Below are positions 1 through 64,000 of a DNA stretch of 64,000 bases, one piece after another (the stretch's first letter is position 1; each line of letters starts with the position of its first letter). The position numbers and the translations under genes are program-made. The notes under the pieces are model-generated. The model worked only from the letters and a program-made list of their open reading frames with translations. It made no database searches and was not told where the DNA came from. Source of the stretch: Lentimicrobium saccharophilum (GTDB taxonomy: Bacteria; Bacteroidota; Bacteroidia; Bacteroidales; Lentimicrobiaceae); the NCBI RefSeq assembly GCF_001192835.1, contig NZ_DF968182.1, forward strand, positions 1,029,748-1,093,747, written 5' to 3'.

Positions 1-1471
1 CCGGACCACGCAGGTAGATCTGCACGGAGTCGCTGACCGATCTGCCCTGTGCTGAGGCAACCGCTTTCAGCCAGTAGGCGCCCGGCTCAAGGCCCTGAAG
101 TACCAGCGGCCAGGCCAGGGAGTTGCCCTGAAGGCTGAGCAGTTCATCCTCGTTAAGATACAGGCTGAGCTGCTCGTTGAGCATAGCTTCGGCGCATACC
201 ATCAGCACGGTGTTCGGACTTGCCAGTGGTTCCCTTCGGGTGGGGTTGATGATCTTAACATTGAGGGCGTTGGGATATACAAACAGCAGGATATCGGACC
301 CGTCGGCGTTTTTCTGCTCCAGGTAGTACCCGCCGGGCTGCTCTTCGCCGCTCCGGAAAACGAAGGCCATGTAATGGATTTCTTCTGAAGCCGGCACCCC
401 GTAATATTCGCGGATGTTGCTGAAAGTGATGCTGTAAAGGTTGTCGTCAACCCTTGTCATTTTGGTTTCGGGCGTATTTTCGCCCCATTCGGTTTTCACA
501 TATTTCCAGTCGGTAGTGGTCTGGCTCAGGTTGGTAATCACGCCGGTGTGGGCGTAAATGTCGCCTTCGTAATCAAAGAGTCCGCCATTGCCGTAGGCGG
601 CGTTAAAATAGACGGTCACCGCCTGATCGTGCTGCGGAAAGGGCGGTTCGCTGCTCACCAGGCTGAGGGTGGGATTGCATTCAAACACCTGATCTACAGT
701 GTAGCTGTAGTTCTGTCCGTTGTTATTGGCCATTTGCAGGGTCAGCAGGTCAAAATCGGCGGAAGGGCTCTCCGCCACCGTGCTGAAGATATAATACGTA
801 ACTTCAGTTTGAGATGGCTGGGCGGGGATGCTTCCCGTAAGGCTGCTTCCGCTGATATTCATCGTAATCAGCGACGAGGTAGCCCAGTTGTCGGTGGTGT
901 AGCGGAGGTAGAAATGTTCTTCGGGCGAGGGTATTGCGCTGAGGGAAGCGCTGACTTCCACCAAGTCGGTGCTGCTGACCACCACGGGATTTTGCATCAC
1001 ACCGTCTATGCCGGCCGGCTCCGTGGATGTCTCCATAAATATGGCCCGGGTATTTGCATATCCTGAGTCTTCGAAAACCACCGTGTACCAGCGGTTTTGC
1101 ACCAGGCTGATGTTGTTGTCGGGGTCGGAGGGCGTTCCGTAGGTGAGTGGCTGCAGGCTGTTGACGGTCATGGAGACGTTGCCCGCCCATTGATTGCCCC
1201 AGGGGTTGCCGAACGAGGTGCTGACGAATTTGAAGGCATCGAAGCCCTGGTTGCCGGTATACTGAAAGGTGGTGGTCCAGCGCGGGGTGCCGGTGTTTAC
1301 TTTCTGCAGATCAAAGGGCCCGCCCATCTCCGGATCGTTTACCCAGTTATTCCATGAGCCGGGCATACGCAGGCCGTCGGGGGGGTAGATCTGGGCGAAA
1401 GCCGGAACGATGAAAAGCAGCTGGATAATCAGCAGGGCGAAGCGGTTGGGGGTTTTTCTTCTGATTGGCAT
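1..1471 (-). CDS. Secreted amylase-like protein, N-terminal part (runs off window)
   Basis: An uninterrupted frame runs from an ATG at 1471 to base 1, about 490 codons with no stop, so the gene continues beyond the window. It starts with a signal peptide (hydrophobic stretch ending AFAQ). Residues about 28-270 match the N-terminus of the next secreted protein (2183-4738), sharing GL.MPG.W near the mature start, DTRAIFM/NTRAIFM and YTTDNWATS. Residues about 280-400 contain GDIYAHTGVIT, DWKYVKTEWG and REYYGVPA, a module I associate with secreted Bacteroidota GH13 alpha-amylases ahead of the catalytic barrel. The catalytic domain itself is not visible, so the enzyme class is inferred from this module and from the GH57 neighbour. 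Alternatives are a pullulanase or a non-catalytic glucan-binding protein. Confidence 0.75.
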   Translation of the reverse strand, partial: MPIRRKTPNRFALLIIQLLFIVPAFAQIYPPDGLRMPGSWNNWVNDPEMGGPFDLQKVNTGTPRWTTTFQYTGNQGFDAFKFVSTSFGNPWGNQWAGNVSMTVNSLQPLTYGTPSDPDNNISLVQNRWYTVVFEDSGYANTRAIFMETSTEPAGIDGVMQNPVVVSSTDLVEVSASLSAIPSPEEHFYLRYTTDNWATSSLITMNISGSSLTGSIPAQPSQTEVTYYIFSTVAESPSADFDLLTLQMANNNGQNYSYTVDQVFECNPTLSLVSSEPPFPQHDQAVTVYFNAAYGNGGLFDYEGDIYAHTGVITNLSQTTTDWKYVKTEWGENTPETKMTRVDDNLYSITFSNIREYYGVPASEEIHYMAFVFRSGEEQPGGYYLEQKNADGSDILLFVYPNALNVKIINPTRREPLASPNTVLMVCAEAMLNEQLSLYLNEDELLSLQGNSLAWPLVLQGLEPGAYWLKAVASAQGRSVSDSVQIYLRGP

Positions 1472-1488
1472 GGGTGTGTTGGTTTGCT

Positions 1489-1556
1489 AAACCATTCAGG
1501 TTTTTAAAACCTGAATGGTTTTAGCTGGGGTTGATGTTTTTAAAACCTGAATGGTT
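1489..1556. repeat. REP-like palindrome plus half-copy, left of RAYT gene
   Basis: A perfect hairpin has arms AAACCATTCAGGTTTT (1489-1504) and AAAACCTGAATGGTTT (1506-1521) around one T. An inverted half-copy, AAAACCTGAATGGTT, follows at 1542-1556. The order is full palindrome then half-site reading toward the transposase. This mirrors the arrangement on the other side of the gene. The hairpin may also act as a terminator for the RAYT gene. Confidence 0.9.
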
Positions 1557-2102
1557 GACTTGAAAATGCTCATGCAATGCAATAAAATTCTCCAAACTAT
1601 CAAACAACTGAAGCGGCAAAGAGTCGCTGATTAACATTTTTTTGCCTTTCAGGTATTCATGAATGGAAGAGAAAGGATAATCCCTGAAATAAGTACAAAC
1701 CTTGTGATGAACCGGATTGCAATGAACATACAGAATTATTCTTCTCAGATATTCTTCATCAGAGATCAGCTTACGTTCATAATTCTTCTCAAAAAGGCTG
1801 CCTGTCCGTCCTGTGGATTTATTGATGGCTTTGGCATATGCGTTGAACATATTTGAAAATGCCTGAAACGGTCTCTTTCTGAATTTCTCTGGCAGGTCAG
1901 ATTCATCCTTAACCCTTAGAACAAAGTGAAAATGGTTCTTCATCAGGCAATAGGCATAAATGTCCGCTGAGGACAACAGATGCCTTTCCATCAGACGAAG
2001 AAAAAATTCATAATTGCGTGGCTCGGGGAAAGTAATATCGCCGTTGTTTCCGCGGTTGTAGATATGATAGGTTGAGCCGGGGGTTAAGGTATCGTGCGTC
2101 AT
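1521..2102 (-). CDS. REP-associated tyrosine transposase (RAYT, IS200/Y1 family)
   Basis: This is a 193-residue Y1-type transposase. The HUH motif appears in CLMKNHFHFVLRV, followed by the helix with the candidate catalytic tyrosine in FEKNYERKL and the family motif YVHCNP. RAYTs are single-copy, domesticated relatives of IS200/IS605 transposases that cut at REP palindromes through a phosphotyrosine link. Mirrored palindromes flank the gene within 40 bases on both sides, exactly the expected substrate arrangement. The coding frame is intact. It sits between two minus-strand starch-related genes and probably inserted there. The ATG start (ATGACGCACG) is the first in frame. The family call is firm; activity is not known. 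Confidence 0.93.
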   Translation of the reverse strand: MTHDTLTPGSTYHIYNRGNNGDITFPEPRNYEFFLRLMERHLLSSADIYAYCLMKNHFHFVLRVKDESDLPEKFRKRPFQAFSNMFNAYAKAINKSTGRTGSLFEKNYERKLISDEEYLRRIILYVHCNPVHHKVCTYFRDYPFSSIHEYLKGKKMLISDSLPLQLFDSLENFIALHEHFQVNHSGFKNINPS

Positions 2103-2116
2103 GATGATGATTGATT

Positions 2117-2173
2117 AAACCATTCAGGTTTTTTAAACCTAAACCATTCAGGTTTTTAAAACCTGAATGGTTT
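2117..2173. repeat. REP-like half-copy plus palindrome, right of RAYT gene
   Basis: Half-site AAACCATTCAGGTTTT (2117-2132) is followed by a full hairpin with the same 16-base arms at 2141-2156 and 2158-2173. It is the mirror image of the repeat at 1489-1556. It lies 10 bases past the stop of the 2183-4738 gene, so it could also terminate that transcript. Confidence 0.9.
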
Positions 2174-2182
2174 AGGGCGGGT

Positions 2183-4738
2183 TTAAAACTTCACCAGCTT
2201 CGAAGTAAACACGATATCCCCGGCCAGGATTTTAATCAGATAAATCCCGCTTTCAAGCTCAGAGAGATCAATCCTTTGATTCCCAAGGGCTGTGGGTTGA
2301 TCCATCACCACCCTTCCGCTGATATCAATCAGCTGATAAGCGGTTAGTCCAGGGATTTCGAGATTGAGCAGTTTATTGGCCGGATTGGGATAAATGCGGG
2401 ACCCATAGGGGAGCGTTTGCGCACTGGTTATCATGGTGGTGTAAGTCACCGTACCTGAAACTGCTCCACCCTCGTCCACGCTCATCACCAGGTTATCCCC
2501 ATCGATCAGCCAGATGCCGAATTCTGTTCCGTCGGCTTCTATGGCGCCCCACTCGTAGGTGCCGGGCAGCAGATCAAGTGTGACCGTCCAGGTAAATCCG
2601 TCGCGGTTCATGGGGATGGTATCCCAGTTGGTCATATCCCCTTTGAATTTAATGTTGTCATGAATCTCCGTGCCATCAATCAGTGTAAACAGCACCGGAG
2701 TAGGCTGCTGCGGTTCGTTAACAGTCAGTGCCCCCGAAACATTGGCTGTACCGTCCCAGAATCCTCCGCCGGTTTCATTATAGCCACCGTAAAGGAAAGG
2801 GCCGCCATTATAGCTGAAACGGGCGGCATAGTACCAGGTTCCGGATTCAGTAAACTCCGGGCCGATATTGGCCATAAATTCATCGTTGTTGCCCGAGGGA
2901 GCATTGAAAGCGGCCGGCACCCAGTTGTTCCAGCCTGCAGGGTTGGTATTGGCGCTGCTGTAGCCTATCCATGCCTGTAATCCGGGAACGGCGTTGCCCA
3001 GCCCGGTTATACCTTCTATATACACCTGAGCGAACACATCAAAGTTGTCGCCAACGGTAATTTCACCAGAGCCGGGAAACTGCAGGTTGGCCCAGGTGAT
3101 TTCAGGAACCGGCAGCGCTTCCACTGTCAGTATGCCGGATATATTGACGGTCCCGTCCCAGAAACCACCGCCTGCTTCGGAATAGCCGCCGTAAAAGTAC
3201 TCGCCGGTATTGAGCCGGAAGCGGCTGGCATAGTAGTAGGTTCCCGGAGATGTCAGGTGCTGGCCGAGATTGCTGAGGTATTCATCATTATTACCGGAAG
3301 GGCCGTTGAAAGTGGCGGGAAACCAGTTTGTCCAGGTTGCCGGATTGGTGTTGTTGTCGCTGTATCCTATCCATGCCTGTACGCCCGGCGCGGGAGTAGC
3401 CTGTCCGGTGACGCCTTCTATATAGGCCTGGGCAAAGATATCCAGGTTTTCGCCCGGTTCAATCACGGCGCTTCCGGGAAACTGCAGGTTTACCCAGTTA
3501 AAATCGGGATCGGGAATGGGATCGGTTACCGTAAGTACGCCTGAAACATTGTTCACCCCGTCCCAGAAACCACCGCTGAAGCCGCCGTAAACCCAGGGGT
3601 CGTCGTTGTATTGAAACCGTGTGGCATAATAGTAAGTGCCGGCGGTGGTTATTGCGGCGCCCAGATCGGCCATAAATTCATCGTTGTTGCCTGCCGGCCC
3701 GTTGTGGGAGGCTGTTATCCAGTTTGTCCAGGTTGCAGGATCGGTATCGGCTGTACTGTAACCTATCCATGCGTTCAGCCCCGGGGCAGGGGTGGCCTGT
3801 CCGGTAATGCCTTCGATATATGCCTGTCCGTAAACGTTGAACGCCCCGCCGGTTTCGATGGCGCCGCTGCCGGGCCACTGCAGGTTGGCCCAGGTAATCT
3901 CAGGTTCAGGCGCTGTACCGATGGTGTAGGAATAATTCGGGCCACCGTTGTTGTTGAATTTGATGGTGCAGAGGTCGTAGTCGGCGGTAAGCCCGGCTAT
4001 GGTGGAGGTTAAGGCGTAATAGTCAACTTCGGTCCCCAGTGGCTGGCCGGGGATGCTTGCCTCGCCGGTGTTGCCCGTCATGGCGGCAACTACGGCTGCC
4101 GAGGTGGCCCAGTTGTCGGTGGTGTAACGTACATAAACGATTTCCTCCGGGGCCGGGGTTGTCGAGGTTTCCACATCGATAACAACAGGCATGTTTTCAT
4201 ACGCATCCAACGGAACTGACACTGTTGTGATTTCGACAGGCGCGGCACTGGTTACCATAAAAATGGCGCGGGTATCCTGGTAGCCCAGATCTTCCCAGTT
4301 CATGGTGTAGTATTTATCGTCAGCAAGTACAATCTGATTGTTGTTGGCTCCTTCTTTGGTATACACCTGCAGGGTATTCATCTCCACCGTGACATTGCAC
4401 CATTTATTCTGCCAGATATTGCCTTCAACCGGACCACTGGTAAAAAGAAATTCGTAGTTTCCCCCTCCGACATCAGCGCCCGGCATGGTCGTGCTGATGA
4501 TGGTTTGCCAGCGCGCTTGTCCGGTGCTGATTTTCACCAGCCTCCCGTTAGGTACCTGATTAGGATTTCCGAAAGCCGGGTTGTTGACCGGTGGATTCTC
4601 CCATCCACACCAGTTTCCGGGCATATTCAGCCCTTCGGGTTCATAAATCTGTGACTGTGCTTCCTTTTGGGAGATTGTCAGCATAAAAGCCATCAATATA
4701 AAATTCAGCAGCATTCCGGTGCGTAAGGTGTTTTTCAT
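2183..4738 (-). CDS. Secreted multimodular starch-binding-like protein with T9SS signal
   Basis: This 851-residue exported protein has a signal peptide ending QSQIYEPEG. Residues about 30-275 form a module shared with the amylase-like neighbour upstream of base 1471. Three tandem copies of about 130 residues follow (about 281-408, 409-543, 544-674), each with WxNLQ(F/W)PGS, YIEGxTG, PGLxAWIGYS and SGNNDE(F/Y). Residues about 677-765 (NIKFKGDMTNWDTIPM, then LPGTYEWGAI) resemble a CBM48/CBM20-like glycogen/starch-binding fold. The last 75 residues are a type A T9SS sorting domain (YPNPANKLLNLEI, SGIYLIKI, SKLVKF). No catalytic motif is visible. The likely role is surface binding of alpha-glucan beside the amylase-like and GH57 enzymes; this is inferred from modules and neighbours. 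Confidence 0.85.
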   Translation of the reverse strand: MKNTLRTGMLLNFILMAFMLTISQKEAQSQIYEPEGLNMPGNWCGWENPPVNNPAFGNPNQVPNGRLVKISTGQARWQTIISTTMPGADVGGGNYEFLFTSGPVEGNIWQNKWCNVTVEMNTLQVYTKEGANNNQIVLADDKYYTMNWEDLGYQDTRAIFMVTSAAPVEITTVSVPLDAYENMPVVIDVETSTTPAPEEIVYVRYTTDNWATSAAVVAAMTGNTGEASIPGQPLGTEVDYYALTSTIAGLTADYDLCTIKFNNNGGPNYSYTIGTAPEPEITWANLQWPGSGAIETGGAFNVYGQAYIEGITGQATPAPGLNAWIGYSTADTDPATWTNWITASHNGPAGNNDEFMADLGAAITTAGTYYYATRFQYNDDPWVYGGFSGGFWDGVNNVSGVLTVTDPIPDPDFNWVNLQFPGSAVIEPGENLDIFAQAYIEGVTGQATPAPGVQAWIGYSDNNTNPATWTNWFPATFNGPSGNNDEYLSNLGQHLTSPGTYYYASRFRLNTGEYFYGGYSEAGGGFWDGTVNISGILTVEALPVPEITWANLQFPGSGEITVGDNFDVFAQVYIEGITGLGNAVPGLQAWIGYSSANTNPAGWNNWVPAAFNAPSGNNDEFMANIGPEFTESGTWYYAARFSYNGGPFLYGGYNETGGGFWDGTANVSGALTVNEPQQPTPVLFTLIDGTEIHDNIKFKGDMTNWDTIPMNRDGFTWTVTLDLLPGTYEWGAIEADGTEFGIWLIDGDNLVMSVDEGGAVSGTVTYTTMITSAQTLPYGSRIYPNPANKLLNLEIPGLTAYQLIDISGRVVMDQPTALGNQRIDLSELESGIYLIKILAGDIVFTSKLVKF

Positions 4739-4852
4739 ATTCTTCTGGTTTTAATTAAATTACTGTTCAAGGCACATTTAATGTCAGATTAATATTTCAG
4801 GAATTCTTTACAAAACAAAACCTGAAGTCAGGTTCAGTAAGGACATTTTTTA

Positions 4853-4883
4853 CAAATTTATTTTTTTTCAACTTTTTTGTCAA
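4853..4883 (-). promoter_or_regulatory. Bacteroidota-type promoter of the starch-binding-like gene
   Basis: Read on the minus strand, TTGAC (TTG at 4883-4881) is followed after 20 bases by TAAATTTG (4860-4853). This matches the Bacteroidota -33/-7 consensus TTG-N19-21-TAnnTTTG. Transcription would start near 4846, giving a leader of about 107 bases. Confidence 0.6.
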
Positions 4884-4920
4884 TACTTTTTGTCATTTGA
4901 AGGATTCAGGCAGCCACTGC

Positions 4921-7590
4921 CTATTTTCTGATGAACTTCCGTGAAGCAGCTACGGCGCCTTCGTGATTGACAATCAGCAGGGTATAAACTCCCGGCGTCA
5001 GAAAGGACACATTCAGACAGAGGTTTTCGCGGGTGACGGCTTCGGTGAGCCTGACCTGACCGCTCATGGATAGTATCTGAATAAAATGTTTTTTCGAAAA
5101 TTCCTGTGAAAGCCCCACGCAAAGTGTGTTTTCGGCGGGCACAGGCCAGAGGCTTAATTTTACATCTTCAGGGCGGGTTACCGATGTCGGACTGTTATTG
5201 ATTGGTATATGGAAATCGGCGCCGTTGTTGTTGTTCCATGTATTGTTGTTGTAATGGATCACAAAATCCAGGGAGGTAACTTCCTGCCCGGGATTGTTGA
5301 AAGGCCCCAGGGTAATAGTCAGGTTTCCTTCATCATCGGGGCCCTCCATGGCCGATTCAATGGCAGGGCCTGATCCGTTGAACAGGTAAGAGCCAGCCGG
5401 CCAGTAGGATGCGTGAGGTGTTTGCCAGGTATTGCCGTTAACGGTTACTCCCCAGTGCAGTTTTGCCCCGGTTTGCTGACCGGTTTCCGTGATGGTGATG
5501 ACATCGTTCAGGGTAGGATTTTCCGGCATCCAGAACACTCCGGTTTGTCCGCCTCCCGGGTTGGAAGCGCCCACATAAACGTGTTGTATGGGCGTGCGGG
5601 TGATATTTCCATGATTGTCGGTTATTTCCACATAGTAATCGATCAGGGTTTCTGAGAATCCCGCGATTTCCGCATAGTACTGTCCGGCGATGTAGTCGGG
5701 CATGATAAAGAAGTTCAGTTCCGGATTTCCTGTTACATTCCCGGCCGGAAAGTTGCGGTAAGTCATTGTTGTTTGCTGCCATGGCTGCACGCCCGGTCCG
5801 CCGGCATAGGTTTCGTTGTCGTTATTATCAAGCGGATTCAGTCCGTCGGTATCCTGCCGGTATTTCAGCACGGCCGACTGTATGCCCGAAACATCGTAGG
5901 CGAATGTCCACACATGGAAATCAGAAGCATTCTGAAACTGCTGATAGCCGTAAACCGGGCCGAATCCCGTGCCTCCGGGGTTATGGGGAAACCTTTGCGG
6001 GATAAAGACGGTCGGCGGGGTGTTGTCAGTTCCCTGATTCGCATTGATGACCTGATCGGCGAAGCCGCAGGCGATGTTACAGGCCAGGGTCTGTTTTACT
6101 TCCATGTCGAGGGAAGCGCCATAGTACATATATCCACTGTTGTAGGCGGGGAGCAGGTGGTGCCAGGCTCTTTCGGCCTGATTTGACTGAACGCCTGGCT
6201 CAGCGATGCGCGCGATCGACAGGGTTCCGGTAAGGTCTTCGGCCATCTGCACCCGGTTCTCGGCAGCCACCAGTACCGCCCAGTTTCGGGCATCCTCGGT
6301 CCATCCCTGTGGATTAAACCGGAAAGTTGAGGTGTACATCGGCCAAAGCCAATTGATGAACTGCGGGTGGCCCCAGTCGTTTTCGGCATTTACCCAGGAG
6401 CCGTCCTCCACATGCACTACTGCATCATCCGGAACGGGGTGATTGTGAAGAAATTGCTGTATGGTGGTGGGAACATAACCTTTTGATACAGCTTCATAAG
6501 CAAATCCGGGCACCGAATTGGTGTAATAGTCGTAACCCCCTCCCCAGGCATTGTCGCCATCGTGGGCCAGCAGGACCAGCGAGGGCCGGTCGGGGTCATC
6601 GTATGGAGCGATGTGGTTGTCTATCTCCCCGGTTCCCATGGTTGCGTAGCCGTTTTTATAACTAAGCAGGTCATCCATGGGCACAACGGTAATTTTGTAT
6701 TCATTGCCGGTCTCCGGATCAACATATTTTGCCTTGTGCGCCTGGTAGCAAAAAGGGGCAGCAAAGGTCCCGCCCCTGCCGTCGATCTGTCCGCTCCACC
6801 AGTGGTTGCCGTTTTCCGGGACTTTATCTGCCCTGTTGGGGGGATCAATGTTGCATCCGGAAGTGCCGAACTGCAGGGGATAATCGTTCAGGGTGCGGGC
6901 CAGATGGCTGCTGGCGACTACCGTCCATTCAATCCCTTCTTCCACCAGCGCTTTGATGTTGCGCACACTGAATGAGCATTCGGCAGGCCAGTAGCCTTTT
7001 GAATAAACCGGTGACTGACCGAAGTTCTGTGTATAAATATGACGGTGCACCTGTATCTGCCTTCTGAGCATTTTATCGCTCAACAGCGGCGACAAGGCAT
7101 GGTTCATGGTAAAGGCGGTGATGTCCATCCGCGGCTTGCCTGCCGGGGTGTTCCAACCCCTCGCGGTGATAAAGGAGTTCTGCCAGCCGCTATAATAACC
7201 CCACTGACCTGCGGAAGCCAGGCTGTTCACATTTTCCATCAGGCAACCCGAGTAGTTAACCTGTGCACCGGCCTCCGGCAATCCCAGCAGCGATTGCACC
7301 GCGTCTTTGGCACGGTACTGATAAACGGCCTTACGATCCTCGTTGCTGAATATTTCCTGGAGATTGTTCAGCGGATGCTGCTGTCCGTCGGGATACCAGT
7401 TGCCGTTGTTCCATTTCAGATACTGAGATTCCCAGACTTTCTGATACTCATAGGAATTCCACCCGCTTGCCTCCGGCCAATAGACGGGTTGTTCAAGATG
7501 CCAGAGATAAGTAGTGTGAACCTGGGCTTCTGCGGGTGAGTTGCCTATGCATAAAGCCAGGATCACCAGTGCCGGGAAAAGGATTTTCAT
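4921..7590 (-). CDS. Secreted GH57-type glycoside hydrolase with C-terminal T9SS domain
   Basis: This 889-residue protein has a signal peptide ending PAEAQ. The mature N-terminus YLWHLEQPVYWP fits the H-x-QP opening of GH57 barrels. GYWPAECSFS (Glu near residue 203) fits the GH57 nucleophile region, and LLAHDGDNAWGG (Asp near 342) fits the acid/base region. GH57 enzymes are retaining alpha-glucan-active hydrolases or transferases. Residues about 510-670 form a beta-rich linker domain. About 680-790 (FWMPENPTLNDVITI, LDFVIHYNNN) resemble a CBM25/26 starch-binding module. The C-terminus is a T9SS sorting domain ending ASRKFIRK. Together with the upstream neighbours this forms an extracellular starch or glycogen locus. 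Exact specificity cannot be read from sequence. Confidence 0.85.
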   Translation of the reverse strand: MKILFPALVILALCIGNSPAEAQVHTTYLWHLEQPVYWPEASGWNSYEYQKVWESQYLKWNNGNWYPDGQQHPLNNLQEIFSNEDRKAVYQYRAKDAVQSLLGLPEAGAQVNYSGCLMENVNSLASAGQWGYYSGWQNSFITARGWNTPAGKPRMDITAFTMNHALSPLLSDKMLRRQIQVHRHIYTQNFGQSPVYSKGYWPAECSFSVRNIKALVEEGIEWTVVASSHLARTLNDYPLQFGTSGCNIDPPNRADKVPENGNHWWSGQIDGRGGTFAAPFCYQAHKAKYVDPETGNEYKITVVPMDDLLSYKNGYATMGTGEIDNHIAPYDDPDRPSLVLLAHDGDNAWGGGYDYYTNSVPGFAYEAVSKGYVPTTIQQFLHNHPVPDDAVVHVEDGSWVNAENDWGHPQFINWLWPMYTSTFRFNPQGWTEDARNWAVLVAAENRVQMAEDLTGTLSIARIAEPGVQSNQAERAWHHLLPAYNSGYMYYGASLDMEVKQTLACNIACGFADQVINANQGTDNTPPTVFIPQRFPHNPGGTGFGPVYGYQQFQNASDFHVWTFAYDVSGIQSAVLKYRQDTDGLNPLDNNDNETYAGGPGVQPWQQTTMTYRNFPAGNVTGNPELNFFIMPDYIAGQYYAEIAGFSETLIDYYVEITDNHGNITRTPIQHVYVGASNPGGGQTGVFWMPENPTLNDVITITETGQQTGAKLHWGVTVNGNTWQTPHASYWPAGSYLFNGSGPAIESAMEGPDDEGNLTITLGPFNNPGQEVTSLDFVIHYNNNTWNNNNGADFHIPINNSPTSVTRPEDVKLSLWPVPAENTLCVGLSQEFSKKHFIQILSMSGQVRLTEAVTRENLCLNVSFLTPGVYTLLIVNHEGAVAASRKFIRK

Positions 7591-7613
7591 GTTTCATTAA
7601 TCAGGGACTTTCA

Positions 7614-7621
7614 CAAAGATA
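7614..7621 (-). promoter_or_regulatory. Candidate -7 box for the GH57 gene
   Basis: TATCTTTG on the minus strand matches TAnnTTTG. TGGAC lies 19 bases upstream, one base different from the TTGAC seen at other promoters here. The leader would be about 16 bases. Confidence 0.4.
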
Positions 7622-7668
7622 AATGAAAACAATGTCCGGTCCACCTGTTGAATCGGTAATGTTCTGGT

Positions 7669-8450
7669 GTTCATGTGTTCGGGGGTTCAGGTGTTCAAGT
7701 GCTTCGCAATGTTGCAATGTGAAAATATGCAAATATGCAAAAGTGCAAATATGGAAATGTGTAAATCCTTCCTCAAGCGGGACATGTCGTGAAAATGAGA
7801 TCCGGGAATTATGATGCATAATTAGCGCTTATATTACAAAAGATCAATCTGTTTAGAAATTAAGAATCAGGTTTTAGAAATTCCGGAGGTCAGAGTGTTC
7901 AGGGGCTCAGGTACTCAGGTACTCAGGTGTTCAGGTGTTCAGGTGTTCAAGTGTTCAAGTGTTCAAGTGTTCATGTGCTACGCAATGTTGCAATGTGAAA
8001 ATATGCAAATGTGCAAATATGGAAATGTTTAAATCCTTCCTCAAGCGGGACATGTCGTGAAAATGAGATCCGGGAATTATGATGCATAATTAACGCTTAT
8101 ATTACAAAAGATCAATCTGTTTAGAAATTAAAATTAGGTTTTAGAAATTCCGCAGGTCAGGGTGTTCAGGTGCTCAGGTGCTCAGGTACTCAGGTGTTCA
8201 GGTGTTCGGGGGTTCGGGGGTTCAGGTGTTCGGGGGTTCAGGTGTTCAAGTGCTTCGTAATGTTGCAATGTGAAAATATGCTAATGTGCAAATATGGAAA
8301 TGTGTAAATCCTTCCTCAAGCGGGACATGTCGTGAAAATGAGATCCGGGAATTATGATGCATAATTAGCGCTTATATTACAAAAGATCAATCTGTTTAGA
8401 AATTTAAAATCAGGTTTTAGAAATTCCGAAGGTCAGAGTGTTCAGGGGCG
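7669..8450. repeat. Three tandem ~275-bp repeats with an octamer minisatellite
   Basis: The segment GTTGCAATGTGAAAATATG recurs at 7711, 7987 and 8262. TCCTTCCTCAAGCGGGAC and a following block of about 110 bases recur with the same period of 268-276 bases. Between the copies are runs of the octamer GTGTTCAR and variants (for example 7925-7976 and 8161-8250). No reading frame is conserved across the copies, so the block appears non-coding. Confidence 0.9.
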
Positions 8451-9980
8451 TAGCGAAGCAGCTTGCCCCGTTACTTCGACGGGGGAGTCCCGCAACTGCG
8501 GGGTTCAGGTTGCTATGAAATGGGCTAATATGGAAATATGAAAATGTAATGAATCTGTTACCGGCAAGATGGCCGGGACAGGATGTGGCCTATTGTGCCC
8601 TATTGTGGCTATTGTGGTTCAATCGCACTCTGTTAGGTTTAAGGATTCAAGAATTCAAGAATTCAAAGATTCAAGGATTAGCTTCGCTGAGCTCCCTACG
8701 GTCGGTTCAAGAATTCAATTCTGTTCGTGGGGGGCAAGAATTTAAAGATACCGTTGGCGCGGACCGCTCGTCCTTGCTCATCCAAATTACACCCATTCCT
8801 GCCGCTGTTTAATCAGATTAGCCTCTGCGGCCCTCTGCGAAAACCTCTGCGTTCTCCGCGGTTTTTTTACCGAAAAGGTCGCAGAGGGGTTAGGCATGGA
8901 CAAGAAGACCTGACAAGCCGGAAAAAGACTTGTTAGGTCGGTTCGTTGATTGTTTTAGCCGGGCCTTGTGGAGAAGTCAGGAATTGCGGGGACACAAAAT
9001 AGTCATTGCGTCTTTGCGACTTTGCGCGAAGTAGGTTATGCAGATTTTATTCTTTTGAGGTCCGTGGCACGTCCCGCCTCTTGGCAGGAAAGACGCACGT
9101 TAATCTTCTATCTATCTGACAAGTGTAAGAGTCATTTGAAAGGAATTAAAGAGAAAGGCCTGGATGGTTGGTTCTTCTCCTTGTGGTGACTGAGCGAAGT
9201 CGAAGTCAGGAGAAGATGTCCGAAGGACAGATGAGGTGATTAATGCCGGTAGCACGCGTGTTGGAGCCTGTCCCGCCTCTTAGCGAGAAGACGCGAGCTG
9301 GCTGGCTTCCAGGATTCTCTGTTTTCTTTGTTATCCCAGTAAAGTAAGGCAGTGCGAAAAAATTTCAGCTTTCGCAAAAGCGACCTTCTAAAGTTGACCT
9401 TCCAAAACCTATTTTCAAAGAATTGGATGAAATGCTATGAAATGAAGCAATGGTCAAGTTTAGGCAGTCGTGTTGCGAAAGCGAGGCCCCGCGGCCTGAG
9501 CGGACAAAAAGAAGAAAGTCAACAGATTGTGCTGACATCACCAGGCATTGATTGGAACATCAGTAGAAAGAAGGCCTGACAAGCCGGAAGAAGACTTGTT
9601 AGGTCAGATCGTTGATTTATGTGGGCGGGACCTGCGGGGAAGCCAGGAATTGCGGGGACACAAAATAATCATTGCGTCTTTGCGACTTTGCGTGAAGTAG
9701 GTTATGCAGGTTTTATTCTTTTGAGGTCCGTGGCACGTCCCGCCTCTTGGCGGGAAAGACGCGCGCTGACCTTCTATGGTTTTGATCTATTGTGTGCTAT
9801 TGCGGTTTTACTGTTCACATCGCACGGATTGTGGCAAGCGCCGGAGCCTTTCGCAAGACGCATGCCAGCATTGAATGTTCCGTGCATTCGTAGCTATTTT
9901 CTGTTTTCTGCCACCCGTCAGTATGGATGTTGCACTTTTTCATGGCTACCGGTCAGTTCCTTGTAATCATCTTCATTTAC
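8451..9980. repeat. Non-coding mosaic of dispersed repeats upstream of the nuclease
   Basis: No gene is supported here. From left to right it holds ATTCAAGG-type microrepeats (8637-8720), a CTCTGCGG-rich segment (8819-8897, again at 11562-11637), a ~200-bp element opening with a GACCTGACAAG hairpin (8907-9105), a ~272-bp segment (9301-9572, again at 11872-12143), and a second copy of the hairpin element (9573-9775). Short open frames occur, but frames are broken between copies. Confidence 0.85.
9301..9606. repeat. Long direct repeat, left copy
   Basis: About 306 bases are nearly identical to 11872-12177, with a constant offset of 2571 and no indels that I could see. The two copies bracket the endonuclease I gene in the same orientation. 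Confidence 0.9.
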
Positions 9981-10012
9981 TTGACAAAGTATTGGATTTG
10001 GGATTACTTTTG
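9981..10012 (+). promoter_or_regulatory. Bacteroidota-type promoter of the endonuclease gene
   Basis: TTGACA (TTG at 9981-9983) is followed after 21 bases by TACTTTTG (10005-10012), matching TTG-N19-21-TAnnTTTG. Initiation near 10019 gives a leader of about 59 bases to the ATG at 10078. Confidence 0.6.
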
Positions 10013-10077
10013 CATGAAATTTTAATGAACCGGATGCAGGGATGTCCATTGCTGTTATAAAAGAAATATTGCTATAT

Positions 10078-11238
10078 ATGAAGTTGATTTACAAAGTTTT
10101 AATAAGGTCCGGACTTGTACTTCCGGCCGTTTTTATCTGTTCAGGCCTCTTTGCCCAGCCCCCTGCCGGGTATTACAGCAGCGCGGCCGGGTTGAGCGGT
10201 GAACAATTAAAAACGGCATTGTACAATATCATCAATGATCATGATGTGATCTCGTACGACGGCCTCTGGACAGCTTTTCAAACCACGGATGTTCGAACGG
10301 ACGGCAAGGTATGGGACATGTATTCAAACTGTAATTTTACCTTTGTGAGCGACCAGTGCGGCAGCTTCAGTGTCGAGTGCGACTGCTACAACCGTGAGCA
10401 CAGTTTTCCGCAGAGCTGGTTTGGCGGGGCATCGCCCATGTATACCGACCTTTTTCAACTATACCCCACCGATGGCAGGGTGAACAGCATCCGGGACAAC
10501 TTTCCTTTCGGCACCACGGCAAGTCCCTCCATTACCACCGGCAATGGCAGTAAGCTCGGTCCGTGCAGCTATTCAGGATACAGCGGCACTGTGTTCGAAC
10601 CCATTGACGAGTATAAGGGTGATTTTGCGCGTACTTATTTTTACATGGCTACGCGCTACGAAAACCTGATTGACGGCTGGTATGCCAATTCGGCGGAAGC
10701 GGATGTCGTGCTGCAGAACAACAGCTTTCCCGTTTATGAAACCTGGTTTCTGAATCTCCTGGGCGACTGGCATACCAATGACCCGGTTTCGCAAAAGGAG
10801 ATTGACCGCAACAACGCGGTATATACCTTTCAGCAGAACCGTAACCCGTTTATCGATAACCCGGGTTATGTATATGAAATCTGGGGGGTGGGTGCGCCTT
10901 CGCTATTACCTGAACCCAGCAGTTATCCCACCGAATTTTCCGCCCACAGCATCCTGCTGCAATGGAGCGATGCCACCGGTTCCACGCTGCCCGACGGGTA
11001 TCTGATCAGGATGAGCACTGAAGGCTTCGATGCCATTGCTCCTCCCGTTGACGGACAAAGCTACTCCGGATCATCCGATTTCACCGTTCCTTATGGCATG
11101 GGAGAATTCAGGGTGAAGAACCTGAGTGCGGATACGCAGTATTATTTTAAACTTTACGGATTTACCGGCAGCGGAGAAAGCATAAATTATAAAACGGACG
11201 GGGAAGTGCCGCAATTGATGCAGGCTACGGGGATGTAA
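10078..11238 (+). CDS. Secreted endonuclease I family nuclease
   Basis: The 386-residue protein starts at the ATG at 10078, directly before a signal peptide (MKLIYKVLIRSG, cleavage near LFAQ). An in-frame upstream ATG would put extra polar residues before it. The endonuclease I core (Pfam family of EndA/Vvn-like nucleases) shows the metal-finger motif NREHSFPQSWFG near residue 108, then DLFQLYPTDGRVNSIRDN and a late RNNAVYTFQQNRNPFIDNP. These enzymes cut DNA or RNA non-specifically outside the cell. Residues about 290-386 form a fibronectin III-like domain (ILLQWSDATGS, LSADTQYYFKLYGF). No T9SS tail is evident. Duplicated non-coding DNA lies on both sides and suggests a mobile or rearranged neighbourhood. 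A promoter lies at 9981-10012. Confidence 0.9.
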   Translation: MKLIYKVLIRSGLVLPAVFICSGLFAQPPAGYYSSAAGLSGEQLKTALYNIINDHDVISYDGLWTAFQTTDVRTDGKVWDMYSNCNFTFVSDQCGSFSVECDCYNREHSFPQSWFGGASPMYTDLFQLYPTDGRVNSIRDNFPFGTTASPSITTGNGSKLGPCSYSGYSGTVFEPIDEYKGDFARTYFYMATRYENLIDGWYANSAEADVVLQNNSFPVYETWFLNLLGDWHTNDPVSQKEIDRNNAVYTFQQNRNPFIDNPGYVYEIWGVGAPSLLPEPSSYPTEFSAHSILLQWSDATGSTLPDGYLIRMSTEGFDAIAPPVDGQSYSGSSDFTVPYGMGEFRVKNLSADTQYYFKLYGFTGSGESINYKTDGEVPQLMQATGM

Positions 11239-12577
11239 GGGGGAGGAGAATTTAAGGATTCAAAGATTCAAGGATTTAAGAATTGACCTCGCTGAGTTCA
11301 CTTCGGTCGGTTCCAAGATTCAAGGATTCCAAGATTCCAAGATTCAAGGATTCAAAGATTCTGAAGTAAGAAGTATGTAGTAATTAAATGTCTTAATAGT
11401 TTTACTCTAATGTGTCCTATTGTGGCTATTGTGGTTCAATAATATTCTGTTCAGTGTAAGGATTCCAAGATTCAAGGATTCCAAGATTCAAAGATTCCGT
11501 TAGCACTGACGTCTCGTCCGTACTCATTCAACTTGCACGCAATCCTGCCGCTGTTAAATCAGATTAGCCTCTGCGGCCCTCTGCAAAAATCCCCGGCGTT
11601 CTCTGCGGTTTTTATTACCGTAAAGGTTGCGGAGGGGTCAGGCATGGACAAGAAGACCTAACAAGTCGGAAGAAGATTTGTTAGGTCAGATCGTTGATTA
11701 ATGTGGGCGGGACCTGCGGGGAAGCCAGGAAATGCGGGGACGCAAAATAATCTTTGCGTCGTAGCAGCTTGCCCCGCTGTGGTGGCGACTTTGCGCGGGG
11801 TAGGATATGCAGGCTTTATTCCGTTGAGGTCCGTGGCACGTCCCGCCTCTTGGCGGGAAAGACGCGCGCTGGCTGGCTTCCAGGATTCTCTGTTTTCTTT
11901 GTTATCCCAGTAAAGTAAGGCAGTGCGAAAAAATTTCAGCTTTCGCAAAAGCGACCTTCTAAAGTTGACCTTCCAAAACCTATTTTCAAAGAATTGGATG
12001 AAATGCTATGAAATGAAGCAATGGTCAAGTTTAGGCAGTCGTGTTGCGAAAGCGAGGCCCCGCGGCCTGAGCGGATAGAAAGAAGAAAGTCAACAGATTG
12101 TGCTGACATCACCAGGCATTGATTGGAACATCATTAGAAAGAAGGCCTGACAAGCCGGAAGAAGACTTGTTATGTCGGTTCGTTGATTGTTGTAGCCGGG
12201 CCTTGTGGAGAAGTCAGGAATTGCGGGGACGCAATATAATCTTTGCGTCGTAGCAGCTTGCCCCGCTGTGGCGGGGACTTTGCGCGGGGTAGGTTATACA
12301 GGTTTTATTCCGTTGAGGTCCGTGGCACGCGTTGGGAGGCGCGCGTCATCCGGATTCATTTCTTATATTCGTGCATTCGTGGCAATCTCCCCCGTACGCA
12401 TCCGAAGGATAATCAGTATCTAAAAAAAAGAAGACCTGACAAGTTAGTAGAAAACTTGTTAGGTCAGTCCCTTGATTGTTGCGTCCAGGCCCTGCGGGGA
12501 AGTCTGGAACTACGGGGGATACAACATTATCGTTGCGTCTTTGCGACTTCGCGCGGGGCACGTATTACTTACAGTGG
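11239..12577. repeat. Non-coding repeat mosaic downstream of the nuclease
   Basis: No gene is supported. It holds ATTCAAGG/ATTCCAAG microrepeats (11253-11360, 11458-11500), a CTCTGCGG segment (11562-11637), and three GACCTGACAAG-type hairpin elements (11655-11871, 12145-12329, 12433-12555). The right copy of the long direct repeat lies between the first two. Two elements carry a CCCCGCTGTGGCGGGG-like mini-hairpin (12258-12273, and a degraded form near 11771). Confidence 0.85.
11872..12177. repeat. Long direct repeat, right copy
   Basis: This is the partner of 9301-9606. A substitution in this copy creates a TAG stop in the 75-codon frame that is open in the left copy, which argues that the repeat is not a gene. 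Confidence 0.9.
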
Positions 12578-14317
12578 TTATAGCTTTACAAACCTCCGGC
12601 TAATGCTGGTCTTGCCGTCGCTGAACTGCAGCAGGTAAATGCCGGGCTTCAGGCGGCTGACATCCATCCGGTCTGTGAGATCGCGCATCTTTGTCCGCTG
12701 CAGCAGGCGGCCGTCGGCACTGAAAAGACTTACCTCGCAAGGCCCGGGCGCGCTCAGGCTTATCACTTCTCCTGCAGGGTTGGGATAAAGCGAGATATTT
12801 TCTGGCTCCGGCTGGATGGCTGTTCCGGTGGTGGGACAATTCCATGTCAGGGCGTAGCCGGCACGTTGGTTCAGCCCGTCGCTTTGCCAGCGCAGGGTAA
12901 ATGTGTTGCCGGTTGACTGCAAGGCCGGCGGAACATCGCTGCCGGAAAGCGCGGCCAGCAAGGGAGCCGCCGTGCTGTTCCCGTCGTAAATCCAGAGGGA
13001 GTCAAAGCCGGCCTCCAGGCTCAGGTTTTCAAATGTCAAGGTCAGCGGGCCGGGCCAGGCCGACTGTATGGTCTCCGTGTAAGCTTCCGAAGCGCCGTAA
13101 CTCCACCAGGGGCCGCCGCTGTCGTAAATGGTGTCGCTGCAGAGGCCGGCAGGCGGATTGGTGAACTTCTCCTCAATAAGGTCCCACAACTCGGGGTAAC
13201 CGTTGTCGTATCCCAGCGCCCAGATCCCGATACCCCCTGCGTCCCTGCGGTTTACAAGGTCATACTTGGCATCCAGACTGCGCACATCGTCGAAAAAGCA
13301 TTGCCGCCACTGTCCGGCAAAATAGCTGTAGTATGGATTGAAACTGCGATAGTCCCAGTAAAGGTTGGAAGGATTGTAATAACCGCTGCTGTTGGCCCGT
13401 ATATTTCGGTATACAATGGCAGTGCCACTGCCTGTGGTATTTGCCGGAAGAGTATTGGCTGTGACCGGCCACTCACGGCCGTAGTAGGGAAGTCCGAGCA
13501 GGATTTTTGAAACGGGCACCCCCGCCGACTGGTAATAGGTGAGTGAACGGTTCACCCCGTAATTAAATGACGAGGTGAGCGGCCAGAAACCTGAAACCGG
13601 ACCAGCCATGCTGCTGCCGTCCCAGTAATAATCGTAGGCCATAATCATTACCAGGTCGAGCCAGGGTGTGATGGCAGGCAGGTCGAAGGTGTTGTTCCAG
13701 TTTACCGCCGGTGCGGCAATACTCAGCTCAGCTTCGGGGATGGCAGCATGCAGTGCCTCTGATAGCTCCGTGATATAGTTGGTAAGTCCCTGCTGTTGCG
13801 AGGAAGGAACTGCTTCAAAATCGAGGTTGATGCCATGGGCGCCCCGCGAAAGGATCATACTGATCAGGTTACCTGTCAGTGTCTGCCTTGCCTGGGGGTT
13901 GCCAAAAAAGGTGGCATGCCCTGAAAAAAGGGTTACACAAAGGTGCACTTTCACCCCCCGGGCAAGCGCGGTGTCAATCACCGGGGCGGTTTCCCAGTTG
14001 CGGGTGGTAAGCGCGTTTCCGGTAGCGGGATCCACCTCGTAAGAAAAATAACAAAGGTCGCTCAGCAGCTCCCAGCGGTAGTTTTGCCAGGCGCTGCCCC
14101 CCCAGTAAGGATGATAGCCAAACACCCGTTTCTGTAGTGGTGCAGCAGAGCGCTTTTCAGTGGGAAACGCTTCAAAATGATTTATGCTGTCGTACTGTGC
14201 ATCGGTGAGTGCGCCCAGCTCAGCCCAGGCTTCCGACTGCTGCTGATGGACAGAACGCTGGGCGTGAAGGGCTGGCAGCATGAAAAACAACAGAATGACA
14301 ATCAACAGGTGTTTCAT
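12578..14317 (-). CDS. Secreted GH18 glycosidase with CUB-like and T9SS domains
   Basis: The 579-residue protein begins at the ATG at 14317, just before the signal peptide (MKHLLIVILLFFMLPALHAQ); an ATG four codons earlier is less likely. The GH18 barrel spans about 70-380 with RVFGYHPYWGGSAW at strand 1 and the catalytic signature HGINLDFEAVP (Glu near residue 168), followed by MIMAYDYYW and GGIGIWALGYD. The overall look is that of YaaH-like/chitinase-type GH18 enzymes acting on beta-1,4-linked GlcNAc polymers. Residues about 385-485 resemble a CUB domain (SDTIYDSGGP, FDSLWIYDG). The C-terminus is a T9SS sorting domain (YPNPAGEVISLSAP, LKPGIYLLQF, SRRFVKL). Substrate (chitin or peptidoglycan) is undecided. 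Confidence 0.9.
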   Translation of the reverse strand: MKHLLIVILLFFMLPALHAQRSVHQQQSEAWAELGALTDAQYDSINHFEAFPTEKRSAAPLQKRVFGYHPYWGGSAWQNYRWELLSDLCYFSYEVDPATGNALTTRNWETAPVIDTALARGVKVHLCVTLFSGHATFFGNPQARQTLTGNLISMILSRGAHGINLDFEAVPSSQQQGLTNYITELSEALHAAIPEAELSIAAPAVNWNNTFDLPAITPWLDLVMIMAYDYYWDGSSMAGPVSGFWPLTSSFNYGVNRSLTYYQSAGVPVSKILLGLPYYGREWPVTANTLPANTTGSGTAIVYRNIRANSSGYYNPSNLYWDYRSFNPYYSYFAGQWRQCFFDDVRSLDAKYDLVNRRDAGGIGIWALGYDNGYPELWDLIEEKFTNPPAGLCSDTIYDSGGPWWSYGASEAYTETIQSAWPGPLTLTFENLSLEAGFDSLWIYDGNSTAAPLLAALSGSDVPPALQSTGNTFTLRWQSDGLNQRAGYALTWNCPTTGTAIQPEPENISLYPNPAGEVISLSAPGPCEVSLFSADGRLLQRTKMRDLTDRMDVSRLKPGIYLLQFSDGKTSISRRFVKL

Positions 14318-14399
14318 GGGCTGCAACATTTAAAAAAGCGGGCCCCGGACCGGACCTTTCCGGCATCAGGGCCTGCAAGATTTATTCAGTGTGTCAATG

Positions 14400-16562
14400 T
14401 TATTCTATAATGGTCATTTCCTGCACCAGGTGACCGGCGCCGGCCATCTTGTCGATGATAAACAGGCAGTAACGGATATCCAGACTGATGTTGCGGCATT
14501 GGTCAGGATCGTACATCAGGTCGCTCATGGTGCCTTCCCAGTTGCGGTCGAAGTTCACCCCGATCAGGTGACCGTCGGCGTTCAGCACCGGACTGCCCGA
14601 ATTGCCGCCCGTGGTATGGTTGCTGGCGATAAAAGCAATCCGCATGGTGCCGTCGGGCGCAGCATAACGGCCATAGTCGCGTTGCCTGTAAAGCTCTTTG
14701 AGGCGCGGTTCTATTACATAATCGTAGATTTCCGGATCCTCTTTCTCGATGATGCCTTCCAGGGTGGTGTAGTGGCGGTAATGAACCGCGTCGCGCGGAT
14801 AATAGTCGTCCACCTGCCCGTAACTCACCCTTAGGGTAGAGTTTGCATCCGGATAGAAACGGCGGTTGGGCTGATATTCCATCAACCCGAGCATATAAAT
14901 ACGCTGGAGGCTGTCGCGGCGGGCATAAAGTTTCTCCATTTCCGGCTGCAGGTGCTCAAAGTAATGCTGATAAACATCCCTGGCAAGCAGATAAAGGGGG
15001 TCGTTTTCGATGTGGCGGGCATGTCTGGACTTAAAGCCATTGAGCAAATCCATGGTGGCTGCCTCATTGGCAAAAATGCTCCGCGAGAATGCATCCGAAG
15101 CCCACCGGTCATAATTTGTTCCATAGGGAATGGAGGCTTTTACCAGTCCGGCAGGCATACGGACTGTTTCCTGATGGGCAAACCAGTCCTGCATCATGGC
15201 TGCAAAAACGCGCTGATCCAAAGGAGCGTGATAGTTTTTAAAGAATCCTTCTGCCGCCTGTTTCAGCTGGGCAATAATTTTCTCTGTTTCGGCTCCGTCC
15301 TTACTTTTATCTTTTGCTGCCCCGGCCAGGCGCCCGAATGCGTATGCAAAACGCATGGCTTCAATCCCAAGCGCCCCTTCAATCAGGTAGGTTTCGTCCA
15401 CACTCAGTTCGGTGAGGCGGTTGTAAATGGTTTCAAATTCGGGAATAATCCGGCCATAGCGCGCGCTGCGTTCAGGTGTGGCGGAAGCCCACTGCATAAA
15501 GCCCTGCTCGAGCTGCTGTTTCTTACTGATGGCGTCCAGACGTTTGATGCCGCGGTTCTCGCCGATCATCTTTTTCCAGTAATTGGCTACCCCGGCATGC
15601 TTGGCTGAATACTGAATCCGCACCAGATCGCTCTGATTCATGTAGTTATCAAAAATATCCAATCTTTTCCCGCGCAGGCGGATGGCCGGCGGATTCTCGT
15701 GAGCAGTGATCATTTCCACGGCAAAAGAGGGGAGATATTCCTGGGTGGTTCCCGGATATCCGAAAACAAAGGTAAAGTCACCCTTTTCGGCGCCTTTCAG
15801 CGAGATGGGCAAATGGCTTTTGGGACGGTAGGGTACATTGTCGGGCGAATAATCGGCCGGTTCGTTGTTCTTGTTCACATAGATGCGGAAGAGTGAGAAG
15901 TCGCCGGTATGCCTTGGCCACATCCAGTTGTCGGTATCCCCGCCGAATTTCCCGATGTTCGAAGGGGGTGCTCCCACCAGACGAACATCGTTGTATGTCT
16001 CTGTGACAAACAGGTAGTATTCGTTTCCGTAATAAAACGGTCTCACCCTTGCATTGTAGTGGGTTCCTTCAACAGCTTCTTTTTCGATGCCGGCGATATT
16101 GGCCCTGATTTTCTCTTCTCTGGCTTTCTCGCTCATATCCGGCGTAACTCCTTCCAGTGCCCTTCGCGTCACATCTTCCATCCGGACCAGCAGGGTGACG
16201 CTCAGCCCGGGGTTGGGCAGTTCCTGTGAGCGGTCCATGGCCCAGAATCCGGTGGTCAGGTAGTCATTTTCAAGCGAACTGTGGCGCTGTATCTGGCCGT
16301 AACCACAGTGATGGTTGGTGAGGATCAGTCCCTCGTCGGAGATGATTTCTGCCGTACACCCGCGGCCAAACAGCAGTATGGCGTCCTTCAGACTCGATTT
16401 GTTGATGCTGTAAATGTCTTCGGCGCTGATGCGCATGCCCATGCTTTTCATTTCAGGCTCGTTCAGTTGCTCCAGCAGCAAAGGAAGCCACATGCCTTCA
16501 ACCGGATAGGCAACGCGGAAGGTAAGAAGGAAAACGATCAGAAGGCTGGCAAATCTTTTCAT
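14400..16562 (-). CDS. S46 dipeptidyl-peptidase, DPP11 type
   Basis: This 720-residue exported serine peptidase starts with a signal peptide. The S46 triad is visible: His85 in TNHHCGYG, Asp221 in RHTGDFSLFR and Ser655 in GGNSGSPVL. Arg673 in NFDRNWEG falls exactly 18 residues after the nucleophile. In this family Arg at that place (673 in Porphyromonas DPP11) selects Asp or Glu at P1, while Gly marks DPP7. The enzyme should release acidic dipeptides from peptide N-termini in the periplasm or at the outer membrane, feeding amino-acid metabolism. It lies 82 bases upstream of the GH18 gene on the same strand and is separated from ridA by a terminator. Confidence 0.93.
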   Translation of the reverse strand: MKRFASLLIVFLLTFRVAYPVEGMWLPLLLEQLNEPEMKSMGMRISAEDIYSINKSSLKDAILLFGRGCTAEIISDEGLILTNHHCGYGQIQRHSSLENDYLTTGFWAMDRSQELPNPGLSVTLLVRMEDVTRRALEGVTPDMSEKAREEKIRANIAGIEKEAVEGTHYNARVRPFYYGNEYYLFVTETYNDVRLVGAPPSNIGKFGGDTDNWMWPRHTGDFSLFRIYVNKNNEPADYSPDNVPYRPKSHLPISLKGAEKGDFTFVFGYPGTTQEYLPSFAVEMITAHENPPAIRLRGKRLDIFDNYMNQSDLVRIQYSAKHAGVANYWKKMIGENRGIKRLDAISKKQQLEQGFMQWASATPERSARYGRIIPEFETIYNRLTELSVDETYLIEGALGIEAMRFAYAFGRLAGAAKDKSKDGAETEKIIAQLKQAAEGFFKNYHAPLDQRVFAAMMQDWFAHQETVRMPAGLVKASIPYGTNYDRWASDAFSRSIFANEAATMDLLNGFKSRHARHIENDPLYLLARDVYQHYFEHLQPEMEKLYARRDSLQRIYMLGLMEYQPNRRFYPDANSTLRVSYGQVDDYYPRDAVHYRHYTTLEGIIEKEDPEIYDYVIEPRLKELYRQRDYGRYAAPDGTMRIAFIASNHTTGGNSGSPVLNADGHLIGVNFDRNWEGTMSDLMYDPDQCRNISLDIRYCLFIIDKMAGAGHLVQEMTIIE

Positions 16563-16609
16563 AGATACGATTATGGAATTAATATTCGTTAAACAGTCTT
16601 ATTGGTTGT

Positions 16610-16637
16610 TAAAAAGGCTTCCCGGAAGGAAGCCTTT
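16610..16637 (-). terminator. Rho-independent terminator after ridA
   Basis: On the minus strand, a perfect 10-bp stem (AAAGGCTTCC / GGAAGCCTTT) with a 5-base loop leads into a T run. It lies 20 bases past the ridA stop codon. Confidence 0.85.
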
Positions 16638-16657
16638 GACAAGGCTGCTTTAAGCGA

Positions 16658-17035
16658 TCAGCGTGCAGCGATGGTTTCAATTTCAACCAGCACGCCCAGG
16701 GGAAGGCGCACCACGCCATAGGCAGCACGGGCCGGAGGATTTTCGGGATAATACTTGCCGTAAACCTCGTTCATTGGCACAAAGTTGTCCATATCCGACA
16801 GCAGGCAGGTAGATTTGACCACATCGGCATAGCTGTAACCGGCAGCCTTCAGGATGGCGCCGATATTTTTCATCACCTGTTCAGTCTGTTCTTTGATGCC
16901 GCCTTCCACAATCTTCCCGGTGGCCGGATCAATGGGTATCTGTCCTGAAATGTAAAGGGTTCCGTTGGTTTCAATAGCCTGGCTGTATGGGCCTACGGCC
17001 TTGGGGGCATTCTCGGTGTGAATTACTTTTTTCAT
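16658..17035 (-). CDS. ridA: RidA family reactive imine deaminase
   Basis: This 125-residue protein has the usual RidA length and core motifs: [12 protein letters not shown] at the start, [11 protein letters not shown], and [13 protein letters not shown] with the conserved Arg that binds the carboxylate of 2-aminoacrylate-type substrates. RidA hydrolyses reactive enamines and imines made by PLP enzymes such as threonine dehydratase. It is encoded alone with its own terminator. The PLP enzymes in this window are 11 kb away, so a direct functional link is only possible, not shown. Confidence 0.95.
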
Positions 17036-17722
17036 GATACTGGAAATATAAAGTTGGTTTTGATTTGCCTGATCAAAGGTGTTGAATCATTATCCCGGAT
17101 TAGTGTTTGTTCATCGCAATGCTGATTATAAACACTTAATCGTTTAAGCATTGTTAAAAACTTAATACGGGATTATGGGTCAAAATTAATGATTTTCGGG
17201 AATTATACAGGCTTGATTTCTTTACTGCATTCTCCGCTGAAGCTCAATTTCTCAGCATAGGGTTTATGCCTGATGTCGTTAAACGGATGAAAATCAGTAT
17301 TTCAGATTATTTTCTGCTGTGTCAGATGATCAGGCAGTGAAAATATGTTTGATGCATTTGCATAAACGGTTCAATAAAAGAAGAAGGATGGTCTTAAATA
17401 ATCCAATCTGTGCTGCGGTACAAACGGATTATGATTATTCACCATTCAATACCTGTCTCCGGAAGGCAGTTCCGGGTGCGCTTCAGATGATCCTCCGATC
17501 TCTGATTATTTATACGTCTATGCCTGTAAAGTGTTTTTTTTTGACTTCTGCCGGTTACTTTGCGGGTTTCAGGAGATAATATATTGAATATAACCTGATT
17601 TAAGTCGATTTTTTGGTTTGCCCGTCGCATCAAAGCGACAGTAATAAGCATAAATTACGGAGAAATCCCAAGTTATTGATTCGGTCATTTTAATCTGAAA
17701 TTACTTAAATACCCCCCGAAGT
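17036..17722. other. Intergenic region between divergent ridA and GLUG gene
   Basis: The stretch is AT-rich with no supported gene. Around 17115-17141 it contains CGCAATGCTGATT followed by AAACACTTAATC. The same two blocks recur near 44832-44867 with a longer spacer, so this is a small dispersed element of unknown function. Confidence 0.6.
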
Positions 17723-20353
17723 ATGAAAAAATTCTATCTTTCATTTTTACTTTTGCTGCTCACCATATGGGCAAGCGCGCAATTCAGCGGAGGCCTGGGC
17801 ACCGTTGCCAGCCCTTATCAGGTGGCCACCGTTTCCGATCTCGGCAATGTAAGGAATTATCCGGGCAGTTGCTTTATACAGACCCAGGATATTGACCTGA
17901 TGGCGATCAGCAATTGGGAGCCCATCGGTGGCGGAGGTACGTCCGGAAAGTTTACCGGTCAATACAACGGTAATGGAAGAATCATATCAAATCTTACCAT
18001 CAGCAAGCCCTCCATTTCCGATATCGGCCTTTTCGGGCATATCGGAGAAGGATCAGCTTCCGCTCCGGTTGTGATCCGCGATGTGCATCTCGTAAATGTG
18101 AATGTTCGCGGCGCCCGGTGTACGGGTAGTCTGGCGGGTTGCGTTACCGGAAATATCTATACCCTGATAGAAGGCTGTTCGGCTACCGGGGTGGCCGGAA
18201 AGCGCAGTGTAACGGGTGATGCATCAGCCGGAGGGCTGGTAGGATCGAACAACGGTGTTGCTGCGTCACCGGGTGGTGCCGGTAATCCTATAATTATGAG
18301 ATGCTATGCCGATATAGATGTTATTTATTCCGGTGTTCAGCCCGCTCCGGGTCAGAAGGCGGAAAAGTTCGGCGGATTGACAGGATGCAACCAAAAGGGG
18401 ATTATTGTGGACTCGTATGCCCGTGGCGCGGTAACCGCAAATAAAACCGGAACATGGGATGTTTATTCTGTCGGGGGACTTTCCGGGTGCATGATAAACC
18501 GGGGCGTCATCGAACGCTGCTATTCAACGGGCCAGGTGACCGGGACCGGAGCTACCGGGATTGGCGGCCTGGTGGGTAATAATACTGCAAGCGGGGATGC
18601 CGCTGACGGAACGGCAGTCAATGCTTACTGGGATACACAATCCTCAGGTATGCCGGCTTCCGCTGCCGGCAAGGGGCTCACTACAGTGCAGATGAAATCG
18701 CAAACAAACCTCAGCGGCTTCGACTTTTCGGATGTATGGCAAACAGATGCCACGAACGACGGTTATCCATCGCTGCGCGAGGTTCCCGCAACATCCTATG
18801 TTACCTGGAACGGAAGTGTTTCCGAAAACTGGAGCAATGCAGGCAACTGGAGCCCGGCGAGGTTGCCGGGAGCCCGGGATATCGTTATAATCCCCGGGGG
18901 ATGCATGAACTACCCGGTTATCTATTCGGCCATTACAGGTCAGCATATCCCTGAAGGAATATCCGTACAGGAGGGGGGAAGCCTTGTCATATCCCCTTCG
19001 GGAATCCTCACAGTGCAGGGACTCTTCCTTAACGATGCAGGCGCGCAGGGATTGGTGATCACCGCTGATGAAACCGGGACCGGATCACTAATTCACGGAT
19101 CAGGCAACCTGAATGCGACCACCGGACGCTTTGTATCCGCAGCCGACTGGGCATCCGACGGAAAGGGATGGCAACTGGTGTCTTCGCCGGTAGCCGCTCA
19201 ACCTGTCAGCGGAAGCTGGACACCAACGGGAAGTAATAATGACTATGACTTCCTGATGCTTGACGAGAGCAGGATCAGTGATTGCTGGCTGAATCAGAAA
19301 GATGCTTCCAGCAACATCAGCACCTTTATCCCCGGTATAGGTTACTTTGCAGCATACCAGCAGGAGGGCGTAAAGACTTTTTCAGGCGTACTCAACACCG
19401 GTTCAGTCACCATGACGGGCCTTGAAAATACCAGCAACAGTGCATTTTCCGGATTTCACCTTATAGGGAACCCGTTTGCCAGCGCAATTGACTGGAATAC
19501 CGGTTCATGGGTAAAAACAAATATTCCGCCTTCATCGATGTATTTATGGAGCTCATCTGAAGGGAGTTACCTGACTCTTGTCCAGACCGGGGGCCTTATC
19601 CCTGCCATGCATGGTTTTATGATCTACACCAGGGGCGACGGAACGCTGACCATTCCGGCCGATGCACGTGTGCACAGCACAGCGCCGCTGCTTAAAGGTG
19701 CTGAGGAAGATTTTATAATGCTCACAGCCAGGGATATGGAAAGTCAAACTTCCCAGTCGAGCATAATCCGGCTTGATCCCCGGGCTACCGGAGGTTTCGA
19801 CGAGGATTTTGACGCGCATTTTCTGCCGGGTTTCGCACCTATGTTCTACTCGCGCACCTGGGATGCATTCCTCGCCCTGAATACCCTCCCTGAAATTAAT
19901 GAACTGCTGTGTATCCCTTTCGGATTTATGAAAAACGGCGCTTCTTTATTCAACATTGAACTCACCCGGAGCATTCCCGGGGCAACCATCTACCTCACCG
20001 ACCGTAAAACAAATACCGTGGTTAACCTGTCGCAATTGCCTGTTTACTCATTTTTATCAGAAGATGGTGATGATCCCGACCGGTTTCTGATCCATTTCTC
20101 CACACTTGGAACCGGTGAATTGCCTTCAGATAAACCTCTTCAGACGATTGTGCACAACGGTAGGCTTCACCTGGACGGGCTTCCCGCAGGTGCGGAGGTG
20201 AAACTTTCGAACCTCTCCGGTCAGACGCTGAAGCAGCTGAAGACCGGCGCAGCGTCTTCGGCTAGCATAAGTACTCAGGGCTTGCCTTCCGGTATTTACC
20301 TGGTCATAGTCACGAGCGACAAGGGATTCATCAGCCGGAAGGTGGTATTGTAA
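17723..20353 (+). CDS. Secreted GLUG-motif protein with T9SS domain
   Basis: The 876-residue protein has a signal peptide ending WASAQ. Residues about 20-340 repeat GLUG-type motifs (GGLVGSNNG, GGLTGCNQKG, GGLSGCMINRG, GGLVGNNTASG), each with a short turn such as IERCYSTGQVTG. These repeats occur in surface adhesins and in proteins with beta-solenoid folds. Residues about 355-440 (TWNGSVSENWSNAGNW, SPSGILTVQG) are a second beta-rich domain found in many Bacteroidota surface proteins. The C-terminus is a T9SS sorting domain (LSNLSGQTLKQL, LPSGIYLVIV, SRKVVL). No catalytic residues are recognisable. A role in adhesion or as a surface scaffold is likely but not demonstrated. Confidence 0.85.
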   Translation: MKKFYLSFLLLLLTIWASAQFSGGLGTVASPYQVATVSDLGNVRNYPGSCFIQTQDIDLMAISNWEPIGGGGTSGKFTGQYNGNGRIISNLTISKPSISDIGLFGHIGEGSASAPVVIRDVHLVNVNVRGARCTGSLAGCVTGNIYTLIEGCSATGVAGKRSVTGDASAGGLVGSNNGVAASPGGAGNPIIMRCYADIDVIYSGVQPAPGQKAEKFGGLTGCNQKGIIVDSYARGAVTANKTGTWDVYSVGGLSGCMINRGVIERCYSTGQVTGTGATGIGGLVGNNTASGDAADGTAVNAYWDTQSSGMPASAAGKGLTTVQMKSQTNLSGFDFSDVWQTDATNDGYPSLREVPATSYVTWNGSVSENWSNAGNWSPARLPGARDIVIIPGGCMNYPVIYSAITGQHIPEGISVQEGGSLVISPSGILTVQGLFLNDAGAQGLVITADETGTGSLIHGSGNLNATTGRFVSAADWASDGKGWQLVSSPVAAQPVSGSWTPTGSNNDYDFLMLDESRISDCWLNQKDASSNISTFIPGIGYFAAYQQEGVKTFSGVLNTGSVTMTGLENTSNSAFSGFHLIGNPFASAIDWNTGSWVKTNIPPSSMYLWSSSEGSYLTLVQTGGLIPAMHGFMIYTRGDGTLTIPADARVHSTAPLLKGAEEDFIMLTARDMESQTSQSSIIRLDPRATGGFDEDFDAHFLPGFAPMFYSRTWDAFLALNTLPEINELLCIPFGFMKNGASLFNIELTRSIPGATIYLTDRKTNTVVNLSQLPVYSFLSEDGDDPDRFLIHFSTLGTGELPSDKPLQTIVHNGRLHLDGLPAGAEVKLSNLSGQTLKQLKTGAASSASISTQGLPSGIYLVIVTSDKGFISRKVVL

Positions 20354-21591
20354 TAACGGTTAAACCTTGTTCTGAGCCCTTATTAATTTTTTCCGGCTGG
20401 TTTCTTCATCAGGTAGAAAAAGCAGGATGAGCACGGATGTGGACGTCCGCGCTGACAAGTTAATTAGGGACCGGCCTTCCAAAAATGACGTTAAGAAAAC
20501 AGGCAGCGAGTTAAACGGTAGTTATCAATCAGGAGCCAAAGGCGAACTGGTTGGTTACTACCGTTAATCCCGCTATTGCGGGAAAATAAAGAAGAAACGT
20601 TTGTGATGATGGTGGGCGTTGCACGGGTGATTTTTGTAAATAGGACTTCAGAAAAGTAAGTCAGTAACAACCTTCGTTACTTAAGCCCGACTTAATCAAT
20701 AGGTTATTATTGTAACCAGCTAATAATATTGGACATATTCTTATTGATTTAGTCGGGATAATCCCGCATAGAGGCTGTTTCATTATGTGCAAACAGAATG
20801 ATTACAGCCTCTTTTGCGAATACACCAAGCGGAGCGCGGTGTATTTTCAGGATTCATGCCAAAATGCTCGCCTGTTTTTAGTCATTTTTGGGAAGCCTTG
20901 ACTTTTTGCTACTTTTTGGTCAAGCAAAAAGTAGAAAAAGCAAATATGGGTATAGCTTTCAGATTATGCGATTAGCATACAGAGTACAGACATGCATACC
21001 CGGGCGGGACAAGCAAGATGCATGCCCGGGCTGCAAACAGGACGGATAAGCACGGATGTGGACGTCCGCGCTGGCTGGATTATATGATTTGCTGACAGAG
21101 CACAGACCTACATGTTCAGCAGGTAACTTAATCTGGCGGGAAAAGCAGGATGAGCACGGATGTGGATGTCCGCGCTGACAGGTTTATTTGGGACCGGCCT
21201 TCCAAAAATGGCGTTAAGAAAACAGGCAGCGCGAAATAGGGAAGAAACGCCTGCGATGATGGTGGGCGTTGCACAGGTGATTTTTGTACATCGGTTTCAA
21301 GAAGAGGAAGAATGTAACAACCTTCGTTTCTTCCTGCCAAAAAGCTCGCCTGTTTTTAGCCATTTTTGGGAAGCCTTGACTTTTTGCTACTTTTTGGTCA
21401 AGCAAAAAGTAGAAAAAGCAAATATGGGTAAAGCTTTCAAATTATACGATTAGCATACAGAGTACAGACATGCATACCCGGGCGGGACAAGCAAGATGCA
21501 TGCCCGGGCTGCAAACAGGACGGGTAAGCACGGATGTGGACGTCCGCCTTGCAAGGTAAAGTAATTGCAAAAAAAGAAGACCTGAATCCAA
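20354..21591. repeat. Non-coding duplicated intergenic block
   Basis: Nothing here looks coding. A segment of about 213 bases (20858-21070) is repeated at 21336-21548 with an offset of 478. A shorter segment beginning AAGCAGGATGAGCACGGATG (20420-20520) recurs at 21143-21235. The unit AGCACGGATGTGGACGTCCG appears four times with small changes. Both long copies carry an inverted repeat, CTACTTTTT ... AAAAAGTAG. This is typical of dispersed intergenic repeats in Bacteroidota. Confidence 0.85.
20686..20757. repeat. 16-bp inverted repeat pair, MITE-like
   Basis: CCCGACTTAATCAATA (20686-20701) and TATTGATTTAGTCGGG (20742-20757) pair with one mismatch across a 40-base AT-rich middle. It may be the remnant of a small inserted element or a large hairpin. 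Confidence 0.7.
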
Positions 21592-22839
21592 TTACATTTT
21601 CATGTCCACGTAGGTGGTAAGCTTGCCCAGCATGTTCACATAGCTGCCGAATTCATTGTCGTACCAGCCGAATATTTTAGCGTGACAGACAGGGATCATG
21701 ATATCCTGCGTAAGCTCAACGCCGAAGCTTCTGAGAAGGTCGGGGTTCAGCGCCATAAAACCGGTGCGGGTATGGGTCTCGATCCCTTCAATCACTACAG
21801 CGGCACGGCGGCCGATCATATCTGCGGAGACATTTTGTTTTTCGCTGAACTCCAGCATTCCGGCAAGCGGTCCATTGGCAGCTTGCAGGTAAATCTGGTT
21901 CAGGAATTCGCGGGTTACTACGGGCTCTCCAATATCATTGATGGGGGAGTGGAAAGTAATGTTCAGGATAATAAGGCTGGCTGTATTGGTAGGTATGCGC
22001 ACAGAGTCGGCCATAAAGCCGATTTTTTGCACTTCAGGCAATATTTTTTCGAGTGCTTTGGCTGCCCCTGTTGAGGTGATAATGATGTTGTTGAACACCG
22101 AACGGCTTTTCCGCAAATCGGAGGTGCCGGTGGAGGGCACCGAGTCGAGGATGCTCTGGGTGCTGGTACTGGCATGAATGGTGGACATGGAAGCAGTCAG
22201 GATGGTAGAGGTCTCCGGGGTTTCGAGCAGGGGCTTGATCATATGCGAAAGTCCCGTGGTGGTGCAACTGGCTGCAGAGATAATGTGATGCTTGCGCGCG
22301 TCAAAATCAAGGTGGTTGATCCCGTATACCATCATGGAGGCATCGGCCGGCATTTTCTGGGTGGAATCCTTGATTTTGAAGGGGGCGCTGGCGATAACCT
22401 TTTCAGCCCCGGCTTCCAGGTGACCGCGCAGACTGCCTTTGGAATGATCGGCGGGCAGGGTGGGATCGAGAAACGCTCCGGTGCAGTCAACCACCAGCCT
22501 TACGTTGTGCGCCGGCCAGCTAATGTCGCGCGGGTTGCGTGCCTGCTGCAGGAACTGAACCGGCATGCCGTCGATCTCCACGAGGTTCTGATCGCTGTCA
22601 ATGATACGGATTTCACATTGCTTTCCGGAATGGCCATAAAGGAATCTGCTGAGCGAGCCATAAGTGGAGTCGTTCTCTATATTGTGGAGCAATGCTTCCA
22701 GGTTTTTCCCGACCCCGCGACCCACATTTACCACAATACCTCCAAAGTGCTTATTCAGGATGTGGTTCCACAGGGTTAGTTTTCCAATACGCCCGGCTCC
22801 GTTGATGCCAAGGATGTTTTTGCCGTTCACTTTTTCCAT
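21592..22839 (-). CDS. Atypical long glyceraldehyde-3-phosphate dehydrogenase
   Basis: The 415-residue protein is related to type I GAPDH, which oxidises glyceraldehyde-3-phosphate with NAD and phosphate, but is about 80 residues longer than usual. The dinucleotide site is ILGINGAGRIGKLTLW. The catalytic Cys lies in SAASCTTTGLSHMI, where the usual second Cys and Asn (SCTTNCLAP) are replaced by Thr-Gly. The catalytic His is kept in STIHASTSTQ, although the normal Tyr after it is Ser. Phosphate-site residues STGAAKA and RIPTNTAS are close to consensus. The extra length lies mainly in the N-terminal half (residues about 25-65 and 120-150). It may be a divergent GAPDH isozyme or act on another phosphorylated aldehyde. 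It stands alone, flanked by repeats. Confidence 0.85.
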   Translation of the reverse strand: MEKVNGKNILGINGAGRIGKLTLWNHILNKHFGGIVVNVGRGVGKNLEALLHNIENDSTYGSLSRFLYGHSGKQCEIRIIDSDQNLVEIDGMPVQFLQQARNPRDISWPAHNVRLVVDCTGAFLDPTLPADHSKGSLRGHLEAGAEKVIASAPFKIKDSTQKMPADASMMVYGINHLDFDARKHHIISAASCTTTGLSHMIKPLLETPETSTILTASMSTIHASTSTQSILDSVPSTGTSDLRKSRSVFNNIIITSTGAAKALEKILPEVQKIGFMADSVRIPTNTASLIILNITFHSPINDIGEPVVTREFLNQIYLQAANGPLAGMLEFSEKQNVSADMIGRRAAVVIEGIETHTRTGFMALNPDLLRSFGVELTQDIMIPVCHAKIFGWYDNEFGSYVNMLGKLTTYVDMKM

Positions 22840-23405
22840 TTCCAGTGTGTTTTATTCGGTTGGTTGTTGGTGGTTGAATTATTATATATTTGATTTACAG
22901 TGTAATAGTAATTTTCCTACGGTTTTCTTTCAGCTGATAAACATACTGAGGATAAACCATTTAACAAGGGATTTTCCCGGGTTTTCAATGATTTTTTATT
23001 CATGCAGCGCTCTTACGTTTGTTAAACAGCATGCCCCGTGTTTTTGTTGAGTGTCAGGTGCCTGATGAATGCCATTAAATTCCTCAGGAAAAGCACTGAT
23101 TCGTTAATTGAAAGAAGTAAATTTTATAAAAAAGAATAACATCTGAGCGCAAAGGTAACCTGGAGGTGGGTTGAATAATCAGGAAATCAGGAAGATGATT
23201 TTTTTTGTTTGCATGAAATTTCCAACTGAAAGTGACTGACTTAGACGGGTCTCGCCTGAGTCATCCGCACACTGAATCACGGAAATCCCAGAATGGTGCA
23301 GAAGACCTGAAAAGTCATTAAGTAAGAAGACTGGTTAGGCAGTTTTAAAGAGAGAATGGTAATCCTTTGGAAAAATGGCCCGGCCGTGATAAAAGAGCCC
23401 TTTCG
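22840..23405. other. Intergenic region upstream of GAPDH gene
   Basis: No gene is supported. On the minus strand TACCTTTG (23157-23150) matches a -7 box, without a clear -33 partner and 310 bases from the GAPDH start. A degraded copy of the GACCTGACAAG hairpin is at 23304-23340. Confidence 0.5.
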
Positions 23406-24677
23406 TCAGCTTTGCTGCATCTTTTTCCATAGCCTGTCGGCTTGTCTGCGCGCTTCCTCAAGTATTTCACCTTCATTAACCGTAATCACCTGACCGTTTC
23501 TGACAATCAGTTTTCCCTGTGCAATCACATGTTGTATATGTTTGGATTCCAGGCCGAAAAGGAAGTGACCGTAAAAATTTTCCTGGTTAAAAGGGGTGGG
23601 GGAATCGTAGTCAATTACTACCAGATTATTCTCCCTGTAACCAGTAAATCCGTTTTCTTTCAGGTAATTACCAACATTTCTGAAGCGCCGGTAGGTTTCG
23701 GCATAGTCGATGTTTTCGTGGTTCTTTCCCGAAAAAAAGGCTGCTTTGGCGCTGCGCAGCATATCGCTGTGCATGCCGTCGGTGCCAAACATAATGCGGT
23801 CGCCAAGACCTTTTGAATTGAATAATCCCACTGAATTATTTAGGTTGCTTTCCATATTCTGCACCACCCAGACCGGTGAACCGGAGAGTTGCCGCCGCTC
23901 GTATTCGTCAAGATGCAGACAGTGTGCAAGTATGGTTTTCGGGAAATCAAGGACTCCGGCCTGAGCCAGCCGGTCTATCACCCAGGTATGGTAGTTTTCC
24001 AGACAGTGGTTTTCATCTGATATATCTTCGGCCACATGCATATGAATGCCTGAATTCATTTGCCGGGCAAGGTCAACTGCCTGTCTCAGGGTTTCATTGC
24101 CGACGGTGAAGGAAGCATGCAAACCGATCAGGCCCTGCCTGCGGGAAAGGTATGTTTCGGTTTCCCTGAGTCCTTTCCGGGCAATTTCCATTCCGTCACG
24201 GTCGGAGATCTCGTAGCAAAGCAAATGGCCCAGCCCCACGGACTCAAAGGCTTCCGCGATGATTTCAAGGCTTCCTTCCACCGCAAAGGGTGATGCGTGA
24301 TGATCGATGACAAAGGTTACCCCGTTTTTTGCACAGGCCAGGGCGGTCACCAGCGCGCTGGAGCGGATCATATCTTCATCCAGGGATTTGTCGAGGGTCC
24401 ACCAGATGTATTGGAGAATTTCGTTGAAGTCAGCCGGGGTTTTCCTTGGCGCCCTCATGCCGCGGGCAAGTGCAGAGTAGGCATGGTGGTGGCCATTGGC
24501 AAAGGCCTGCGTGATGTATCTGCCGGAGCAGTCAAGAACAGGGTGGTTGTTAACGACCGGTATTTCATCCAAAAAACTGATCCCTTCCTCAGCACCTTCA
24601 CCAGCCAGAATATGGGTTCTGGTGAAGCTGAGCGTTACCGGATCGATGTAGGTTCCGTTTGTTAATAAGACAGCCAT
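23406..24677 (-). CDS. ssnA: SsnA-type amidohydrolase / aminohydrolase
   Basis: The 423-residue protein belongs to the metal-dependent amidohydrolase superfamily, in the SsnA/chlorohydrolase branch. Metal and active-site motifs appear in order: FANGHHHAYSAL (HxH), IGLHASFT, IHMHVAED, ILAHCLHLDEYE and FGTDGMHSDM. SsnA is found with YgfK and the selenium-dependent xanthine dehydrogenase in purine-degrading anaerobes, where it is thought to hydrolyse a ring-derived intermediate; its exact substrate is not settled. It is the last gene of the minus-strand operon, 365 bases after the dehydrogenase. That gap contains repeats, so co-transcription is likely but not certain. Confidence 0.88.
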   Translation of the reverse strand: MAVLLTNGTYIDPVTLSFTRTHILAGEGAEEGISFLDEIPVVNNHPVLDCSGRYITQAFANGHHHAYSALARGMRAPRKTPADFNEILQYIWWTLDKSLDEDMIRSSALVTALACAKNGVTFVIDHHASPFAVEGSLEIIAEAFESVGLGHLLCYEISDRDGMEIARKGLRETETYLSRRQGLIGLHASFTVGNETLRQAVDLARQMNSGIHMHVAEDISDENHCLENYHTWVIDRLAQAGVLDFPKTILAHCLHLDEYERRQLSGSPVWVVQNMESNLNNSVGLFNSKGLGDRIMFGTDGMHSDMLRSAKAAFFSGKNHENIDYAETYRRFRNVGNYLKENGFTGYRENNLVVIDYDSPTPFNQENFYGHFLFGLESKHIQHVIAQGKLIVRNGQVITVNEGEILEEARRQADRLWKKMQQS

Positions 24678-25042
24678 GATTCAATGATTGAAGTTTATAT
24701 GTTACCACACAGGCAAGGTCTGTTCCACCAATTTTGCCGGGAAAAGGACGAGCAGGATTTAAGAACTGTTGTGGTGAAATTCAGTTTTTCCGTCAGTAAT
24801 CCGGGAGCACCTTCCTTCCCGCATCCTTCAGTTTTTAAGTTTTTTTTACCATGTCCCGGCCATTTTCCGCGAATAGGGCGACAAAATTTAAGAACTATTG
24901 TGACCTATTGTGTCTATTGTGGTGAAATTTCAGCTTTTCTGTCAGTAATCCGGGAGAGCCTTTCTTCCCGCATGCTTGAGTTTTTAAAGTTTTTTTACCA
25001 CATAGGCACAATAGGACACATAGAATTCTATGTCAATGCAAT
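24678..25042. repeat. Tandemly repeated spacer between xdh-like and ssnA genes
   Basis: Two imperfect copies of about 130 bases begin near 24758 and 24888, each containing TTTAAGAACT, GTGGTGAAAT, GTCAGTAATCCGGGAG and CTTCCCGCAT. A third partial copy with CTATTGTGGTGAA lies at 25041-25056. CCTATTGTG-type words also occur at 8589-8625 and 11410-11440. I see no gene. Confidence 0.75.
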
Positions 25043-27619
25043 CTATTGTGGTGAATTTTTGGATTCTCTGTCAAGCGGCAAAGAAAACCTCCGTTTCCCG
25101 TCGAAATCACATAGTGCGTTTGCAACCGCGGCGGCGGTAGGAACCAGTCCTATTTCACCCAGTCCTTTAGCACCGTAAGGCCCGACGGGATCTTTAACTT
25201 CCACCCCTAAAACGACGATTTCAGGCATGTCCCTGGCACGGAGAATTTTCAGGTCGCGCATTCCTTCGGAAACCAGATGTCCGCCTGTCATCGGCAGGTC
25301 TTCCGAGAGGGCGTATCCCAGTCCCATGTGCACGGCCCCTTCTATCTGTCCTTCAAACATCCGGGGGTTCATAATCTTTCCGGCGTCATGGGCCGCGTAA
25401 ACAGTTTCAATCCTGCCATGCTCATCCAGCACAACAAGCTGGCTGGCATAACCATAGGCAAAATGCGTGATGACCTCCCCGGCATTGTCTCCCGGTTTGT
25501 TGGTCCAGTCGCAGGTGTAGTTGCCGTAATAACTTTTCCCTGCAAGGTCTTTCAGCTGATGACTTTCAAGGTCTTTCCTGATCCGTTGCGCTGCATCCAG
25601 AATGGCATTGCCCAAGAGGGCGGTGGCGCGGGAGGAGGTGGTCATACCTGTGGGGATCCCCGCTTTACTGTCGACTACCACTTCAACGATGGCAGGCGGG
25701 ATGCCGGTTTCTTCAAACAGCATCTGAGTGGCCAGGGTATGTACGCCCTGTCCCATTTCCGTCCAGCCGTGCAAAAGACGTACCTTGTTTTCCGAAACAA
25801 TTTCAATGATAACATCGCTGAAATCGGTCATGCCGTTGCCCACGCCGCTGTTCTTGATGCCGCACGCAAGGCCTTTGAACCGGGCTTTGTCGTAAAACGG
25901 CTTAATCGCTTCCAGGGTAGCGCGTACGCCAACACCTCCTCGGAGTATCTGCCCGGTGGCAGTCATCCGGCCTTCGGTCAGGGCGTTGTTGAACCTGAAC
26001 TGCCAGCGGTCGAACCCGCCCTGCCGGCATAGGTCATCGATGCAGCCTTCCAGGGCAAAACATACCTGGTTGGCCCCGAAGCCGCGCATGGCCCCCGACG
26101 GGATATTGTTGGTATAAACCGTAAGCGCTTCCACTTCAACGCAGGGGATATGATAAGCCCCCGAGGCATGACCGGCCACCCTTTCCATCACTTTGGTACC
26201 AACGGAGGCATAGGCCCCGGTATCGCCGATGGCATTGAGTCTCAGGCCTGTCAGCAGACCGTTACGGTCACAGCCGATGGCCATGTCCATATAGACAGGG
26301 TGACGTTTGGGGTGCATTCGGATTGACTCCTGCCTGCTGAGAACAACCCTGACCGGTTTTTTCAGCAGCCAGGCGAAAAGGGCGGCGTGTCCCTGCACGG
26401 TAATGTCTTCTTTTCCGCCAAAGCCACCTCCCGAAGATACCAGTGTTACCCTGACTTTCTCCTCGTTCAGGCCAAGCAGTGAAGCTACCTGACGGCGGTC
26501 AACATAAATGCCCTGCCCGTTCGAAAACAGGTGCAGTCCGCTGTCTTCGGGCATTGCCAGTGCCGCTTCGGTTTCGAGGAAGGCGTGCTCTATCCGCTGG
26601 GTCTGGTAAATACCGCGGGCAACAAAGGCCGAACCAGCGATTACCGCTTCCGCATCACCTCCCCTTGAAATCCTGCAGGTTTCCAACAGATTGGATTTGC
26701 CGGGATGAACCCCGGGAGAGCCGGGCCTGATGGCTTCCTGAGGATCGGTAACGGGCGGCAGCACTTCATAGCTGACTTCGATCAGCGCGGCTGCCTGCCT
26801 TGCAGCTTCTTCCGATTCAGCGACCACCCCCGCCAGCACATCGCCAATATACCGGGTGGTTTCCCCTTCGGCAATCATCAGCGGCCAATCGTTGAAAATC
26901 AATCCGGTGTAGCGGTCTCCGGGAATGTCCTTTGCGGTGAATATCTTTACAACACCATTGACTTTCATTGCCTCCTGAACGTCTATTGCTTTGATGACAG
27001 CCTTTGGATGATCGGAGAAGCGCAGCGCCCCGAAAAGCATCCCGTCAACAAACAGGTCGTTGACGAATTTTTTCTGCCCGGTGGCCATTTCAAACGCTTC
27101 ATATTTGGGATAAGCGCTGCCGACATGGGCGGATGCCGGCGGTTCTTCATTTTTTTCTTCCAAACGGAGTTTTAAAGCTGCTTCCGCGATGGCATCCACA
27201 ATTTTTACATAGCCCGTGCACCGGCAAAGGTTTTGATTAAGGGCATGGCGGATCTCTTCGCGCGTGGGTTCGGGGTTCTTCTGAAGCAGGATTCTGGTGC
27301 GCATCAGAAAGCCGGGGCTGCAAAACCCGCATTGAACAGCGCCTTTTTCCACAAAGGCGCGGGCAAGCACATCCCTGATGCCGGCGGGAATGCCTTCAAG
27401 GGTATTCACAACGGTCTTGTCCACTTTTTTCATGGGGGTCAGGCACGACAGCCTGGCTTCCCCGTTGATCTCAACCATGCAGGCACCGCAGGCTCCCTGA
27501 TCTGAACAACCATCCTTTACCGAGGTGATATGCTTTTCATTCCTTAGAAAATCAAGCAGTTTCTTCTCCGGGTTACCGGTGTAAGTCACATCAGCACCAT
27601 TGAGGATAAAGCGTATCAT
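25043..27619 (-). CDS. Selenium-dependent-type xanthine dehydrogenase (fused 2Fe-2S and molybdenum domains)
   Basis: The 858-residue protein fuses an N-terminal [2Fe-2S] part to a molybdenum hydroxylase. The first cluster shows GCSDQGACGACMVEI and the second shows VQCGFCSPG with CRCTGYVKIV. The molybdenum part (about 170-858) contains GGGFGGKEDITVQGHAAL, SGAMRGFGANQ and the candidate catalytic Glu in YGAKGLGEIG. There is no FAD domain. Length and layout fit the family called selenium-dependent xanthine dehydrogenase, whose labile selenium is not a selenocysteine, so no in-frame UGA is expected. It would hydroxylate purines such as xanthine or hypoxanthine. Its start overlaps the stop of the preceding PLP gene by ATGA, indicating translational coupling. 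Electrons probably pass to YgfK, encoded at 38189. Confidence 0.9.
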   Translation of the reverse strand: MIRFILNGADVTYTGNPEKKLLDFLRNEKHITSVKDGCSDQGACGACMVEINGEARLSCLTPMKKVDKTVVNTLEGIPAGIRDVLARAFVEKGAVQCGFCSPGFLMRTRILLQKNPEPTREEIRHALNQNLCRCTGYVKIVDAIAEAALKLRLEEKNEEPPASAHVGSAYPKYEAFEMATGQKKFVNDLFVDGMLFGALRFSDHPKAVIKAIDVQEAMKVNGVVKIFTAKDIPGDRYTGLIFNDWPLMIAEGETTRYIGDVLAGVVAESEEAARQAAALIEVSYEVLPPVTDPQEAIRPGSPGVHPGKSNLLETCRISRGGDAEAVIAGSAFVARGIYQTQRIEHAFLETEAALAMPEDSGLHLFSNGQGIYVDRRQVASLLGLNEEKVRVTLVSSGGGFGGKEDITVQGHAALFAWLLKKPVRVVLSRQESIRMHPKRHPVYMDMAIGCDRNGLLTGLRLNAIGDTGAYASVGTKVMERVAGHASGAYHIPCVEVEALTVYTNNIPSGAMRGFGANQVCFALEGCIDDLCRQGGFDRWQFRFNNALTEGRMTATGQILRGGVGVRATLEAIKPFYDKARFKGLACGIKNSGVGNGMTDFSDVIIEIVSENKVRLLHGWTEMGQGVHTLATQMLFEETGIPPAIVEVVVDSKAGIPTGMTTSSRATALLGNAILDAAQRIRKDLESHQLKDLAGKSYYGNYTCDWTNKPGDNAGEVITHFAYGYASQLVVLDEHGRIETVYAAHDAGKIMNPRMFEGQIEGAVHMGLGYALSEDLPMTGGHLVSEGMRDLKILRARDMPEIVVLGVEVKDPVGPYGAKGLGEIGLVPTAAAVANALCDFDGKRRFSLPLDRESKNSPQ

Positions 27620-28863
27620 AAAAGATCGGTATTTTCCTTCAGAAGGGATGTAACAGAATGAATATCAGGACTAACGGCTTCAGGGATATGCAGGAGTGGC
27701 TGAACTGATTTCAGGTCTTTCAGCCCGCTCCCGGTCAGCAGCAAGACATTTATACTGCCTTTCCCGGTTATTCCCGTTGCACAGGTCAGGAGATATCCTG
27801 CATAGGCAGCGGCAGCAGCCGGTTCAGCAAAGAGGCCCGTTTGCGCGGCCAGTTGCCGTGATGCTTCGAGGATCTGCCAATCGCTCACTTTAAGGGTTTT
27901 GCCTTTGTATTGGAGCAGGTATTTCTCCGCCATCCTGAAATTCCGGGGAATATCCACCGAAATGCTGTCGGCCAGGGTGGAGGAGGGTGTATAGTTGAAC
28001 TCTTTCTTTCCTATATTGTCAACCAGGTTACTGCTGCCTTCGGCCTGTACGGCAACGATCTCCGGCATGCTGTCAGTGATTCCGGATTTCAGCATATCTT
28101 CAAAACCCTTATAGATACCGGAAATGATCACCCCGTCGCCGACCGGGACAAAGATGCGGTCGGGAATCCGGTGTCCCAGCTGGCTGTAAATCTCGAAAGC
28201 TGCCGTCTTTTTACCTTCGATGGTCAGGGGATTATAAGCTGTGTTGCGGTTATACCAGCCGAAATGTTTCGTTGCTTCGATGCTCAGGTCAAAGGCAATG
28301 TCGTAATTGCCATTCACTGGAACCAGCACAGCCCCGTACATCAGTATTTGCGTAAGTTTTGCTGCCGGTGCCGAAGCCGGGGCAAAGATTACGGCTTTCT
28401 GGCCCTGGGCTGCGCACATCCCGGCAAGGGATGAACCGGCATTGCCGGTAGAGGCTGCAACGATGGTGCTGATTTCCTGCTCTTTAGCAAAAGCGGATAC
28501 CACGGCCGAAGCGCGGTCTTTGAACGAAAATGTGGGATTCTGAGAATCATCTTTAATGAAAAGTTCGTGTCCCCTGATTGCTGTTTCCCGGCCGGATATC
28601 CGGTACAACGGGGTGTTGCCGGTTCGCAGAAAGGGCAGACTTCGGGTATCGTTGAAGGGCAGAAGGTCAATAAAGCGGTTTTCTTCAAGTTTTTTGAATG
28701 TCAGTCCGCGGAGCAGCAATGGATTGTAAATGACCTTCAGGATGCCGGCAGGTGGTTGCCCGGCTTTTTGTCTGCCGGCGCATTCGCTGCAAAGGTAAAC
28801 AATGCCTTCGCCGGGAATTTCTCTGCCGCAATCGTTACACTGATAGCTGAATTTTGAATTCAT
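27616..28863 (-). CDS. Threonine synthase-like PLP enzyme with N-terminal zinc ribbon
   Basis: The chosen ATG at 28863 gives 415 residues beginning with a zinc-ribbon-like CNDC ... CSEC; an upstream extension has no family support. The body is a fold-type II PLP enzyme. The Schiff-base Lys is in TFSFKDRAS (near residue 115), the substrate loop is AASTGNAGSS, and the phosphate region is LLTGSGLKD. The closest general family is threonine synthase/threonine dehydratase. Its place between another PLP enzyme (119 bases upstream) and the dehydrogenase (4-base overlap) makes a housekeeping threonine synthase role doubtful. A lyase or ammonia-eliminating role in purine breakdown is my inference. Substrate unknown. 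Confidence 0.8.
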   Translation of the reverse strand: MNSKFSYQCNDCGREIPGEGIVYLCSECAGRQKAGQPPAGILKVIYNPLLLRGLTFKKLEENRFIDLLPFNDTRSLPFLRTGNTPLYRISGRETAIRGHELFIKDDSQNPTFSFKDRASAVVSAFAKEQEISTIVAASTGNAGSSLAGMCAAQGQKAVIFAPASAPAAKLTQILMYGAVLVPVNGNYDIAFDLSIEATKHFGWYNRNTAYNPLTIEGKKTAAFEIYSQLGHRIPDRIFVPVGDGVIISGIYKGFEDMLKSGITDSMPEIVAVQAEGSSNLVDNIGKKEFNYTPSSTLADSISVDIPRNFRMAEKYLLQYKGKTLKVSDWQILEASRQLAAQTGLFAEPAAAAAYAGYLLTCATGITGKGSINVLLLTGSGLKDLKSVQPLLHIPEAVSPDIHSVTSLLKENTDLL

Positions 28864-28982
28864 ACAGCGTGTATTTTTCTGGTTATATTGATGCTTCTCA
28901 GGGGTGACTCCCTTGCTGCACACTTGTCATGATAGCTGCATAGCACTCTTACCACCGGCAAGACTGGTTTCTGAAGTCCGGT

Positions 28983-30461
28983 TTACATGTTTTTCAATAC
29001 GCCTGCTTCTTCGTTAAAAGCTTCGATCATCTCATCCCATTTCTCCGCCTGGTTGAATTGTTTTTCCCAGATTTCACGGTCATACCAAAGCCGGTTCAGG
29101 TCTTCGGTTTCTTTGGCCTGCTGCTCCACCCAGGTGAAATATTTAAGGTTATGAATGGCCTTCCGGTCATAATACCCCAGTTCCCTGAGGTTGTTGCATG
29201 CCTGGCCGTATATGCACTTTTCGAAGTCTTTAGCCGCCTGCAGCATAGTGTAGGGCCCTTTTTCAGCTTCCAGTTCAGGCAGGCGCGACCGGTACATATC
29301 TGCTGAGTCGGTGGCCAGGGTAATTACTACATCATTCCTGTTCATTTCGTAATATTTGGCCGTTTTTATGGCCGACAGCAGATTCCCGATTCCTGAAATA
29401 CCCAGCAGGTGAAGCTGCTCAGTGATGCCCTGGTCGAGACCGCAGGATTTCAGGTATTTGTGTCCGTCCGGCTCATTGAAAAGTCTGAAAACCCGCATGC
29501 AGTCCTCATCATCAATGGCTGTTACCATGTCGGTATTCCTGACATTGTGTACCCATGGCACATGTTTGTCGCCAATGCCTTCAATGCGGTGTCCGCCAAA
29601 GCCGTTCAGCATCAGCGTGGGGCATTGCAGGGCTTCGGAAGCCACTATTTTCATTGCCGGAAAGCGTTTTTTGAGGCGGTCACCGGCACCGATGGTCCCG
29701 GCTGATCCGGTGGCTGAAACATAGGCGGCGAGTTGACTTTTGCCGGTTTTCAGGGCATCATACACTTCTTCTATGGCCGGGGCAGTGATGTTGTAATGCC
29801 ATGCCGGATTGCCGAATTCATCAAACTGGTTGAAGATCACGCAATCTGGCCGGTTTCTTCGAATATCCCAGCACTTATCATAGATCTCTTTTACGTTTGA
29901 TTCACATCCGGGAGTGGCAATCACTTCGGCGCCTATATCTTCAAGCCATGAAAACCGCTCCCGGCTCATCTCCTCGGGCAGAATGGCCACTGCGGTGACG
30001 CCCATCAGCCACGAATCAAAAGCGCCCCCGCGGCAATAGTTGCCGGTAGACGGCCAAACCGCTTTGTGATATGAAGGATCAAACTCGCCGCTGATGATGC
30101 GGGGCGCCAGACAACCATAGGCCGCGCCAACCTTATGTGACCCTGTGGGGAAATACTTGCCGATCAGCATGATAATCCTCGCATCAACCCCCGTAAGTAC
30201 CGTGGGTAGTTCCAGAAAGTTGACCCCACCAAACAACCCGCCGCTTTCCACCGGTTCGTTCTTCCAGGTAATGCGAAAGAGGTTCAGGGGATGGAGATCC
30301 CAAAGACCAATATTTTTCAGAGAATCTTTAATCTTCCCGGGAATAAGCTCCGGATTGCGCATTTGAGCAAATGTGGGCAGGATAATCTGCTTTTCACGGA
30401 AACGATCAATGGCTTTCCGGCGCGAAACAGCATTAACTACACGGTCGGTAACAGGAATCAT
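28983..30461 (-). CDS. Fold-type II PLP-dependent enzyme of unknown substrate
   Basis: The ATG at 30461 gives 492 residues. The protein has fold-type II PLP features: a Lys in PTGSHKVGAAYG (near residue 110) as the likely Schiff base, the substrate loop WPSTGNYCRGGA, and a glycine loop SATGSAGTIGAGD. It is longer than cysteine synthase or YgeX-type diaminopropionate ammonia-lyase and lacks their usual motifs. The C-terminal ~100 residues (about 390-492) are an extra helical part. It is first in an operon with a threonine synthase-like enzyme, a xanthine dehydrogenase and SsnA. I do not recognise a characterised member. Cleavage of an amino-acid-like intermediate is plausible from fold and context only. 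Confidence 0.75.
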   Translation of the reverse strand: MIPVTDRVVNAVSRRKAIDRFREKQIILPTFAQMRNPELIPGKIKDSLKNIGLWDLHPLNLFRITWKNEPVESGGLFGGVNFLELPTVLTGVDARIIMLIGKYFPTGSHKVGAAYGCLAPRIISGEFDPSYHKAVWPSTGNYCRGGAFDSWLMGVTAVAILPEEMSRERFSWLEDIGAEVIATPGCESNVKEIYDKCWDIRRNRPDCVIFNQFDEFGNPAWHYNITAPAIEEVYDALKTGKSQLAAYVSATGSAGTIGAGDRLKKRFPAMKIVASEALQCPTLMLNGFGGHRIEGIGDKHVPWVHNVRNTDMVTAIDDEDCMRVFRLFNEPDGHKYLKSCGLDQGITEQLHLLGISGIGNLLSAIKTAKYYEMNRNDVVITLATDSADMYRSRLPELEAEKGPYTMLQAAKDFEKCIYGQACNNLRELGYYDRKAIHNLKYFTWVEQQAKETEDLNRLWYDREIWEKQFNQAEKWDEMIEAFNEEAGVLKNM

Positions 30462-30477
30462 AGAACACAATTTTACA

Positions 30478-30485
30478 CAAAGTTA
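30478..30485 (-). promoter_or_regulatory. Candidate -7 box of the purine operon
   Basis: TAACTTTG on the minus strand matches TAnnTTTG and lies 17 bases before the ATG at 30461. No clear -33 TTG is seen at 19-21 bases, so the promoter may be weak or need an activator. Confidence 0.4.
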
Positions 30486-30756
30486 AAAATGTAAATCTGT
30501 TATAGATGCATAAGGAGGCCTTTTTAACACAGATATTTATAAATGAATTCTGGGATGAATGCTTATGGGTAAACCTGGACATAAAGTCATGCCGGCCGGC
30601 GATTGCTTCGTGGTTCCTGTTACAGGCCATTGGCCGGATGTATGAATTTTCGTTATAAGGCTGTTCCGGAATGCAGCGGTGGCCTTACCCTGGCATGATC
30701 CGTTGCCGCCGCTTCAGGAACCCCCGCCGTATTCTGCCCGAATTATCAAGGATTTA

Positions 30757-31419
30757 CTACCTGTGATTCTTAGTATACCACTCATTGTATTCTCTGATAA
30801 TCTTTTCGATATCCCAGGCCCTGTATCCTTCCTGCTTGCCGGCTACCTTTGCGGACAGTTCAGGATAGTCCTCCAGGTACTTACTCATGGTTTTTTTGAA
30901 ATTCAGGGTACTGAGCTTCTCCGGTTCACCGCCGTTTTTTATGCAGATGGATTCAGTGTATAGTTTCTCCTCACTGAAACTCAGGTCAATTTTAGTGATC
31001 TTTTGTTTTTCCTCATCCACCACAATCCGTTTTTTCGAATCTTCCGGTGACTCATAGTACCACTTGTAGTAAGTGACCGGACCTTCAATTAACCTGAGAA
31101 AAAAATGCACCCCCCTGGCAGCGGTTTCCGGCCAGAATTTAAAACTCTCATAATATCTGGGCCCCACTTTATAGGCTTTAATGTCTTTGGGCTTATACCT
31201 GACAGCATATTCTTCATCGTCCGGATTGTTGTAAAACAATGCTTTCCGCTGGTTGTCGATATAGTTGTTGAGCTTGATAAAGCCGTGAATCGTATCGTTT
31301 TCAAGTGTAATGACATAACCCGGATAGATCGTCCACAATCTGACAGTATCCCCTTTCTGCTGGGCCGGCAGGTTAGTACAAATCAGGATCGTGAATAATA
31401 ATGTTGTCACCTTTTTCAT
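30757..31419 (-). CDS. Exported protein of unknown function
   Basis: The 220-residue protein has a signal peptide (KVTTLLFTILICTNLPAQ). The rest is a single soluble region rich in Tyr, Lys and Glu, with GYVITLENDTIHGFIKLNN near the mature start and YYESFKFWP mid-way. This TLENDTIxGxI opening is common in uncharacterised Bacteroidota exported proteins. No catalytic motif or T9SS tail is visible. It is monocistronic: the gene upstream on the same strand is absent, and the purine operon begins 287 bases downstream. The function is unknown. Confidence 0.75.
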   Translation of the reverse strand: MKKVTTLLFTILICTNLPAQQKGDTVRLWTIYPGYVITLENDTIHGFIKLNNYIDNQRKALFYNNPDDEEYAVRYKPKDIKAYKVGPRYYESFKFWPETAARGVHFFLRLIEGPVTYYKWYYESPEDSKKRIVVDEEKQKITKIDLSFSEEKLYTESICIKNGGEPEKLSTLNFKKTMSKYLEDYPELSAKVAGKQEGYRAWDIEKIIREYNEWYTKNHR

Positions 31420-31828
31420 GATTTCACTGGTTTTGTTTTCCGCAATATAAGAAAAAAAAGTGATAATTCAAACAAGGGAACCGGAATTGTGAATCCGGAT
31501 TGATAGACGATGTTGCATGCAGGTATTTTCACCGGTGTGCGGGTAAATTATATGTTTTTGCAGACAGACCGGATGTTTGCTTGATTCCTGTGATGATTCT
31601 ATTTACAATAGGATTGCTCTTTAAGGTTGTTTAAACAGTTTCAGCGGTGAGGCCCGCATGAAGATTGCCTCCTGAAAACTGTTTTTATGCTGAAAGCAGC
31701 CGGTTAAGCAGCCATGCAAATGTCGGATTGGCTATATGTTTTAACAGGTGTGAGCAATATTTTTCCGGTTGAGTTGTCGGATAAGTAAAATTGCCGGTAA
31801 TCAATTAAAAAAGATGATTGCAGGTATG

Positions 31829-31930
31829 CATAAAGTAATTGCTGATATTTCTTCATTACGGCCGGGCACTTATCTGCTCTCTCCGGAGGCCGGAGAATTG
31901 CAGAGAAACAAAATGGCGGTAATTAATAGG
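31829..31930 (+). pseudogene. Possible relic of a T9SS sorting domain
   Basis: A short frame reads IADISSLRPGTYLLSPEAG followed by QRNKMAVINR, which resembles the final strands of a T9SS type A domain (LxPGxYxL ... KLVIR). No YPNP-type start or secreted domain lies upstream in any nearby frame. It may be decay of a former gene or coincidence. Confidence 0.3.
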
Positions 31931-32150
31931 CCGGATAATCCGATGCTTCAAACTGCTTCATTGAAAAGGATTATCCTTTCACTGAAGCAGTTTTTCATTG
32001 TAATACGGTCCGCTGAATCAGGATTTCGTTGCGTTTATTGGTCAAATCCGGGCGAATATAAATCCGGCCCCGGCATTGATAAATCGTGTTCAACTCCCCT
32101 TTTTATACAGGCTAACTTTATAATCATTTTAACTGTAAACCCATAAAAAA

Positions 32151-32156
32151 AGGAGG
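32151..32156 (+). promoter_or_regulatory. Shine-Dalgarno AGGAGG before the beta-helix gene
   Basis: AGGAGG lies 5 bases before the ATG at 32162. Full Shine-Dalgarno sequences are rare in Bacteroidota, and most genes in this window have none. It fixes the start and suggests strong or special translation. Confidence 0.7.
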
Positions 32157-32161
32157 TTACC

Positions 32162-34876
32162 ATGAGCAAAAAGTTACGTTTGATTTTTATCGGCTGCGCT
32201 TTAATGTGTTTTACAGGAGCAGGTTATGCGCAGATTTTCATGCAGGGCCTGGTGGAGCAAAATGAGGGTATTTATGCCTGGAATGCCGATGGAACCGGTC
32301 CTGAACCGGCCGCCACCGGCCACATTTCTGAGTCAGGCGCCTGGTATTACTATTGTGCATCCGCTGATTACAACGGAATAAACCCCAACCCCGGTTCAGC
32401 AATGGCACATTTAACGAACATCAGGGGATTCCCGCAGTTTTATGAAAAGCTGTTGCAATATAACTATACACTGGCTGATGTACAGGTTAAATGTACATTG
32501 TCAGACCTGGGCGATGACATCGAAGGACTGGACTGGTTTTCTATTGACGGTAACTCGTTTTCAAATTATTATCATGCCCACCTGATTATTCTGGTGGATG
32601 GCCATGGGATACTGAATTTAATTCTTGATTACAACATGTTGATTGTTAATCAGTATTCTGGTCAAAGGGCGAGTGAATCAGGATATGCACCCGTCAGGGA
32701 TATTTCCGGAGCTGGTCCCGCAAACTTCAGGGAGATTGCTCAGGCTTTTCTTGCAGACCTGGGTAAAGATGAATTAAGATTCATTGGTACTTCCATTGAT
32801 TTCCACTCCGGTTTAAGTGGTAATGGCCGCACTGGTGGCAGGTTCAATATTTCCGGTTACTTTGAAAGAGGGAAACCTGAAATGCCGCTTATCGGACTTG
32901 CAAACGATCATGAGGGACTGGCAGGCTGGAATGCCGATGGTTCCGGTCCTGAGCCTCAGGGTGTCGGGCACAATAATTTCTTCTATTACACGGCTTCACG
33001 CGATTATGGCGGTATAGACCCCCACAGCGGTGCCGCTTTTGCCCACTTCACTGAAGGATATACCGGCTTTAGAAATACACAATTGCAGCTTATGCGTTGC
33101 GGATACCTGACCAGTGACCTGAAAGTAAAAACCGGCCTCTCAAGCCTCGGCCCTGATATCTTTGGGAATGACTGGGGGTACTCCGGATCACACCACTGGA
33201 GCAATTTTTACAACAATTATCTGGTGATTGAACTTAGTGGTGAGCCCATTCTTGTCATGCTGGCCGATACCAACCAAATCGTGGAGTACACTAACGACTG
33301 GACCTGTAAATCGTCATTTTCTCCGGTTTACAATATCTCAGTATCAGAACAGGCAGGCCTGGTAGCCCGGTCTATGATGAAAGATATTGGCAGTCATTAT
33401 CTGTTGCTGAAAACATCCTGCCTGATCCGCCTCCCCGGTAGCGAATTTAATGCCAACGGGCGCTCTGGCGGACTGTGGGAAGTAGTATCAGCCAGCCTGA
33501 CGGGTGAGCATAACAAGGCTACTTTCATTTCCGCAAGCCCTGTCAGTGGCATATGGACTGCCGATCATTCCCCTTACTTTATTGATGACCATGTGATGAT
33601 TGAGAATGGCTCGGTGCTCACGATTGAGCCGGGGGTGGAGATTAAAGTAAGAGGGCAGTTACATTTCGATGTACAGGGGAGTATTGTTGCAGGTGGTGTT
33701 GCCGGACAACCGGTCGTCTTCACCCGTTCAAATCCGCTGTTTTATTGGGGTGGAGTTCAGTTTGCCTCCCCCCCGGAATCCAATGACTCATCAAAATTTG
33801 ACCATTGTATTTTTGAACATTCGCAGGCACAGGGGGAAACTCCCTACAACTGCGGCGGTGCATTTCGGATGAGCGACTACAGTAAACTCAGCATCACCAA
33901 TACATTGTTCAGGAACAACCATGCTGATTTCAATCCTCTCGGATATATTCCTGTGGGCGGCGCCTTAGCAATGATTAATTCAAAACCTTTAATTCAGAAC
34001 TGCGAATTTCTTGACAATGTCGCTGAAGAAGGAGGCGCAATAACTGTCAGTATTGACAGTAAGCCTGTTATTTCAAATTGTCTCTTTGCCCGTAATCAGG
34101 CCGAGGCAGGTGGTGCCGTTTCATTCAGAATGAACGGGGACGGCCTGTTTACGAATTGTACATTTGCAGAGAATACCGCTGACCGCGGGGGCGCCCTGCA
34201 TTGTACCTTTGGCTCTAATCCGTTTATTATCAATTCAATCCTCTGGAACAATTCTGCAAATTTTGGTAAAGAAGTCTACCTGGGTACTGCCGGTTCGCAT
34301 CCGGGATTTTATTATTGCGATATTCAGCTTGGTTCAGCAGGATTCGGAGGTTTCGGCGGTGCTCATTTTAATGGCGATTACTTATTCAATATTGAACGGG
34401 ACCCGCAATTTACCGGGGAGGGTGAATTTCCTTATGCCCTAGGCAATAACAGTTCACCTTGCTGGAATGCCGGAACACCGGATACCTCTGCATGGTTTTG
34501 CCATGAATACCTGCCTGACGTTTGCCTTTGCGGAAATATCAGGATTGGAGATGGCCGGATAGACATCGGCGCCTATGAGTACCTGTTGTCAACCGGTTAT
34601 GAAACTCCTGTGGCAAGCGCGGATGACGGACTGATTATCTATCCGAATCCTTCTTCGGAAGTGATAAGGATTGATTTTGAACTGAAAAATGCCGGAAAGG
34701 TTGTAATAGAATTGTATGACCTCTCGGGCAGGCTGGTTGCATTGCCTTTTGAACAAAACTGCAGCAGGGGCATTCAGAAGCTAAGCTACAATCCTGGTCA
34801 GCTTGCAAGAGGTGTCTATAATTGCCGTATTACAGCAGAAGGCAGAGCCATTAACAGGCTTCTCGTGCGGAACTGA
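32162..34876 (+). CDS. Secreted right-handed beta-helix protein with tandem N-terminal domain
   Basis: The 904-residue protein has a signal peptide ending AGYAQ. Two N-terminal copies of about 215 residues (about 25-235 and 240-450) each begin GLxxxxEGxxxWNADGxGPEP and contain YNxIDP/NP-like and NFY/NYYHAHL/NNYLVIEL segments. I do not recognise this domain. Residues about 460-790 form a parallel beta-helix with GGAxxxxxSKPxIxNCxF-type rungs, as in polymorphic outer-membrane-protein-like surface proteins. The C-terminus is a T9SS sorting domain (YPNPSSEVIRIDFEL, LARGVYNCRI, NRLLVRN). It resembles the protein at 60657 in its helix and leader. The role is probably in surface adhesion or polymer binding. 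The LytTR two-component pair follows 280 bases downstream. Confidence 0.85.
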   Translation: MSKKLRLIFIGCALMCFTGAGYAQIFMQGLVEQNEGIYAWNADGTGPEPAATGHISESGAWYYYCASADYNGINPNPGSAMAHLTNIRGFPQFYEKLLQYNYTLADVQVKCTLSDLGDDIEGLDWFSIDGNSFSNYYHAHLIILVDGHGILNLILDYNMLIVNQYSGQRASESGYAPVRDISGAGPANFREIAQAFLADLGKDELRFIGTSIDFHSGLSGNGRTGGRFNISGYFERGKPEMPLIGLANDHEGLAGWNADGSGPEPQGVGHNNFFYYTASRDYGGIDPHSGAAFAHFTEGYTGFRNTQLQLMRCGYLTSDLKVKTGLSSLGPDIFGNDWGYSGSHHWSNFYNNYLVIELSGEPILVMLADTNQIVEYTNDWTCKSSFSPVYNISVSEQAGLVARSMMKDIGSHYLLLKTSCLIRLPGSEFNANGRSGGLWEVVSASLTGEHNKATFISASPVSGIWTADHSPYFIDDHVMIENGSVLTIEPGVEIKVRGQLHFDVQGSIVAGGVAGQPVVFTRSNPLFYWGGVQFASPPESNDSSKFDHCIFEHSQAQGETPYNCGGAFRMSDYSKLSITNTLFRNNHADFNPLGYIPVGGALAMINSKPLIQNCEFLDNVAEEGGAITVSIDSKPVISNCLFARNQAEAGGAVSFRMNGDGLFTNCTFAENTADRGGALHCTFGSNPFIINSILWNNSANFGKEVYLGTAGSHPGFYYCDIQLGSAGFGGFGGAHFNGDYLFNIERDPQFTGEGEFPYALGNNSSPCWNAGTPDTSAWFCHEYLPDVCLCGNIRIGDGRIDIGAYEYLLSTGYETPVASADDGLIIYPNPSSEVIRIDFELKNAGKVVIELYDLSGRLVALPFEQNCSRGIQKLSYNPGQLARGVYNCRITAEGRAINRLLVRN

Positions 34877-35103
34877 CAGTTAGCTGACTCAAATGCAGGA
34901 TCTTCGGAGAAGCCTTGCTGGTCAGTACACTGATTTTTTTGAAATAAACCTTCTCAACCGGAAGCGGGGATATGGAAAATAGGGTAGTTCGTGGCTGCAG
35001 GCATAGGTTGGGAAGGTTTTTTTCTATGCCGGTTCGTGAACCCCGGCTTGGATGGCGGGCATTCGTTTGCATGGGTCGCCGGGGAATGATAATGAGCTGA
35101 AAA

Positions 35104-35135
35104 TTTGTAAATCAGCACAATAATGCTTATCTTTA
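35104..35135 (+). promoter_or_regulatory. Promoter that sets the LytTR regulator start
   Basis: TTTG (35104-35107) and TATCTTTA (35128-35135) are 20 bases apart, one mismatch from the -7 consensus. An in-frame ATG at 35123 lies upstream of the -7 box, so the ATG at 35156 is the likely start. Confidence 0.5.
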
Positions 35136-35155
35136 AAAAAAAATATGGATTGGAT

Positions 35156-35911
35156 ATGCTGAGGACCGTCATTATTGACGATGAAGCACACATGCGCCAG
35201 ACCCTTGAGAATCTGGTGCATCAGTATTGTCCTAATATTGAAGTGGTCGCAAAGGCCGATGGTGTTGAGAGCGGGGAACTGGCGATCCGGAGGACGCATC
35301 CGGACCTGATACTGCTGGACATACGTATGGAAGACGGAACCGGCTTCGACCTGCTCAGGAGACTTGATCCCATTGATTTTAAGGTTATTTTTATTACCGC
35401 CTTTGATGAATTTGCCATCAGGGCATTTCGTTTTTCAGCGCTTGACTACCTGCTAAAACCGGTTGATCCTGACGAGTTGATTGATGCAGTTCGCAAAGCG
35501 GATGCAACTTTTCAGGGCGATTTCAACACACAGCTGGATGCCCTCAGCGAACACCTGAAGCTGCAGGATAAAACGGCCAGAAAACTGATCGTAAAAACCA
35601 GCGATTTCATTCATCTGTTGTGCATTCAGGATATTCTTTTCTGCGAGTCGGACGGGAGTTATACCAATATATACCTGGCCGACGGATCAAGAATAACCGC
35701 TTCCGCCATACTGCGCGACTACGAGGATATGCTGGCTGATTACGGCTTTTTCAGGGTGCATAAATCATACCTGATCAATGTCAGGTACATTCAGAAATTC
35801 GAACGTGCCGATGGCGGGTATGTGATCATCAAAGGCGACCACAAGGTTCCGGTGGCTTCGCGGAAGAAGGAACTCTTGCTCGAGATGTTTGAAAGACTGG
35901 CTCATATCTGA
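35156..35911 (+). CDS. LytTR-family response regulator
   Basis: The 251-residue protein has a receiver domain (about 1-120) with acidic pocket IIDDE, phosphoacceptor Asp55 in LILLDIRMEDG, a switch Thr in IFITAFDE and Lys in YLLKPVD. The C-terminal LytTR DNA-binding domain (about 145-248) shows the typical SDFIHLLCIQDILFCESDG and FFRVHKSYLINVRYI. Such regulators bind pairs of short direct repeats and usually answer to a His_kinase-type sensor. That sensor is encoded 205 bases downstream. The nearest upstream gene encodes a secreted beta-helix protein, a candidate target. The start is chosen from the promoter position and family alignment. Confidence 0.93.
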   Translation: MLRTVIIDDEAHMRQTLENLVHQYCPNIEVVAKADGVESGELAIRRTHPDLILLDIRMEDGTGFDLLRRLDPIDFKVIFITAFDEFAIRAFRFSALDYLLKPVDPDELIDAVRKADATFQGDFNTQLDALSEHLKLQDKTARKLIVKTSDFIHLLCIQDILFCESDGSYTNIYLADGSRITASAILRDYEDMLADYGFFRVHKSYLINVRYIQKFERADGGYVIIKGDHKVPVASRKKELLLEMFERLAHI

Positions 35912-36116
35912 ACCCCTTCTGCCTAACTGACTGAATCTGAAGGGAATTGCTCCCGCTTTTAATCTGAAGGTATTGCAGGTCCCCTTTTGAGGAAAGTTAT
36001 GTTTTTATAATGATTCATTATCTTGCCGGCTGACCGGAACTATGCTCTCCTGCATGCACGCTGACCAATGCTGACCTTTCTGCCGGTTATTGGAAATCAT
36101 TAATGCTGATAATGTC

Positions 36117-38177
36117 ATGTATCCCGGTTTTAAACAGGTTCAGGGTTTACTCCCCTTTATCTTTGCGTTGTGGAGTCTGATTTCAGGGACCGGGGCGGTT
36201 GCACAACTTTATTATTCTCCCGATGCGGTTGATACAAGTGCTTTGCTGAAACAGGCACAAAGTCCGGACCCTGCTGCAAAGTCAGAAGCTCTTGCCGAAC
36301 TGGCATACTTTTTTCGCCAGAAAAACCCGGAAAGAAGCCTGTTACTTGCAGAGGAGGCTTTGAAATATGCACATCCCGAAAAAGATTTAAGCTGGCTGGT
36401 TAAGATTTATTTTGCCCGGGGAGCTGCTTTTCATTACCTGGGCAACTATCCCGAATCGGTGCGCTGGAGCCTTGATGCCCTTGACCTGGCAACCAAAACG
36501 GAGGACCCGCTGATGTGGTTCAGGTCAATAGAGCTACTGGTACTAACCTACCTTTATTCCAGCAATGACGAACTGGCCATGAAGTACGCGTCAATGGCTT
36601 TTCCGATGATTTCCGCCGCTAAAAGCAAAACCGAAAAATTTGGTTTGCTGATCAGGCTGGGATGGGTATATAAACAGACGGGAAATTTTGAGCGGGCTAT
36701 ACCTTTATTTCTGAAGGCAGATCAGCTCAGCGGAGAATGCGACACAATAGGGCCGGCAAATACCTCGCTCAATGCCCTTCACCTGGGAAGCTGCTATTAC
36801 GCCCTGAAACAAACTGACAGCGCCCTGTACTTTTTCAGGAAAAGCGACAGGGTAAGGGCTGCTAACCATATTGAGGTGATCGACCGGGTTGTTACCGGCA
36901 TTGGCCAATGTTTCAGAAATATGAACCGCCCGGATTCGGCTATGCATTATTTTCAGATCAGCAGAAATTTGTCTGAACAAACGGGAGATATGAGCAACCT
37001 GGCAACAGTTAACCTGGAACTGGGTAATTTATACCGCGAAGCCGGTCTGATCAGTGAGGCATTGGCGTATTACCGGCAGGCGGTTTCATTCGGGAAATGG
37101 GTTGCGGAAAATCATGCATTTTATACTGACCAGCGCAAGAGCATTGATTTCTGGTTTTCACCAAGTCAGGACGTGCCCGTGTTCTATGAGATCAGCGGCT
37201 ACAAAACGGTAATCGCAGCCTACAGAAGCATCAGCGAGGTATACAGGGACCAGGGAAATTACAGGGATGCCTTAATAAATTTTGAAGAAGCTGTAAGCGT
37301 TGAAGATCTGCTCGAGAAAATCTACCGCCGGAGTGAAGTGATTCAGCTCAGCACACGCTATGAAACCAGTTTCAAGGATCAGAAAATTCAAATGCTCCTC
37401 CGTGAAAGCGAACAGGGTATTCTGAAAATTAACCGCTCAAGGGTTATTATTCTGATACTGTCGGGTTTCATGGCGCTGGGGTTGGTCATTTTTCTTTTTT
37501 TGTTCCGCAATAAATCAGTCAAAGCGCGCCAGCAAAGTATTTCTTTGCAGCAGCGGCTGCTTCGCTCCCAGATGAATCCGCATTTTATCTATAATTCCCT
37601 TTCCTGTATCCAGAGTTTTATCCTGAGTCATGAACCGGATCTGGCCAACAAGTATCTGGCACATTTCGCAAGGCTGATGCGGAATATTCTCAAGAGCAGT
37701 GCGCAGGAATTTGTTACCCTTGAGGAAGAGATTGTTACCATTGAGAATTATCTCGAACTGCAACGGGTGAGGTTTGCCGATAAATTTGACTTCAGAATAG
37801 AGGTGGATGAAAATCTTGATACCGGAACACTTTTATTGCCGCCGATGATGGCGCAGCCATTTATCGAAAACTCCATAGAACACGGAATAAAGCATAAAGA
37901 GACCAAAGGATTGATTGAAGTCAGGTTCTGGCAGAGCAATGGATCGTTTTATTGTGAAATCAGGGATGACGGTGTCGGACGGGAGAAAGCCATGGAAATA
38001 CAAATGAAATCAGATGCAAAGCACAGGTCGGTGGCAACCACCATAACCCGGGAGCGGTTAGCGGTGATCAACCGTAAGCGCAAACACAAGATCAGCCTGG
38101 GTATCATCGACCTTAAGGATGATGCCGGGGAAGGCGTCGGGACGCGCGTGGTATTTGAAGTGCCGATGAGGTTATAG
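36117..38177 (+). CDS. TPR-containing sensor histidine kinase (LytS/His_kinase type)
   Basis: From the ATG at 36117 the protein has 686 residues. A signal-anchor-like stretch (LLPFIFALWSLISGTGAVAQ) is followed by about 400 residues of helical TPR repeats, probably periplasmic. A membrane segment is at about 443-462 (VIILILSGFMALGLVIFLFLF region). The kinase core starts with RSQMNPHFIYNSLSCIQ, where His489 is the likely phosphoacceptor, and ends with an ATPase domain carrying MMAQPFIENSIEHGIKH and IRDDGVGREKA. The pairing of this family with LytTR regulators is standard in Bacteroidota. The TPR part may sense a peptide or a partner protein. It ends 11 bases from the convergent ygfK gene. A TTG 27 bases upstream is a less likely start. 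Confidence 0.9.
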   Translation: MYPGFKQVQGLLPFIFALWSLISGTGAVAQLYYSPDAVDTSALLKQAQSPDPAAKSEALAELAYFFRQKNPERSLLLAEEALKYAHPEKDLSWLVKIYFARGAAFHYLGNYPESVRWSLDALDLATKTEDPLMWFRSIELLVLTYLYSSNDELAMKYASMAFPMISAAKSKTEKFGLLIRLGWVYKQTGNFERAIPLFLKADQLSGECDTIGPANTSLNALHLGSCYYALKQTDSALYFFRKSDRVRAANHIEVIDRVVTGIGQCFRNMNRPDSAMHYFQISRNLSEQTGDMSNLATVNLELGNLYREAGLISEALAYYRQAVSFGKWVAENHAFYTDQRKSIDFWFSPSQDVPVFYEISGYKTVIAAYRSISEVYRDQGNYRDALINFEEAVSVEDLLEKIYRRSEVIQLSTRYETSFKDQKIQMLLRESEQGILKINRSRVIILILSGFMALGLVIFLFLFRNKSVKARQQSISLQQRLLRSQMNPHFIYNSLSCIQSFILSHEPDLANKYLAHFARLMRNILKSSAQEFVTLEEEIVTIENYLELQRVRFADKFDFRIEVDENLDTGTLLLPPMMAQPFIENSIEHGIKHKETKGLIEVRFWQSNGSFYCEIRDDGVGREKAMEIQMKSDAKHRSVATTITRERLAVINRKRKHKISLGIIDLKDDAGEGVGTRVVFEVPMRL

Positions 38178-38188
38178 TTTCTGCGCGT

Positions 38189-41100
38189 CTATGTATATGG
38201 CTGCTCAGCAATCAGGCTGCCCGAGGTGATATCGGGATTGTCAATAAGAAACTTTAATGTGGAAGCTTCTGAAAGGTCCGGATTTGTCATTCCTGAATTT
38301 ATTATTTCAGGTCCGTAAGGTCTGAAATCCGTCAGACCGAAAGCCACCTTCATATTTTCCGTTTCGTAGAGATATCCGTCTGCTTGTCTGGTAAGACGGC
38401 TTACCAGATCTCCCTTGCGGTGAAGCAGGGTAAGTCTGCCGTTGGCCCATTGCAGCATATAGCCGTTATCGGTCTTGTTAAAGCTTTCCCGGGAAAGGCA
38501 GAACCTGGGCTTATCCCGGAAAGGAGCGCCGGATGAAGGGCAGAAAGTGGTGCAATTGCCGCATTCGTTGCAGAAACCGGCCAGGTTGAGCACCTGGGTT
38601 GACTGTGCTATCTTCAGAATGCCGGTCTGCTCAAAAGAAATCCCGTTTTTGTGATTGATCATTTTCCACTGCGGGATATCAACGGCTGGTGTCTGATACG
38701 AAATATTTGCCCTGTTGGGACAAACGGTCACGCAGATATTGCACAATTCGTCGCATTGCAGGCAGCGCAATGCTTCTTCGCGGGCTGTTTCTGCTGTTAG
38801 CAATGGCGGAGTGTTTTCCATCGCCGGATCAATGTTTATCCGCCTCGATTTTCTTATGATAAGTTCTGATTTTTCCAGGTGTTTTGCCGCGGGAGGATTA
38901 TCAGTGTCAAGGGCGATTCCGGCCGATGCCGCGATCGCTGCGGCCGCCCTTCGTCCGTCGCCTGCGGCTTTTACGATGGTTGCCGCACCCCTGGCAGCAT
39001 CCCCGCCGATATATACACGGTCAAGCTGCGTTTCATAATCTGACTCTGGCCTGAGGGAAAGCTCTTCCGGTGTGGCAAAATCAATATCCGTCTCCTGACC
39101 TAAGGCAGGAATCAGGGTGTCGACCGGCAAAGTGATCAGTGGTTCGTCTGTTTTGCAGGGTGCAGCCCTGCCGCCATCCGGAGGCGTAATCAGCTTCATT
39201 TTTGCACACGAAAGGGCGACGATATGACCGTCTTTCAGATGAATCTGCTCAGGTGAGAGCAATTCCAGCAGCCTAATCCCTTCATTCAGAGCAGCTTTTG
39301 TTTCTTCGCGGCTGGCAGGCATCTCAGCCCTGCTGCGCCGGTACACCACGCTGACGGAAGCATCTTCCGCCGCGGTGCGTCTGGCTGTTCGGGCCACATC
39401 CATCGCGGTGTTGCCGCCGCCGATCACCAGGATATTCCGGCCGGTGTCAGATTTCTTTCCGGCCTTAGCCAGCTTCAGAAACGTGAGGGGATCCACCACG
39501 CCTCCGGCCCCGGCTCCTTCGAGCGGAAGCGTTTTAAAACGTCTGGCCCCGGCGGCGATATAAACATAGTCGAAATCCCTGCGCAATTGTCCGAACAACT
39601 GCCGGTTAACCGGGGAGTTAAAATGAATGATCACCCCGGTTGACCTGATTCTTTCAACATCTTTCATCAACAGTTCAGCCTTCATGCGGAAAGGCGGGAT
39701 GGCATCGCGCACCATGCCTCCCGGGTCAGGGTGTGACTCGAAAATTTCAACCCGGAAGCCTGCAAGGCGCATGAAATAAGCAAACGAGAGCCCGGATGGA
39801 CCGGCTCCGATTACGGCCGCACTCTTACCGTTTTCCTTTACCAGTGGTACATCAGATGCTTTTCCGTTATGTGCAGCAAATAATTTTAATTCCCTGATTT
39901 TCAGTGGTTGATCGTAATTTATCCGGGTACATCGCAACTGGCAGGGGTGGTCGCAGGCTGAACCGAGTACATTGGGAAACGGATTCTTCCGGTGAATGGC
40001 ATCGAGCGCTTTGCCGGTTTCCCCTCTTGAAATATGGTGGAGGTATTCCGGAATATCCTGGTTTGTCGGGCATTCATCCACACAGGGGGCATGAATGCAG
40101 TCGAATAAATCCAGTTTACGTCCTGTCTTTATGCTTTTTTCCGAAAACGGATCACACCGGTAACGCATGTCATCAACAACCGATAAAGCATACTTTTCCA
40201 GATACATGGCCTGGCGGGCAGTGTCAGCGGTGTTTATGCCGGAGGTCTGCTCAATATACTGCTGCAATCTCCCGTAACCTCCGGGCTTCAGCAGGTCGGA
40301 ACATACGGTTACCGGCATCAGGCCGCACTGCAACAGGTCGCTGATGTTGAAACAGTCGGCGCCACCCGAAAAGGAAATGTGAAGGCCGGGGCCCAAATCG
40401 CGACGCAGTTTGGCGGCGACATTCACACTGATGGGGTGCAGCGCCCTGCCGCTCATGTACATCATTTCTTCCTTTGGCGGAAAGACCTTTCTGTGGTTTA
40501 TGCACTCAAGGGTGTTGGTGAGCTTTACCCCGAAAGTCAGGTTGTTTTGCCTGGCTGCCATCTCCAGCCTGCGGATGATTCCCAGGGCGTCTTCATATTT
40601 TAAATCATGTTCAAAAGCGGCATCAGGCACCATGGTCTTATAGCCCAGTTGATTGTTCAGAATTTTCCTGAGCTGTTCCTCCCCGAGCAGGGTGGGATTC
40701 AGTTTGATGAAAGTATGAAGTTTCTTCTCCGTTAACAGATAGTGACCGATTTTTTCAATCTCACCGGGCGGGCAGCCATGCATGGTGCTCAGGGTGATGT
40801 TTGTCGAGATGCGGTCGGGGATGCTGAGGTCGCGCAACTCAGGGTATATCGGCAGAAGGGAACTGATCATCGCTTCCTTTTCGGGTTGACAGTCCTGCAT
40901 TTTCGAAAGAAACCATTGCACATTTTCATTCAGTATTCCCTGCAGATTGTAACCCACACTCATGTTGAAGATAAAACCGCCCGCAGCTCCCGGGTGGCCA
41001 AGCCTGTGATGCAGCAGGTGAATCAGTATCCAGGCTTTCAGGTATTCCCCGAATGACTCATGGATACGCAGTTCCTGCGACCATTCACAGTTGTACCCTT

Positions 41101-41419
41101 CGTCCTGCATATCGATGCAGGGTTTCGTAATCTCAAGATCATCCAGCGTTTGTATGGTTTTCAGCTCAATGTAGCTTGCTCCGCATAGCCATGCGCTGAC
41201 AATATTCTGCGCAAGCTGGGTGTGGGGGCCCGCGGCCACGCCGAATGGAGTCCTCAGATGTTGTCCGAAAATCCGGTAATTTTCAGTGCCGTTTACCTCA
41301 GGATTGAAGAACAATGCTTCCGGAATGCTGAATATCTGCCGGTTGCGCCGGTAATCTTCTTCTATCATCTGCCACAGCCTGTGGATGGAGGCAACTGAGA
41401 ATCCTGTGGAATGAGCCAT
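38189..41419 (-). CDS. ygfK: YgfK-like multidomain flavin/iron-sulfur oxidoreductase (putative selenate reductase family)
   Basis: The 1076-residue protein starts with a dihydroorotate dehydrogenase-like region (about 1-430; RTPFGVAAGPHTQLAQN, ISTNITLSTMHGCPP). A GltD-like cluster follows (HAPCVDECPTNQDIPEY). Next comes a two-dinucleotide-fold part (AAVIGAGPSGLSFAYF near 535, NILVIGGGNTAMDVARTA near 670). Ferredoxin-type clusters follow at about 890-970 (CLQCDELCNICVTVCPNRA, CNECGNCTTFCPSSG). The family name selenate reductase is historical. Current evidence places YgfK with purine catabolism, where it probably moves electrons between the molybdenum hydroxylase and NAD(P) or reduces a purine-derived intermediate. 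It is transcribed divergently from the YgfJ-like gene and lies 7.7 kb from the xanthine dehydrogenase operon. Confidence 0.9.
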   Translation of the reverse strand: MAHSTGFSVASIHRLWQMIEEDYRRNRQIFSIPEALFFNPEVNGTENYRIFGQHLRTPFGVAAGPHTQLAQNIVSAWLCGASYIELKTIQTLDDLEITKPCIDMQDEGYNCEWSQELRIHESFGEYLKAWILIHLLHHRLGHPGAAGGFIFNMSVGYNLQGILNENVQWFLSKMQDCQPEKEAMISSLLPIYPELRDLSIPDRISTNITLSTMHGCPPGEIEKIGHYLLTEKKLHTFIKLNPTLLGEEQLRKILNNQLGYKTMVPDAAFEHDLKYEDALGIIRRLEMAARQNNLTFGVKLTNTLECINHRKVFPPKEEMMYMSGRALHPISVNVAAKLRRDLGPGLHISFSGGADCFNISDLLQCGLMPVTVCSDLLKPGGYGRLQQYIEQTSGINTADTARQAMYLEKYALSVVDDMRYRCDPFSEKSIKTGRKLDLFDCIHAPCVDECPTNQDIPEYLHHISRGETGKALDAIHRKNPFPNVLGSACDHPCQLRCTRINYDQPLKIRELKLFAAHNGKASDVPLVKENGKSAAVIGAGPSGLSFAYFMRLAGFRVEIFESHPDPGGMVRDAIPPFRMKAELLMKDVERIRSTGVIIHFNSPVNRQLFGQLRRDFDYVYIAAGARRFKTLPLEGAGAGGVVDPLTFLKLAKAGKKSDTGRNILVIGGGNTAMDVARTARRTAAEDASVSVVYRRSRAEMPASREETKAALNEGIRLLELLSPEQIHLKDGHIVALSCAKMKLITPPDGGRAAPCKTDEPLITLPVDTLIPALGQETDIDFATPEELSLRPESDYETQLDRVYIGGDAARGAATIVKAAGDGRRAAAAIAASAGIALDTDNPPAAKHLEKSELIIRKSRRINIDPAMENTPPLLTAETAREEALRCLQCDELCNICVTVCPNRANISYQTPAVDIPQWKMINHKNGISFEQTGILKIAQSTQVLNLAGFCNECGNCTTFCPSSGAPFRDKPRFCLSRESFNKTDNGYMLQWANGRLTLLHRKGDLVSRLTRQADGYLYETENMKVAFGLTDFRPYGPEIINSGMTNPDLSEASTLKFLIDNPDITSGSLIAEQPYT

Positions 41420-41465
41420 GTCCTCTGGGTTTTGGTATTTTTCTTCTCCGCTCTTAATTTTTAAT

Positions 41466-41473
41466 TAAGTTTG
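41466..41473 (+). promoter_or_regulatory. Candidate -7 box of the YgfJ-like gene
   Basis: TAAGTTTG matches TAnnTTTG in the divergent spacer between ygfK and the nucleotidyltransferase gene. No good -33 TTG is spaced correctly. Confidence 0.35.
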
Positions 41474-41566
41474 TAAGAGGGAACCTGCGTGGGATTTCAT
41501 AACCCTCGGTTTTACCGTGGTCAGTTCATGCAGGTATGTAAAGATAATGAAAATCATTTCAAATTT

Positions 41567-42202
41567 ATGGTCATTGGTGATCACGTTTCCTGTGTGATTC
41601 TTGCAGCCGGCAACTCCGGCAGGATGGGATGCCATAAGGCCCTTCTGCAATTCGATGAATCCCGGACTTTTATTCAGCAGCTTACCGGGGTTTATCACCT
41701 GGCCGGGGCAGGGCAGATTATCGTTGTTTGCAGTCCTGCGCTCGCCCTGTTGCTGAACAAAAGTGCAGATTTCTTCGGTTTTCCGGTGGAACTGGTCATT
41801 AACTCAAATCCGGAAGCCGGAAGATTTTATTCGCTGAGGTCAGGGCTTGAGCGGGTAACGAAAGGTAACGGCTGTTTTTTTCAGAATGTGGATAATCCTT
41901 TTACCAGTGTTGAGCTGCTGGTGATGCTACATGAATCATTCAGGGGCGATGGTGCTGTTATCCCCGTATATTGCGGCAGACCGGGGCATCCGGTTTTGCT
42001 TGGCCGGGAAATGATCCGGAAGATACTTGAAGCCCCGGAACCACCTGCCCGCATCGATGATTTTCTGAAAGCCTCAGGACCTGAATATGTTGCGGTGCCT
42101 TACGCCGGCGTTCAGGCAAACATCAATACACCGGAAGAATACAGGAAATCATTCGGAAGGGATTCTCTGAAAGAGAACAGCTGCATTCATCCCCCCGGAT
42201 AG
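41567..42202 (+). CDS. YgfJ/MocA-like nucleotidyltransferase, molybdenum hydroxylase accessory
   Basis: The ATG at 41567 gives 211 residues starting shortly before the nucleotide-binding signature CVILAAGNSGRMGCHKALL, as in the family. An ATG at 41528 or a GTG at 41489 are alternatives. The protein fits MobA/MocA-type transferases: NVDNPFT replaces the usual PxDxP metal motif, and RPGHPVLLGREM is the conserved late motif. YgfJ-family members serve selenium- or cytosine-dinucleotide-type molybdenum cofactor maturation for hydroxylases. It is divergent from ygfK, supporting a joint role with the dehydrogenase at 25043. The change of the first Asp-x-Asp-like residue to VDNP is within what the family tolerates, but is worth checking. 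Confidence 0.82.
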   Translation: MVIGDHVSCVILAAGNSGRMGCHKALLQFDESRTFIQQLTGVYHLAGAGQIIVVCSPALALLLNKSADFFGFPVELVINSNPEAGRFYSLRSGLERVTKGNGCFFQNVDNPFTSVELLVMLHESFRGDGAVIPVYCGRPGHPVLLGREMIRKILEAPEPPARIDDFLKASGPEYVAVPYAGVQANINTPEEYRKSFGRDSLKENSCIHPPG

Positions 42203-42212
42203 AATGCAGCTG
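42178..42212. terminator. Hairpin between convergent genes
   Basis: A perfect 11-bp stem (CAGCTGCATTC 42178-42188, GAATGCAGCTG 42202-42212) with a 13-base loop overlaps the stop codon of the nucleotidyltransferase gene. It has no long T run, so it may be a bidirectional terminator or an RNA-stabilising hairpin. Confidence 0.55.
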
Positions 42213-42236
42213 TAATGCGCGTAGAACAAGGCCTGA

Positions 42237-42659
42237 TCAGTTATAGGCGAGCACAACCGTATAGTTTCCAACAAACCGCCCGCCCTTTGGTATATCAGGA
42301 GTAATGGCTGTCAAAGCAAGTGCCTGTTCCCCGTGGGCATCAGTAGTCATAAACTGGTCTTTGTGAGTAGTGGAAGTTTCGAGATTGAATGATTCACCAT
42401 CCCTGTTAGTTACCCTGGCATTCGTAAGCTTAACGCTGCAAAGCATATCCGCTGCCGTTGTCAGGTTCAGTTTTCCGAGTTCGACCAGTTTGTGATCATT
42501 ATTAACATTCAGCGAAAAATCAGTCTGTCCCTCAAATCCTGCATCCACAGCATCAACAATCTCTGCGGCCATATGCCCGGTAACACTCGCCTGCCCGTAA
42601 ACAGCAGCATTAATTGCTCCTGTAAGCATAATCAGCAATATCAGATAGTTGGCTTTCAT
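42237..42659 (-). CDS. Exported DUF4402-like protein
   Basis: The 140-residue protein has a signal peptide ending AVYGQ. The mature part is a short beta-rich domain ending GRFVGNYTVVLAYN, which matches the closing G-x-Y-x-V-x-V-x-Y-N strand of DUF4402 proteins. These are small exported proteins common in Bacteroidota and Proteobacteria and are sometimes compared with pilin-like or beta-sandwich folds; their function is not established. A good promoter lies at 42690-42721, 31 bases before the start. The next gene upstream on the strand is an NtrC-type regulator 475 bases away, so it is probably monocistronic. Confidence 0.7.
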   Translation of the reverse strand: MKANYLILLIMLTGAINAAVYGQASVTGHMAAEIVDAVDAGFEGQTDFSLNVNNDHKLVELGKLNLTTAADMLCSVKLTNARVTNRDGESFNLETSTTHKDQFMTTDAHGEQALALTAITPDIPKGGRFVGNYTVVLAYN

Positions 42660-43134
42660 GATTTCACGCTACCATAATCTAACCAATGGCAAATGTACAA
42701 CTTTTAAATTACGATTGTCAAGTATTTTTCCAGAAAATTGTTAAAAATTTGATAAATTTTGCATAGATTATTATAAAAAACTGAATATCAATTATAAAGG
42801 TAACGAAGCAAAATTTTATTATGTAAAATAAATTTACATTTTATGTATGAGGGTTATTTCTGGTATGTGAGGCGAAAATTCCATTGACGATAAAAGCTGT
42901 AAGGGTATTTTTCCTGTAATGCATTTACTTCTGCCTCCCCTTGACACCGGCCGGTGCTTTAAACGGTCGCATGGAAAAGCCGGTGTATAAAATTTGTGAA
43001 TCACCAAATCAAAGACCTTACAGGTCATTCAGCCGGATGACTTGTAAGGGTAATTTGTTGTCAGGTTGAAGGGTTATCGTGGCCGGCTGTTTCCGGAAGT
43101 GCGGCCTTCAGGCAACAGGTGCGGTCAGGAAGGG
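42660..43134. other. Intergenic region between DUF4402-like and regulator genes
   Basis: Apart from the promoter at 42690-42721 the stretch is AT-rich (42700-42850) with no supported gene, repeat or hairpin with a T run. Confidence 0.5.
42690..42721 (-). promoter_or_regulatory. Bacteroidota-type promoter of the DUF4402-like gene
   Basis: On the minus strand TTGACA (TTG at 42721-42719) precedes TACATTTG (42697-42690) by 21 bases. Initiation near 42683 gives a leader of about 24 bases. Confidence 0.65.
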
Positions 43135-44481
43135 CTAATTGTGTTTCAGCCCGTATTTGGCAATCTTGGCATTCAGGGTAGGGCGGGTAATGTCCAGCAC
43201 GCGCGAAGCCTCAACTTTGTTCCATTTCAGCTTGTCAAGCACTTTTTTGATGTGTACTTTTTCAATATCCGCGATGGATTTCAGCTCAAACTGCTCCGGC
43301 TCCACAGGGGTATTCCGGTTTAGCAGCACAATATGTTCCTTTTCAAGTACATCGCTGCGGGTCATGATCATAGCCTGCATCAGGGTGTTCTCCAGTTCAC
43401 GCACATTGCCCGGCCAGTCGTGGCTGTGAAGCAGATCCAGCACGCCGTTTCCGATTTTCAGGACTTTCTTGTTCAGTTTCCGGTTCAGTTTCTGCATCAG
43501 GTGTTTTACCAGTTCTTCAATATCGTCTTTCCGGTTTTTCAGGGGAGGCATGGCAATGGTGAAAACTTTGAGCCTGTAATAAAGTTCTTCGCGGAATTTT
43601 CCGTTTTTGACCATGGCTTCCAGGTCCTTGTTGGTGGCGGCGATGATTCTTGCTTTCAGCGGAATGGGCGCATCTCCGCCCGGCTTTTCAAACTCCAGCT
43701 CCTGAATAACCCGCAACAGCCTTGTTTGCATGGTATCGCTGAGTTCGGAAATATCGTCAAGGAAAATTGTTCCCTCGCCGGCCTGCTCAAATTTTCCTTT
43801 TTTATCAGAAACTGCGGTAGGAAAGGCTCCCATATTGTAGCCGAACAATTCATTTTCAAGTATATCTTCATGAAGGGCCGAGCAGTTTACCACAACCAGC
43901 GGATGGTCGCGGGTGATGCCACTGTAATGAATCAGCCTGGCGATCAGTTCTTTGCCCGTGCCTGTTTCGCCTGTGATCAAAACATTGACCTTGTTGAGCG
44001 ATACCCTTCCGACGTTTTTGAAGATTTCACGCATCACCGGCGTTTTACCCACCAGCAGGTTATCTTCGATGGCTTTTCTTATCTCAGGCGAAATGGTTTC
44101 GGTCAGGGTCTGGCTCTGGTACGAAATTTCAAGCCCGTTCCGGATGACCTCCAGCAATTCCTGCATCTGAAGCGGTTTCTCAATGAAGTCGTATGCCCCT
44201 ACCTGAATCGATTTGATGGTCAGGGCGACGTCGCCGTGCGCGGTAAGCAGGATCACCGGCAATCCGGGCTGTATCCGCTGGATTTCGGTGATCACATCCA
44301 ATCCCGACATCCCCGGCATCTGGAAGTCCGTTACCACCAGGTCAGGCTTTTCCTGTATTACTTTCTGAAGTCCCGATTCCCCGTCAACAGCGGTAATAAC
44401 TTCATAACCAGCCTTGGTCAGGCTGTTGCTCATCAATGTTCTGATGATGGAATCGTCATCAATGGCTAATACTTTACTCAT
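43135..44481 (-). CDS. NtrC-type response regulator with altered AAA+ motifs
   Basis: The 448-residue protein has three domains. The receiver (1-120) has Asp52 in VVTDFQMPGMSG. The AAA+ domain (about 145-370) has Walker A GETGTGKE near 170. The Fis-type HTH (about 400-448) is VEASRVLDITRPTLNAKI. Two core motifs differ from sigma54 activators. The GAFTGA loop that contacts sigma54 reads GAFPTA (near 218-223). The Walker B region reads GTIFLDDISEL, with Asp-Asp in place of Asp-Glu. Arg residues of the sensor region look normal (LKARIIAATNKDL, LYYRL). The protein may still bind DNA and ATP but activate sigma54 poorly or work differently. No kinase gene is adjacent. Confidence 0.9.
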   Translation of the reverse strand: MSKVLAIDDDSIIRTLMSNSLTKAGYEVITAVDGESGLQKVIQEKPDLVVTDFQMPGMSGLDVITEIQRIQPGLPVILLTAHGDVALTIKSIQVGAYDFIEKPLQMQELLEVIRNGLEISYQSQTLTETISPEIRKAIEDNLLVGKTPVMREIFKNVGRVSLNKVNVLITGETGTGKELIARLIHYSGITRDHPLVVVNCSALHEDILENELFGYNMGAFPTAVSDKKGKFEQAGEGTIFLDDISELSDTMQTRLLRVIQELEFEKPGGDAPIPLKARIIAATNKDLEAMVKNGKFREELYYRLKVFTIAMPPLKNRKDDIEELVKHLMQKLNRKLNKKVLKIGNGVLDLLHSHDWPGNVRELENTLMQAMIMTRSDVLEKEHIVLLNRNTPVEPEQFELKSIADIEKVHIKKVLDKLKWNKVEASRVLDITRPTLNAKIAKYGLKHN

Positions 44482-45019
44482 CGTGGCTCAGATTGATTCA
44501 ACCTTTCTTGTATCTGTAAATCACGGCATACCCGCCAGGTAATTGTAAGGACAGGTATCAGCAATGTAAAAGAATTATACAGCGATAAATTTACTACTAT
44601 TATTTTACGAAAAGCAAATTCCATTGAATATTTACATCATTTTATGTGTTACTATTTTATATATAACTAAATGACAATACATTACGAATGATTTTGTTCT
44701 ATGATCCGGAGAATACCTCATTTCAATGTCATCAACCGGGAGACTGGGCAAACCCGGATTAATCAACAGGAAGCCCGGAAGAGCTGAAGTATTGATACTA
44801 TAAGGGTAATTCCGATTTAATTTTTGATCAGCGCAATGCTGATTGAGATGATTACAAACACTTAATCCGGGTTAAACAGGGTTTATCTGCAGATTTGCTT
44901 TGCAATGGCTGCCATAAAGAATTTTCCATAACAAAATATCCGGTACAACAGCCTGAGTTGCTGCTGTACCGGATATTTGAGGGCCGGGGGCTGAAACACC
45001 TTAGCCGGCCGTCAGCGTG
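44482..45019. other. Intergenic region between citF and the NtrC-type regulator
   Basis: No gene is supported. It contains the citF hairpin (44934-44978) and near 44832-44867 a copy of the CGCAATGCTGATT ... AAACACTTAATC element also present near 17115-17141. Confidence 0.6.
44934..44978 (-). terminator. Hairpin after the citrate lyase genes
   Basis: AAATATCCGGTACA (44934-44947) pairs with TGTACCGGATATTT (44965-44978), and ACAGC/GCTG extend the stem. On the minus strand it lies 41 bases past the citF stop and is followed by TTTTG. It is a likely terminator. Confidence 0.75.
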
Positions 45020-46582
45020 TTATTTAACCACCTTACGCACTGCGTCGATCACCGTTCCATCCACCCATTTGATGGCGGCGATAAATTCATCGCTCAGTAC
45101 GGGCAGGGCGGGTTTGCCGCAGATACGCTCGGCTTCGTCTTTCAGTTGATGGATGGTTTTTACCGGCAGGGAAGAACCTTTCAGTCTGTCGATCAGGTCG
45201 GTGCGCAACGGGTTGATGGCAATGCCCCTTTCGGTGACGATGACATCGATGAGTTCGCCGGGGCCGCAGATGGTGGTGACTTCGTCGCGGATCACCGGCA
45301 TGCGGTCGCGGAAGAGGGGAATGGGCAGAATCACGCACTTCGAGAAGAGGCAATTCATCCATCCGCCGATTCCGTGAAGCAGGTAACCGTCGGAATGGGT
45401 CACCACATTGGCGTTGAAATTGATATCCACTTCGGTGGCGCCCAGGATTACCACATCCACCATGGAAGCGAAATTGCCTTTGCCATGATAATTATAGCTG
45501 GTAAATGGACTGGTATTCAGATGGTTATTATTTTCGCGCATGGAACGTACCCCTTCAAGGTCAAAGGTTTGACCGTCGAGAATGTAATCCACCAGTCCTT
45601 CTTCGAGCATGCTGACGAGGTACTTGTTGCTGCCACCGCGGGCAAAGCGGGCTTTCATGCCGCGTTTGCGGAGCATTTCGGCAAAGTAGATACCGATGGA
45701 GAGGGCGGTTCCGCCGGCGCCGGCCTGGAAAGAGAAGCCATCGCGCACAATGCCGGCTTCGTCGCAGAACTGCGCGGTCATTTCGGCCAGCAGCAGACGG
45801 TCGGGGCTTTTGGTAATCTCGGTGGTGCCGCTGATGATCTTCTCCGGGATACCGATCTGGTCCATTACCACGACGTAATCCACATAATTCCCGTGAATCT
45901 GCCAGGGTACGCAGGGGAATGGCACGAGGTTGTCGGTAACCACAATCACCTTGTCGGCATATTGTGAGTCGGCCAGGGCGAAGCCAAGCAATCCGCAGGC
46001 TGCAGGGCCGCGGTCGCCGGTGGCATTGCCGAAGGGGTCGGCCGTGGGGGCGGCGATCACGGCGATGTCCACATGCAGGTCGCCGTCCTGAATTGCCTGG
46101 TAGCGGCCGCCGTGGGAGCGGAGGATACCCATGCCCTGCATACCCCCTTCGGAGGTGTGCCGGCCAAGGGCGCCGTTCATGCTGCCTTCGATGTGGTGGA
46201 TGGTGCCATCTTCAAGGTATTTGATCAGAGGGCTGTGGCATTCGAACGATGCGGAAGGCGCCCAGGTAAGCCCTTTTGCACCCAGTTCGGCGGCAGTATC
46301 GAAGATCTGATTGGCCACCAGGTCGCCGTTGCGGAAGTGGTGGTGGGTTGAGATGGTCATGCCGTCTTTCAGGCCGCAACGGATCAGTGCATCCCTCAGC
46401 GAAGCAACTACTTTGTTGCCATCGGCCGGATAATCGGCGCAACTGCTGATGGGTGGAGCATACTTGCGGCCCGTGGGTTTGTATTTTCCAACGCCCATAA
46501 ACGGGATAGCTTCCTTTCCGTTGATGATCTGGGGAACTGTGCGGCCAACGGCATTCGTGGTCAGTTTATCGTATTTTGACAT
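45020..46582 (-). CDS. citF: Citrate lyase alpha subunit (citrate CoA-transferase)
   Basis: The 520-residue protein aligns with CitF over its whole length: an N-terminal NAVGRTVPQ region, STHHHFRNGD, GGMQGMGILRSHGGR, a central AGAGGTALSIG loop and HSDGYLLHGIGG. CitF moves citrate onto the acyl-carrier thiol of the complex, releasing acetate, before the beta subunit splits citryl into oxaloacetate and an acetyl carrier. It lies 35 bases after the CitD-CitE fusion gene and is followed by a terminator hairpin. The citrate lyase ligase and prosthetic-group genes (citC, citG, citX) are not in the window and would be needed elsewhere for activity. Confidence 0.93.
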   Translation of the reverse strand: MSKYDKLTTNAVGRTVPQIINGKEAIPFMGVGKYKPTGRKYAPPISSCADYPADGNKVVASLRDALIRCGLKDGMTISTHHHFRNGDLVANQIFDTAAELGAKGLTWAPSASFECHSPLIKYLEDGTIHHIEGSMNGALGRHTSEGGMQGMGILRSHGGRYQAIQDGDLHVDIAVIAAPTADPFGNATGDRGPAACGLLGFALADSQYADKVIVVTDNLVPFPCVPWQIHGNYVDYVVVMDQIGIPEKIISGTTEITKSPDRLLLAEMTAQFCDEAGIVRDGFSFQAGAGGTALSIGIYFAEMLRKRGMKARFARGGSNKYLVSMLEEGLVDYILDGQTFDLEGVRSMRENNNHLNTSPFTSYNYHGKGNFASMVDVVILGATEVDINFNANVVTHSDGYLLHGIGGWMNCLFSKCVILPIPLFRDRMPVIRDEVTTICGPGELIDVIVTERGIAINPLRTDLIDRLKGSSLPVKTIHQLKDEAERICGKPALPVLSDEFIAAIKWVDGTVIDAVRKVVK

Positions 46583-46617
46583 GTCTTTTCTTTTTTAATC
46601 GGTCATTCTCATGGATT

Positions 46618-47844
46618 TCAGGCTTTCTGGTTTTCAAGGAAGGCGTCGCGCCAGCCGGGACTGAGCTTACCCATACTGACGGCCAGGTCGATGGTGCGCT
46701 GGGCGCGTTTCACCACCGGCGGATCGATCATCTTGGTGCCTAATGAAACCACGCCGAGTCCTTTTTCGGTGGCTTCTATAAAGGCGTTCACAATTTTCTT
46801 TGCCTTGTCGATTTCGGCCTCGTCGGGTGCGAAATTGTCATGGATCACCCTGATCTGTCGCGGATGGATACAGCCCATGCCGTCAAATCCCAGCGCCTTC
46901 GACCGGAGTACATTTTGCTTCAGGGCTTCCATATCGGCCACATCGGAGAATACCGAGTCGATGGCCTGGATGCCGGCGGCTTTGCAGGCGTTCACCACCA
47001 TGCTGCGGGCAAAGAAGGATTCGGTGCCTTCGTTGGTGCGGCGGGTGCCAAGGTCGGCGGTGTAGTCTTCGAGGCCGATGGCCAGGGCCACCACGTTATC
47101 CGACTGCGCTATTTCCAATGCTTTCAGCACACCCAAAGCGCTTTCGATGATGGGCATCAGCCAGACATTGCCTTCGATATTATTTTTTATTTTCAGTTCA
47201 GCGATGCGCCGGTTCACCTGTGCAATCTGATCGGCACTTTCACACTTCGGAACGAGGATAAGATTCACATTGTGTGGAATAATGTAATCAAGATCCTCAA
47301 GTCCGGCCGGCACCTGGTTGATCCTGACCATGCGTTCGGCTCCGTAAAAATCGAGCGCGCGCAGGGCGTTGCGCACCAGGAACCGGGCTTCCGCTTTTTT
47401 GGTCACCGCCACGGCGTCTTCCAGGTCGAGGATAATGCCGTTGGGCTTGTGAATGCCCGCGTTGATCATCAGGCTGGGGGTGTTGCCGGGAAGGTATAGC
47501 CTCGAAAACCGGTAGCGGTCGCGTGCGGTCTGATAGGTGTTCTGTGGCAGCATGGCAGGAAGGTATTCCTTTTCGTCACCCGTCAGTTGCCTGATGGCAG
47601 CCTCCAGCCGGGCGGCAATGACAAATTCAAGGGCGCCGGAATCCTCTAACGTCAGCCTGGCATGCTCTATGCCGTAGAATGTCAGAATTTCATGGCAGAG
47701 CCTGAGGATAGATTCACCGTAAAGCACTTTTACCTTACTGATCAGTTCGGTCTGTATGCCGCCCTGCTGCATGATTTCGAGCGTAAGCGCGCAATCGCTC
47801 CGCACGCCTTTGCCTTTGTTGCCTGTAGTTGCTATTGTTGCCAC
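46618..47844 (-). CDS. Citrate lyase gamma-beta fusion (CitD-CitE)
   Basis: The 408-residue protein joins two citrate lyase subunits. Residues about 1-95 match CitD, the acyl-carrier subunit (KVLYGESILRLCHEIL, LEDSGALEFVIAARLEAA), with Ser16 in GVRSDCAL as the likely attachment site of the phosphoribosyl-dephospho-CoA arm. Residues about 110-408 are a CitE-type lyase barrel (RFSRLYLPGNTPSLM, GIILDLEDAV, PIIESALGV, ALGFDGMGCIHPRQI) that cleaves citryl-carrier to oxaloacetate. In classical operons citD and citE are separate genes. Translation starts at GTG 47844, supported by an AGGAGG five bases upstream; an ATG two bases earlier is out of frame and stops at once. Confidence 0.88.
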   Translation of the reverse strand: MATIATTGNKGKGVRSDCALTLEIMQQGGIQTELISKVKVLYGESILRLCHEILTFYGIEHARLTLEDSGALEFVIAARLEAAIRQLTGDEKEYLPAMLPQNTYQTARDRYRFSRLYLPGNTPSLMINAGIHKPNGIILDLEDAVAVTKKAEARFLVRNALRALDFYGAERMVRINQVPAGLEDLDYIIPHNVNLILVPKCESADQIAQVNRRIAELKIKNNIEGNVWLMPIIESALGVLKALEIAQSDNVVALAIGLEDYTADLGTRRTNEGTESFFARSMVVNACKAAGIQAIDSVFSDVADMEALKQNVLRSKALGFDGMGCIHPRQIRVIHDNFAPDEAEIDKAKKIVNAFIEATEKGLGVVSLGTKMIDPPVVKRAQRTIDLAVSMGKLSPGWRDAFLENQKA

Positions 47845-47849
47845 ATCAG

Positions 47850-47855
47850 CCTCCT
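47850..47855 (-). promoter_or_regulatory. Shine-Dalgarno AGGAGG that selects the GTG start of citDE
   Basis: On the minus strand AGGAGG is followed by CTGAT and then GTG. The only nearby ATG is in another frame and meets TAG after three codons. This motif is unusual in Bacteroidota. Confidence 0.7.
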
Positions 47856-48292
47856 GGTTTAATATGAATAATTGAGTTTACAAGGTCATGCAAAGTAACA
47901 GCAGGCTATGTTAAAAAAAAAGAACATTTGAAAATATTCTCTTTGTTAAGTTAAATAACTGTAAAAGTGATAAATATATTAAAATCTATTGGGCATGGCT
48001 CTGGAAAGTATAACATTTTTATCCGGCTTGCATCCTGGTGTTCTGGCCCGGGGATCATGTGTTTATTCCATGACAGCAATGATTCATGACTCCCTTAAAT
48101 AATGAAGTGATCAATTCAATTCAGCACAATTATATTTTTGGTATTCCGTTGTAATATATTGATAGATAATCTGATATAATTGCATTCGTGAAGAAGTGAT
48201 GCCATCTGAAAATAACGGTGGTTTTCAGGGCCGGCGTCAACCTTATCTTCATCTGGTCACAGTCAGTTTCAGAATTTCATTGTAATGTGTTA

Positions 48293-48509
48293 GCATTCAG
48301 CAGGTTGTGCTTAAATGCAGTAGTCCGTTAAGAATTATTAATGAATTGACTTACAGTGGAATATAAAAACTTGTTTAAAAATCACAAATCATTCATAATC
48401 AAGTCGTTGCGTCATTGCAGCCTGGCCCGCTGTGGCGGGGTCCTTGCGTGATTTTTAAATTTAACGGACTATTGTAAATGACAGCCTTGCCCATAAGCAA
48501 GCTGAATGC
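48293..48509. repeat. Four-level nested inverted-repeat element
   Basis: From outside in: GCATTCAGC/GCTGAATGC (48293-48301, 48501-48509), TAGTCCGTTAA/TTAACGGACTA (48321-48331, 48461-48471), TTTAAAAATCAC/GTGATTTTTAAA (48374-48385, 48448-48459), and CCCGC/GCGGG around TGTG (48426-48439). All four pairs are perfect. The core (48402-48450) resembles the CCCCGCTGTGGCGGGG segments near 11770 and 12258. It may be a MITE-like insertion or a structured RNA. Confidence 0.8.
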
Positions 48510-48580
48510 ACGGGAGTAAACAAAGGGTACCGGGAATGGTTATGTATCTGGGAACACAGTATGGAATAGTTTTTGTATCA

Positions 48581-48610
48581 TTGACCTTACTTCAAAAAGC
48601 CTTATCTTTG
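48581..48610 (+). promoter_or_regulatory. Bacteroidota-type promoter of the lipoprotein gene
   Basis: TTGACC (TTG 48581-48583) precedes TATCTTTG (48603-48610) by 19 bases, an exact consensus match. The leader would be about 53 bases. Confidence 0.65.
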
Positions 48611-48669
48611 TTCAGTAAAACGCTGAGAATTTTAAACATTTCAATATTAACCTAAACCAAACCAATCGT

Positions 48670-49560
48670 ATGAAAAAGTGGAATTATTTATTTGCAGCCC
48701 TGCTGATGTCTGTTGCAGTGGTATTTACTTCCTGTTCTGATGAAGAAGAAACCGATCCGGGTCCAAGCCTCAGCCTTAAAGGCGGATCAGCTTATACATC
48801 TCAGGATGCAACAATTCAGGTGAATGAAGCCATAATGGTAGGCGTAAACGGATTAAAAAGCCCGGTATCAGGTCAGAAACTTACCCGGTTTAAATTCTCC
48901 ATTACTTCCAACAATGTAGCTACCACCTATGTGGATTCAACTTTTAATGCCGATTCATTTACCTGGGAAAGTGAACTGACCTTTACAGGGGTTGGTGAAG
49001 GACGCCTTCTTTTCGAACTCTGGGACAAAGGCGGCATAAAGGCAGAACAGGCCTTTACCATTACCATCGAAGATCCGGGTGCACAAATCAACAAATATAT
49101 GGACGTTGAATTCGGATCATATAATGATCAGATAGGAAGTTTCTTTGCTTCTACCGAAGGGATTACCTACACCGTTGGCCAGACCAGGAATGTTCCCGAT
49201 AACCAGGCCAAGATCGACTTCCTTTTCTTCAAAGGAGCTACCAACGCTAACACCTTTGCTTCACCGGACGATGCAGATGCAGGTACCATTCAGGACCTTG
49301 GCCCTGTCAGCGACTGGACCAATAAAAACCAGACCCGCTTCAATCCTACCACCATCACAGCCGCCCAGTTTGATGCCATCGGCGATACCTATCAGTTCCC
49401 GACCTTCAACCTGATGCAGCAGACCACCAAGATGAATAACCTGACTGAAGGACAGGTATTCCTTTTCAAAACCAAGAACGATAAACTGGGTCTAGTAAAA
49501 GTGATCGATCTTTACAGCCGTGGCGACCGCGCCAAGGTAAGCGTGATTGTTCAGAAATAA
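48670..49560 (+). CDS. Surface or periplasmic lipoprotein of unknown function
   Basis: The 296-residue protein has a lipoprotein signal with lipobox Cys in VVFTSCSDEEE; the acidic residues after the Cys favour surface export in Bacteroidota. Residues about 30-140 look like an Ig-like beta-sandwich (PSLSLKGGSAYTSQDATI, FELWDKGGIKAEQAFTITI). About 145-296 form a second domain with IDFLFFKGATNANTFASP and a closing strand LGLVKVIDLYSRGDRAKVSV. The latter pattern is widespread in uncharacterised Bacteroidota lipoproteins. It has its own consensus promoter and a rho-independent terminator, so it is a single-gene unit, probably well expressed. The function is unknown. Confidence 0.85.
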   Translation: MKKWNYLFAALLMSVAVVFTSCSDEEETDPGPSLSLKGGSAYTSQDATIQVNEAIMVGVNGLKSPVSGQKLTRFKFSITSNNVATTYVDSTFNADSFTWESELTFTGVGEGRLLFELWDKGGIKAEQAFTITIEDPGAQINKYMDVEFGSYNDQIGSFFASTEGITYTVGQTRNVPDNQAKIDFLFFKGATNANTFASPDDADAGTIQDLGPVSDWTNKNQTRFNPTTITAAQFDAIGDTYQFPTFNLMQQTTKMNNLTEGQVFLFKTKNDKLGLVKVIDLYSRGDRAKVSVIVQK

Positions 49561-49585
49561 TTTACGGTTTAATATCTTAACTTAA

Positions 49586-49614
49586 AAGGCTGTCTCAAAA
49601 GGGCAGCTTTTTTT
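49586..49614 (+). terminator. Rho-independent terminator after the lipoprotein gene
   Basis: GCTGTC (49589-49594) pairs with GGCAGC (49602-49607, one G-U pair) and is followed by seven T residues. Confidence 0.85.
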
Positions 49615-49788
49615 GTGAACACAGGATTATTGCAACTGTGCTTCTTCTTGTTATGAACCGGATTAAGCATTTATAAATGCTAGAAGGATCATGATTTTGT
49701 AATCTGCTCAATAATTATGCTGCTTAACAAACAGTATACAGGGGCTCCAAACATCAAATAAGTTTCTGGTGACCGGTGAGTTATTTGA

Positions 49789-49903
49789 AGATTCCTCTCC
49801 CGGTTGTCCGGGATCGGAATGACAAGGTTTTTGGGTTGAAGGGCCGGGAGAGGCTTTGGCCGATATTTACATTATCAGTCATTCCGAACGGAGTGAGGAA
49901 TCT
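49789..49903. repeat. Inverted pair of a dispersed intergenic repeat
   Basis: The outer arms AGATTCCTC/GAGGAATCT and inner arms CGGAATGAC/GTCATTCCG match perfectly, separated by about 54 bases. The translated form SHSERSEE is a familiar artefact of this repeat in open frames. Confidence 0.7.
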
Positions 49904-50063
49904 TTGGCAAGTATCTCTGACAAATCAACTTTTAAGCGGTTAATAGCGATAAACCGTCGTCCATACCTCCGGGGCTTTTTACTGATTAAACAGCGTTTAA
50001 AAGGCAAACTGCCTGAAAATGCTTATTTTTGCCGGTGTTTTACTGTTCCTGCCTGAGCGTTGT

Positions 50064-50954
50064 ATGTCCGGACCCAAAAAAAAGATACTGTTTATTGTGA
50101 ATCCTGTTTCGGGGGTGCATCATTCCCGCAAAGCAGTGCTGGCCGGTCTGGCGGCCGACACCCTTGACCCTGAACGCTTTGAGTGGGAGATCGTGTTCAG
50201 CGAATCGGCGGAGCATGTAAAAGAACTCAGCCGGGCAGCCGCGGAGGCAGGAACCAACATCATCGCGGCGGTAGGCGGCGATGGAACGGTAAATCAGGTG
50301 GTAAAAGGCATGCACGGAAGCAATTCGGTGCTGGCCCTGATCCCGGCCGGTTCCGGCAACGGACTGGCGCATCACCTCGGCATTCCGTCAGATATCGGCG
50401 AAAGCCTTGCCCTGATCAATAAGATGAACGTGAAGCCGGTCGATACGGTGAGCATCAACGACGATCTGTTTGTCTCCATTGCCGGGGTGGGCTTCGATGC
50501 CCTCGTGGCTAAAAAGTTCGCCAGGTCGGGCAGGCGCGGTTTTCTTTCTTATTTCAGGATCGTTACCAACGAGTACAATTACTACCGCCCGCGGAAATAC
50601 AAGCTGATGATTGACGGGCAACTGTACCACCGTGAAGCCCTGTTTGTCAGTTTTGCCAACACCAATCAGTTCGGGTACAATACCATTATCTCGCCTTCGG
50701 CGCAGATTGACGACGGGCTGGTGGATGTCTGCATCGTGAAAAAGGTTCCCCTGATATATGCACCGCATGTGGTGGGCCTTTTGCTGACGCGAAAGATTGA
50801 TGCCTCGGATTATGTGGAGGTCATCAAAGCCCGTGAAGTCAGCCTGACACGTAAGAAGAACAAGGTAGTCAACCTTGACGGAGAACCGGTAAAGCTCGGT
50901 AAAGCGCTTCATGTCAGGGTGAACCCTTTATCCCTGTCAATGATAGTACCTTAA
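50064..50954 (+). CDS. Diacylglycerol/lipid kinase family protein
   Basis: The start at 50064 (MSGPKKKILFIVNPVSG) places the family N-terminus correctly; a frame extending to 50019 adds residues lying over the promoter. The 296-residue protein has the DAGK catalytic signature AAVGGDGTVNQVV and IPAGSGNGLAHHLG, and the later NLDGEPV. Members phosphorylate diacylglycerol, sphingoid bases or undecaprenol-like lipids with ATP at the membrane surface; the substrate is not decided by sequence. It is followed at 11 bases by the SUI1 gene and then by a glycosyltransferase and a channel gene on the same strand, probably one transcript concerned with the envelope. A -7 box TATTTTTG lies at 50024-50031. 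Confidence 0.92.
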   Translation: MSGPKKKILFIVNPVSGVHHSRKAVLAGLAADTLDPERFEWEIVFSESAEHVKELSRAAAEAGTNIIAAVGGDGTVNQVVKGMHGSNSVLALIPAGSGNGLAHHLGIPSDIGESLALINKMNVKPVDTVSINDDLFVSIAGVGFDALVAKKFARSGRRGFLSYFRIVTNEYNYYRPRKYKLMIDGQLYHREALFVSFANTNQFGYNTIISPSAQIDDGLVDVCIVKKVPLIYAPHVVGLLLTRKIDASDYVEVIKAREVSLTRKKNKVVNLDGEPVKLGKALHVRVNPLSLSMIVP

Positions 50955-50965
50955 AATACAACAAA

Positions 50966-51319
50966 ATGCCGGCTGAAAAATCAAAAAACAAGCGCCCGGA
51001 AGGGATTGTTTACTCTACCAACCCCGATTTCAAATACGATTTCGGAACTGAGCAGGAACAGGAAACCCTGCCACCGGCGCAGCAGAACCTGCGTGTAATG
51101 CTCGACCGCAAACTGAAAGGCGGGAAGAAGGCCACCCTGATTACAGGGTTTTCGGGCAGCGCATCCGACCTGGCTTCACTGGCCAAACAGCTGAAAAACC
51201 TCTGTGCGGCCGGCGGGACTTCTGACAATGGCGAGATCCTGGTGCAGGGCGATTTCAGGCAGAAAATCCTGGATTATCTGCTCAAAAAGGGCTACAAAGC
51301 CAAATTGGCAGGTGGTTAA
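50966..51319 (+). CDS. SUI1/YciH-family translation factor
   Basis: The 117-residue protein has the SUI1 (eIF1-like) fold in residues about 35-117: DRKLKGGKKATLITGFSG, LAKQLKNLCAAGGTSDNG and a closing ILVQGDFRQKILDYLLKKG. Bacterial YciH proteins bind the 30S subunit and can influence start-codon discrimination. The N-terminal ~30 residues are basic and disordered, with SKNKRPEGIVYSTNPDF typical of the family. It lies 11 bases after the lipid kinase gene and 50 bases before the glycosyltransferase gene. Confidence 0.93.
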   Translation: MPAEKSKNKRPEGIVYSTNPDFKYDFGTEQEQETLPPAQQNLRVMLDRKLKGGKKATLITGFSGSASDLASLAKQLKNLCAAGGTSDNGEILVQGDFRQKILDYLLKKGYKAKLAGG

Positions 51320-51369
51320 ATGATTGAATATTGGTATTAAATGATTGATTTTTAACATTTTTATAAATT

Positions 51370-53007
51370 ATGGTCTCCGGATTCCTCAGTTTTTTCCGCC
51401 GTAATCCCTGGTTTTTTTACGCGTTTGCCGTGGTGATGCTAATCCCGGCCCTGCTGTGGCACCTGGGATTTCTCGCCATCAATTTCCCTACGGATGAACC
51501 CACCCGGGCCATTGTCGCGCTCGAAATGATTGTCAGCGGTAACTACATCACACCCACCATCAACGGGGATTTCTATTACAATAAACCGCCGCTGTACAAT
51601 TGGATCATCATCGCGTATTACAGGCTGGCCGGCAATTATTCCGAGTTTACCCTCCGCCTGCCGGTGGTGGTGGGGCTGCTGCTTTTCGGACTTACCATCT
51701 TCTGGTTTGTGCGCCGCCACCTGGGCAATAAACAGGGATTTATTGTGGCCATCCTTTTCATTACCTCGGGACGCATCCTTTTCTGGGATTCCTTCCTCGG
51801 TCTGATCGACATCACTTTCTCCTGGCTGGTTTACCTGTCTTTTATGCTGATCTACCATTTCAGGGAGAAAAAGCAATACCTGGCGCTTTTTCTAGTGTCA
51901 TATCTCCTGACGGGTATTACCTTCCTGATGAAAGGGCTGCCATCGCTGGTTTTCCAGGGCATTACACTGCTCGCCGTCTTCAGCTATAACCGCGAGTTCA
52001 GAAAGCTGTTTTCATGGAGGCACTTTGCCGGGATCGGCTTGTTTCTTATGATTATCGGCGCCTACTACTACGCTTATTTTCAGGTGCATCCGTTTGATCT
52101 GAAGATTTTCAAAACCCTTTTCAGCGAATCTGAAAAGCGCACCATCATCAATTACGGCTGGGTTCGTTTCACCACCCACCTCTTTACTTTTCCGCTCGAG
52201 ATGTTTTACCATTTCTTTCCCTGGTCGGTGCTGTGGATCTACTTTTTCAGGCGCGATTTCAGGTCGACCCTCCGCGAACACCCTTTCCTGCGGTTCAATT
52301 TCATTGTCTTTATCTTCAACATCATCATTTACTGGACCTCTCCGGAGTCGTATCCCAGGTATATTTTTATGCTCTTCCCGCCGCTGTTTACCATTCTGGT
52401 CTTCCACTTTTTCCGTGATCTGGCCAAAAACGGCAAGTACAGCAGGGTAGTGGAGTATTTTCTGATGGGGGTGATGGTGCTGGGCATCATTGCCGCCATC
52501 CCCATGCCGTTGCTGAAGCAGACCAATTTTGTAGATCATGCCTGGCTGAAAGCGGGGGTGATGTTCTTTACCATGCTGTTGCTTACCTGGTTATACTATA
52601 AACTGAAGGAGCAACGGATGATTATTTTTGCCGCCGCCATGCTGATGATCCGCATCGGCTTCGATTGGTTCATCATTCCGCCACGCTACAACGATTTCCA
52701 GGTGCATAAGGAAGGTGCGCTGAAGGCCGCCGCAGTGACCGGAGATGCAAAGCTTTCCATTTTTAAGGATTCTGAAACCGAGCATGCCACCTCGTTTTAC
52801 ATCACCCTGGGTAAAATGCAGCTGCTGAAGTTCCAGTATGATGACTTCAATACCAGCGATTTTTATTATCTTGATCCGCGGCTGCTGCCGGAGGATGCCT
52901 ACATAACCGTCCACGACTTTCAGTTGTACCGTCATGATCAGCCGATCAGGATTGTGAAATTAAAGCAGGAAACTGTGGAAAAATTAAATGGAAAGGGTTC
53001 GTTATGA
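51370..53007 (+). CDS. GT39/ArnT-type membrane glycosyltransferase
   Basis: The 545-residue protein has about ten to twelve membrane segments. The first outer loop carries the Asp-Glu motif of the GT39/PMT/ArnT superfamily (FPTDEPTRAIVALEM), followed by NKPPLYNWIIIAYY. These enzymes transfer a sugar from a polyprenyl-phosphate donor to lipid A, protein or other acceptors on the outer face of the inner membrane. The C-terminal ~100 residues form a periplasmic tail. The stop overlaps the next start by four bases (ATGA), so it is translationally coupled to an MscS-type channel. Donor and acceptor are unknown. Confidence 0.9.
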   Translation: MVSGFLSFFRRNPWFFYAFAVVMLIPALLWHLGFLAINFPTDEPTRAIVALEMIVSGNYITPTINGDFYYNKPPLYNWIIIAYYRLAGNYSEFTLRLPVVVGLLLFGLTIFWFVRRHLGNKQGFIVAILFITSGRILFWDSFLGLIDITFSWLVYLSFMLIYHFREKKQYLALFLVSYLLTGITFLMKGLPSLVFQGITLLAVFSYNREFRKLFSWRHFAGIGLFLMIIGAYYYAYFQVHPFDLKIFKTLFSESEKRTIINYGWVRFTTHLFTFPLEMFYHFFPWSVLWIYFFRRDFRSTLREHPFLRFNFIVFIFNIIIYWTSPESYPRYIFMLFPPLFTILVFHFFRDLAKNGKYSRVVEYFLMGVMVLGIIAAIPMPLLKQTNFVDHAWLKAGVMFFTMLLLTWLYYKLKEQRMIIFAAAMLMIRIGFDWFIIPPRYNDFQVHKEGALKAAAVTGDAKLSIFKDSETEHATSFYITLGKMQLLKFQYDDFNTSDFYYLDPRLLPEDAYITVHDFQLYRHDQPIRIVKLKQETVEKLNGKGSL

Positions 53008-54275
53008 TGTTGTTACAGATTGGTGTTCATTTAAAAGACTGGCTCACCGGGCAGGGGATTTCTGAAAACCTGGCGGCAGGAATCAGGGATGTTACGGATT
53101 TTGCAATCTCTTTTTTACTGATCATTGTTCTTTATTATCTACTGAAATATGTGGTCATAGGTATTATCCGCCGCATTATCCGGCGTTCCGGCAATACCTG
53201 GGATGATGCGCTCTATCATAACCGCTTTTTTAATAAGGCTTTGTTGTTTGTGCCCGGTGTGCTGCTCGGGTTTGTTGCTCCTTATACTCTTACGGAATTT
53301 CCTGATTTACTGGCCAATATTCTGAAACTTACTCAGATCTATCTGGTTTTTATTTCAATTATTACAGCCAATGCATTTCTGAATGCCGTTTACGAAATTT
53401 ATCAGGGTTTTGAAATATCCAAAGCCAAACCCATTAAGGGCTACCTGCAGGTTTTCAAAATCATTCTCTTTGTGATCGCGATAATTATTGTGATTTCGAT
53501 GCTGCTGAACAAGTCGCCGGTTTATCTGCTGGGAGGTCTGGGCGCTTTTTCGGCTGTGTTGCTGCTGATTTTCAGGGATCCCATCCTGGGATTGGTCGCC
53601 GGTATTCAGATCTCGGCAAACGATATGGTTCGCCCCGGCGACTGGATTGTGATGAATAAATCGGGTGCTGACGGAGTGGTCACTGATATTTCACTGACTA
53701 CAGTGAAAGTACAGAACTGGGACCGGACCATCACCACCATCCCGACGTATTCTCTGGTCTCAGAAAGCTTTGTCAACTGGCGGGGTATGGAGGAGTCGGG
53801 CGGCCGGCGTATCAAGCGCTCCATCAACATCGACATGAACAGTGTGAGGTTCTGTTCCCAGGAGATGATCGATCGTTTTATGCACATTCAGCTGGTAAAG
53901 CCTTATATTATCAGCAAAGAAAAAGAGCTTGCCGATTACAATGCCGCGAACAGCATCGACAACTCGGTGCTGGTGAACGGCCGCAGGCAGACCAACCTGG
54001 GGATTTTCAGGGCATACCTGTCGGCTTACCTTAAAAACAATCCCGATATCCGTCAGGATATGACCTTTCTGGTCAGACAACTGCAGCCCGGCGAAAGCGG
54101 CATTCCTATGGAGATTTATGTTTTCAGCAAAGTGCAGGAATGGGCTAAATATGAAGACATTCAGTCGGATATTTTCGACCATGTACTGGCCGCCATTCCC
54201 GAATTTGATCTTCAGGTGTTCCAGAATCCTTCAGGTGCAGATCTGAGGAAGCTGGGGTTACCGGGAATCCGCTGA
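53004..54275 (+). CDS. MscS-type mechanosensitive channel
   Basis: The 423-residue protein has four to five membrane helices (residues about 30-200) ending in the pore-lining segment LLGGLGAFSAVLLLIFRDPI, which carries the Gly/Ala packing pattern of MscS TM3. The cytosolic beta domain follows with GLVAGIQISANDMVRPGDWI and TVKVQNWDRTITTIPTY, and then a vestibule-like C-terminal region. MscS channels release solutes during hypo-osmotic shock. Its start overlaps the glycosyltransferase stop. It is longer than E. coli MscS (286), mostly from an N-terminal membrane extension, as in the YbdG-like group. Confidence 0.92.
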   Translation: MMLLQIGVHLKDWLTGQGISENLAAGIRDVTDFAISFLLIIVLYYLLKYVVIGIIRRIIRRSGNTWDDALYHNRFFNKALLFVPGVLLGFVAPYTLTEFPDLLANILKLTQIYLVFISIITANAFLNAVYEIYQGFEISKAKPIKGYLQVFKIILFVIAIIIVISMLLNKSPVYLLGGLGAFSAVLLLIFRDPILGLVAGIQISANDMVRPGDWIVMNKSGADGVVTDISLTTVKVQNWDRTITTIPTYSLVSESFVNWRGMEESGGRRIKRSINIDMNSVRFCSQEMIDRFMHIQLVKPYIISKEKELADYNAANSIDNSVLVNGRRQTNLGIFRAYLSAYLKNNPDIRQDMTFLVRQLQPGESGIPMEIYVFSKVQEWAKYEDIQSDIFDHVLAAIPEFDLQVFQNPSGADLRKLGLPGIR

Positions 54276-54412
54276 TTCCCTGGTTCGCGCACGTGCCGGC
54301 ATTAAAAGGCGCTTGATGAAACGGACTATTTAAAAACTTTATTTACTATACTTTAACCGCAGGTTGGTAAACAACTGCTGTACATCTGTCAGGCTGTGGC
54401 CCGGTGATGTAG

Positions 54413-54733
54413 TTATTCCTGCTGTTTTTCAGGCCTGTCAAAAAAATAGCTGAATATTCCGAACAAAATGCCTCCGCCCAGCGCCTGAAAAATGATGGTT
54501 CTTATACTGGCATGAAAGCCATCGTAATTATTTGACATCCAGTAGTTCCAAAGGCTCATGAGTAATGTGAATGCCAAAGCTTTCAGGATAATGGTTTTCA
54601 GATGTCTGTCATTTGGCGGAGATTTTAATTGCTCAGCCAAAATTACAGCTTTCAGACAGTTCAAAAAACGTTTTACTGCTGCTCTGTAATGTTGACTGCC
54701 TGATTTTTTCTCCGGTCCCTTCCCCTCAGCCAC
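54413..54733 (-). CDS. Small two-helix membrane protein, end of carotenoid operon
   Basis: The frame encodes up to 106 residues from a GTG at 54733, overlapping the end of the lycopene cyclase gene by 61 bases. A later start (for example TTG near 54640) would remove most of the overlap. Two hydrophobic helices are clear (LKALAFTLLMSLWNYW and TIIFQALGGGILFGIFSYFF). No family was recognised. Its position directly after the cyclase gene suggests co-transcription. The start is uncertain. Confidence 0.55.
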   Translation of the reverse strand: MAEGKGPEKKSGSQHYRAAVKRFLNCLKAVILAEQLKSPPNDRHLKTIILKALAFTLLMSLWNYWMSNNYDGFHASIRTIIFQALGGGILFGIFSYFFDRPEKQQE

Positions 54734-55392
54734 TCATAAATGGTGGTGTTCATCAGCAGCATAAAGAGCCCGTAAACGGCATCTTCCACGGGGATGGTTC
54801 CCATGCGGACGCCCAGGTTGCGGGTGTTGTCGTACCAAACAACGGGTTCAGACGTAAACATGCCGGTAAGGGCACCGTTAACGATAAAAAACGGAATTAG
54901 GGTAGCAAAATACATTACATAAAACCGGCCCAGGTAGCGCGATTTGAATACCAGCAGGTGCAGGGTAAGAAATATCGAAGTGAGTACAAATGTGATAAAG
55001 GTGTACCAGCGGTCGGGGTTGATCGCTGCAATAATCAGCAGGGTAAGGGCAATAACGCCGGTAAGCCGGTTTGCGTAAGGCCCCAGGTAGTCTTTGGGGA
55101 TCAGGTATTCAAACGCGTGATAGGTAAACAGACAGGCATAGGGGATGGCAATGAAAAAGAGCCATTCCTCCACCGGCAGGTTGACCAGGTAAACGCCCTG
55201 GAGATGAACGGGATTAAACCCCCACACTTCCAGGGAGGTTTTCAGCATGTCCCAGGGGATAAAAACCAGCATGGTCCCCAGCATTGCCGGGAAAAGATAC
55301 TTCCAGTTGCGGTAAAATTTCAATCGCTTGTCGAATCCGGCAATGAAAGGAACCGAAATGGCCAGCAGGTTGATCCAGAAATAGTATGACAC
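54673..55392 (-). CDS. Fused CrtYcd-type lycopene cyclase
   Basis: The 239-residue integral membrane protein has about seven helices. It contains the two matched catalytic-type motifs of the heterodimeric cyclase class, LPVEEWLFF in the CrtYc half and IPVEDAVYG in the CrtYd half. Bacteroidota carry these halves fused, as here. It cyclises the ends of lycopene to beta-ionone rings. Translation begins at a GTG (55392), 12 bases after the crtZ stop. The next gene downstream overlaps its 3-prime end. Confidence 0.92.
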   Translation of the reverse strand: MSYYFWINLLAISVPFIAGFDKRLKFYRNWKYLFPAMLGTMLVFIPWDMLKTSLEVWGFNPVHLQGVYLVNLPVEEWLFFIAIPYACLFTYHAFEYLIPKDYLGPYANRLTGVIALTLLIIAAINPDRWYTFITFVLTSIFLTLHLLVFKSRYLGRFYVMYFATLIPFFIVNGALTGMFTSEPVVWYDNTRNLGVRMGTIPVEDAVYGLFMLLMNTTIYEWLRGRDRRKNQAVNITEQQ

Positions 55393-55404
55393 GATAAAAT
55401 GGAT

Positions 55405-55872
55405 TTATTTCTGAGCGGCTTTTTTTCTTGAAAACTCTTCCAGATAATATTTCAACGGCGCGATGAGGAAGCCGTAGTTGTAATGGGCATGCGGATTATG
55501 ATGTTCCAGGTGCGCCTTCACGGTAGCCCTCAGGTAACGGTTCGAGAAATTGCGGAGAATGGGAATGCGCTGGTGCACATAAACATCATGGAACATAAAG
55601 TAAGCCATTCCGTAAAGCAGGATACCGATGCCTGCACTCAGCAGGTAATAGTTCGGATTCACCACACCAAAATAGATCAGCAAAATGCTCGGAACAGCAA
55701 AAATCACTGCAAAAACATCGTTCCATTCCACTTTCCGTCCGTCGCGGATGTGATGATCTTTATGGAGTACCCACAAAAAGCCGTGCATCACATATTTGTG
55801 GGTGAACCAGGCCATAAATTCCATAAAAAAGAACAAGGCCAGCACAATCAGTATATAAATCAGGAAGTTCAT
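55405..55872 (-). CDS. crtZ: Carotenoid 3-hydroxylase, CrtZ type
   Basis: The 155-residue membrane protein belongs to the fatty-acid-hydroxylase-like family with the histidine boxes of CrtZ: THKYVMHG, HKDHH, FHDVYVHQR and HLEHHN. These hold a di-iron centre that uses oxygen to hydroxylate the rings of beta-carotene, giving zeaxanthin. It lies 83 bases after idi and 12 bases before the cyclase gene in the same operon. Oxygen dependence implies that the host meets oxygen at least at times. Confidence 0.95.
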   Translation of the reverse strand: MNFLIYILIVLALFFFMEFMAWFTHKYVMHGFLWVLHKDHHIRDGRKVEWNDVFAVIFAVPSILLIYFGVVNPNYYLLSAGIGILLYGMAYFMFHDVYVHQRIPILRNFSNRYLRATVKAHLEHHNPHAHYNYGFLIAPLKYYLEEFSRKKAAQK

Positions 55873-55955
55873 GTTAGTTTGTTGTTTAAAGGTTTGTTGA
55901 TCTGATGGTTAATTATTTTTTGCGATAAACAAATGAAGAATTCTTTTTGTTGTTT

Positions 55956-56504
55956 TTACAGTACATTTCCCTGGCTCCGGGCCGATGGTTTTTGCCTGTA
56001 AAATTCTTCCACCCTGTCGAAGGCAATCCGGAACCAGACGGTGAATAATTCCGGATTGAGGTTCATCTCCTTCCGGATATCTTCGAGGGTTGCATAGCGA
56101 TATGATTCAACTTCTTCAGGATTGATAACCGGAAGCAGGTCAGAGGTCCCGATAAAGACATGGTCTACTTCGTGTTCGGTAAGGTTGTTGTCAAATTCAG
56201 CCTTATAGATAAAACTGAAAACTTCTTCCATCTCGCAGTCGAATCCCATTTCTTCGCGCATGCGCCGGTGAGCTGCATCGGCAGTTGTTTCGCCGGGCCG
56301 TGGGTGACTGCAGCAGGTGTTGGTCCACAAGCCCGGGGAGTGGTATTTCGAAAGGGCCCGCTGCTGAAGCATAAGCCGGCCTTCCGGATCGAAGATAAAT
56401 ACGGAGAAAGCCCGGTGGAGCTTGGCCTCCCGGTGGGCCTGCATTTTCTCCATAATTCCGGTTTCCATATCGTTGGCGTCCACGAGTATCACATATTCTT
56501 CCAT
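55956..56504 (-). CDS. idi: Type 1 isopentenyl diphosphate isomerase
   Basis: The 182-residue protein is a type 1 IPP isomerase of the Nudix superfamily. The catalytic Cys is in WTNTCCSHPRPGE, with Nudix-like RRMREEMGFDCEMEE and the substrate/metal residues in HEVDHVF and NPEEVESYRY. It interconverts IPP and DMAPP, feeding the carotenoid pathway encoded around it. It starts 10 bases after the stop of the secreted unknown protein. Confidence 0.96.
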   Translation of the reverse strand: MEEYVILVDANDMETGIMEKMQAHREAKLHRAFSVFIFDPEGRLMLQQRALSKYHSPGLWTNTCCSHPRPGETTADAAHRRMREEMGFDCEMEEVFSFIYKAEFDNNLTEHEVDHVFIGTSDLLPVINPEEVESYRYATLEDIRKEMNLNPELFTVWFRIAFDRVEEFYRQKPSARSQGNVL

Positions 56505-56514
56505 TTCAGGTGCT

Positions 56515-57042
56515 TTATTGGTTAGCCAGTGTTTTTATCCTGGCAGATTCATTGCCGGTGAGCTGGCCGGAGTCAACCATGAACCCCGCGATTTTAATTG
56601 CAGTTTCACGGTTGGCCGGCTGGCTGCCGAACCGGTTGATATTTTCCAGAATAAACTTTTTATCATCCTGAATGTTCGCGTTGTAACCCAGAAAAGAAGG
56701 AGCTTTGGTTTGTGTGGCAAACCGCAGGAATCTTATTTCAAGCTGGTCGGGCTTTTTTGCGACGGCATCTTCGAGCATTTGCCTGCCCCTGCGAAAATAG
56801 GATATTTTTTTTGCCGGGTTACCGATGCAATTGGGGGCTGCCGCTGTGGAAGCTCCATAATAAGCCAGTAGCACAACGTCAGCGGGAGCCTTATTGCCGA
56901 ATTTTTCGCTCAGTTTCAGCGCCCCGCATTCGTCCTTGTCCATGCCGAAATACATTTTGCGGGCCTGGTCCAGACTAACCTGTGCAAGTGCGGTTTGTCC
57001 GGACATAATTAAAAAAATCAGGATAAGAAGCCTTGTCTTCAT
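56515..57042 (-). CDS. Exported protein of unknown function inside the carotenoid operon
   Basis: The 175-residue protein has a signal peptide (LLILIFLIMSGQTALAQ) and a helical mature part (LDQARKMYFGMDKDECGA, YYGASTAAAPNCIGNP, RRGRQMLEDAVAKKPDQLE) resembling a short TPR-like unit. Two Cys residues (in DECGA and PNCIG) could form a disulphide. One base separates its start from the crtB stop, and 10 bases separate its stop from idi, so it is tightly built into the operon. No known carotenoid enzyme matches. It might help place carotenoids in the envelope, but that is only inference from position. Confidence 0.8.
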   Translation of the reverse strand: MKTRLLILIFLIMSGQTALAQVSLDQARKMYFGMDKDECGALKLSEKFGNKAPADVVLLAYYGASTAAAPNCIGNPAKKISYFRRGRQMLEDAVAKKPDQLEIRFLRFATQTKAPSFLGYNANIQDDKKFILENINRFGSQPANRETAIKIAGFMVDSGQLTGNESARIKTLANQ

Positions 57043-57043
57043 T

Positions 57044-57880
57044 TTACAACAGATTAAGCTGATGTTTCAGGTATGAGGTTACCAGCAATTTGTATTTGGT
57101 CCGGTTGGGAATTCTGATGCGCTCTTTCATGATGCGTGACGAACGCGTGCGTTTGATTTTCAGAAAGAGTTTATGGAAATAGACATAGGCCATGTAAACG
57201 CCAAACCTGGCGCCACGGGGCAGCATTCTGATACCTTCAAGTCCGTCGGCAAAATCGAGGGCAATGTCATCTTCAATCTTCTGCTTGGTTTCATCATCAA
57301 ACTTCGACAGGTCGATCCCGGGAAAGTATGATCGTCCCAGGCCTTCGAAATCAGCATGAAGATCGCGCAGAAAATTAATTTTCTGGAAAGCAGAACCCAG
57401 CCGCATGGCCGGTGGTTTCAGCTTTTTATACTTTTCATCGTCGCCTTCGCAGAAAACACGCAGGCACATCAGGCCCACCACTTCGGCCGACCCCAGAATA
57501 TATTTTTCGAATTTTTCCTGATCATAGGAGATGTCTTTCAGGTCCATTTCCATGCTGTCAAGAAACAGATCGATCAGCTCTTTTTCTATTCCGTATTTAT
57601 TGACAACCCATTGGAAGTTGTTCAGGATAGGGTTCAGGCTGATTTTTTCTTCAATGGCAAGATAGGTGTCCGTTCTGAATCTTTCCAGCAGCCTGGCTTT
57701 GTCGTAGCCGTGGAATGAATCCACAATCTCATCGGCAAACCGGACAAATCCGTAAATGGCATAGATCGGATCGTGAAAGCGCCGGCTGAAGAACCTTATG
57801 CCCAGCGAAAAGGAGGTCGAGTAAGTTACCGTGGTCAGCTTGCTCGATTTTTTTGAGATCATATCAAATAGCTCTTTCAT
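57044..57880 (-). CDS. crtB: Phytoene synthase
   Basis: The ATG at 57880, 10 bases after the crtI stop, gives 278 residues; a longer frame into crtI has no family support. The squalene/phytoene synthase motifs are present: FSRRFHDPIYAIYGFVRFAD, then DEIVD as the first Asp-rich site, and FLRDLHADFEGLGRSYFPG as the second. The enzyme joins two geranylgeranyl diphosphates to phytoene. It lies between crtI and the secreted unknown gene, with a one-base gap to the latter. Confidence 0.95.
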   Translation of the reverse strand: MKELFDMISKKSSKLTTVTYSTSFSLGIRFFSRRFHDPIYAIYGFVRFADEIVDSFHGYDKARLLERFRTDTYLAIEEKISLNPILNNFQWVVNKYGIEKELIDLFLDSMEMDLKDISYDQEKFEKYILGSAEVVGLMCLRVFCEGDDEKYKKLKPPAMRLGSAFQKINFLRDLHADFEGLGRSYFPGIDLSKFDDETKQKIEDDIALDFADGLEGIRMLPRGARFGVYMAYVYFHKLFLKIKRTRSSRIMKERIRIPNRTKYKLLVTSYLKHQLNLL

Positions 57881-57890
57881 CGTAAATGGT

Positions 57891-59363
57891 TTAAAGCTGT
57901 TTAATAATTTCGTTTGCGGCGATCTGTCCCGATATAATGGCCGGCGGGACACCCGGGCCGGGCACGGTAAGCTGGCCGGCATAATAAAGGTTGCTGAGTT
58001 TGTTATTCCTGATTTTTGGTTTCAGGAAGGCGGTCTGCATCAATGTGTTAGCAAGTCCATAGGCATTTCCCTTATAGGCGTGGTAATCGCTTTCGAAGTC
58101 GGCGTGGGCGTATGATCGCCGGTAAACGAGGTGTTCGCGCAACGGCTGGCCGGTGTATCGTTCCATCCGCATGAGCACATGGTCAAGATACTTTTCGCGG
58201 ATTTCCGGGGTGTCTTTCAGGCCGGGCGCTACCGGAATCAGGACCATCACATTCTCATGCCCTTCAGGGGCAACCGTATCATCCGTTTTAGAAGTGCAGC
58301 TGATGTAAACCGATGGATTTTCAGGCCATTCCGGTTTTTTATAGATAGAGTCCGCATGACCTGCAAAATCCTCATCGAACAACAGGGTGTGGTGATCCAG
58401 GCGCTGAATCCGGGTATTGAAACCAAGATAAAATATCAGTGAAGACGGGGAAAGTACCCTGGAGTCCCAGTACTTTTGACTATACCGGCGGGCGTTTTCA
58501 GGAAGCAGTTGCTGCTCTACATGGTGATAATCCGCTGCAGCAATCACGTAATCGGCGGTGTACTGCTGCGTGTCCGTGTTCACCGAAGCAACTTTCCCAT
58601 TGGCTGTATTTACAGATCTGACCTCTGCATCAAAAACAAAACTGACACCCTTCTCCCGGGCAAGTGCTTCCATTCCTTCTACCACCCGGTACATGCCGCC
58701 TCTGGGGTACCAGGTTCCCTGAACCATATCAGAATAATTCATGAGGCTGTAGAGGGCCGGCGTCGATTTGGCTGTGCCCCCAAGGAAAAGCACCGGAAAT
58801 TCAAGCATGCGATTGATCTTTTCGCTCCTGAAATACCGGCGCGTATAGTCGCCAAAAGAACTTAACATATTAAGCTTCAGGCCTGCTGAGAAAATCTTCC
58901 AGTGAAGGTATTCGGTGATTGAATGGCTGGGTTTGCGCACGAATTCGCCGATACCGATGCGGTATTTGTATTCGGATTCCTTCAGGAATTCCTTCAGCGC
59001 CGGCGTGCTTCCCGGTTCAATGGATTCATAGAGTGCGTAAATACCCTCAAGAGATGCCGGCAGAACCACTTCATCACCGGGGCCGAAATAAATTTTGTAA
59101 GAAGGGTCGAGGCGGTCGAGCTGATAGTAGTCAGACACCTTCCGGCCGAAGGAGGCAAAGTACTCTTCAAAAATATCAGGCATCCAATACCAGCTGGGGC
59201 CCATATCGAAGGTGAACCCGTTTGCTGAAAACTTCCGGGCCCGTCCGCCGGCGATCGGATTTTTTTCGAGCACAGTTACATTCAGCCCGTTGCTGGCCAG
59301 GGTTGTGGCGGCTGCCAACCCTGAAAATCCTGCCCCTATAACGATTACATTTTCTTTTTTCAT
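57891..59363 (-). CDS. crtI: Phytoene desaturase
   Basis: The 490-residue flavoprotein begins with the dinucleotide fold VIVIGAGFSGLAAATTLAS and the EKNPIAGGRARKFSANGFTF substrate-side motif. It ends with the carotenoid desaturase signature YYAGQLTVPGPGVPPAIISG. It converts phytoene to lycopene in the membrane. It is the first gene of the carotenoid operon and is divergent from a lipoprotein gene across 240 bases. No exact promoter was found upstream of it. Confidence 0.95.
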   Translation of the reverse strand: MKKENVIVIGAGFSGLAAATTLASNGLNVTVLEKNPIAGGRARKFSANGFTFDMGPSWYWMPDIFEEYFASFGRKVSDYYQLDRLDPSYKIYFGPGDEVVLPASLEGIYALYESIEPGSTPALKEFLKESEYKYRIGIGEFVRKPSHSITEYLHWKIFSAGLKLNMLSSFGDYTRRYFRSEKINRMLEFPVLFLGGTAKSTPALYSLMNYSDMVQGTWYPRGGMYRVVEGMEALAREKGVSFVFDAEVRSVNTANGKVASVNTDTQQYTADYVIAAADYHHVEQQLLPENARRYSQKYWDSRVLSPSSLIFYLGFNTRIQRLDHHTLLFDEDFAGHADSIYKKPEWPENPSVYISCTSKTDDTVAPEGHENVMVLIPVAPGLKDTPEIREKYLDHVLMRMERYTGQPLREHLVYRRSYAHADFESDYHAYKGNAYGLANTLMQTAFLKPKIRNNKLSNLYYAGQLTVPGPGVPPAIISGQIAANEIIKQL

Positions 59364-59603
59364 GCTTAGATCATCCGGAAATGAGCCGGGATGCCGGAAT
59401 TTTTTTGTTTCACAATGATTAACAGGTTGACGGTCTATTTGTTTAATAGTATCAGAAAAGTATTAAACAATTTACGAATGGGATTTTTTTTGGTTTTAAA
59501 TTTAACCGGCAGATTTCTTTTCTCTTTGGTCTGTTCCGGCATTGTAAAAATTTCTAATTTCGCACAAAAAAACGGAAACGTCAATGTTTAATCTCAAAAA
59601 ATT

Positions 59604-60167
59604 ATGAAACAGTTTCTTATTTTAATGCTCTCCGGATTGCTGTTGTACGGATGCTCAGGAAACAGCCCAAAAGCTCCTGCACCTGAAGCAGTGGCTGACG
59701 ATTCACCGGTTGCTATTGTGAATGACCTGGAAAATGCGCTGGCCGGAGTTCCTTCGTGGAGCAATGAGAAGACCATTGTGAAAATGCCGGAGGGGATTGC
59801 TGCGCACAGCGGTCAGTTTGTCTCCCGCGTTGATGCTGAGAATCAATACTCATACGCTTTCAAGGATATCTTTGCAAATATCAATCAGAAGCTACCGGTC
59901 GCCGTTATTGTAGAAGGATATGTTTACAGCCCTGAGGTCAATCCTTCATTGGGAATTATCATGGATATCAATGACAATAACAATACGGTAATCTGGAAAT
60001 CCTACGCTCTGTCGGAGGTAATTTCCGCCCTCAATGAATGGAAGCCTTTCGCTGCCCGTTTTACCATTGATGCTCCCCTTAAGCCGGAGTATCAGCTTAA
60101 GATTTTTGCTTCAGGCGCCAGGAAAACAGCCTACTTCGACGACTTTAAGATTTCTTTTGAATATTAA
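59604..60167 (+). CDS. Small lipoprotein of unknown function
   Basis: The 187-residue protein has a lipobox with Cys17 in LLLYGCSGN. The mature part is beta-rich (SGQFVSRVDAENQYSYAF, VAVIVEGYVYSPEVNP, YFDDFKISFEY) and resembles a carbohydrate-binding-like jelly-roll, a common fold in Bacteroidota lipoproteins; this is a judgement from strand pattern only. It is transcribed away from the carotenoid operon and ends at a hairpin terminator (60207-60257). Confidence 0.8.
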   Translation: MKQFLILMLSGLLLYGCSGNSPKAPAPEAVADDSPVAIVNDLENALAGVPSWSNEKTIVKMPEGIAAHSGQFVSRVDAENQYSYAFKDIFANINQKLPVAVIVEGYVYSPEVNPSLGIIMDINDNNNTVIWKSYALSEVISALNEWKPFAARFTIDAPLKPEYQLKIFASGARKTAYFDDFKISFEY

Positions 60168-60206
60168 ACAGCCGCTTCATTCAGGCTTCCCCTGCCTGAC
60201 GATGAG

Positions 60207-60257
60207 AGCCCTCTTGAAAAACGGCATTATCGCTGCTTTGCAAGAGGGCTTTTGATT
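60207..60257 (+). terminator. Hairpin terminator after the small lipoprotein gene
   Basis: AGCCCTCTTG (60207-60216) pairs perfectly with CAAGAGGGCT (60241-60250) across a 24-base loop, followed by a short T-rich stretch. Confidence 0.7.
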
Positions 60258-60616
60258 TTCTGCATCATTATTCCGGTGAGCAGACTTTATCTTTCCCTCC
60301 TGAAAGGGTTTCCTGGTTTTTCTCAGCCAGGATTCTGCTGTCGGAGTTTTGCAGCCGGATAGGCTTATCCTGCATTATGAATGTTCGTTTATCCGGCCGT
60401 TTTTACCTGTCGTTAAAGTATGCAATAAATATATATATAAATATAGAATAGGAAAAATGACAGAAAATAAATATTTTAATATAAATTCTCAAAGGCACTG
60501 TTGATTAATTATCCGGGTTTGTATTTATCTCCCTGCGTTTATCTGAAATATCCGGGCGTATATAAATCCGTTCCCGGCGATCATCAATCGGTTTCATATC
60601 TCATTTTCAGGCGCTG

Positions 60617-60624
60617 TAAATTTG
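60617..60624 (+). promoter_or_regulatory. -7 box of the second beta-helix gene
   Basis: TAAATTTG matches TAnnTTTG and aligns with TAACTTTA at 32113-32120 in the leader of the paralogous gene. There is no good -33 TTG, which fits activator-dependent transcription. Confidence 0.45.
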
Positions 60625-60656
60625 GATTAATTGTGATCATTTTAAACCCTGAAGCC

Positions 60657-63600
60657 ATGAAAAGAAATTTATTCATTTTGCAAAAGAGGTATCTGTACGG
60701 ACTGATTTTAATGCTGTTTTTTACAGCCTGTTATGAATTCAGTTTTGTGAATCAGCCGGGCAGTGCAGAAATCAACAGCACCTTCCAGGTGCAGATCAGT
60801 GCTTATACAACCGATGGGGATGGTCAATATTACACGCCCTATTTTGGAGTCAAACTTCCGGAAGGCTGGCAGGTTGACGACAGCATTGTCTTCTCATACG
60901 GAACCACCATCGGCTGGTTTGTACACAGCGATTCCCTGTCTCAGGCCATGAGTGCCATCGACCCTCCGCCGCCCGGTTATTTTTGGTGGGTCGGTCAGGT
61001 AATTGATCTGGTTTTATATAATTACGGCGATACTTACCTGCTAAATCCGGTTATTCATACAGGTGATCAAACCGGGAATTTCTCGCTGGACTACATGCTG
61101 GGGCATGATTATATTTATTATGGCTATGGCGGACTTAATTTCAGGCGCAGCAACGGTCATTCCATTACTGTAGGTTTGCCTGATCATGTTGTGGTTACCG
61201 GGAATAGCGATCATGGTCTTGGTTCCCTGCGTTCAGCCATTGCACATGTTGATTTCAACGGAACCATCACCTTTCAGATGGTCAATCCGGCTCCCATTGT
61301 GCTGGAAACACCGCTGGAGATCAATAAGAACATCACCATCCGGGGCTCTGATGACATGCCGGTAGTCATTTCGGGGAATGATCAGTGTCAGGTATTCATT
61401 GTCGGAGAAAACTACTCCCCGAAGTTTGAATTCATTGATATCATGCAGGGGCATGGTTATAACGGCGGTGGAGCCGAGTGCAGGGCGGGATCTTCGCCTG
61501 TGTTCAGCAACTGCAGCTTTTCCGGCAACAGTGCCGTGCAAAGTGGCGGCGGTTTATATGCCGGATATGGCACAAATCCGGTGATGACGGATCTGGTATT
61601 CTCCGGAAATAGCGCAAACGAAGGGGGTGGCGTGTATTTGCAGTATTCAGGGGTAGCCTCAATGCATAATATGGCCTTTACAGACAATACCGCCAATTAC
61701 AGCGGCGGAGCAGTTTACAGTTCCTCAGAAACCCTTGAAATGCGCGACATCATGATCAGCTCCAATCATTCTCAGTATTATGGTGGTGGCCTGTACCTCT
61801 ACAACGGTGAAGTTAATGCCAGAAATTTATCCGTTGTTTCAAATACAGTTGACGGGCCTGAAGGAGCAGGGGGTGGCATATATACGGAATACGGCAGCAT
61901 CGTGCTTGAAAACAGCGTGATCAGTAAGAATATTTCCAATGGCAGGGGAGGAGGAATCAGTTTCGGCTATGACAGCAATCCGGAATTTTGCTGCACTGCA
62001 CGTTGCGACATCTTTGACAATGAAGCCGCGGAAGGCAGCGATCTGTATGCACAAACCCTGGTGGATGTAATTGTTGACAGGTTCACCGTGCTGTACCCTA
62101 ACAATTTACACGCCAGTCCATTTGAAAATTTCACCTTTGATATTCTTCACGGAGTAAATGCACAGGTGGATGCAGATTTGTACATTTCGCCCCGGGGTGA
62201 TAACCAAAACAGCGGGTTATCGCCTGACATGCCCAAAAGGACCATTTCCGGGGCGTTATCAATATTATCCACCCAAAAACAGCACACCCTGTACCTTGAC
62301 AAGGGCGAATACAGTGTAAGCTCAAATGGCGAAAGGTTTCCTGTGATTTTGCCGGATCATATCAATCTTGAAGGTCATCCTGAATTTGCCACAGTGCTTG
62401 ATGCAACTGGTAAATCAGAAGCCATCAGGATCAATCATGCAACTCAGGTTTCGATTTCCGGCATTACCATCACAGGGGCATCGCAAAGGGCTGTATCCTG
62501 TGATAATTCTTCCCCTGCCATCAGGAACGTAGTAATCACAAGGAATGATGGAACCGGTTTTTATTGCAGTAATAACTCAGCGCCGGTATTGAACGGTGTT
62601 AATATCAGCAGAAACGGGGGCGGTGGTATACAGTGCTATAACTCTTCCATCAGGATATTCAATTCAGGGATAGGAAACAATAAAGCATATTCCGGTGCAG
62701 GGGTCTATCTCAGCAACTCCGGTGCTTACTTCCGGAATGTCAATATTATGGAAAATGAAGTTCCCGGAGGTTGGTATTCCGGCTCAGGCGGAGGAGTCTG
62801 TTGCATAAATTCCGATCCGGTCTTTATTGAATCTGCAATCAGTAATAATGTGTCCGGAAAGGAAGGCGGCGGAATTTACTGTTACGAATCCAAACTTTAT
62901 ATGGCTAAAACTGAACTCAAAGGAAATAGGGGTGCCGTTGGTGGAGGTCTTTATCTGGATCAGTCCGGAGTTACCCTGCTGAATGTAGAATTTTCGGGCA
63001 ATTCTGCCAATATGGCCGGAGGGGCTTACTTTAAGCGCTCGGAGGCTGATCTGACCAATGTGCTGGTAACGGGCAATGCTGCCGGAAACGGGGCAGGGTT
63101 ATATTTCCGGGAGTCGGAAGGCCTGATGAAAAATGTGACCATTACGGAGAATATTGCCAAAATCAGCGGGGGTGCAGTATTTAATTACCGGACCAATCTG
63201 AGTTTATGGAACAGTGTATTGTGGGGTAATTTTCCTGAAGAAATCGTTCATTTCACTACCAGCGGCTCTCCGAGTCAACTGGGTATTTATTACTCTGATG
63301 TCATGGGTGGTCAGGAAGGCATTGATATGCATGGCCCGGGCCTGGTAGATTGGGGTACCGGATGCCTGGATGCCGATCCCCTGTTCACCGGGTCAGGGAT
63401 TGATCCATTCAGTCTGGCTCATCATTCTCCGTGTATAGATGCAGGCCCGCGGAGTCCGGATTGGCTTGGCCTGCCGCCATACGATATCCGAGGAAATGAG
63501 CGTATCCTGGATGGTGACCAGAACAGTCTGGCCATTGTGGATATGGGGGCCTATGAATTCGAAAACATCCCCGTTGAACCAAAAAATATGATCGCCGGGG

Positions 63601-63863
63601 CAGGCGGAGAATATGGATTTTCTGTCTATCCGAATCCGTGCAGGGACGTGGCCTTTTTCAGCTACACCCTGCCTGCTGAGAGCAGGATAAGCATTGTAAT
63701 ATACAATCAGTTGGGTAAGCAGGTTGCTGTACTGGCCGATGCAAGCCAGAAAGCCGGGCAGTATCTGGTTCGCTGGAATTCTCCGGAAGCAGGTCCGGGT
63801 GTATACATGTACCGCATTCAGGCAGGAAAGACGGTAGTCGGAGGTAAGCTGATTAAACAATAA
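60657..63863 (+). CDS. Large secreted right-handed beta-helix protein with T9SS domain
   Basis: The ATG at 60657 gives 1068 residues starting with basic residues and the hydrophobic signal YGLILMLFFTACYEF; a Cys there could make it a lipoprotein signal. Residues about 30-180 are a beta-rich domain. About 185-500 and 510-950 are parallel beta-helix regions with many rungs of the form GGGxYxxxSxPxxxNxxF-NSA, split by a turn with the YISPRGDNQNSGLSPDMP segment typical of DUF1565-like helix starts. Near 180 LGSLRSAIA resembles the start of polymorphic-protein helices. The C-terminus is a T9SS sorting domain (YPNPCRDVAFFSYTL, GVYMYRIQAGKTVVG, KLIKQ). It is paralogous in design to the protein at 32162. 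The role is probably in surface binding. Confidence 0.87.
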   Translation: MKRNLFILQKRYLYGLILMLFFTACYEFSFVNQPGSAEINSTFQVQISAYTTDGDGQYYTPYFGVKLPEGWQVDDSIVFSYGTTIGWFVHSDSLSQAMSAIDPPPPGYFWWVGQVIDLVLYNYGDTYLLNPVIHTGDQTGNFSLDYMLGHDYIYYGYGGLNFRRSNGHSITVGLPDHVVVTGNSDHGLGSLRSAIAHVDFNGTITFQMVNPAPIVLETPLEINKNITIRGSDDMPVVISGNDQCQVFIVGENYSPKFEFIDIMQGHGYNGGGAECRAGSSPVFSNCSFSGNSAVQSGGGLYAGYGTNPVMTDLVFSGNSANEGGGVYLQYSGVASMHNMAFTDNTANYSGGAVYSSSETLEMRDIMISSNHSQYYGGGLYLYNGEVNARNLSVVSNTVDGPEGAGGGIYTEYGSIVLENSVISKNISNGRGGGISFGYDSNPEFCCTARCDIFDNEAAEGSDLYAQTLVDVIVDRFTVLYPNNLHASPFENFTFDILHGVNAQVDADLYISPRGDNQNSGLSPDMPKRTISGALSILSTQKQHTLYLDKGEYSVSSNGERFPVILPDHINLEGHPEFATVLDATGKSEAIRINHATQVSISGITITGASQRAVSCDNSSPAIRNVVITRNDGTGFYCSNNSAPVLNGVNISRNGGGGIQCYNSSIRIFNSGIGNNKAYSGAGVYLSNSGAYFRNVNIMENEVPGGWYSGSGGGVCCINSDPVFIESAISNNVSGKEGGGIYCYESKLYMAKTELKGNRGAVGGGLYLDQSGVTLLNVEFSGNSANMAGGAYFKRSEADLTNVLVTGNAAGNGAGLYFRESEGLMKNVTITENIAKISGGAVFNYRTNLSLWNSVLWGNFPEEIVHFTTSGSPSQLGIYYSDVMGGQEGIDMHGPGLVDWGTGCLDADPLFTGSGIDPFSLAHHSPCIDAGPRSPDWLGLPPYDIRGNERILDGDQNSLAIVDMGAYEFENIPVEPKNMIAGAGGEYGFSVYPNPCRDVAFFSYTLPAESRISIVIYNQLGKQVAVLADASQKAGQYLVRWNSPEAGPGVYMYRIQAGKTVVGGKLIKQ

Positions 63864-64000
63864 GGTTTTCAGCGGTTGTCTCAAGTACGCGTTGTGCAAT
63901 TTTGTTTCTTCACGTTGAATAACCTGAAAGGGTTGATTTGGATTTAAAGCTCAGGATCACAGATGGTGAAAAACAGTTGCCCGCAAAGTCGAATGCTTTG

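Follow-up and report, generated by a model that had tools for sequence, protein, structure and literature searches.

A probable scattered reductive urate pathway in Lentimicrobium saccharophilum in which a threonine synthase-like PLP enzyme may replace YgeX

On the basis of sequence comparison, Lentimicrobium saccharophilum probably (at a rough probability of 60%) encodes a Bacteroidota version of the reductive urate pathway, in which the genes are scattered, a threonine synthase-like PLP enzyme (PLPa) takes the place of the 2,3-diaminopropionate (DAP) ammonia-lyase YgeX, and a cysteine synthase-like PLP enzyme (PLPb) is added. We propose the following scenario. Xanthine dehydrogenase (XDH), followed by YgfK, SsnA, HyuA, YgeW and YgeY, would lead to DAP. 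PLPa, a relative of threonine synthase without some of the substrate-motif residues, would bind DAP as an external aldimine via Lys115 and, after abstracting the alpha proton, eliminate the beta-amino group; the 2-aminoacrylate thus released would give pyruvate and ammonia. PLPb may be the second enzyme of this end module, with DAP or the ureido compound that precedes it as substrate, and may catalyse racemization, or beta-elimination or replacement of a beta-substituted alanine. We infer every one of these reactions from the observed gene content, linkage, co-occurrence and residue changes.

The window, that is, the whole analysed stretch of 64,000 nucleotides of contig NZ_DF968182.1 (positions 1,029,748 to 1,093,747), contains the ssnA-xdh-PLPa-PLPb operon and, farther along, ygfK (Table 1). 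The open reading frames of PLPa and PLPb are open up to GTG 28923 and TTG 30470, respectively; most relatives align with the PLPa frame from about residue 21 and with the PLPb frame from residue 3 or 4, and because of where these alignments begin, ATG 28863 and ATG 30461 are the likely starts. With these starts, the gap between PLPa and PLPb is 119 bases (28864-28982), and the PLPa stop and the XDH start share the bases ATGA (27616-27619); both spacings given in an earlier note on this DNA are thus exact, as is its length of 492 residues for the second fold-type II enzyme. Although ygfK lies 7.7 kb from PLPb here, it directly precedes PLPb in two loci of relatives (L016 and L019), and the divergent position of the mocA-like gene beside ygfK is repeated in several relatives. 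The operon genes are presumably co-transcribed; between 22800 and 31000, promoter and terminator scans were near the shuffled expectation (10 vs 7.8 and 12 vs 11.2, respectively), and an Rfam search of the window at gathering scores returned no riboswitch or other RNA. The RidA-type protein is a possible helper for 2-aminoacrylate, putatively linked to the pathway from outside the operon.

Table 1. Positions of pathway-related and neighbouring genes in the window
Feature	Position	Strand	Basis
SsnA-type aminohydrolase, opening the ring after YgfK in the known pathway	23406..24677	-	Profile scores; place in relatives' clusters matches
XDH, fused Fe-S and molybdopterin subunit, 'selenium-dependent XDH' family	25043..27619	-	TIGR03311
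PLPa, threonine synthase-like fold-type II PLP enzyme, 415 aa from ATG	27616..28863	-	ThrC-like sequence and fold
PLPb, cysteine synthase/CBS-like fold-type II PLP enzyme, 492 aa from ATG	28983..30461	-	CysK-like; linkage
YgfK, reductive dearomatase of the known pathway	38189..41419	-	TIGR03315
MocA-like molybdenum cofactor nucleotidyltransferase, divergent from ygfK	41489..42202	+	TIGR03310, 92 bits vs cut-off 186 (below)
RidA-type enamine/imine deaminase, outside the operon	16658..17035	-	TIGR00004, 174 bits vs cut-off 106

The earlier note had placed the PLP pair in the position of four genes, YgeX, YgeY, YgeW and HyuA, and had suggested a different route from ring-opened purine. These four are indeed missing from the window, their matches in this genome lying outside it except for PLPa, which is a partial YgeX match of 28% identity. 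However, the genome search that the note had suggested found three of them elsewhere. YgeW (70% identity to E. coli; TIGR03316, 643 bits vs cut-off 500; C1:995607) and YgeY (53% identity to E. coli; TIGR03526, 494 bits vs cut-off 321; C1:994330) are encoded in a single gene run 33-35 kb left of the window, and HyuA (68% identity to the cluster HyuA of a relative; TIGR02033, 462 bits vs cut-off 393; C1:1912342) is encoded 0.82 Mb right of it. The uricolytic genes are scattered over three places in this genome, and YgeW, YgeY and HyuA adjoin ssnA-xdh-PLPa-PLPb in some relatives. YgeX was absent: the best matches in this genome had 28-30% identity over part of the protein, and a Bacteroidota YgeX used as the query gave none at E 1e-30. 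Since YgeW, YgeY and HyuA are present, the PLP pair does not constitute a whole different route, and a replacement of all four enzymes was rejected; with YgeX missing, the last step at least must differ. One PLP enzyme can stand for YgeX, with the other as an addition.

Among the remaining pathway proteins, XDH and YgfK, both in the window, passed their NCBIfam cut-offs (TIGR03311, 905 vs 830 bits; TIGR03315, 921 vs 835 bits). SsnA was the best family for its gene at scores under both cut-offs (PRK07203, 368 vs 444 bits; TIGR03314, 323 vs 455.5 bits), and the SsnA-type gene occupies the same cluster place in relatives. In the known pathway, urate is reduced by a molybdenum hydroxylase (XdhD/XdhAC). 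Li et al. (PMC12507026) connect Glu606 of E. coli XdhD with the first pathway step, and no residue of the window XDH aligned with it. This missing counterpart was weighed against the overall reading, together with the sub-threshold scores of SsnA in the window and of SsnA and HyuA on the haloarchaeal plasmid pNG700. The earlier description of XDH as selenium-dependent in type holds for the family, but the selenium marker YqeB (TIGR03309) had no match in this genome and was over its cut-off in 0 of 15 genomes (controls, 3/14 matching and one over cut-off), so that 'selenium-dependent' is a homology label only for this XDH. A role of PLPb in selenide supply was set aside because YqeB is absent.

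The expectation of the earlier note that the two PLP enzymes belong with purine genes was borne out across genomes. Among 80 named loci with a PLPb relative, a canonical uricolytic gene was found in 64, PLPa in 54 and YgeX in three; the first two counts indicate that the PLP/purine arrangement is not due to chance. PLPb was present in 31 of the 345 genomes of a phylum sample, and PLPa (E ≤ 1.3e-78) matched in 30 of these 31 compared with none of 44 chosen PLPb-negative genomes, G196 being the one PLPb-positive genome without a PLPa match. In 18 of the 30 genomes, PLPa and PLPb lay on one contig at most 24 kb apart. The distant PLPb loci that were fetched (16 of 31) all had uricolytic genes, and none had YgeX. 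Furthermore, YgeW, YgeY and HyuA were each found in 11 of 12 tested PLPb-positive members of the genus and order (pieces counted) and in none of the five PLPb-negative members. The combination that the earlier note had named as speaking against its proposal, a complete canonical set elsewhere and a PLP pair apart from purine genes, is thus not what was found: the set lacks YgeX, and the pair co-occurs with purine genes.

Strict exclusivity of PLPa and YgeX was also considered. The two occurred together in none of the 80 named loci, but six of the 31 PLPb-positive genomes had both PLPa and a YgeX-like protein, so that exclusivity is not strict and fails at the genome level. These six genomes and G196 were weighed against PLPa as a YgeX substitute. 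Neither PLPa nor YgeX was found in seven of the 43 loci in which the sequence continues for 5 kb or more downstream of PLPb, a count weighed against the overall reading.

It is highly improbable that PLPa is an ordinary threonine synthase lying in the operon by accident and PLPb an ordinary cysteine synthase. PLPa does exceed the thrC cut-off (TIGR00260, 182 vs 167 bits), which was weighed against the overall reading as well; its nearest family and fold are the threonine synthases (B. subtilis 6CGQ, A. aeolicus 2ZSJ and that of the Priestia hom-thrC-thrB operon), those of PLPb are cysteine synthases, and no other thrC-family gene in this genome was over the cut-off. However, the motifs NPYR..GQKT (in full, NPYR(I/L)EGQKT) and VGNAGN of true threonine synthases are replaced by NPLT..GKKT and VGDG in PLPa, and the PLPa clade is split from the Priestia threonine synthase with a support of 99. 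Thr214 stands at the column of the Arg of NPYR (Leu in 4 of the 75 ORFs examined) and Asp243 at that of the Asn of VGNAGN (75/75), some of these ORFs being one gene fetched twice. We take this Arg and Asn to be the residues with which threonine synthases bind the substrate phosphate; the best 10 of 32 literature matches held nothing usable on residue roles at this site. Homoserine dehydrogenase (PF00742) had no match in this genome (controls, 14/14), and there is therefore no known route here to the substrate of threonine synthase. Relatives G027 and G009 have a separate threonine synthase (loci L115 and L117), presumably with a thrB-like or ThrH-like neighbour, named from its sequence. In addition, PLPa and PLPb track purine genes across genomes, and PLPb is under every cysteine synthase cut-off. 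Given the changed motif residues and the missing homoserine dehydrogenase match, the plain threonine synthase that the earlier note had allowed for seems unlikely in the case of PLPa. Like PLPa, YgeX (DpaL) is a fold-type II PLP enzyme that ends the gene set, and the same reaction is proposed for both, whereas the two share only about 25% identity over 149 aa (E. coli YgeX). Asp120 and Asp189 of E. coli YgeX, which we take to be its two catalytic bases, correspond to Thr139 and Asn207 in PLPa; nothing usable on the catalytic residues of YgeX was found in the best 10 of 453 literature matches. Both substitutions were weighed against PLPa as a YgeX substitute.

PLPb passed no NCBIfam cut-off (cysK best, 107 vs 351 bits; cysKM, 104 vs 344 bits) and most closely resembles cysteine synthases and cystathionine beta-synthases in both sequence and fold, its model matching 4aec_B (E 5.8e-14; TM 0.75 by target length and 0.51 by query length; pLDDT 80). 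Unlike O-acetylserine sulfhydrylase and cystathionine beta-synthase, to which it has about 25% identity, it carries about 80 extra N-terminal and about 100 extra C-terminal residues and a GIGDKH(V/I)P loop, a motif kept in all PLPb members aligned. PLPb may already appear in the first publications on this cluster (Liu 2023, Kasahara 2023, Liu 2025); the cluster figure of Liu 2023 may include a label for a PLP enzyme.

That PLPb is itself the terminal lyase, acting either on DAP or straight on albizziin, while PLPa does an extra job, is unlikely. Its plasmid relatives in Rhizobium and Bosea have M20 hydrolase and TauE/SafE genes in their neighbourhood, joined in Bosea by RidA and pyruvate carboxylase genes, which would suit a pyruvate-yielding beta-lyase; the invariant Asp-Lys-His of the GIGDKH(V/I)P loop would provide a polar pocket if this loop matches the substrate loop of cysteine synthases, as we presume. 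On the other hand, PLPb adjoins YgeX in loci L063 and L090 and, in L089, is less than 10 kb away from a partial match to YgeX, in each case with a lyase already there, and six haloarchaeal stretches have PLPa without a PLPb match. We consider it rather unlikely, although compatible with PLPa replacing YgeX, that PLPb is a racemase of DAP (or albizziin) converting an upstream D form to the L form for PLPa. PLPa may accept one enantiomer only, because Thr139 replaces Asp120, presumably the base for D-DAP. The upstream intermediates have been proposed to be R/D (PMC12990295), and HyuA is D-stereospecific according to passages of PMC12507026; the same passages report that YgeX, beside which PLPb also occurs, uses both enantiomers, and the haloarchaeal stretches without a PLPb match argue against a racemase too. 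A non-pyruvate product made by the pair from DAP, such as cysteine or another beta-substituted alanine by beta-replacement, is improbable: the closeness of PLPb to cysteine and cystathionine beta-synthases and the adjoining plasmid genes annotated as sulfite exporter TauE/SafE family would fit, but among the listed neighbours of the clusters, none was conspicuous as a sulfur or acceptor-supply gene. Going beyond the replacement of YgeX by PLPa, we suggest only tentatively that PLPb catalyses a reaction new to purine breakdown (e.g., as a 3-ureidoalanine/DAP lyase or racemase) and that PLPa is a second, independently evolved DAP lyase common to Bacteroidota and haloarchaea; if so, reductive purine breakdown would end in two ways that differ in origin, and it would extend into archaea.

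Only in 2025 was the complete reductive urate pathway reported, from work on gut bacteria (PMC12990295); urate itself causes gout. This purine pathway has been described in E. coli as well as in clostridia, and the E. coli K-12 cluster comprises XdhD, YgfK, SsnA, HyuA, YgeW, YgeY and YgeX (PMC12507026). The Mo-hydroxylase, YgfK, HyuA, YgeW and YgeY families are over their cut-offs here too, and an SsnA-type gene is present below its cut-off; this genome differs in having PLPa and PLPb instead of YgeX, in its three separate places, and in the lack of YqeB and of an FAD-subunit gene between the neighbours of xdh. The C. difficile variant with UacX and UacY, as outlined in PMC12507026, likewise swaps single steps for other enzymes, but it exchanges ygfK and ygeW and keeps YgeX, whereas in Lentimicrobium it is YgeX that is exchanged. 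The word Bacteroid does not occur in the main text of PMC12507026 (Li et al.), and PMC12542679 cites four phyla for the cluster, Bacteroidota not among them, and includes ygeX in its six-gene marker set. Among the matches listed, by title and start of abstract, there was no paper on a threonine synthase-like or second PLP enzyme in this pathway. Should PLPa prove to be the missing lyase, cluster searches that rely on ygeX as a marker could overlook Bacteroidota and haloarchaea that use purines, and a group of proteins annotated as 'threonine synthases' would carry the wrong name. PLPb, for its part, would be a sign of a step or side branch of purine breakdown that has gone unrecognised.

The haloarchaeal relatives of PLPa are annotated as "threonine synthase" and fall in the PLPa clade with a support of 99. 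In four of six haloarchaeal plasmid stretches, the PLPa relative lies alongside SsnA-like, HyuA-like and Mo-hydroxylase genes, and none of the six has a YgeX or PLPb match. The other two relatives lie outside any purine gene set, which was weighed against the overall reading. The 'thrC' of Haloarcula marismortui pNG700 belongs to the same clade and has the same motifs as PLPa. Unlike the Lentimicrobium locus, the pNG700 stretch is without a PLPb or YgeX match and has D-aminoacylase and LLM-class oxidoreductase genes, the latter below all F420-family cut-offs; its SsnA-like and HyuA-like proteins are under their family cut-offs. The yqeB, hydantoinase, ssnA and xdh genes of pNG700 (tags pNG7...) are tabulated in PMC2276186.

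The window spans C1:1029748-1093747 (C1, contig) of a host genome of 4.51 Mb in 2 contigs, 97% complete; the nearest named relative, a Lentimicrobium MAG, shares 98% identity over PLPb. The earlier note placed two PLP enzymes of the ssnA/xdh operon, the threonine-synthase-like PLPa and the cysteine-synthase-like PLPb, in the stead of YgeX, YgeY, YgeW and HyuA, and called for a genome-wide search for these four. With E. coli K-12 YgeW, YgeY and YgeX (locus L093) and HyuA from a relative's locus (L019) as queries, absence was borne out for YgeX, the diaminopropionate (DAP) ammonia-lyase, which had no full-length match and none at E 1e-30, but not for YgeW, YgeY and HyuA, all found elsewhere in the genome over their NCBIfam cut-offs.

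Genes of the two PLP enzymes and of uricolytic enzymes found elsewhere in the genome (C1, contig positions; plain numbers, window positions)
Feature	Position	Observation
PLPa	27616-28863	threonine-synthase-like protein
PLPb	28983-30461	492-residue protein
YgeY	C1:994330-995469	53% identity to E. coli K-12 query; over NCBIfam cut-off
YgeW	C1:995607-996791	70% identity to E. coli K-12 query; over NCBIfam cut-off
HyuA	C1:1912342-1913619	68% identity to L019 HyuA; over NCBIfam cut-off

YgeY and YgeW close a tightly packed gene run (L121) headed by an XdhC-like factor and both subunits of a second xanthine dehydrogenase, and HyuA adjoins a 207-aa protein (L122) whose look-alike lies between ssnA and hyuA in L014, L019, and L055. 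The relative G009 carries an XdhC-like factor, two XDH subunits, YgeY, YgeW, HyuA, SsnA, XDH, PLPa, PLPb, and YgfK on a single contig (L123). As YgeW/YgeY, HyuA and the window genes stand in separate places and G009 keeps the whole set on one contig, the set in the window species is thus scattered over three places, not lost. Instead of the different route from ring-opened purine suggested earlier, the species appears to have a reductive purine pathway that is dispersed but almost entire and that ends in a new way, three of the four 'missing' genes being in the genome. We put the probability that this gene set belongs to the reductive purine pathway at about 85%; the enzyme roles of PLPa and PLPb are predicted throughout. 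In the window, about four genes (30757-38177) split ygfK from PLPb, including what we take to be a gene for a secreted-repeat protein and two genes for a LytTR-type regulator/kinase pair; the two are adjacent in relatives L016 and L019.

YgeW, YgeY, and HyuA were sought in 17 genomes, nine PLPb-positive and five PLPb-negative from the genus and three PLPb-positive from the order. Each was present in 11 of the 12 PLPb-positive genomes, YgeW once only as a 234-aa piece, YgeY once only as a 148-aa piece and HyuA once in two pieces separated by stops; G003 (72% complete) gave neither YgeW nor HyuA, and G015 (89% complete) gave no YgeY. In the five PLPb-negative genomes, these queries gave only distant full-length matches (≤31%) and short pieces (≤44% identity across 69 aa, E no better than 8e-6). 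PLPb occurred in 31 of the 345 genomes of a phylum sample, and PLPa at E 1.3e-78 or better accompanied it in 30 (exception, G196), on one contig in 18 of the 30 (spacing 39 to 23,738 bases) and on different contigs in 12. None of 44 PLPb-negative genomes, taken from 314, had PLPa at that level; weaker matches in four (3e-37 to 2e-45) were taken for threonine synthases. The co-occurrence of the PLP pair with purine genes, which the earlier note had asked to see examined, was borne out: at least one uricolytic gene stood in all 16 distant loci fetched of the 31 (PLPa in 10, YgeX in none), and a canonical one in 64 of the 80 named loci from a scan of genome contigs (the best 80 of at least 586). 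Among these 80, PLPa occurred in 54 and YgeX in three (in one case only as a partial match where the locus ends), never together. Of the 16 loci without a canonical gene, nine were shorter than 7.5 kb and seven were of 12-17 kb; some PLPb genes therefore stand apart from the purine cluster.

PLPa passed the thrC family model, and the structure predicted for it (pLDDT 88) is closest to threonine synthases, the plain role that the earlier note had named as refuting its proposal. However, the motifs NPYR(I/L)EGQKT and VGNAGN, which threonine synthases from B. subtilis (6CGQ) and A. aeolicus (2ZSJ) share with that of a Priestia hom-thrC-thrB operon, are NPLTIEGKKT and VGDG in PLPa; the Arg and Asn of the former motifs presumably bind the substrate phosphate. 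Homoserine dehydrogenase had no match in the window species' genome, compared with a match in all 14 control genomes, and relatives G027 and G009 each encode a threonine synthase besides PLPa. PLPa is thus probably not a threonine synthase. At the positions of E. coli YgeX Asp120 and Asp189 it has Thr and Asn, indicating that PLPa is no YgeX by descent and would need other residues if it cleaves DAP; Asp243, conserved in 75 of 75 PLPa ORFs compared (with several genes entered twice) and in six of six haloarchaeal relatives, is then the candidate catalytic residue. We lean towards PLPa as a predicted substitute lyase for YgeX. A strict exchange of the two is opposed by six of the 31 PLPb-positive phylum genomes, in which a YgeX-like protein occurs alongside PLPa. 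Homoserine dehydrogenase was unmatched in 10 of 15 genomes (the window species, itself among the 10, and 14 relatives), a pattern that points to threonine/methionine auxotrophy across much of the genus.

Of all the single lines of evidence, haloarchaeal plasmids hint most strongly that PLPa rather than PLPb fills the position of YgeX. Among plasmids, a search with PLPa gave a list of 18 haloarchaeal records at 36-38% identity over nearly the whole protein (14 annotated as threonine synthase, four unannotated there), a further haloarchaeal match that was partial, and 11 bacterial records with 30-34% identity. Six haloarchaeal stretches were examined. On H. marismortui pNG700, Haloterrigena pHTUR01, and Natrinema and Haladaptatus plasmids, the PLPa relative shares a gene set with SsnA-like and HyuA-like amidohydrolases, a molybdenum hydroxylase, a D-aminoacylase, a Zn-dependent hydrolase, and an LLM-class oxidoreductase. 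The pNG700 Zn-dependent hydrolase exceeded the cut-off of hydantoinase/carbamoylase models; its SsnA (286 vs. 444 bits), HyuA, and oxidoreductase were below every cut-off. In Salinigranum and Haloprofundus the relative lies outside such a set, in Haloprofundus immediately in front of an M20 peptidase gene that weakly matches YgeY. None of the six stretches matched YgeX or PLPb at E 1e-6. The haloarchaeal relatives and PLPa form one clade (ultrafast bootstrap 99) that excludes the threonine synthase of Priestia; the 'thrC' genes of haloarchaeal purine gene sets (L154, L155, L156, L157) fall within it and probably carry the threonine synthase name wrongly.

PLPb is nearest by sequence and fold to cysteine and cystathionine beta-synthases, yet it passes no family cut-off and carries extra ends, and the GIGAGFIP loop of a plant cysteine synthase is GIGDKH(V/I)P in every aligned PLPb, including Rhizobium and Bosea plasmid relatives (41-43% identity). 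YgeX adjoins PLPb in L063 and L090; PLPb would therefore add a step, probably at the DAP level, rather than replace YgeX. The Rhizobium and Bosea relatives (L152 11971-13470; L153 12070-13404) have M20 hydrolase and TauE/SafE genes nearby, the Bosea one also RidA and pyruvate carboxylase genes within 8 kb and, 4 kb away, a YgeX-like frame interrupted by a stop codon; as a guess, their substrate may be another beta-substituted alanine, e.g. of legumes. Divergent genes directly upstream of PLPb in L055 (7293-7754) and L050 (9378-9839), which we take to be Lrp/AsnC-like regulators, may encode an amino-acid sensor of the module.

The pathway scheme applied here is from PMC12507026, which describes enzyme exchanges of UacX for YgfK, UacY for YgeW and a putative F420-dependent enzyme in Chloroflexota, and whose main text lacks the word Bacteroid; the part of PMC12542679 on the cluster cites four phyla, Bacteroidota not among them. 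Similarly, Bacteroidota loci here swap enzymes in the YgfK and YgeW places. As in the UacX variant of C. difficile, a PreA/DHOD-like protein replaces full-length YgfK in clusters L137, L138, L146, and L147 (family checked only in L137, where it is PreA-like), three of the four having a short YgfK-like partner, L137 included. The YgeW place in L134, L135, L136, L139, L143, and L144 holds a carbamoyltransferase of about 334 aa that resembles ornithine carbamoyltransferase models more than YgeW, its family having been checked in L134 alone.

Elsewhere in the window, 54673-59363 is a probable carotenoid gene group with a CrtI-type desaturase over the NF058655 cut-off (722 vs. 640 bits); the names of its remaining genes are presumed. 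A citrate lyase alpha-like gene (citF, 496 bits, just under the cut-off of 501) and a beta-like one (citE, below cut-off) lie at 45020-47844, and a similar pair lies near ygfK in L019.
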